From a candidate division TA06 bacterium DG_78 (GTDB lineage: Bacteria > Hydrothermota > Tepidihabitantia > SM23-42), in assembly GCA_001303225.1 (NCBI GenBank), contig LJNI01000026.1, positions 1-23,316 of the forward strand: 23,316 nt of DNA. The letters are read 5' to 3'. A program made the translations under genes and the position numbers. Positions 1 to 23,316 of the stretch are shown here, piece by piece. Numbering within the stretch: position 1 is the stretch's first letter; every line of letters starts with the position of its first letter. The notes beneath the pieces are model-generated. The model worked only from the letters and a program-made list of their open reading frames with translations. It searched no databases and was not told where the DNA came from.

Positions 1-406
1 TGATATCTATTGCGCTACTGTATGGTGCGGTGGTGGCACTCAACAAGATATGCCGCTCTTTTTTGAGTTGGGTGTGGTATTGCCGATAGACCCGACTGAT
101 TGGGTACCAGGTGTTGTCGAATATGTTGATGATGATGTGCTCTCTGAGATTGGGATGACAATTACGCCGACGATTACGAGGACTGGTGACTGTAGTGTCG
201 CGTTTACCATTACGAAGTCGAGTGATGTGAGTCTTCAAGTGTATGATGCTACGGGAAGATTAGTGACTACTGCATTTAATGGCCATCTTGATAGGGGTAT
301 TCACACGATCGCTTTAAATACTTCAGGGCTTGCGAACGGTGTGTATATTGTCTTGGTGAAGGCTGCAGAGGAATTCCATGTAGGAAAGGTTGTTGTTACT
401 CGGTAG
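1..406 (+). CDS. Secreted protein with type-IX-like C-terminal sorting domain (5'-truncated)
   Basis: The reading frame is open from the window edge, so the ATG at position 50 is internal and the gene starts outside. The visible 134 residues begin inside a domain that matches the region before the C-terminal domain of the next gene (VWxxGGTQxxMPLxFExG in both). The last ~85 residues form a beta-sandwich with the hallmarks of a type IX secretion 'type A' sorting domain: SLQVYDATGR, then a GIHTIALNTSGLANGVYIV segment, ending K-V-V-V-T-R. By analogy with that family the protein is exported across the outer membrane and the domain is removed or anchored. A strong terminator follows 19 bases after the stop. 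The DNA is nearly identical to the 3' end of the next gene, pointing to recent duplication or gene conversion. The catalytic or binding part is not visible. Confidence 0.8.
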   Translation, partial: DIYCATVWCGGGTQQDMPLFFELGVVLPIDPTDWVPGVVEYVDDDVLSEIGMTITPTITRTGDCSVAFTITKSSDVSLQVYDATGRLVTTAFNGHLDRGIHTIALNTSGLANGVYIVLVKAAEEFHVGKVVVTR

Positions 407-424
407 ACACGGATCTTAAGAGAA

Positions 425-451
425 AGGGCGGGCTTGTCCCGCCCTCTTTTT
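425..451 (+). terminator. Rho-independent terminator
   Basis: A perfect 8-bp GC-rich stem, AGGGCGGG/CCCGCCCT, with a 5-base loop (CTTGT) is followed by CTTTTT. It ends the partial secreted-protein gene. The same stem and loop recur after the next gene. Confidence 0.9.
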
Positions 452-465
452 GTGCTAGTAACGAG

Positions 466-486
466 ATTTCTGAAAAAGTCAGAAAT
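466..486. repeat. Small hairpin repeat, ATTTCTGA type
   Basis: ATTTCTGA, a 5-base loop (AAAAG) and TCAGAAAT form a perfect 8-bp stem. A similar hairpin lies at 22579-22604 and the same motif starts again at 23294, so it looks like a small dispersed palindrome. Confidence 0.5.
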
Positions 487-531
487 TGAGTGAGCGATTG
501 ATACTTTTTCAGGTCTTCTCGCAGTTTTTAT

Positions 532-559
532 TTGACAATTTTGACAAATCCATTATAAT
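532..559 (+). promoter_or_regulatory. Consensus sigma70-type promoter for the beta-propeller gene
   Basis: TTGACA (532-537) and TATAAT (554-559) are separated by 16 bases, both boxes perfect. A second TTGACA (541-546) lies inside the spacer. Transcription would start near 566, giving a ~145-base leader that contains a perfect 14-bp inverted repeat. The rest of the 407-710 intergenic stretch holds only the terminator, the small hairpin at 466 and this promoter/leader. Confidence 0.8.
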
Positions 560-587
560 AATTGTGTCCGCAGAGGAGTAAATATTT

Positions 588-617
588 TAAGGTATAGGAT
601 TGAAATCCTATACCTTA
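588..617. repeat. 14-bp inverted repeat in the leader (GGTATAGGATT type)
   Basis: Positions 588-601 and 604-617 are perfect reverse complements with only two bases between them, so the RNA would form a long hairpin with a few terminal pairs open. A second copy with one G-U pair lies at 21486-21512, downstream of sucD. It may be a dispersed palindromic element or a transcript-stabilising hairpin. Confidence 0.6.
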
Positions 618-710
618 TAAGAGAGGGCAATAGTAAAGGAGGTGAGGAGACAAACACATACAACAGTGTGTTATCAGCTATATGAACAGATCATTAGGAG
701 GAGGAATACC

Positions 711-2468
711 ATGAAGAAATGCGCGATTATTCTTATGGTAATGGTTGGTCTGTGTATGGCAAGCAGTGGTAGTGTACGATATCCTATGCCACGCGAAGGT
801 ACTGTAGCGCCTGAAAACCTCGTAAGAGCGCCATCTCAAGGTAGAGGAGTTCAGATTGGTGTTGTGGGTGACAGCAGATCAATACTCGGTCCAGCAGGAA
901 AGAATATTGTGGTAAGTTCAGATGGTACGATTGCTGTACTCTATGGTTCACAGTATGAACCGTATAACGCTGATACGCCATTTGATGGGATTACGATTAC
1001 CTATTCACTCGATATGGGACAAACCTGGAATGCGTATGGTCCGATTGCCGTAACAACACCGCCGTTCCGAAGGGCCTATTCAGGCATTGACGGTTGTGAG
1101 AATTTCCACGAATCCCAAGGGAATACCTTCTTTGCGTGGATGGAAGCACCGTATGGCTATGCGACATGTCCTCTGTACTGTATGCTCGATGAGAATGTGC
1201 CGTCGCTTCCATCATTCTCAGTACCAGTACTATTGTCAGATGACATATTTCCATGGATGCCGTGCCCTGCTGTTGATCCAGAAAATAACCAGCACATTAT
1301 AGTAACTGGTTGGAGTTATTTATCTGGTGGTAATAACAACCTATACTATTGGGAATCATTTGATGGTGGTTATACGTGGACTGATACAAGCTTAATGTCA
1401 GCGACAGTTGAAGATAGTTTAATTGATGCTGGTCATCTCAGGTGGGGTAAGGATGGCTATGGTATTTTTGTGTATCATGATGCTGGAGAGGATCATGTGA
1501 ATAGGATAGTATACTACACAGAGACAACTGATAGTGGTGCTACCTGGAGCGATCCAGATTCAGTGTATCCGCTCAGTTATATAAACCTGTGGTGGCATGA
1601 ATTTGATGTTGAAGTTTGCAGAGATCTTGACGGCAATAATTTTCCGGTTATGGTGCACAACGATTCAGAAGCAGGCGGATTCACAAATTTATTCTACCCA
1701 GATCCGGATGATCCAGGTGGTCCAGGAGCATGGAATTGGCAGATTATAAATCTCGATGCCTACGTCAATGGTAATTATTCGTGGGCAGGAACAACATGGA
1801 CAGTAACTGTTGGTCGAAACTCAAATGGTGGTATGAATGTTGCATACGAGCCGAATCTCGACGTCATTCTTGTTGGTTTCAGAGCAAATTATGAAATTAA
1901 TCCACCTCCAGTCGATTGGGAAGATGGTGACTACCTTGGTGGATATGTATCATATAATGGTGGTCGTGACTGGCGTGTTACGAGGCCTCTGACTGGTCTC
2001 ATTGATAATCCTGCAACCTATGCTCCTCCGATAGAGATGGCTCATCGATTAATGTGGACAGGTGGTGAGTATATTACTCTATGGGCATTCACTGTATGGA
2101 CCCATGGTGGTACGCAACACAACATGCCGCTCTATTTTGAACGGGGTAGGGTATTACCGATACGAGTACCAGGTATTGTCGAGTATGTTGATGATGAGGT
2201 GCTCTCTGAGATTGGGATGACAATTACGCCGACGATAACGAAGACTGGTGGCTGTAGTGTTGCGTTTACTATTTTAAAGTCGAGTGATGTGAGTCTTCAA
2301 GTATATGATGCTGCGGGGAGATTAGTGGCTACTGAATTTAATGGTCATCTTGAGAGGGGTATCCACACGCTCGCTTTGGATACTTCAGGGCTTGTGAACG
2401 GTGTGTATATTGTCTTGGTGAAGGCAGCAGAGGAATTCCATGTAGGAAAGCTTGTTGTTACTCGCTAG
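711..2468 (+). CDS. Secreted Asp-box (BNR) beta-propeller protein with type-IX-like sorting domain
   Basis: 585 residues from ATG 711, chosen because AGGAGGAGG sits 6 bases upstream and a lipoprotein-free signal peptide follows (MKK, then a hydrophobic run to about residue 20). A longer frame back to 642 would put 23 non-signal residues in front. The body carries several Asp-box motifs (S-x-D-x-G-x-T-W and variants): YSLDMGQTW, ESFDGGYTW, TTDSGATW and SYNGGRDW. These are typical of sialidase-like six-bladed propellers, but I see no clear sialidase catalytic set, so enzymatic activity is not claimed. The last ~85 residues are a type-IX-like sorting domain (SLQVYDAAGR, NGVYIVLVKA, ending VVTR). 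It is transcribed alone from its own promoter and ends in its own terminator. Confidence 0.8.
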   Translation: MKKCAIILMVMVGLCMASSGSVRYPMPREGTVAPENLVRAPSQGRGVQIGVVGDSRSILGPAGKNIVVSSDGTIAVLYGSQYEPYNADTPFDGITITYSLDMGQTWNAYGPIAVTTPPFRRAYSGIDGCENFHESQGNTFFAWMEAPYGYATCPLYCMLDENVPSLPSFSVPVLLSDDIFPWMPCPAVDPENNQHIIVTGWSYLSGGNNNLYYWESFDGGYTWTDTSLMSATVEDSLIDAGHLRWGKDGYGIFVYHDAGEDHVNRIVYYTETTDSGATWSDPDSVYPLSYINLWWHEFDVEVCRDLDGNNFPVMVHNDSEAGGFTNLFYPDPDDPGGPGAWNWQIINLDAYVNGNYSWAGTTWTVTVGRNSNGGMNVAYEPNLDVILVGFRANYEINPPPVDWEDGDYLGGYVSYNGGRDWRVTRPLTGLIDNPATYAPPIEMAHRLMWTGGEYITLWAFTVWTHGGTQHNMPLYFERGRVLPIRVPGIVEYVDDEVLSEIGMTITPTITKTGGCSVAFTILKSSDVSLQVYDAAGRLVATEFNGHLERGIHTLALDTSGLVNGVYIVLVKAAEEFHVGKLVVTR

Positions 2469-2487
2469 ACACGGATTTTAAGAGAAA

Positions 2488-2520
2488 AGGGCGGGCTTGT
2501 CCCGCCCTCTTTGTTTGTTT
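2488..2520 (+). terminator. Rho-independent terminator
   Basis: The same AGGGCGGG-CTTGT-CCCGCCCT hairpin as after the upstream gene, followed by CTTTGTTTGTTT. It ends the beta-propeller gene and separates it from the convergent module A. Confidence 0.9.
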
Positions 2521-2568
2521 ACATTTGTATTTGTCAGAACACACTCAACATGTAAATTATTACGCGCA

Positions 2569-2593
2569 CGAATTACGAATACGATTAAATTTT
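2569..2593. repeat. Dispersed ATTACGAATACGATTAAATTTT repeat (copy behind module A)
   Basis: Directly 3' of module A. An 18-base core (CGAATACGATTAAATTTT) is identical to 6186-6203 behind module B. It lies in the 95-base convergent gap. No terminator hairpin for module A is evident. Confidence 0.5.
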
Positions 2594-2615
2594 GAAGTCT
2601 CTGTGTCTCCTTATC

Positions 2616-3257
2616 TCAATTAATAATCCCTAACCAGTCTCCTAATAAAAATTGTAATCGACCAATAAAGAGACTGATACGCGCCATTACTGTATAACCG
2701 AATGCTGCACCAAATCCAATCATAATGAAAATAATCCCAATTCTTGAGGTTACACCAAGTACACCTTTATGTTCTCTAGAAAAGTAGAAATAGGAGAGTG
2801 TACAGGCAACACCAATAAATAAAATAATTGACCAGACAATACCCATCGTACCAGCATTCCAGGTCTGAAAATTTTTAGAGGTTAAAATTGTGCCCTGGAT
2901 TTGCCTGATGATGTCAGCCTGAATAGTCGCAGGAATTGCTGCGCCCGTGCTGTACCCTATGCTGATGGCTATGGGAACACGTATAAGCCATGATATTCTT
3001 GGAATAAACCTTGTGAAATAGAGTGCTCCTATTATCAGTGCAATGATGAGCCACCACTGTCCTTGGAAGAGTACTGGTTTTAATGCCTCAGGCCACAGCA
3101 CACCATGCCACGTGATTGTCACAAGATAGCCATTTGAAACACCAACAAAAAGATGCTCGGCAAATTTGTAAAACGGATTGTCCTTATAGAGAAAAGAAAA
3201 TATGCACAAGGTGAGAAATGCACTTACCATTATCCAGAAGTCATATGAAATATTCAT
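2616..3257 (-). CDS. Module A gene 4: polytopic inner-membrane protein
   Basis: 213 residues, about six predicted membrane segments (near 8-24, 36-52, 68-86, 90-110, 138-158 and 172-196). Family not recognised. Invariant blocks across the three copies are FLYKDNPFYKFAEH near residue 22, TRFIPRISWLIR near 87, IQGTILTSKNFQ near 120, and GFGAAFGYTVMARISL near 180. Start ATG overlaps the stop of gene 3 by 4 bases (ATGA), so it is translationally coupled and last in the operon. The conserved aromatic/charged N-terminal block between two membrane segments would suit an interaction surface; that is inference. Copy A is the most diverged of the three. Confidence 0.8.
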   Translation of the reverse strand: MNISYDFWIMVSAFLTLCIFSFLYKDNPFYKFAEHLFVGVSNGYLVTITWHGVLWPEALKPVLFQGQWWLIIALIIGALYFTRFIPRISWLIRVPIAISIGYSTGAAIPATIQADIIRQIQGTILTSKNFQTWNAGTMGIVWSIILFIGVACTLSYFYFSREHKGVLGVTSRIGIIFIMIGFGAAFGYTVMARISLFIGRLQFLLGDWLGIIN

Positions 3258-4114
3258 TTTTTCCTCCTCATGAAATAACCCAAGTTGCCAATGATAATGA
3301 ATATCATAATGGTAAGATGTGCCGCGGTGAGAGAACCTAATGCCTCACTTGCCTTGCGCTTTCCCGATACCTTCAATTCTGATGCAACCATTTCTTCATA
3401 TTCTGCTGCGCCCTTCATGCCGACCATGAGTCCAGAAAACTGTCCGGTTTGAAAATAGATGAAGTAATCTGAAGCACTCACTGCGGTAAGACCAGCACCA
3501 ACTGCTACACCGTATCTCGTTTGTGAATAAGCAACCCACCACAGGGGCGCACTGCCACCACTTACCGAAACGAGGATCCCGACATTGTTGAAGTTCTTTA
3601 TACCTTCCATAACCGGCAGTGAGTCTGTTCTGTAACCATAGTAATCTGTTGTATAGACACCTGGAATGCTAATACCCATTTCTAAAAGAGGCACAATAGG
3701 TGGTGGCTGCCAGCCGAGCAATACATAATCACGTCCGTAGATAATGCTGTCAGCATTGGTCTGTGCCCGGGAATTGAATTCTTCAGATACCTGATCCAAT
3801 GCTTTTTTGGCAAGACCAAGTGGCTGGACATAGAGCGAAAGTGCCGCAACCCTGATGCGTTTTATGAATGCATGTCGCAAGAGTGCTATTGCCATTGGTT
3901 CATTTTCTGGTTGTGTCTGGGGGTCGTAGTCGAAGTCAATCATCAAGATTTTGTCTTCAGGGATAGAATCGACTGCATAAAAGAGCTTTTGTGCGGGTTC
4001 CATTACCCGGACCTTTTGTGGCTTGGGAAATACAAATGGCAGAATAATAACGATTGCGAGAATCAGGTAGATAATACGTCGGTCAATTTTTGCGAGATAT
4101 TCGAAAATTTTCAT
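3254..4114 (-). CDS. Module A gene 3: bitopic protein with large extracytoplasmic domain
   Basis: 286 residues. A positively charged N-terminus (KIDRR) precedes membrane helix 14-30. A ~230-residue soluble region follows, then a second helix near 262-280 and a basic tail (RRKK). By the positive-inside rule both ends are cytoplasmic and the middle lies outside the inner membrane. Conserved blocks in all three copies are IDFDYxPQ (59-66), LSLYVQPLGLA, YGRDYVxLGW, the SGG/LSP region, and GQFSGLMxGMKGAAEYE just before the second helix. Family not recognised; no catalytic motif could be assigned. The start overlaps the gene 2 stop by one base (TAATG). Confidence 0.8.
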   Translation of the reverse strand: MKIFEYLAKIDRRIIYLILAIVIILPFVFPKPQKVRVMEPAQKLFYAVDSIPEDKILMIDFDYDPQTQPENEPMAIALLRHAFIKRIRVAALSLYVQPLGLAKKALDQVSEEFNSRAQTNADSIIYGRDYVLLGWQPPPIVPLLEMGISIPGVYTTDYYGYRTDSLPVMEGIKNFNNVGILVSVSGGSAPLWWVAYSQTRYGVAVGAGLTAVSASDYFIYFQTGQFSGLMVGMKGAAEYEEMVASELKVSGKRKASEALGSLTAAHLTIMIFIIIGNLGYFMRRKK

Positions 4115-4773
4115 TATTTACCTCCGCCGAGCCAGGACCGTTCAATACCAAGGATGATTTTCAGTGCCGTAGCAATACTGCCGAGGGCAATACCAAATCC
4201 AATACCTCTCTTTGAAGCAACATTAGGAATGTTCATTATCCACTGAACAAATGAAGGCAGATGATGCGAGATTCTATCACCAAGCGGCAGGAGACCGAGC
4301 ATGACGATAAAGGCGGTTACAAGGAGCAGGGTTGCTTCTAATGATCGTGCCCTGAATGCTCGATATGATGCTGACGCCATGAAAAATGCCAATAATGCGA
4401 ACATTGTTGACCCTAAGGGAACGATAATATTCTCAAATAGTACCTGCGTATGAAATGTAAATGAACCAATACTCGTTGGAAGAATACCCTCACCAGTTCT
4501 GCCACCAAACAATCCGATAATTGAGGTTACAAAGAAACCGGCGATGAGGATATACGAATATGGCCAGTTTTCTCGCTTACGTTTGATTTTATCAAAATGT
4601 ACCTTTAACAGACTGCCGAGACCGAGGACAAGAGCAAATGCCGCGATTATCCTGATGAGGTCGGTTCTTATAAAACTCTCGCTGTTTTGCACAATTGGAT
4701 GCTGTGAATAATAGGGGATGATGCCAACAATACCAAAAATGAGAACCAATATAAGGGGGAGCCGTCTTTTCAT
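4114..4773 (-). CDS. Module A gene 2: six-helix membrane protein
   Basis: 219 residues with six likely membrane helices (about 5-21, 39-56, 72-90, 116-136, 147-163 and 192-208). Blocks invariant in the three copies are KIKRKRENW (62-70, strongly basic, presumably cytoplasmic), GEGxLPTxIGSF, FMASAxYRAFRARSxEATLLL spanning helices 4-5, LPLGxRIS, and the C-terminal ALKIILGIERSWLGGG. The last of these ends in a glycine-rich tail. It begins 12 bases after gene 1. No known transporter or enzyme family is evident to me. Confidence 0.8.
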   Translation of the reverse strand: MKRRLPLILVLIFGIVGIIPYYSQHPIVQNSESFIRTDLIRIIAAFALVLGLGSLLKVHFDKIKRKRENWPYSYILIAGFFVTSIIGLFGGRTGEGILPTSIGSFTFHTQVLFENIIVPLGSTMFALLAFFMASASYRAFRARSLEATLLLVTAFIVMLGLLPLGDRISHHLPSFVQWIMNIPNVASKRGIGFGIALGSIATALKIILGIERSWLGGGK

Positions 4774-4785
4774 TGTTACTCCTTT

Positions 4786-5871
4786 CTAGCTAAAAATATT
4801 CAGGATAGGAAAACGCGTTAACAAACCAATTATTGACGCAATACCAAGTGCCGCAAGAATCACAATTTTTCCGATGTCTTCACCTTTTATTGCACTCAGG
4901 AGCATCGGTTCTCTTGAAAGGTAAGCCGAAGCAGCGTAAAGCTCTTCGCCGATGATAGTGTAATCACAAGCCGTAACAAAAAAGGGAAGCTGACTTACAG
5001 AATCTGTGCCAGCAATTTGTATTGCGCCACTCAGTGCACCAGTTTCGGCGATAATCAACGATTCTGCCCTGAACCAACCGATTAAGAAATTGGCAGCTGG
5101 TTTATCACGAACCATGATGCCATCAATAGCAGCTGCATATGCGAATTGTGATTGTGTGACAAAAAAAACCTTGTCCGAATCAAAAAGGTCTGGCCTACCA
5201 ATGGATGCATATGATTCCTTGACGGTCTCTCTTGCCACAGTATAGACAATCGGATCAGAATGGGGCACAATGAGTGGTGTACCATACTGACCGGTTTTTT
5301 TCGCGACTTCTGCAAGAATATTAATTGATGCAATCGATGCAATATTGCTCATCGTACCGATCCCTATGACATACAATACTGGTTTGCCCATTTCAGTTGC
5401 CCGTCCCACTGCATCATCAACTGCATCCAATCCGGCAATCTTACGGATGAATAATTTTTTTCTTTTTCGTACCTGCATTATGAAAAATATTATAATGACA
5501 CTGAAAATAATCATCGCCAAAAATAGTACCGTGCTTCCCGAATCAAACCATTGAATGCTGCTCAGTACCGGTAGAGTGGTCTGTGAAAATATTCTGCTAG
5601 TATCTTTTAATGCCGCCACTTTATAAAAATATTCTTTACCATCTTCTGTTGCGTCTTCATATGATGTGCGGCCTTTACCAATGAAACCTACCATCTCAAA
5701 ATCAACTTCGTTCTCACAGCGGTAAATTTCATAACCATCGAGTATTGCATCATCCTGGGATAATTGCCACTGGATTGTGATTGAACTGCCGCCATCATCC
5801 GGAGTATCATATGCCTGAACGTCGGTTGGTGGTGCAATGGCAATTAACCCAATAAATAAAATTATGGTTAT
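4786..5871 (-). CDS. Module A gene 1: FnIII-TM-cytoplasmic domain protein, probable AUA start
   Basis: 361 residues if read from ATA at 5871-5869. A short hydrophobic signal (residues 2-13) is followed by one fibronectin type III domain (about 14-105, starting APPTDVQAYDTPDDGGSS). Then come a membrane helix (about 116-138), a basic stop (RKRKK), a ~190-residue domain (RKIAGLDAVDDAVGRATEMGKP..., GIMVRxKPAxNFLIGWF, GAIQIAGTD, ACDYTxIGEELYAASAY), and a C-terminal helix. The C-terminal domain resembles what I recall as DUF6754; unverified. The first ATG (5694) would delete the signal and most of FnIII. The frame upstream has no ATG, GTG, TTG or CTG up to the stop at 5893. AAAGGAGG lies 4 bases before ATA, exactly where copy B has ATG. 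Confidence 0.7.
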   Translation of the reverse strand: MTIILFIGLIAIAPPTDVQAYDTPDDGGSSITIQWQLSQDDAILDGYEIYRCENEVDFEMVGFIGKGRTSYEDATEDGKEYFYKVAALKDTSRIFSQTTLPVLSSIQWFDSGSTVLFLAMIIFSVIIIFFIMQVRKRKKLFIRKIAGLDAVDDAVGRATEMGKPVLYVIGIGTMSNIASIASINILAEVAKKTGQYGTPLIVPHSDPIVYTVARETVKESYASIGRPDLFDSDKVFFVTQSQFAYAAAIDGIMVRDKPAANFLIGWFRAESLIIAETGALSGAIQIAGTDSVSQLPFFVTACDYTIIGEELYAASAYLSREPMLLSAIKGEDIGKIVILAALGIASIIGLLTRFPILNIFS

Positions 5872-6011
5872 AAGACCTCCTTTATAAATAGTTTATGGTC
5901 TATGGTTAAGGTGCTGGATAAGCTAAATGCATGTTTTTTTCATCTCAATCATTCCTCTGTTCTTGTTCCAGCTTCCTGACCCTGACCCCTCAACCATTCT
6001 TGCAACGTAGT

Positions 6012-6039
6012 ATTATAATGGTGGTAAAAACTAAGTAAA
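6012..6039 (-). promoter_or_regulatory. Promoter of module A
   Basis: On the minus strand TTTACT and TATAAT are separated by 16 bases. The surrounding bases (CTCTTTACTTA, then TTTTTACC in the spacer) match the module B promoter, so it is supported by comparison between copies. The leader would be about 135 bases. Confidence 0.7.
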
Positions 6040-6159
6040 GAGTTTTATTAATTTAAAAAATGGGGTGAATAATGATACAGTCTAAAATCTTACAATAAAG
6101 TAATTAAGGCAATTCAGGGCGATTAAAGACGATTAAACCCTATTTACAATTGACTTTTA

Positions 6160-6203
6160 TTATTACGAATACGAATTACGAAAAACGAATACGATTAAAT
6201 TTT
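6160..6203. repeat. ATTACGAATACG repeat (copy behind module B)
   Basis: Short direct repeats of ACGAAT/TACGAA, ending in the 18-base core shared with 2576-2593 behind module A. In both places it is followed by CTCC/TGTC-rich sequence and then the stop of gene 4, so the module tails share this element. Confidence 0.5.
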
Positions 6204-6230
6204 ATCTCCTTGTCACCCAGTCTCTTCGTC

Positions 6231-6872
6231 TCAGTCGATGATCCCGAGCCACGGTCCTAAGATGAACTGTAATCGTCCGATCAATAGACTGATTCGTGCC
6301 ATCACGGTGTAGCCGAATGCAGCACCAAATCCGATCATGATAAAGATAACACCAATTCGTGAAGCGACACCGAGGACGCCTCTATGTTCACGTGAAAAGA
6401 AGAAATAAGCGAGTGTACAGAAAACACCAATAAAGAGGATTATCGACCAGACAATACCCATGCTTCCAGCATTCCATGCCTGAAAATTCTGAGACGTGAG
6501 CAGTGTTCCTTGAATTTGTTTGATGATGAATGCCTGGACATTAGAGGGGATCGAAGTGCCCATACTATAACCTAACGAGATACCAATAGGAATGCGGACG
6601 AGCCACGATATTTTTGGAATAAAGCGTGTGAAGTAGAGGCATCCGATGACTAATGGAATTATGAAAAACAGTCTTCCCTGACGAAACAGAGGATCAAAAA
6701 GAGACGGTGCAAGAACATTATGCCAGTAGAAGGTCACTGCCCACCCATTTGCCGCACCAACAAAAATATGCTCGGCAAACCGGTAAAATGGATTATCTCT
6801 GTACAAAAATGAGAATATTGCGAGGCTCATGAGTGCACTGATCCATATCCAGGGTTCAGGTGAGAGATTCAT
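6231..6872 (-). CDS. Module B gene 4: polytopic inner-membrane protein
   Basis: 213 residues, the same length and topology as copies A and C. The N-terminal block FLYRDNPFYRFAEHIFVG and the C-terminal block GFGAAFGYTVMARISLLIGR are nearly unchanged. Differences from copy C cluster in predicted membrane helices with conservative swaps. The start overlaps gene 3 by 4 bases (ATGA). Family not recognised. As the last gene of the module it is followed by the AT-rich ATTACGAATACG repeat and no clear terminator. Confidence 0.8.
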   Translation of the reverse strand: MNLSPEPWIWISALMSLAIFSFLYRDNPFYRFAEHIFVGAANGWAVTFYWHNVLAPSLFDPLFRQGRLFFIIPLVIGCLYFTRFIPKISWLVRIPIGISLGYSMGTSIPSNVQAFIIKQIQGTLLTSQNFQAWNAGSMGIVWSIILFIGVFCTLAYFFFSREHRGVLGVASRIGVIFIMIGFGAAFGYTVMARISLLIGRLQFILGPWLGIID

Positions 6873-7732
6873 TTTGACCTCCTTTTGATGAGGTAACCAA
6901 TATTACCGATAACAATGAAGACAATGATTACGAGGTGTGCATAGGTCAGTGATGGGAGTGCTTCACTCGCCTTCCGCTCCCTTTTGATGTTTAATTCTCT
7001 TTCAATTATCTCTTCATACTCTGCAGCACCTTTCATTCCTATCATCAATCCAGAAAATTGACCAGACTGGAGATACGGATAGAACTCTGAGGCAGATACT
7101 GCAGTAACTCCAGCACCAATTGGTAAGCCAAATTTACTCTGGGCAAATTGTACCCACCATTTAGGCGGATTGCCACCACTGAGCGAGATAAGAAGTCCAA
7201 CGTCATTGTAATTCTTAATAGAGCGCATTAATTCTAAGGTATCAGTCCTGTTGCCGTAGTAATCAACTTGATACACATTTGTGATACTCTCACCCATCCC
7301 AAGGATTGGAATAATCGGTGGTGGTACCCAGCCCAGAAATACATAGTCACGACCGTAGACAATACTGTCTTCGTGCGTTTGTGCTTCGCTATTGTATTCT
7401 TCGATGACCTCGGTTAATGCCTTCTGGGCAAGACCGAGTGGTTGAACATAGAGGCTAATTACAATCAGCTTTACTCGTGTCTTAAAGACGTGGCGCAGCA
7501 GCGCGAATCCCATTGGATCGAGTTCAGGTGCGGTCTGCGGTGCATAATCAAAATCAATGATCAATGCCTTTTCTTCAGGGATATTTTCTATTGCATTGAA
7601 GAGTTTTTCTACTGGAGCCATGACCCGTACCTTTTCTACTGACGGTACTATCAATGGCAAAGCAACCACTACTATGAGAATGAGGTATATGATACGACGG
7701 TCGATTTTCGTCAATCTATCGATTATCTTCAT
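6869..7732 (-). CDS. Module B gene 3: bitopic protein with large extracytoplasmic domain
   Basis: 287 residues: KIDRR plus an N-terminal helix (14-30), a soluble region, and a second helix near 263-281 with tail KRRSK. It keeps IDFDYAPQ, ISLYVQPLGLA, YGRDYVFLGW and GQFSGLMIGMKGAAEYEE. The aromatic WW and SGGxPPKWW around residue 185 parallels SGGSAPLWW in copy A, while copy C reads SPSDIPRYW there, so this loop is the most variable part of the soluble region. The start overlaps gene 2 by 4 bases. Function unknown. Confidence 0.8.
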   Translation of the reverse strand: MKIIDRLTKIDRRIIYLILIVVVALPLIVPSVEKVRVMAPVEKLFNAIENIPEEKALIIDFDYAPQTAPELDPMGFALLRHVFKTRVKLIVISLYVQPLGLAQKALTEVIEEYNSEAQTHEDSIVYGRDYVFLGWVPPPIIPILGMGESITNVYQVDYYGNRTDTLELMRSIKNYNDVGLLISLSGGNPPKWWVQFAQSKFGLPIGAGVTAVSASEFYPYLQSGQFSGLMIGMKGAAEYEEIIERELNIKRERKASEALPSLTYAHLVIIVFIVIGNIGYLIKRRSK

Positions 7733-8391
7733 TCACCACCTCCACCAAGCCATGACCGCTCTATGCCCAAAATTATCTTGAGTGCAGTTGCAAGTATACC
7801 AAAGGCAACACCGATGAGAATACCCCTCTGACCAGCAACATTCGGTACATCCATAATCCACTGTGCGAATGACGGAAGGTGAGGCGATATTCTATCACCA
7901 AGCGGTAAGACACCGAGCATAACGATAAATGCTGAGGCTAAGAGTAAGGTTGCCTCAGTAGAACGGGCGCGGAATGCACGATACGCAGCCGATGCCATGA
8001 AAAAGGCGAGTAATGCAAACATGGTTGAACCGAGCGGTACAATAACATTATCGTAAATAGTTTGATTATCAAAACTGAAGGAACCAATACGTGTGGGCAG
8101 AGGACCTTCTCCTGTGACACCGCCAAAGAGACCAATAATTGAAGTAATGATAAAGACGATGATTAACACCCATGAATATTGCCAGTTCTCGCGTTTGCGC
8201 TTTATCTTATCCATGTGTACCTTTAGTAAGCTACCGAGACCAAGGACGAGGGCAAATGCTGCTAGAATTTTTAAAAGATTATTACGAAAGAAATTATCAG
8301 TATCCTGGACAACTGGATGAGGGGCAAAGTATTGTATGATACCAAGAATACCGCAGATAAATACAAGAATTAATGGTAATCCTTTTTTCAT
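7729..8391 (-). CDS. Module B gene 2: six-helix membrane protein
   Basis: 220 residues, colinear with copies A and C. It has the basic KIKRKRENW loop, GEGPLPTRIGSF, FMASAAYRAFRARSTEATLLL and the C-terminal GIERSWLGGGGE. It begins 8 bases after gene 1 and overlaps gene 3 by 4 bases. Helices lie at about the same positions as in copy A. Not recognised as a known transporter; the conserved acidic and arginine residues near helix ends are the main candidate functional positions. Confidence 0.8.
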   Translation of the reverse strand: MKKGLPLILVFICGILGIIQYFAPHPVVQDTDNFFRNNLLKILAAFALVLGLGSLLKVHMDKIKRKRENWQYSWVLIIVFIITSIIGLFGGVTGEGPLPTRIGSFSFDNQTIYDNVIVPLGSTMFALLAFFMASAAYRAFRARSTEATLLLASAFIVMLGVLPLGDRISPHLPSFAQWIMDVPNVAGQRGILIGVAFGILATALKIILGIERSWLGGGGE

Positions 8392-8399
8392 TTCTCCCC

Positions 8400-9488
8400 C
8401 TACTTAAATAGATTCAGGATTGGTAATTTAGTTAAGAGACCGATTATCGAACCAGCAATTAGGGCTGCACCAATGATGAGTTTCCCTAAATCTTCACCTT
8501 TTATTGCACCTAAAAGGAGCGGTTCCTTAGAAATATACGCAGATGCGGCATAAAGTTCTTCACCAATCAAGGTGTAATCACAGGCGGTGATAAAGAATGG
8601 TAGCTGTGGCACCCTATCAGTACCCGCAATCTGAATTGCACCAGTCGATGCACCTGTTTCAGCCAAGATTAATGACTCTGCCATAAACCAACCAATTAAA
8701 AAATTGGTCGCAGGTTTTTCTCTCACCATAATGCCGCTGACTGCTGCTGCATAGGCAAACTGCAGATCAGTAATAAAATAGACACTATCAGGGTCAAAGG
8801 CATCGGGTCTACCAACTTGCGTGTAGGATTCTTTAACAACTTCTCTCGCTACAGTATAGACAATTGGATCAAGATGCGGATTAATAAGTTGTGTGTCATA
8901 TCGAGCACACTTTTTTGCAATCTCGCCAAGGATATTGAGTGAGGCAATAGTAGCAATGTCTCCAATGAGACCGGTTCCAGTAGTATACAAAATCGGTTTA
9001 CCCATTTCGGTGGCACGGCCCACCGCATCATCGATTGCCTGTAAACCGGCGATCTTTCGTATGTACAATTCTTTTCCCTTGCGGGCATGATACACAAAGT
9101 ACAAAATGAGACCACCGAAGATGACACATGCAATAAGAATATTTAATTTTGGTAGATCGAACCATTGAGGACTACTCATCACAGGTTGCGACGCTTGAGA
9201 ATACATTTTTAGTGTATCTTTTAGGGCGACAACCTTATAGAAATAGTTCTCACCATCTTCTGTATTGCTATCTTCGTATCTTGTACGGTTCCTTCCGATA
9301 AAACCTACCTTTTCATAAACATCACCATCATTGCTTCTGTATATTTCATACCCATCAAGAATTGCATCATCTTGAGATAGGTGCCATTCGACCATTATTG
9401 AACCACCACCGTCATCAGGAGTATCATAGGCTCGCACATGAGTTGGAGGTGCGACGCCTATGAGTCCAATTAATAAAATTACCGCCAT
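8400..9488 (-). CDS. Module B gene 1: FnIII-TM-cytoplasmic domain protein
   Basis: 362 residues from ATG 9488, with AAAGGAGG 4 bases upstream and an in-frame TAG just before, so this start is secure and calibrates copies A and C. Order: hydrophobic signal (2-13), FnIII (about 14-106, starting APPTHVRAYDTPDDGGGS, with LDGYEIYRS and YFYKVVAL), membrane helix (~118-138), and a cytoplasmic-side domain. That domain holds IRKIAGLQAIDDAVGRATEM, GRPDAFDPDSVYF, AYAAAVSGIMVREKP, GASTGAIQIAGTD and YTLIGEELYAASAYIS. A last helix near the C-terminus ends LNLFK. It has one extra residue relative to A and C at SNTEDG. A sensor or scaffold role is only inference from FnIII outside and a conserved domain inside. 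Confidence 0.85.
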   Translation of the reverse strand: MAVILLIGLIGVAPPTHVRAYDTPDDGGGSIMVEWHLSQDDAILDGYEIYRSNDGDVYEKVGFIGRNRTRYEDSNTEDGENYFYKVVALKDTLKMYSQASQPVMSSPQWFDLPKLNILIACVIFGGLILYFVYHARKGKELYIRKIAGLQAIDDAVGRATEMGKPILYTTGTGLIGDIATIASLNILGEIAKKCARYDTQLINPHLDPIVYTVAREVVKESYTQVGRPDAFDPDSVYFITDLQFAYAAAVSGIMVREKPATNFLIGWFMAESLILAETGASTGAIQIAGTDRVPQLPFFITACDYTLIGEELYAASAYISKEPLLLGAIKGEDLGKLIIGAALIAGSIIGLLTKLPILNLFK

Positions 9489-9540
9489 GACTCCTCCTTT
9501 CTAATAAAATTACAATGTGATATAGTCTGCTTTGTATATT

Positions 9541-9568
9541 ATTATAACTGAGGTAAAAGATAAGTAAA
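9541..9568 (-). promoter_or_regulatory. Promoter of module B
   Basis: Minus-strand TTTACT and TATAAT are separated by 16 bases, the same hexamers, spacing and part of the spacer (TTTTACC) as before module A. The leader is about 47 bases. Confidence 0.75.
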
Positions 9569-9694
9569 GAGGGTTATGTTGAAATAATTTTCTACTTACT
9601 ATCTACGAACTATTTTTTCCCCAATTATTCACACAAAATTATTGTTGCAAGCAAATTCCACATCCCGATGCAATGTAAATCATGGGAAAAACAG

Positions 9695-9714
9695 AGTGTC
9701 AAAATTTCGACACT
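9695..9714 (-). terminator. Possible weak terminator of module C
   Basis: AGTGTC/GACACT pair with an AAA/TTT inner part and one mismatch. Leftward the hairpin is followed by CTGTTTTTCC. It is a weak stem 65 bases after the stop, so the call is tentative. Confidence 0.35.
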
Positions 9715-9778
9715 ATAAGAATCCGTTTCATAATTGTCTTTGAGTAAAATTGGAAAAAATGAATATGAATAATCGGGG

Positions 9779-10420
9779 CTAGTGAATTACTCCTAACCAA
9801 TCTCCGAGGAGGAATTGTAGTCTTCCAATCAAAAGACTGATTCGTGCCATAACCGTATAACCAAATGCCGCACCAAATCCGATCATGACAAAGATAATAC
9901 CAATTCGTGATGTTATACCGAGTACGCCTTTATGTTCCTTTGAAAAATAGAAATAAGAGAGCGTGCAGATCACACCGACAAAGAGAATAATTGACCAAAC
10001 AACACCCATGTTTCCTGCGTTCCACGCCTGGAAATTCTGAGAAGTGAGAATCGTTCCCTGAGTTTGTTTTATGATATATGCCTGGACATCAGCCGGTATA
10101 GATGCCCCGACATAGTAGCCCATAGTAATGCCGATGGGAATTCGTACAAGCCAGGAAACCCTTGGAATGAAACGCGTGAGATAGAGAATTCCGATGATAA
10201 AGGGAATGATTAAGAGAAGTTGTCCCCGACGAAACAGCGGGTCAAAAAGCGAGGGAACAAGAATATTGTGCCAGTAGAATGTTACTGCCCAGCCATTTGC
10301 AACCCCGACAAAGATATGTTCGGCAAATCTATAGAAAGGGTTATCTCTATAGAGAAAAGAGAAGATGGATACAGTCAACAGTGCACTAATCCATATCCAG
10401 GGATCAAGCGAGATATTCAT
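9779..10420 (-). CDS. Module C gene 4: polytopic inner-membrane protein
   Basis: 213 residues, closest to copy B in the N-terminal third (PWIWISALL, NGWAVTFYWHN, SLFDPLFR). In the middle it shares some residues with copy A instead (TCTLSYFYFS-like, EHKGVLG). The same conserved blocks are present: FLYRDNPFYRFAEHIFVGV, TRFIPRVSWLVR and GFGAAFGYTVMARISLLIGR. It overlaps gene 3 by 4 bases. Family unknown; membrane topology as in the other copies. Confidence 0.8.
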   Translation of the reverse strand: MNISLDPWIWISALLTVSIFSFLYRDNPFYRFAEHIFVGVANGWAVTFYWHNILVPSLFDPLFRRGQLLLIIPFIIGILYLTRFIPRVSWLVRIPIGITMGYYVGASIPADVQAYIIKQTQGTILTSQNFQAWNAGNMGVVWSIILFVGVICTLSYFYFSKEHKGVLGITSRIGIIFVMIGFGAAFGYTVMARISLLIGRLQFLLGDWLGVIH

Positions 10421-11280
10421 TTCTGCCTCCTTTTGACAAAGTGGCCAATATTGCCGATAATAATAAAGGCAATTATCAACAGATGGGCGTACGTTATTGA
10501 GGGTAATGATTCACTTGCCTTTCTTCTCCCTGCTACACTCAATTCTTTTTCAACCATCTCTTCATACTCTGCAGCGCCTTTCATGCCAATCATCAGTCCT
10601 GAGAATTGACCGGTTTGCAAATAGGGATAAAACTCTGATGCCGATACCGAGGTTACGCCTGCACCAACTGCGACACCAAATCTATTCTGGGCATAAGCAA
10701 CCCAATATCGAGGAATATCACTGGGGCTGAGTGCAGCGACAATGCCAACATTGTTGTAATTTTTAATATGCTTCATTAATAAAAGGGTATCAGTTCGATT
10801 ACCATAATAATCGATATTATAGAAATTTGTGATGCTTTCGCCCATACTCAACATGGCAAGAATTGGTCCAACTTGCCAACCTAAAAATACATAGTCCCTT
10901 CCATAGATAATGCTATCAGCACTGGTCTCTGCGGTGCTATTAAATTCTTCGGTGACCTGAGTTAATGCCCTCTGGGCAAGGCCGAGCGGTTGCACATAGA
11001 GGCTCAATGCCAGCACCTTAATTCTTTTCTTAAAAGCATGGCGTAATAGGGCGATTGCCATGGGCTCGAGTTCTGGCATATCCTGCGGAGTATAATCAAA
11101 GTCTATGATCAATGCTTTTTCTTCGGGAATGTTGTCCACCGCATTGAAGAATTTTTCCACGGGTGGCATTACCCTGACTGATTGTGCTGAGGGAAATATT
11201 AACGGTAAGATTACCACTACCAATAGGATGAGATAGATGATACGGCGATCGATTTTTGCTAATATATCAATTATTTTCAT
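10417..11280 (-). CDS. Module C gene 3: bitopic protein with large extracytoplasmic domain
   Basis: 287 residues with KIDRR and an N-terminal helix, an extracytoplasmic region and a C-terminal helix (about 262-280, tail KRRQK). IDFDYTPQ, LSLYVQPLGLA, YGRDYVFLGW and GQFSGLMIGMKGAAEYEEM are kept. Two places differ from A and B: the proline run after LGW is missing (QVGPILAML here, PPPI in the others), and the SGG-WW loop reads SPSDIPRYW. If this domain binds a ligand or partner, copy C may have a different specificity; that is inference. Both ends overlap neighbours by 4 bases. Confidence 0.8.
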   Translation of the reverse strand: MKIIDILAKIDRRIIYLILLVVVILPLIFPSAQSVRVMPPVEKFFNAVDNIPEEKALIIDFDYTPQDMPELEPMAIALLRHAFKKRIKVLALSLYVQPLGLAQRALTQVTEEFNSTAETSADSIIYGRDYVFLGWQVGPILAMLSMGESITNFYNIDYYGNRTDTLLLMKHIKNYNNVGIVAALSPSDIPRYWVAYAQNRFGVAVGAGVTSVSASEFYPYLQTGQFSGLMIGMKGAAEYEEMVEKELSVAGRRKASESLPSITYAHLLIIAFIIIGNIGHFVKRRQK

Positions 11281-11942
11281 TCACCACCTCCGCCGCCGAG
11301 CCAGGAGCGTTCAATTCCAAGAATTATCTTTAATGCAGTAGCGAGCATACCTAGAGCAACACCAAACAGAATACCTCTTTGAGCGGCAACATTAGGTACA
11401 TCCATAATCCACTGTGTAAACGATGGGAGATGATGAGAGATTCTCTCGCCGAGCGGCAATACGCCAATCATTATTATAAATGCAGAAACCAGAAGTAGGG
11501 TTGCTTCAGAAGAACGAGCGCGAAATGCCCGATACGCAGCTGATGCCATAAAAAATGCCAATAGTGCAAACATGGTGGCACCGAGTGGCACTTCAATATT
11601 GAAATAGAGTGTCCAGATGTCAAATGAAAATGAACCGATTCTTGTTGGTAAGATACCTTCTCCAGTGACTCCGCCAAACAGCCCAATAATTGAAGTGATT
11701 ATAAAAGTAATTATCAATACCCAGGAATATTGCCAATTTTGCCGTTTGCGTTTTATCTTATCCATATGTACCCGCAAAAGACTGCCGAGACCGAGAATAA
11801 GGGCAAAGGCAGCCAGAATTTTTAAAAAAACATTGAGAAGAAAATTGTTGGTATCTTGAACAATTGGATGAGGGACAATAAATGGTATAATGCCGAGAAT
11901 GCCGAAAATAAACAAAAGAAATAAAGGAAAGGTTTTTTTCAT
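11277..11942 (-). CDS. Module C gene 2: six-helix membrane protein
   Basis: 221 residues, colinear with the other copies: KIKRKRQNW basic loop (Q replaces E), GEGILPTRIGSF, FMASAAYRAFRARSSEATLLL, LPLGERIS and C-terminal ERSWLGGGGGE. The glycine tail grows from three (A) to four (B) to five (C) residues. It starts 9 bases after gene 1 and overlaps gene 3 by 4 bases. Confidence 0.8.
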   Translation of the reverse strand: MKKTFPLFLLFIFGILGIIPFIVPHPIVQDTNNFLLNVFLKILAAFALILGLGSLLRVHMDKIKRKRQNWQYSWVLIITFIITSIIGLFGGVTGEGILPTRIGSFSFDIWTLYFNIEVPLGATMFALLAFFMASAAYRAFRARSSEATLLLVSAFIIMIGVLPLGERISHHLPSFTQWIMDVPNVAAQRGILFGVALGMLATALKIILGIERSWLGGGGGE

Positions 11943-11951
11943 TTTATCCTC

Positions 11952-13037
11952 CTATCTAAAAAGGTTGAGTATTGGAAGTGTTGTGAGAAGACCGATGATG
12001 GAAGCGGCAATTAATATACCAACAATTACAAGTTTTCCTGAGTCTTCACCTTTAATTGCACCTAAGAGTATTGGCTCTTTAGATATATATGCTGAGGCAG
12101 CGTAGAGTTCTTCACCAATTAATGTATAATCACATGCCGTAACAAAAAATGGGAGTTGCGATACTTGATCGGTGCCCGCAATTTGAATCGCTCCGGTCGA
12201 TGCACCAGTTTCTGCCAGAATCAACGATTCTGCTCGGAACCACCCAATGAGAAAATTTGTTGCTGGTCTTTCACGTACCATTATGCCATCGACTGCTGCA
12301 GCATAAGCAAACTGTAAATCAGTAATAAAATAGACACTGTCCGGATCAAAGGCGTCTGGTCTGCCAGCCTGTGTATATGCTTCTTTGACGATTTCTCGCG
12401 CTACAGTATAGACAATCGGTTCAACATGTGGGTTGATGAGTTTGGTGTCATATTGAGCACATTTCTTTGCAACCTCACCGAGAATGCTCAGTGAGGCGAT
12501 GGTGGCAATATCCTCCATATAACCGATCCCAGGACAGTATAAAATCGGTTTACCCATTTCTGTGGCGCGTCCTATTGCATCATCAATTGCCTGCAACCCA
12601 GCGATTTTCCTTATATAGAGCTCCTTACCTTTTCGTGCATGATAGGTAAAGTAAAGAATGAAAGCACCGAATATTATAATTGCTATAATAATGTTGATTT
12701 TGTTCCGATCAATCCACTGAGCACTGCTCATTACCGGTTTTGAGGTTTCAGAGTAAACTTTCATCGTATCTATGAGTGCCGCAATTTTGTAAAAATAGTT
12801 TGTACCATCTTCAGTTTCATCTTCGTACATTGTGCGACCTTTTCCAATAAAACCCACCCTTTCATAGTCAACATTATCTTCACTGCGATATATTTCGTAT
12901 CCATCAAGATACGCATCGTCTGGAGATAATTGCCATTGAATAGTAACTACGCCACCACCATCGTCAGGCGTATCAGAGGCGTACACATCTGTTGGTGGTG
13001 CAATAGCAACCATCAGTGCAACTACAATGAAGATTAT
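11952..13037 (-). CDS. Module C gene 1: FnIII-TM-cytoplasmic domain protein, probable AUA start
   Basis: 361 residues if read from ATA at 13037-13035. The hydrophobic signal, FnIII (APPTDVYASDTPDDGGGV...), helix, conserved domain (GRATEMGKP, GRPDAFDPDSVYF, GIMVRERPATNFLIGWF, GASTGAIQIAGTD) and last helix are colinear with copy B. The first ATG (13013) would cut the signal down to five residues; a CTG precedes it. GGGGG lies 4 bases before the ATA, the same spacing as in A and B. The ATA overlaps the stop of the upstream nuclease gene as ATAA, the analogue of the usual ATGA coupling. Its own upstream promoter has apparently been separated or lost. Confidence 0.7.
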   Translation of the reverse strand: MIFIVVALMVAIAPPTDVYASDTPDDGGGVVTIQWQLSPDDAYLDGYEIYRSEDNVDYERVGFIGKGRTMYEDETEDGTNYFYKIAALIDTMKVYSETSKPVMSSAQWIDRNKINIIIAIIIFGAFILYFTYHARKGKELYIRKIAGLQAIDDAIGRATEMGKPILYCPGIGYMEDIATIASLSILGEVAKKCAQYDTKLINPHVEPIVYTVAREIVKEAYTQAGRPDAFDPDSVYFITDLQFAYAAAVDGIMVRERPATNFLIGWFRAESLILAETGASTGAIQIAGTDQVSQLPFFVTACDYTLIGEELYAASAYISKEPILLGAIKGEDSGKLVIVGILIAASIIGLLTTLPILNLFR

Positions 13038-13444
13038 ACTACCCCCTTGCTTAATAAAATACCCTCTCCTCTTTGAGGAGAGGGATAGGGTGAGGAGTTG
13101 TTAATCTGTAACTGTCTGAGAATATCATGTAATACTCCATCCAAATTATTTAAAATATCACTGTTTGAATATCTGAGAATACGCAATCCAGATTTTTTTA
13201 GATATTTTTCACGTATCTTGTCTCGATAACAACCTTTTATAGAGTAATGCTGACCACCATCAATTTCAATGGCTATCTGTTTTTGAGGGCAATAGAAATC
13301 GAGGAAATAGGGTCCAAAAGGGGCCTGCCGGCGAAATTTGAGGTTAATGAGTTGTCTATTTCTTAATTTATACCACATCTTTCTTTCGGCATCAGTCATA
13401 TTTTGCCGAAGTTTACGTGCTCGTGTGACTATGTGCTTTCCCAA
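13034..13444 (-). CDS. DUF559 / Vsr-like endonuclease-fold protein
   Basis: 136 residues from TTG 13444. GGTGAGGG, part of the flanking repeat, serves as ribosome site, and a stop lies two codons upstream. The N-terminus (ARKLRQNMTDAERKMWYKLRN) is typical of DUF559, as is the core FLDFYCPQKQIAIEIDGGQH (D49, E60, D62, H66), which matches the PD-(D/E)XK-like/Vsr nuclease fold. Later residues (RDKIREKYLKKSGLRILRYSN) fit the family too. The last ~23 residues (SSPYPSPQRGEG...) are encoded by the left-end hairpin repeat and are not part of the fold. Its stop overlaps the start of module C gene 1. Function of the family is poorly known; a role in mobility or DNA repair is inference. Confidence 0.8.
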   Translation of the reverse strand: MGKHIVTRARKLRQNMTDAERKMWYKLRNRQLINLKFRRQAPFGPYFLDFYCPQKQIAIEIDGGQHYSIKGCYRDKIREKYLKKSGLRILRYSNSDILNNLDGVLHDILRQLQINNSSPYPSPQRGEGILLSKGVV

Positions 13445-13491
13445 AAGTTAACCCTCACCTTTATCCTCTCCCTTAGAAAGGGCGAGGATAA
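13062..13491. mobile_element. Putative mini-element: DUF559 gene between inverted terminal hairpins
   Basis: Left end: CCCTCTCCTC-TTT-GAGGAGAGGG (13062-13084, perfect 10-bp stem), then GGTGAGG (13089-13095) pointing inward. Right end: CCTCACC (13453-13459), then a 14-bp hairpin with one mismatch (13461-13474 and 13478-13491). The two ends are thus inverted relative to each other with similar sequence. The only gene inside is the nuclease. No target duplication was found. Confidence 0.5.
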
Positions 13492-13582
13492 ATAGATTGA
13501 GAAAACAACCGCGAACCGCAACCGTTTTTAGACCATCTATACCCAAACCCATCATCAATCTTCTAATCCCGCATCCAAATTC

Positions 13583-13873
13583 TTACCCATCTTCTCTACA
13601 AATGCACGGTGTTTTACCGCATTTCGGACATCCGTTAGCATATTTTTTCATCGTTTCTTCAGCATCGATATCGAGGAGTGAGCCGATTGATAAGAGCCAG
13701 GCAAGGCAATCAGCGAATTCTTTTTCTGTTTTTTCCTTATCCCCTTTTCTCATTGCTCGCGAAAATTCACCAATCTCTTCAATGAACCAGTTGAAAGTTT
13801 TGTGTAATCCTCTTTGTGAATCTTTTCTAAAATATAATTTTTCAATGAGTTTCTGGTATTGTTTTAAATCCAC
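13583..13873 (-). CDS. MazG-like nucleotide pyrophosphohydrolase with cysteine-rich tail
   Basis: 96 residues from GTG 13873; no clear ribosome site, but the start matches the family's usual N-terminus. The MazG fold signature is present: E32-E33-x-x-E36 on one helix and E52-x-x-D55 on the next, which together bind Mg2+ and nucleotide. Such enzymes hydrolyse NTPs or dNTPs to NMP and pyrophosphate as house-cleaning. A tail CPKCGKTPCIC (82-92) adds four cysteines, probably a metal-binding knuckle seen in some short MazG proteins. It lies 138 bases upstream of the nuclease gene on the same strand and may share a transcript with module C. Confidence 0.75.
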   Translation of the reverse strand: MDLKQYQKLIEKLYFRKDSQRGLHKTFNWFIEEIGEFSRAMRKGDKEKTEKEFADCLAWLLSIGSLLDIDAEETMKKYANGCPKCGKTPCICREDG

Positions 13874-13911
13874 GTTACAAAATGTGTTAAAATGAGGTTA
13901 TATAAATAAAT

Positions 13912-13948
13912 AAAAAAAGGGAAGGGCGTTCTGCCCTTCCCTTTTTTG
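13912..13948 (-). terminator. Bidirectional Rho-independent terminator
   Basis: A perfect 15-bp stem of A6-GGGAAGGGC and its complement with a 5-base loop. T runs are available on both strands. It ends the outer-membrane protein gene 10 bases after its stop. Confidence 0.9.
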
Positions 13949-13956
13949 TATCTGCA

Positions 13957-15609
13957 TTAATCAAAATGCAATGTTGCAGAGAGTTCCCAGCTCGTCATAT
14001 CAGTGAGCTTGGTAAAGCCCATGAAGTCGAGCTGCAGATTATCATTGACCTTCCAGCCGACACCAAAGGCATAGTTTGTACTGGACGTTGTCGTCTCGAT
14101 CGTTTCGATTGAACTCGGTATATCACCAGAGTCTTGATAATATGTCGTGTCTACACCACTACCCCATTCCTCGTGAACCGTCGTCGGGTCATAAGCAACC
14201 ATCTCGTCTGTATACGTCATATCGCTAAACTGTAATCTGTGCGTGGCACCGAGCCTGACGCACAATTTAGGATTGATAACGTAGAATTCAACCCCGACTG
14301 GGAATGCAAATGACATCGTACTGCCATCAGTCATGCAGACCCAGGTTTCACTCGAGGTGACTGTCCGGACATAATCGTAATCGTTGGTAGTCGTGTCAGC
14401 TGTATCATAATCCTCAACACCGACCATATTGTGAACTTCTAAGGTCGAATCGAAGACTGTTGAGCTGTTCCAAATAACGCCGAAGCCGAGGTTGAGTCTG
14501 TCATTGACATTGAAGAGCTGGTGGGTTCCAACCGTGATGGTATTATTACTACCCTCGCCTGTATAGGTGGTCCAGGTCGTGTCGTAGCGCCAGGTTGAAT
14601 CGGTGTAGATATCTTCACTCATCATATTCACAAAGTCTATTGCACCTTCTGTATAACTATGTGATTGCATGGTGTAGCCAACCCAGAATCTTCCCTGGGC
14701 AGTCTCAGTGTAGTCGTAGAAGAGTGCGAGACGCACAGGAATCCGTGTGCCTGACTCTGGCGTATCGAGTGAATCATACAGCGATGCAATTGTGTAGTCA
14801 CCACCTAAGCTGTCATCTGGATCAGCAGTAAAATGATAGACTACTGAATCGCCGATAATGAGTGCCTCAGTATCCCAGTTAAACATGCCATAACCACCCA
14901 TGAGTCCGAGACTCCAGCCTTCAGTATCATACCAGAAGCTGAGTCTGAACTCATTGTCAGCAGAACTGAAGATTTCATCACCAACTGCAGATGCCCTTTC
15001 TATGAAGAAGGGTCCATCAGTTAAATCTTCTGCTACGAGGTCGTAGTTGAAGTTGTTTTCCGGGTCAGTGTAGGTATTTTTGGATTCTTGGCGCATAAAT
15101 CCGACACCGAATCTCCAGCCCTCTGCTTGGTAACCAATACCAGCATAGTAATCTGCGATGTCATTTTTATCATACGCAACGCGTCGTTCGGTTTCAGTGG
15201 TCTGGGCATCGATGTCGCCATCATTATCAACATCTTGCCAGGTTACTGTTGACACTTCACCTTCGCCATAGATGAGGCCCTCGAATGGATCTTCGAGACC
15301 AGTGAAGAGGGCATCCTTCATGCTGCTTCTGTCAATGACAGCGGCAGGAAAGAGACCCATGAAGTGAGTCGAACCACCGAGCAGCATAAATGGTACACTG
15401 CCATTCGAGAAGAGGTTCTCACCTCCGGTCACAAAGTTCGACAGACCAGTCCAGACCCTCGAGCCTTCAATCTCTGGGATTCGTGCTGGATCAAAGATGA
15501 GATCATAATCATCTTCCCAGAGATTAGCGGTTGATTGATACCTGAATGACCATGGTATCAATGCAAAGGATAGCGATACTGCTATTGCTAAGACTATGAC
15601 AACTTTCAT
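13957..15609 (-). CDS. Predicted outer-membrane beta-barrel protein
   Basis: 550 residues from ATG 15609 with AAGGAGG 5 bases upstream. A signal peptide (about 1-17) is followed by an N-terminal segment (FDPARIPEIEGSRVWTGLSN) and many alternating amphipathic strands rich in Y, W, T and D. The last strand reads LSATLHFD, so the usual terminal aromatic is one residue from the end. Acidic composition and repeated aromatic girdles suggest a long-chain or porin-like barrel such as the FadL/UPF0164-like groups, but I cannot assign a family. It is monocistronic, with its own consensus promoter and terminator, suggesting an abundant protein. Confidence 0.7.
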   Translation of the reverse strand: MKVVIVLAIAVSLSFALIPWSFRYQSTANLWEDDYDLIFDPARIPEIEGSRVWTGLSNFVTGGENLFSNGSVPFMLLGGSTHFMGLFPAAVIDRSSMKDALFTGLEDPFEGLIYGEGEVSTVTWQDVDNDGDIDAQTTETERRVAYDKNDIADYYAGIGYQAEGWRFGVGFMRQESKNTYTDPENNFNYDLVAEDLTDGPFFIERASAVGDEIFSSADNEFRLSFWYDTEGWSLGLMGGYGMFNWDTEALIIGDSVVYHFTADPDDSLGGDYTIASLYDSLDTPESGTRIPVRLALFYDYTETAQGRFWVGYTMQSHSYTEGAIDFVNMMSEDIYTDSTWRYDTTWTTYTGEGSNNTITVGTHQLFNVNDRLNLGFGVIWNSSTVFDSTLEVHNMVGVEDYDTADTTTNDYDYVRTVTSSETWVCMTDGSTMSFAFPVGVEFYVINPKLCVRLGATHRLQFSDMTYTDEMVAYDPTTVHEEWGSGVDTTYYQDSGDIPSSIETIETTTSSTNYAFGVGWKVNDNLQLDFMGFTKLTDMTSWELSATLHFD

Positions 15610-15729
15610 TATACCTCCTTGTGTATTGTTATCATTTCTTCACTAACTTACCTAAAGTTATTAATAAAAATAGTAGAGCAATAAGCATAACACATAGAGA
15701 ATATGCCCTTTTTCCAATTAAATCTTCCA

Positions 15730-15757
15730 ATTATATACATAGTTTCAAATTTGTCAA
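15730..15757 (-). promoter_or_regulatory. Consensus promoter for the outer-membrane protein
   Basis: On the minus strand TTGACA (15757-15752) and TATAAT (15735-15730) are 16 bases apart, both perfect. The leader is ~115 bases. The -35 box lies 13 bases from the start of the divergent GGDEF gene, so the two may interfere. Confidence 0.8.
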
Positions 15758-15770
15758 GAGGTTTGTTTGA

Positions 15771-17015
15771 GTGCTTAATATTATTGACATTCCAATAGAA
15801 ATAGATAAAATTTTTGATATGGAAATGCCTGTTAGCTTAATGGTGACAATATTAGGGTTTATTGCTCTTATTGCGATTATACTCTTGATTACAACTGCGG
15901 CAATTTCTAAGACGAGAGCACATACTATCAGACAAATGAAAAAACAGTATGGTACCCTCGAAGATGAGCTGAAAAGACAACGTGAGGATAATCTTCTGAT
16001 GAGGAATGAATCGAAGCGAATAAATAAACTAGACCTTCTCTTTTCATCATCGATGATACGACTCACTGAAATATTAAACCCAATAGAAATTGCAAAGACT
16101 GCTCGAGATTTTTTACGTGAGTATTTGGATGCGAGAGAGATTGCAGTCTTTTTCTGGGATGCACAGAATAAGCGGTTGTATGTCGTTACTCAATATGGCC
16201 TCAATGAGAACTGGCTACCAAAACTTCTCTATAATTTAGGAGATGGAAGAGTCGGCGTGACTGCTGAAAAACGGTTACCCGTGGGCAACCGAGAAGCTGA
16301 AATGTTGCGAGTACAAGAACCCTACCCGATATTCAAGCCAGACATCTGTTATCCTGTTGTTTTCCATGATAACCTCTATGGTGTTATTGCAATTGGTCGG
16401 GATGCAGATTTTAAAGAACGCGAGAAAAATTTGCTCGGTGTTGTTTCAAAAATTGCTGCTGTGTCGCTCAAAAATACGTGGGATCTCAAAGTGTTCCAAA
16501 ATCTTGCATCCATTGATCCCTTAACAAAAATATTTAACGTAGGCTATTTTAAAGACCGACTTCAGGAAGCGTTAATCGAAGCAAAAAAATTACGACGTGA
16601 CTTGTCGATAGCAATTATCGATCTCGACAAATTTAAAAATTATAACGATACATTCGGTCATCAAGCTGGCGACAAACTACTCATTGACCTGGCAAAAATT
16701 TTTGCCAAGTATTTTTATAAACCCTCAATCTTTGCCCGATACGGCGGTGATGAATTTATTGTCATGTGTCCAAATAGCAAGAAAAAAAATGTTGCTGATA
16801 TATTGAATATCCTTTTGCGAGAACTGGATAAGGCTGATTTTGTCCGTGTAAAAGAGGGGGAGAGAGTAACCTTTTCAGCGGGCATCTCATCATATCCTGA
16901 AGATGGAAATACAATGGTTGAATTAATCAAGGCTGCTGATGAAGCTCTCTATGTAGCAAAGGGAGCTGGGAGAAATAAGATTCAGCTCTACGTCCGAGAC
17001 ACTGGGAAGAAGTAA
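15771..17015 (+). CDS. Membrane-anchored GAF-GGDEF diguanylate cyclase
   Basis: 414 residues from GTG 15771 (AGAGG ten bases upstream); ATG 15819 is an alternative and would leave only four residues before the helix. One membrane helix (about 21-45), a basic/coiled-coil linker (50-80), a GAF-like sensor domain (about 90-235), and a GGDEF domain (about 245-410). The active-site motif YGGDEF is intact (324-329), as are DLDKFKNYNDTFGHQAGD and AADEALYxAK. It should make cyclic di-GMP from two GTP. The usual inhibitory RxxD site before the motif reads YKPS, so product feedback through that site is probably absent. It is first of a rightward gene run; hypD follows after 67 bases. Confidence 0.9.
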   Translation: MLNIIDIPIEIDKIFDMEMPVSLMVTILGFIALIAIILLITTAAISKTRAHTIRQMKKQYGTLEDELKRQREDNLLMRNESKRINKLDLLFSSSMIRLTEILNPIEIAKTARDFLREYLDAREIAVFFWDAQNKRLYVVTQYGLNENWLPKLLYNLGDGRVGVTAEKRLPVGNREAEMLRVQEPYPIFKPDICYPVVFHDNLYGVIAIGRDADFKEREKNLLGVVSKIAAVSLKNTWDLKVFQNLASIDPLTKIFNVGYFKDRLQEALIEAKKLRRDLSIAIIDLDKFKNYNDTFGHQAGDKLLIDLAKIFAKYFYKPSIFARYGGDEFIVMCPNSKKKNVADILNILLRELDKADFVRVKEGERVTFSAGISSYPEDGNTMVELIKAADEALYVAKGAGRNKIQLYVRDTGKK

Positions 17016-17082
17016 TTATAGCCGTTCGTAGAAAATTTCCATTGCTGATACCCTATTGTGTGATCAATTTATCTAAATCCTA

Positions 17083-18216
17083 ATGGAAAACATTGCACGT
17101 AAAATTATTGATGAGATTACACGGTTCAACAACGTCGATATTAATTTGATGGAGGTATGCGGTACCCACACAATGGCAATAGCAAAGGCAGGTCTTCGTG
17201 GGCTCATGCCAGAGAACATAAGGCTCTTATCTGGCCCAGGCTGTCCAGTATGCGTTACTCCACAGGAAACAATAGACTATGCAATAGCACTCGCCCAACT
17301 CAGAGGAGTTATCATCACAACGTTTGGTGATATGGTAAGAGTGCCTGGTTCTGCATCGAGTCTCGAAATGTTTTCTCCAAAGATTGTCTATTCTCCACTC
17401 GATGCATTGCAGATTGCACAAGCAAATCCACAGGAGAATGTCATTTTTATTGGTGTTGGTTTTGAAACGACATCGCCAACAGTTGCAGCGACAATTCTCT
17501 CAGCAGAAAAGAATGCCGTGAAAAATTTCTACATACTTCCAGCATTCAAGTGTATTCCACCTGCGCTCGAGTTCATTGCCCAAAATCCGCAGATCAATGT
17601 TCAGGGATTTATCTTGCCTGGTCATGTGTCGACAATCATAGGCTCGCAGCCGTATGAATTTCTTGCGACAAAATACCATATTTCCGGTTGTATAACTGGT
17701 TTTGAGCCGATTGATATCTTAGGAGGTATCTTCAGCCTCGTGAAGCAGATTGCACAGAAGGATGCCAGAATTGATATCGGATATCGCAGAGTGGTGAGCC
17801 CTGAAGGTAACAAAAAGGCGCAGGAGATATTACGTGAGGTATTTGAACCATGTGATGCACTCTGGCGAGGTATTGGTATGATCCTACAATCAGGGTTGGC
17901 TCTGAGACCCCGCTATAGAAAATATGATGCGTCGAGAAAATTTGAGGTAGAGGTTGCAAAAGCACGTGAGCCAGCTGGATGCATCTGTGGAAAAGTTTTA
18001 TTGGGATTGAATATACCTCCAGACTGTGTACTCTTTGGGAAAGCGTGTACACCATTGTCGCCAATTGGTCCGTGTATGGTTTCATCTGAAGGTTCATGTG
18101 CAGCATATTATAAATATGGGAATTATCATCTAAGAAGGCAGAAGAAGGCGGGAAGAAGGCAAAAGAAGGCGGAGAGAAGGCAGAAAAAACAAAAGATCGA
18201 TAGGGAGAAATGGTGA
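17083..18216 (+). CDS. hypD: NiFe-hydrogenase maturation protein HypD
   Basis: 377 residues. HypD is the iron-sulfur scaffold on which HypC-bound iron receives its CN and CO ligands for NiFe hydrogenase. Conserved features are EVCGTHTM (C26), GPGCPVCVTP (C54, C57), the central GFETTSP and LPGHVSxIIG motifs, GFEPxDILxGI, and the C-terminal cysteine set (GCICGKVL, KACTPxxPIGPCMVSSEGSCAAYYKY) for the 4Fe-4S cluster. After residue ~350 a family-unlike tail RRQKKAGRRQKKAERRQKKQK is encoded by a short GAAGGC-type tandem repeat. No ribosome site is evident before ATG 17083. No other hyp or hydrogenase gene is in the window, so its partners must lie elsewhere. Confidence 0.95.
   Translation: MENIARKIIDEITRFNNVDINLMEVCGTHTMAIAKAGLRGLMPENIRLLSGPGCPVCVTPQETIDYAIALAQLRGVIITTFGDMVRVPGSASSLEMFSPKIVYSPLDALQIAQANPQENVIFIGVGFETTSPTVAATILSAEKNAVKNFYILPAFKCIPPALEFIAQNPQINVQGFILPGHVSTIIGSQPYEFLATKYHISGCITGFEPIDILGGIFSLVKQIAQKDARIDIGYRRVVSPEGNKKAQEILREVFEPCDALWRGIGMILQSGLALRPRYRKYDASRKFEVEVAKAREPAGCICGKVLLGLNIPPDCVLFGKACTPLSPIGPCMVSSEGSCAAYYKYGNYHLRRQKKAGRRQKKAERRQKKQKIDREKW
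18132..18190 (+). repeat. GAAGGC tandem repeat at the hypD 3' end
   Basis: Imperfect units of about 10-20 bases (AGAAGGCAGA, AGAAGGCGGG, AGAAGGCAAA, AGAAGGCGGA, AGAAGGCAGA) extend the hypD frame by a basic low-complexity tail. Confidence 0.7.
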
Positions 18217-18260
18217 CGGGGTGACAAGGAGACTAGGCGATAGGGAGACAAGGAGAAGAA
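18217..18260 (+). repeat. Purine-rich GTGACAAGGAGAC repeat
   Basis: GGGGTGACAAGGAGACTAGG and AGGGAGACAAGGAGAAG repeat each other. The complement of this type of sequence also lies behind modules A (about 2598-2613) and B (about 6203-6230). It fills most of the 124-base gap after hypD; nothing else is seen there. Confidence 0.45.
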
Positions 18261-18340
18261 TAGTAGATGGGTTAGAGTTTGGACGCTAGATTAAAGACTT
18301 AAAATCCAGTTTCTTAACCCAAAGCCGTAGACCAATGTAA

Positions 18341-19236
18341 ATGAAAAAAATTACAAAAGAAATAACTGATGAATTTTACAAACTCCTTGCACCTTGTCGG
18401 GTCTGTCCAAGAGAATGTGGGGTGGATCGGTTACAAGGTGAATTTGGGAATTGTAAAGCTGGCGTGAAGGTTTACCCCGTTAGAAACACATCCCGAGCGG
18501 CACAATTTTTTTTACCTATTGTAATCTCCACTGTTGTTACTGCCAGAATTATGAAATCAGCCAATTGGGTATGGGTCGAGAGGTGACCGTAGAACAACTT
18601 GCTGAGATGATGATCGACTTACAAGCTCTAGGTTGCCACAACATCAATTTTGTAACACCAACTCCGTGGGTTCCGCAAATAGTTGAGGCGTTGAGTATTG
18701 CCCAGAAAAAAGGGTTATACCTACCGCTCGTCTACAACTGCGGAGGTTATGAATCAGTAGAAACATTACAACTTTTGGATGGCATCATTGATATCTATAT
18801 GCCAGACATAAAATATGCCGACAATAAACACGCAGAAAAATATTCTCAGTGTCCTGATTACTGGGATAGAGTGAGACCTGCATTGAAAGAAATGTATCGC
18901 CAGGTCGGTGATTTGGTAGTGGAAAACGGTATTGCAAAAAAAGGTCTCTTAATTCGTCATCTCGTATTACCAAAAGATATTGCTGGAAGTGCACAATGTT
19001 TTGAGTTTATCAGTCAGGAACTTTCAGACAAGACTGTGGTCAATGCCATGGCGCAATACTATCCGACATTCCGGGCTGACCATTTTCCAGAAATCAACCG
19101 CCGTATCACAGCGCAAGAATACCGGCACGCACTCGAAGAGCTCAAAAAGAGAGGGCTCGATTCCGGGTTCCAACAGACAATCGATACGATTTACCGAATT
19201 ATCGTACCAGAGTGGACTGATGATCTAAAAGAGTAA
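18341..19236 (+). pseudogene. PflX-like radical SAM protein, frameshifted at a T8 run
   Basis: The first part (ATG 18341) has the family's N-terminal cysteine motif CRVCPRECGVDRLQGEFGNCKAG. The second frame carries the radical SAM cluster motif CNLHCCYCQNY (from 18520), then SQLGMGREVTVEQLAEMM, INFVTPT, NCGGYE and MPDIKYAD, typical of the PflX / pyruvate-formate-lyase-activase-like group. The frames join if one T is added in the run of eight T (18506-18513), or by -1 slippage there, giving AAQFFFTYCNLHC. The stretch between CKAG and the cluster is about 13 residues shorter than I remember for the family and holds CCCCGTTAGA, a dispersed repeat arm. It may be a sequencing indel, real decay, or slippage. 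The substrate of this family is unknown. Confidence 0.75.
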
Positions 19237-19249
19237 TGCGGGATAATCA

Positions 19250-19277
19250 TTGACTTTCCATAAATTTTAGCTATGCT
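19250..19277 (+). promoter_or_regulatory. Promoter of sucCD
   Basis: TTGACT (19250-19255) and TATGCT (19272-19277) with a 16-base spacer, placed just after the radical SAM gene. The leader to sucC is ~155 bases, long enough for regulation. Confidence 0.6.
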
Positions 19278-19399
19278 ATTGGAGTAACAATGTTCATCAT
19301 AAATCCAGGACAGTAGAGAACATAGATACTTAAATAATACGTGGGCCAAATTTTTAATGATTTTCATCGTCGTAATCAAAATTTCATCACTGTAATCAA

Positions 19400-19438
19400 G
19401 GATGTGGTCAGTAACCACATCCACGAGAGGAGGATGTG
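19400..19438 (+). promoter_or_regulatory. Possible RNA switch at the sucC ribosome site
   Basis: GGATGTGG (19400-19407) pairs perfectly with CCACATCC (19415-19422). The same CACATCC can instead pair with GGATGTG (19432-19438), which overlaps the Shine-Dalgarno end and the start region. The two stems exclude each other, one exposing and one blocking the start. Confidence 0.35.
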
Positions 19439-20569
19439 TTGAAGGTTCATGAGTATCAAGCGAAGGAGATTTTCAAGAAATATGGGATTCCTACACCAAA
19501 AGAAAAGGTCTGCAAAGATGTTACTGAGGTAATTGCCGCATCAAGAGAGATTGGCACGCCCTGCGTTATTAAGGCACAGGTCATGGTGGGCGGACGTGGC
19601 AAGGCTGGTGGCATCAAGGTTGCCAAGAACGGAGACGAAGCCAAACAGTACGCCCAGCAAATCTTAGGGATGGAGATAAAGGGTATTCCCGTGAAAAAAG
19701 TTTTGGTTTCAGAGGCGGTCGCAATTACTCATGAAGCGTATCTCGGTATTATCATTGACCGGACTGAGAAGAAAACTGTGGTTATGGCGTGTAAAGAAGG
19801 TGGTGTTGAGATTGAAGAGGTGGCTCGGAAAAATCCTGAGGCAATCTATAAGGTGTATGCAGATCCCCTCTTAGGTTTAATGGACCATCACGCACGTGCC
19901 GTAGGATTATTTCTGTATGACGATCCCAAGAAAGCATTTGGCTGTGCATCAATAGCGCAAAAACTCTACAAGATTTTTACTCATCTCGATGCTTCGCTCG
20001 TTGAAATCAACCCATTGGTGATTGACCAAACAGGACAGCTCATTGCCCTGGATGCAAAAATAAATTTTGATGATAATGGGCTTTACCGTCACGCTGATGT
20101 TGCAGCAATGCGAGACAGAGAGAGTGAAGATGCAAACGAACTTCGCGCACGCGAGTGTGACCTTTCCTATGTTAAGTTAGACGGTGATATCGGTTGTGTG
20201 GTTAACGGCGCTGGTTTGGCAATGGCAACAATGGACTTGGTCAAGCACTTTGGTGGTGAACCCGCAAATTTCTTGGATATCGGTGGATCTTCTTCTCCTG
20301 AGAAGGTGAAGAATGCTCTGGATATCCTCTTAAAAGATAAGAATGTGAAGGTTATTTTCTTTAATATTTTTGGCGGTATCACCCGCTGCGATGATGTTGC
20401 TAATGGTATCTTACAGGCAAAGAGGGAGTTGAACATTAAACAACCGATTGTTGCCCGATTAACTGGAACAAATGAAGAGAAGGCAATGGAGATTCTAAAA
20501 ACAGCAGGATTAGTTTTTGCTACGACAATGGATGAGGGTGCGAAAAAAGCACTTGAACTGCTGAAATAG
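19439..20569 (+). CDS. sucC: Succinyl-CoA ligase (ADP-forming) beta subunit
   Basis: 376 residues from TTG 19439. This gives M-K-V-H-E-Y-Q-A-K, aligned with the usual MNLHEYQAK start and 5 bases after GAGAGGAGG; GTG 19436 is possible but too close. It is an ATP-grasp enzyme, and with SucD it interconverts succinyl-CoA + ADP + Pi and succinate + CoA + ATP. Visible motifs are VGGRGKAGGIK (nucleotide loop), LVEINPLVI, ALDAKINFDDNGLYRH, and the CoA-ligase part NGAGLAMATMD, FLDIGGSSSPEKV and FNIFGGITRCDDVA. Length is normal for the family (~385). It is followed by sucD after 16 bases and driven by the promoter at 19250. Confidence 0.95.
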   Translation: MKVHEYQAKEIFKKYGIPTPKEKVCKDVTEVIAASREIGTPCVIKAQVMVGGRGKAGGIKVAKNGDEAKQYAQQILGMEIKGIPVKKVLVSEAVAITHEAYLGIIIDRTEKKTVVMACKEGGVEIEEVARKNPEAIYKVYADPLLGLMDHHARAVGLFLYDDPKKAFGCASIAQKLYKIFTHLDASLVEINPLVIDQTGQLIALDAKINFDDNGLYRHADVAAMRDRESEDANELRARECDLSYVKLDGDIGCVVNGAGLAMATMDLVKHFGGEPANFLDIGGSSSPEKVKNALDILLKDKNVKVIFFNIFGGITRCDDVANGILQAKRELNIKQPIVARLTGTNEEKAMEILKTAGLVFATTMDEGAKKALELLK

Positions 20570-20585
20570 CTGAAAGGAGCAACAG

Positions 20586-21458
20586 ATGAGTATATTAGTC
20601 GATAAGAACACGAAACTCCTCGTTCAAGGGATAACAGGTCGCGATGGAAGTTTCCACACGCGTCAAATGCTCAATTACGGAACCACGGTTGTTGCTGGTG
20701 TAACTCCTGGGAAAGGCGGCGTGGAAGTCGAAGGAGTGCCTGTCTTTAATTCAGTAGCTGAGGCAGTCAAGAAGACCCACGCTAATACATCGATTATTTT
20801 TGTGCCTGCTCAGTTTGCAGCGAGTGCTGTGTATGAAGCAATTGATGGAGGAATCAAATTGATTGTCTGCGTGTCCGAGGGAATACCAACAATCGAACTC
20901 GTGAAAATCACTGCCTACATGAAAGATAAAAATTGTCGGTTAATTGGACCAAATTCACCAGGACTCGTTTCTGCTGGTGATGCGAAAGTCGGAATTTTAC
21001 CTGGCCATATTTTTAAGAAAGGTTCAGTTGGTGTTATTTCAAGAAGTGGGACCTTGACCTATGAAATCGTTGACCACATAACAAAAGTAGGGCTTGGCCA
21101 ATCGACCTGTATCGGTATTGGTGGCGATCCCATCATTGGTACTAAATTCATCGATTGTCTGGAACTCTTTGCACATGATAAGGAAACTGCGGCAGTTGTT
21201 GTTGTCGGCGAAATAGGTGGACGTGATGAGCAAGATACTGCGGTATATGTTAAAAAACATTTCAAAAAACCGGTCTTTGGTTTTATTGCTGGGAAAACTG
21301 CGCCACCAGATAAACGTATGGGACATGCTGGTGCCATCATCTCAGGGACGTCAGGAACTGCTGCCGAGAAGATAAAAGTTTTTAAAGAATGTGGTATTAA
21401 AGTCGGTGATACACCAGCTGAGGTAGCCCAGTTGGTAAAGAGTACTGTAAAAGATTAA
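20586..21458 (+). CDS. sucD: Succinyl-CoA ligase (ADP-forming) alpha subunit
   Basis: 290 residues from ATG 20586 with AAAGGAG 7 bases upstream. The Rossmann-type CoA-binding domain starts [26 protein letters not shown] and IGPNSPG follow. The phosphorylated active-site histidine is H247 in [10 protein letters not shown]. Length is that of the family (~290). It forms the heterodimer or heterotetramer with SucC. A serine replaces the more common alanine in SFHTRQ; I would not read function into that. Confidence 0.95.
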
Positions 21459-21485
21459 AAACTTAACGTAGATACAATTATTTCA

Positions 21486-21512
21486 AGGTATAGGATTTTC
21501 AATCTTATACCT
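21486..21512. repeat. GGTATAGGATT hairpin between sucD and the convergent gene
   Basis: AGGTATAGGATT (21486-21497) and AATCTTATACCT (21501-21512) pair with one G-U. It is the second copy of the palindrome at 588-617. No T run follows, so it is not a classical terminator. Confidence 0.55.
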
Positions 21513-21564
21513 CGATTACCGTGATAACAGATAGATTACAGTGCCGAACAAACTGAGGCTTATT

Positions 21565-22146
21565 TTAATCTATTACTTCTGAGGTTACATCCAACGCATT
21601 TGCAATTCTATCGCAAACGGTCTGTAATGATTGCGATAACTCTTCATCTTTGAGTTGTTTGTCGTGTACTTTATCCAGGATATTTTGTAATTCAGTAAAG
21701 ATACTGATCATTTCTTTGTAGTCATATTTTAGTGTTTTTTCAAACGCACCTCGTAGATCATTATAGATTTCCTTGAGACCGTTGACTGCATCGTGCTTAC
21801 GAAATTGGAGTTCTTCGGTAATCTCACCGTTGCGCAACTTTTTGAGATAGAGACCAAACCGGTACAGTGGCCCATAGATTTTATGCGATATGAGTACGAC
21901 AGCCCAGAAACTTATAGCGAAGAGAATTACCGCGGTGATTACCACGGGAAGCATTGAATCAGAGAAAAATTGATTTATTACTTCTTCAGAGACTGATAGA
22001 ATGGAAATTTTACTTTTGAATATGAAAAAGAGGGCAGTAGCGAGAATAAAAGAAACACCAATAATCAGTCCAATGACTGACAGTATCATTTTCCATTGTA
22101 GTGTGCTGATTATGAGCTTTCTTCGGCGATTTTTGTACTGCGTCAT
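21565..22146 (-). CDS. Two-helix membrane protein with HAMP-like segment and coiled coil
   Basis: 193 residues. A basic start (NRRRKLIIS) precedes helix 1 (about 17-42), a short outside loop, helix 2 (about 68-88), then the HAMP-like stretch SHKIYGPLYRFGLYLKKLRNGEI...LQFRKHDAVNGLKEIYNDL. A helical, probably coiled-coil tail runs to the end. This has the layout of a chemoreceptor or sensor stripped of any output domain. The start overlaps the upstream paralogue by 4 bases. It probably works as a partner or signal-relay subunit; inference only. Confidence 0.75.
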   Translation of the reverse strand: MTQYKNRRRKLIISTLQWKMILSVIGLIIGVSFILATALFFIFKSKISILSVSEEVINQFFSDSMLPVVITAVILFAISFWAVVLISHKIYGPLYRFGLYLKKLRNGEITEELQFRKHDAVNGLKEIYNDLRGAFEKTLKYDYKEMISIFTELQNILDKVHDKQLKDEELSQSLQTVCDRIANALDVTSEVID

Positions 22147-22529
22147 CCCAAGATATTTTTCAGTTCACTGACTGCATCGTCTTTGCGGAATTTGAGATTC
22201 CCAGCCTTTTCTCCACCAATGAGTTGCTCAATGTATTTTCCGCACCGGTATAATGGTCCGTAAATTTTGTGCGATATGAGGAGAACTGCCCAAAAACTTA
22301 AGATAAACAATATGATGACGATAATGATCACAGGGAATACTGACTTGGCGATGAGTTGATTACCGACCTCAGGAGTGATCGGTAAGAGAGACGCGTACTT
22401 TCTTACAACGACAAACGTTAAAACGACGAGGGCGCCGGCAACACCAGCAATTAATCCCATGACTGAAAGTATCATGTGCCACTGCCATTTACTGATTATT
22501 AATTTCTTTCTTCGGTTTTCTGTATTCAT
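22143..22529 (-). CDS. Short paralogue: two-helix HAMP-like membrane protein
   Basis: 128 residues from ATG 22529. The same plan as its downstream neighbour: RRKKLIISKWQWHMILSVMGLIAGV (helix 1), helix 2 (about 70-90), SHKIYGPLYRCGKYIEQLIGG, LKFRKDDAVSELKNILG. The shared K-L-I-I-S, W-x-M-I-L-S-V-x-G-L-I and SHKIYGPLYR show tandem duplication. It stops right after the HAMP-like part, so it lacks even the coiled-coil tail. First gene of the two-gene operon. Confidence 0.75.
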   Translation of the reverse strand: MNTENRRKKLIISKWQWHMILSVMGLIAGVAGALVVLTFVVVRKYASLLPITPEVGNQLIAKSVFPVIIIVIILFILSFWAVLLISHKIYGPLYRCGKYIEQLIGGEKAGNLKFRKDDAVSELKNILG

Positions 22530-22538
22530 TGTAGTATT

Positions 22539-22566
22539 AGTTTACACAACATTCAGTATTTGTCAA
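22539..22566 (-). promoter_or_regulatory. Candidate promoter for the HAMP-like gene pair
   Basis: Minus-strand TTGACA (22566-22561) and TAAACT (22544-22539) are 16 bases apart, placed 10 bases before the ATG, so the leader would be very short. The -10 is weak. Confidence 0.4.
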
Positions 22567-22578
22567 GAGTGTATTATA

Positions 22579-22604
22579 AGATTTCTGAAAAACACCAGAA
22601 ATCT
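22579..22604. repeat. ATTTCTG hairpin repeat, second copy
   Basis: AGATTTCTG and CAGAAATCT form a perfect 9-bp stem around an 8-base A-rich loop. It is related to the hairpin at 466-486; the motif GAGATTTCTGA starts again at 23294, cut by the window end. Confidence 0.5.
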
Positions 22605-22615
22605 TCGATTATTCA

Positions 22616-22687
22616 CCCCGTTAGATAGTTATTTACTATTTTTTAGTTGATTTGACAATTTCCCTATTATGCAATTATCTAACGGGG
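22616..22687. repeat. 72-base inverted-repeat element (CCCCGTTAGATA ends)
   Basis: CCCCGTTAGATA (22616-22627) and TATCTAACGGGG (22676-22687) are perfect 12-bp inverted ends. The 48-base AT-rich interior has no gene but contains TTGACA. The first 10 bases recur inside the broken radical SAM gene (18475-18484). It looks like a miniature inverted-repeat element. The 22530-22800 stretch holds this, the hairpin above and a candidate promoter only. Confidence 0.5.
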
Positions 22688-22800
22688 CAGGGTGATTTAC
22701 ATAAGATTACAACGATAATAATCTGAGAGATTTCTATTATCACCGAATGAGAACATATTGTTAGATGCTTCATAACGACTATAAGAAACGGCACGAAATA

Positions 22801-22850
22801 TCGGGGCGGTGGGATTTGAATTGTTCCGCCTACGACGGAACGAGAACCCA
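22801..22850 (-). pseudogene. 3' half of a disrupted tRNA-Pro
   Basis: Reads (minus strand) TTGGGTTC, a 23-base hairpin insert, then TTCAAATCCCACCGCCCCGA. That is a T-loop, T-stem 3' strand, seven-base acceptor strand and discriminator A. The acceptor CGCCCCG pairs perfectly with CGGGGCG at 22991-22997. Confidence 0.5.
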
Positions 22851-22852
22851 AC

Positions 22853-22960
22853 CCCCGCACCAAATTTTAAAATCGGGAGCGGCGGATTTGAACCGCCAAT
22901 CTCTTGGTCCCAAACCAAGCGCCTTACCCAATTAGGCCAGCTCCCGTAATTGGTGCGGGG
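22853..22960. repeat. Inverted repeats flanking tRNA-Pro
   Basis: CCCCGCACCAAATT (22853-22866) and AATTGGTGCGGGG (22948-22960) are inverted copies with one base of difference. They enclose the intact tRNA and sit exactly between the halves of the broken tRNA. CCAAA occurs at 22860-22864 and again at 22961-22965. Confidence 0.6.
22873..22946 (-). tRNA. tRNA-Pro (UGG)
   Basis: 74 bases with all arms perfect: acceptor CGGGAGC/GCTCCCG, D-stem GCCT/AGGC, anticodon stem CTTGG/CCAAG around TTTGGGA (anticodon TGG), 5-base variable loop, and T-stem GGCGG/CCGCC with TTCAAAT. C1-G72 and A73 fit proline identity. CCA is not encoded. It is flanked by inverted repeats CCCCGCACCAA / TTGGTGCGGGG and by the halves of another tRNA-Pro. 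Confidence 0.95.
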
Positions 22961-22997
22961 CCAAACCATGCGCGCTCAGCCGCTGCGCCACGCCCCG
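22961..22997 (-). pseudogene. 5' half of a disrupted tRNA-Pro
   Basis: Reads CGGGGCG-TG-GCGC-AGCGGCTGA-GCGC-G-CATGG-TTTGG: acceptor 5' strand, complete D-arm, anticodon-stem 5' strand and the loop up to TTTGG (UGG anticodon). It then breaks off at the inverted-repeat segment. The 3' strand of the anticodon stem (CCATG) is missing. Confidence 0.55.
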
Positions 22998-22998
22998 C

Positions 22999-23205
22999 GA
23001 ATTTTTCCCACATTTTTGATGTGGTTGAAAAATTCAGCGTTTCCCAAATTTGCATAAATCTTTGATTTATTTGCAAATTTGAGGATCCTGACTCGCTTTG
23101 CGAGTTAGGACTATTTTGCCCGAAAAAAAGTTAGGGCTGCGAATAATCCGCCACCCCGCACCTATACATAGATGCGGGGTTGAGCATCCCGACTTCTTTG
23201 TCGGG
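22999..23205 (-). other. Cluster of five hairpins in the tRNA leader
   Basis: Hairpins at 22999-23035, 23045-23081, 23086-23110, 23153-23180 and 23188-23205, stems of 6 to 15 bp, several with CTTTG- or TTTTG-type loops. The first two each carry an extra TT bulge in the same arm. AGGGCTGCGAA occurs twice nearby (about 23133 and 23234). No convincing protein gene lies here. It could be a structured leader, an ncRNA, or a pile of small palindromic insertions. Confidence 0.55.
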
Positions 23206-23250
23206 GTAATTTTTATGTGCCTACAGCCGAATCAGGGCTGCGAACCCCTT

Positions 23251-23278
23251 ATTATATCAATAAGACACACCATGTCAA
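23251..23278 (-). promoter_or_regulatory. Consensus promoter upstream of hairpin cluster and tRNA-Pro
   Basis: Minus-strand TTGACA (23278-23273) and TATAAT (23256-23251), 16 bases apart, both perfect. Leftward transcription would cross the hairpin cluster and then the tRNA region. Confidence 0.75.
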
Positions 23279-23316
23279 CAATAGAAAAGCGGTGAGATTT
23301 CTGAGAAAATCAAGAA

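What the first reader, a model, noticed from the sequence alone, without database searches (positions are those of the whole stretch)
2616..13037. Undescribed four-gene membrane module in three tandem copies
Seen: the order FnIII-TM-domain protein, 6-TM protein, bitopic protein with big extracytoplasmic domain, polytopic protein is repeated three times with nearly identical lengths and 1-4 base overlaps. I recognise none of genes 2-4; gene 1 ends in a domain I recall as DUF6754 (unverified). Fixed stoichiometric order and coupling suggest one membrane complex. It has an outer FnIII sensor or adhesion part, a large extracytoplasmic subunit and a conserved inner domain, with three paralogous versions kept in parallel, as for different ligands or conditions. 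The loop differences in gene 3 of copy C fit that idea.
Basis: partly seen in the sequence, partly recalled or inferred. Interest (0 to 1): 0.85.

Follow-up and report, generated by a model that had tools for sequence, protein, structure and literature searches.

The report
Undescribed seven-gene bacterial membrane machine
Three back-to-back copies of a four-gene membrane complex belong to a larger, so far undescribed system, seemingly served by a shared ATPase pair, found in several little-studied bacterial phyla; what it does in the cell envelope is still unknown.

Summary
Three tandem four-gene copies (FnIII-TM-DUF6754 protein, polytopic, bitopic alpha/beta, polytopic) lie at 2616-13013 in a candidate phylum WOR-3 genome, 62-83% identical. 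The genome has six such modules. The module has a cytosolic side outside the window: a GlmL/MutL-like ASKHA ATPase, a 375-residue protein X (weak barrel-sandwich and KOW signals) and a small protein S. In some Planctomycetota, Elusimicrobia and WOR-3 genomes the seven genes lie together as S-mutL-X-g1-g2-g3-g4. In 79 Planctomycetota genomes g1 and g3 co-occur (22 both, 1 g3 only), and both track X and MutL, with exceptions. A paralogous MutL-X pair is fused in two genomes. WOR-3 genomes usually keep one full X but up to seven DUF6754 genes; module types have different envelope neighbours (SLBB export protein; ExbB-ExbD-TonB). MutL scores below GlmL cut-offs, and no mutase E subunit exceeds its cut-off in 100 WOR-3 genomes. 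No known system matched in Pfam, NCBIfam, PADLOC or PDB sequences. Best reading: an ATPase-served inner-membrane envelope complex with interchangeable membrane modules. The gene set is well supported; cargo and chemistry are inference.

The parts
11952..13013 (-). copy C gene 1: FnIII - TM - DUF6754 - TM (353 aa)
11277..11942 (-). copy C gene 2: polytopic membrane protein, about 6 TM (221 aa)
   Evidence: hydropathy and conservation; no Pfam family over its cut-off; no PDB sequence match at E<=1
10417..11280 (-). copy C gene 3: TM - alpha/beta domain - TM (287 aa), domain predicted extracytoplasmic
9779..10420 (-). copy C gene 4: polytopic membrane protein, 5-6 TM (213 aa)
   Evidence: hydropathy; no Pfam hit; no PDB sequence match at E<=1
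8400..9488 (-). copy B gene 1 (362 aa)
   Evidence: PF20539 E 2.4e-114
7729..8391 (-). copy B gene 2
   Evidence: 83% identical to C gene 2
6869..7732 (-). copy B gene 3
   Evidence: 71% identical to C gene 3
6231..6872 (-). copy B gene 4
   Evidence: 78% identical to C gene 4
4786..5868 (-). copy A gene 1; the full frame appears to start at an ATA codon (5868) after AAAGGAGG; first ATG at 5694
   Evidence: N-terminus compared by eye with ATG-started orthologues; PF20539 E 6.6e-111
4114..4773 (-). copy A gene 2
   Evidence: 72% identical to C gene 2
3254..4114 (-). copy A gene 3
   Evidence: 68% identical to C gene 3
2616..3257 (-). copy A gene 4
   Evidence: 73% identical to C gene 4
13583..13873 (-). 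MazG-like NTP pyrophosphohydrolase (PF03819), a recurrent leader gene of modules
   Evidence: PF03819 E 3e-08; same family just upstream of g1 in L102, L104, L106, L107, and with one gene between in L097 (Pfam checked for L102 only). L104, L106 and L107 carry modules of another clade
13957..15609 (-). 550 aa predicted outer-membrane-type protein; similar gene beside this module type in L097 and L102
   Evidence: (family F21) against the window ORF, matched by eye; no Pfam hit

Best explanation
The four genes encode one inner-membrane complex of diderm bacteria. g1 has an FnIII domain outside and the conserved DUF6754 alpha/beta domain inside; g3 carries an alpha/beta domain outside between two TM helices; g2 and g4 form the membrane core. 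The complex is served from the cytoplasm by a shared pair, a GlmL-superfamily ASKHA ATPase (MutL) and protein X (an RnfC/NqrA-like barrel-sandwich hybrid plus a KOW-like end, both weak signals), with the small protein S. ATP binding and hydrolysis by MutL, relayed by X to the cytoplasmic DUF6754 domain, would drive or gate an envelope process (transport, assembly or tethering towards the outer membrane). Each membrane module would be an interchangeable unit for a different envelope partner; the window holds three related units of one type. Shown: the gene set, order, co-occurrence, MutL-X fusion in a paralogous pair, one X against many modules, one case of a module replaced as a block. Inferred: physical complex, topology, ATPase activity, energy transfer. 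Guessed: the envelope process and its cargo.
For: Order S-mutL-X-g1-g2-g3-g4 in Planctomycetota (L074, L075, L077; L086 up to g3 at the contig end), Elusimicrobia (L027) and WOR-3 (L110 with two tandem modules; L127 likewise). Co-occurrence in 79 Planctomycetota genomes, as both/first only/second only/neither: g1-g3 22/0/1/56 (p 1e-18), g1-X 19/3/2/55 (p 3e-13), g3-X 20/3/1/55 (p 1e-14), X-MutL 20/1/3/55 (p 1e-14). One planctomycete (G130, 6.4 Mb) has g1-X, MutL and g3 at three distant places yet keeps all four. MutL-X paralogue fused into one ORF in L113 and L119 (Pfam on L113). ASKHA phosphate motifs intact in all 8 system MutL proteins aligned. X is one full-length gene in G073, G085, G097 and G099 against 6-7 DUF6754 hits. 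Stable module types: SLBB leader (5 loci, one clade) and DUF4388 ... ExbB-ExbD-TonB. In L095 that second operon holds a module of another lineage, and all four genes agree on it.
Against: No activity, localisation or structure of a complex is known. The fold of DUF6754 was not tested (FnIII filled the hit list). In the window's genome mutL (C48) and X (C108) lie on other contigs than the modules, and X is the direct upstream neighbour of g1 in only 3 of 59 WOR-3, 10 of 23 Planctomycetota and 1 of 5 Elusimicrobia g1 genes. Co-occurrence is imperfect: 3 Planctomycetota genomes have g1 and g3 but no X; 4 have g3 but no MutL and 4 MutL but no g3 (a few of the X and MutL hits are fragments). In WOR-3, G006, G019 and G057 have X without DUF6754 and G037, G049 and G086 the reverse. 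Some of these genomes are incomplete, but G037 and G086 are 94% complete. Genome relatedness was not corrected for in the Fisher tests. The envelope role rests on neighbours only.
Confidence: 0.45

Rival explanations
1. One reading: a self-contained four-subunit sensor or adhesion complex, kept in three versions for three ligands.
For: FnIII outside by prediction; orthologues of copy A form a clade over several genomes, so A and B/C are old, kept duplicates.
Against: Does not account for MutL, X and S, which cluster and co-occur with the module. No signalling output domain found in g1-g4. A, B and C share one neighbourhood.
Confidence: 0.15
2. A membrane anchor for an actin-like (ASKHA) scaffold: MutL acts as cytoskeletal or polarity element and the module as its envelope tether, perhaps linked to a motility or positioning apparatus with ExbB/ExbD motors.
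For: MutL is ASKHA. DUF4388 (which I recall as the PATAN domain) and MotA/ExbB-ExbD-ExbD genes follow one module type. PATAN genes lie near some MglA and MglB genes (PMC4316618, passages seen).
Against: The two proteins between DUF4388 and the small membrane proteins gave no Roadblock match in Pfam or PDB sequences. TonB at the end of that operon points to ordinary TonB energisation. Seen in one operon type only.
Confidence: 0.2
3. MutL and X are a chaperone or activase pair of B12 or CoA metabolism (as GlmL is annotated) and their linkage to the module is incidental.
For: MutL matches GlmL models, though below cut-off.
Against: Glutamate mutase E over cut-off in 0 of 100 WOR-3 genomes (15 weak hits below it) although X hits are in 94 of 100. 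Linkage repeats in WOR-3, Planctomycetota, Elusimicrobia and FCB.
Confidence: 0.1

Closest known systems
DUF6754 (Pfam PF20539)
   Same: g1 is a clear member (E<=1e-110)
   Different: Pfam gives no function; gene order, partners and FnIII fusion are described here; no paper with this name in the held library
GlmL / methylaspartate mutase accessory protein family (PF13941, TIGR01319)
   Same: MutL is in the Pfam family (E 3e-125)
   Different: below the NCBIfam cut-offs (229 of 475; 171 of 204 bits); about 600 aa with a C-terminal extension; no mutase E over cut-off in 100 WOR-3 genomes
RnfC / NqrA N-terminal barrel-sandwich hybrid
   Same: X of L026 passes the RnfC_N (28.3 of 25.6 bits) and Biotin_lipoyl (23.3 of 22.1) cut-offs
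   Different: X of the window's own genome gives only weak hits; Rnf or Nqr subunits were not searched for; no invariant hairpin lysine for a cofactor in 7 aligned X (by eye)
Systems with a cytoplasmic actin-like subunit under inner-membrane proteins (PilM/GspL of type IV pili and type II secretion; recalled)
   Same: works-like resemblance only: ASKHA protein plus inner-membrane proteins with an extracytoplasmic domain
   Different: relation not tested; pilin or secretin genes were not searched for. By eye one PilT-like ORF lies about 3 kb from the module in L101
CODH/ACS epsilon subunit fold (9c0t_C)
   Different: no Foldseek match at E<=0.001; common alpha/beta arrangement; g3 is membrane-bound; no functional inference

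Membership tests
DUF6754 (PF20539) | score over the curated cut-off (27 bits) | tested here: met
   370-385 bits for copies A, B, C
Fibronectin type III | FnIII fold at the N-terminus of g1 | tested here: met
GlmL equivalog (methylaspartate mutase accessory protein) | score over NCBIfam NF040745 cut-off (475) | tested here: not met
   229.2 bits
GlmL equivalog (methylaspartate mutase accessory protein) | mutase E subunit in the same genomes | tested here: not met
   PF06368 over cut-off in 0 of 100 WOR-3 genomes; 15 of 100 have weak hits below cut-off
ASKHA ATPase | PF13941 match and conserved phosphate motifs | tested here: met
   DCGSTTTK, DIGGATTD and GSGG identical in 8 of 8 system MutL proteins; the meaning of the motifs is recalled; activity not testable
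RnfC/NqrA subunit | barrel-sandwich domain over cut-off | tested here: inconclusive
   over cut-off in L026, not in L027, L067 or L063
Known anti-phage defence | match to PADLOC-DB models | tested here: not met
   none for g1-g4, MutL, X, S or the MazG-like protein at E<=0.001 (the DUF559 protein beside them does match nuclease models)
Myxococcus-type Mgl/Agl gliding or polarity apparatus | Roadblock/LC7 MglB-like protein in the DUF4388 operon | tested here: inconclusive
   no Pfam match; no PDB sequence match in the family
TonB/ExbB/ExbD energisation | ExbB, ExbD and TonB genes in one operon with a module | tested here: met
   PF01618 and PF02472 in L101, PF03544 in L098, operon layout; one operon type only, not the window's

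The most novel reading that the evidence does not exclude
A wide-spread, undescribed envelope machine of diderm bacteria in which one cytoplasmic ASKHA ATPase-adaptor pair (MutL-X) powers many interchangeable four-subunit membrane modules, each plugged into another envelope pathway, perhaps with distantly related alpha/beta domains facing each other across the membrane.
Probability: 0.25. Interest if true: 0.88.

Novelty: categorically new. Interest (0 to 1): 0.7.

Why it matters
DUF6754 is a domain without a function, present in 94 of 100 sampled WOR-3 genomes, and its g3 partner has thousands of homologues (3185 at E<=0.001). Among the best 120 homologues listed in each of two searches are proteins named from Nitrospira, Nitrospinae, Methylomirabilis (NC10), Latescibacteria, Elusimicrobia and Planctomycetota. 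Tying the domain to three membrane partners, an ATPase and an adaptor turns an orphan domain into a seven-component system with clear tests. If modules really are exchangeable units on a shared ATPase, that is an unusual design for an envelope machine.

Tried and rejected
Known complex by sequence: Pfam, NCBIfam and PADLOC for g1-g4 and PDB sequences for g2, g3, g4, X and MutL gave nothing beyond DUF6754, FnIII, MutL and weak signals. For X the best PDB hits were N-acetylmannosamine-6-phosphate epimerases at E 0.003-0.005 and SPT5 KOW at 0.08-0.09. For the g1 profile A7 the only PDB hit was an exopolygalacturonase over the N-terminal part. Weak hits such as PMP22_Claudin or DUF373 for g2 are below cut-off and were not used.

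Homology of the g1 and g3 alpha/beta domains: the order of helices and strands looks alike in the two models but profile comparison found only a TM stretch. Left open. g2 and g4 likewise showed no relation.

Cofactor on X: lipoate-protein ligase-like genes lie beside modules in L110 and L112, L126 and L127; Pfam was run on L112 only. X has no invariant hairpin lysine. Set aside.

Roadblock/polarity link: I first read two downstream proteins as Roadblock-like; searches do not support this, and I withdrew it.
Full report

Where it lives. The best relatives are candidate division WOR-3 / Stahlbacteria genomes. The window's genome has seven DUF6754 hits, but two lie at contig ends whose sequences overlap with one mismatch (by eye; the script's exact-match test found no overlap), so I count six modules; the gene-3 search also finds six. 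DUF6754 is in 94 of 100 WOR-3 genomes, with 1-7 hits each, in 22 of 79 Planctomycetota, in 5 of 60 Elusimicrobia and in none of 14 well-known control genomes.

The module is a unit. After removing duplicates, g2-g3-g4 follow g1 in order in 52 of 58 testable WOR-3 loci, 17 of 19 Planctomycetota, 5 of 5 Elusimicrobia and 2 of 2 FCB. The exceptions are in L009, L015 (two pieces of g1), L111, L125, L126, L076 and L085. In L111 other ORFs lie between g2 and g3; L085 is a false exception caused by an overlong g1 ORF, as g2-g3-g4 do follow there; L009 looks like a remnant with a short g2. Most gene gaps are 15 bases or less (69, 71 and 65 of 77). Distance matrices of the four genes correlate at r 0.88-0.94 over 77 modules; within 53 WOR-3 modules none of 999 permutations reached the observed value for any of the six pairs. 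In 79 Planctomycetota genomes g1 occurs in 22 and g3 in the same 22 plus one.

There is more to it than four genes. In Elusimicrobia (L027) and part of the Planctomycetota the module follows a PF13941 (MutL) gene and a gene X of about 372-381 aa. X is the direct upstream neighbour of g1 in 10 of 23 Planctomycetota, 1 of 5 Elusimicrobia and 3 of 59 WOR-3 g1 genes, so in most WOR-3 loci the two sets are unlinked. MutL and X were found in 8 of 8 genomes first tested, the window's own included. A small protein S of roughly 90-150 aa lies just upstream of mutL, or of g1 in L090-L092 (a few ORFs there are overlong by their start). WOR-3 genomes G013 and G020 keep S-mutL-X-(g1-g4)x2 (L110; L127). Fisher tests on presence in 79 Planctomycetota genomes: g1-X p 3e-13, g1-MutL p 6e-10, X-MutL p 1e-14, g3-X p 1e-14, g3-MutL p 7e-11. 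These do not correct for kinship. In WOR-3 X hits are in 94 of 100 genomes (in G025 only paralogue-like fragments). Comparing, three genomes lack both X and DUF6754 (G003 and G016, 94-95% complete and of one genus, and G051), three have X only (G006, G019, G057) and three DUF6754 only (G037, G049, G086).

MutL and X belong together. A paralogous pair lies side by side in L114-L118 and L120 and is fused into one ORF in L113 and L119 (Pfam on the L113 fusion). The stretches fetched around the pairs hold no module (one weak g1 hit, E 1e-4, in L117). System MutL proteins keep the ASKHA phosphate motifs (8 of 8) but the window genome's MutL falls below NCBIfam GlmL cut-offs, and glutamate mutase E is over cut-off in 0 of 100 WOR-3 genomes. 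X has barrel-sandwich signals (RnfC_N and Biotin_lipoyl over cut-off in L026; Biotin_lipoyl over cut-off in the paralogue of L114; weak in others) and a weak KOW signal at its end.

One apparatus, many modules. In G073, G085, G097 and G099 there are 6-7 DUF6754 hits against one X; G069 has two full X and G091 a split one. A tree of concatenated modules shows stable types. The window's copy A has orthologues in other genomes, so the triplication is old. The type on C119 (L028) forms one clade with L094, L096, L099 and L100; all five have a gene of one family in front, which is SLBB/Poly_export by Pfam in L028 and L099. The type on C54 (L031) forms a clade with L093, L098 and L101. It is followed by DUF4388 and two unknown proteins in all four; in L031, L098 and L101 by two small proteins and ExbB; in L098 and L101 by ExbD; and in L098 by TonB (Pfam for L031, and for L101 and L098). 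L031 and L101 end there. L095 has the same downstream operon but its module is of another lineage for all four genes, as if swapped as a block. The window's triplet has a MazG-like gene in front (13583-13873), as have L097 and L102; so do L104, L106 and L107, whose modules are of another clade.

Likely working. The best-supported picture is an inner-membrane complex with a cytoplasmic ATPase and adaptor. The envelope role is inferred from neighbours (SLBB export, TonB-dependent receptor and patatin-Omp85 near one type; ExbB/ExbD/TonB after another) and from the named homologues listed, which are phyla that I recall as diderm. Cargo and chemistry are unknown; I put 0.45 on the overall explanation, most of the doubt lying in the mechanism and not in the gene set.

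Novelty. DUF6754, PF20539 and PF13941 occur in no paper of the held library; papers outside it and supplements were not searched. I found no known system with this set of parts, so I file it as categorically new, with the reservation that it is a computational description only.

Noticed in passing
window 5866-5868: Copy A gene 1 appears to start at ATA after a good AAAGGAGG site; orthologues start with ATG at this place. Rare start codon or sequence error.
   Followed up: partly
window 13034-13444: DUF559 endonuclease-like protein (PF04480 E 3e-34) sits between gene 1 of copy C and the MazG-like gene; other loci have no gene or another one there.
   Followed up: partly
L113 8760-11612, L119 5686-8562: MutL and X paralogues fused in one ORF; unfused pairs in L114-L118 and L120 with no module in the fetched stretch. 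A second MutL-X system.
   Followed up: partly
L095 7145-10441: Module in the DUF4388-ExbB-TonB operon is of another lineage in all four genes, as if exchanged as a block.
   Followed up: yes
L121, L122, L123: In Elusimicrobia the module lies beside genes that look like complex I / group 4 hydrogenase subunits and a parvulin-like protein (by eye).
   Followed up: no
L110, L112, L126, L127: Lipoate-protein ligase-like gene next to the modules (PF21948 for L112; others by eye).
   Followed up: partly
L101 2320-3584 and L031 2297-3533: Two conserved proteins between DUF4388 and small membrane proteins, without Pfam or PDB family match.
   Followed up: partly
L101 10533-11567: PilT-like ORF (by eye) about 3 kb from a module.
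   Followed up: no
L009 8055-9491: Third tandem module reduced to g1 and a short g2, a likely remnant.
   Followed up: no
window 17083-18216, 19436-21458, 15771-17015: By eye: HypD-like gene, succinyl-CoA synthetase subunits, a GGDEF protein. Not checked.
   Followed up: no
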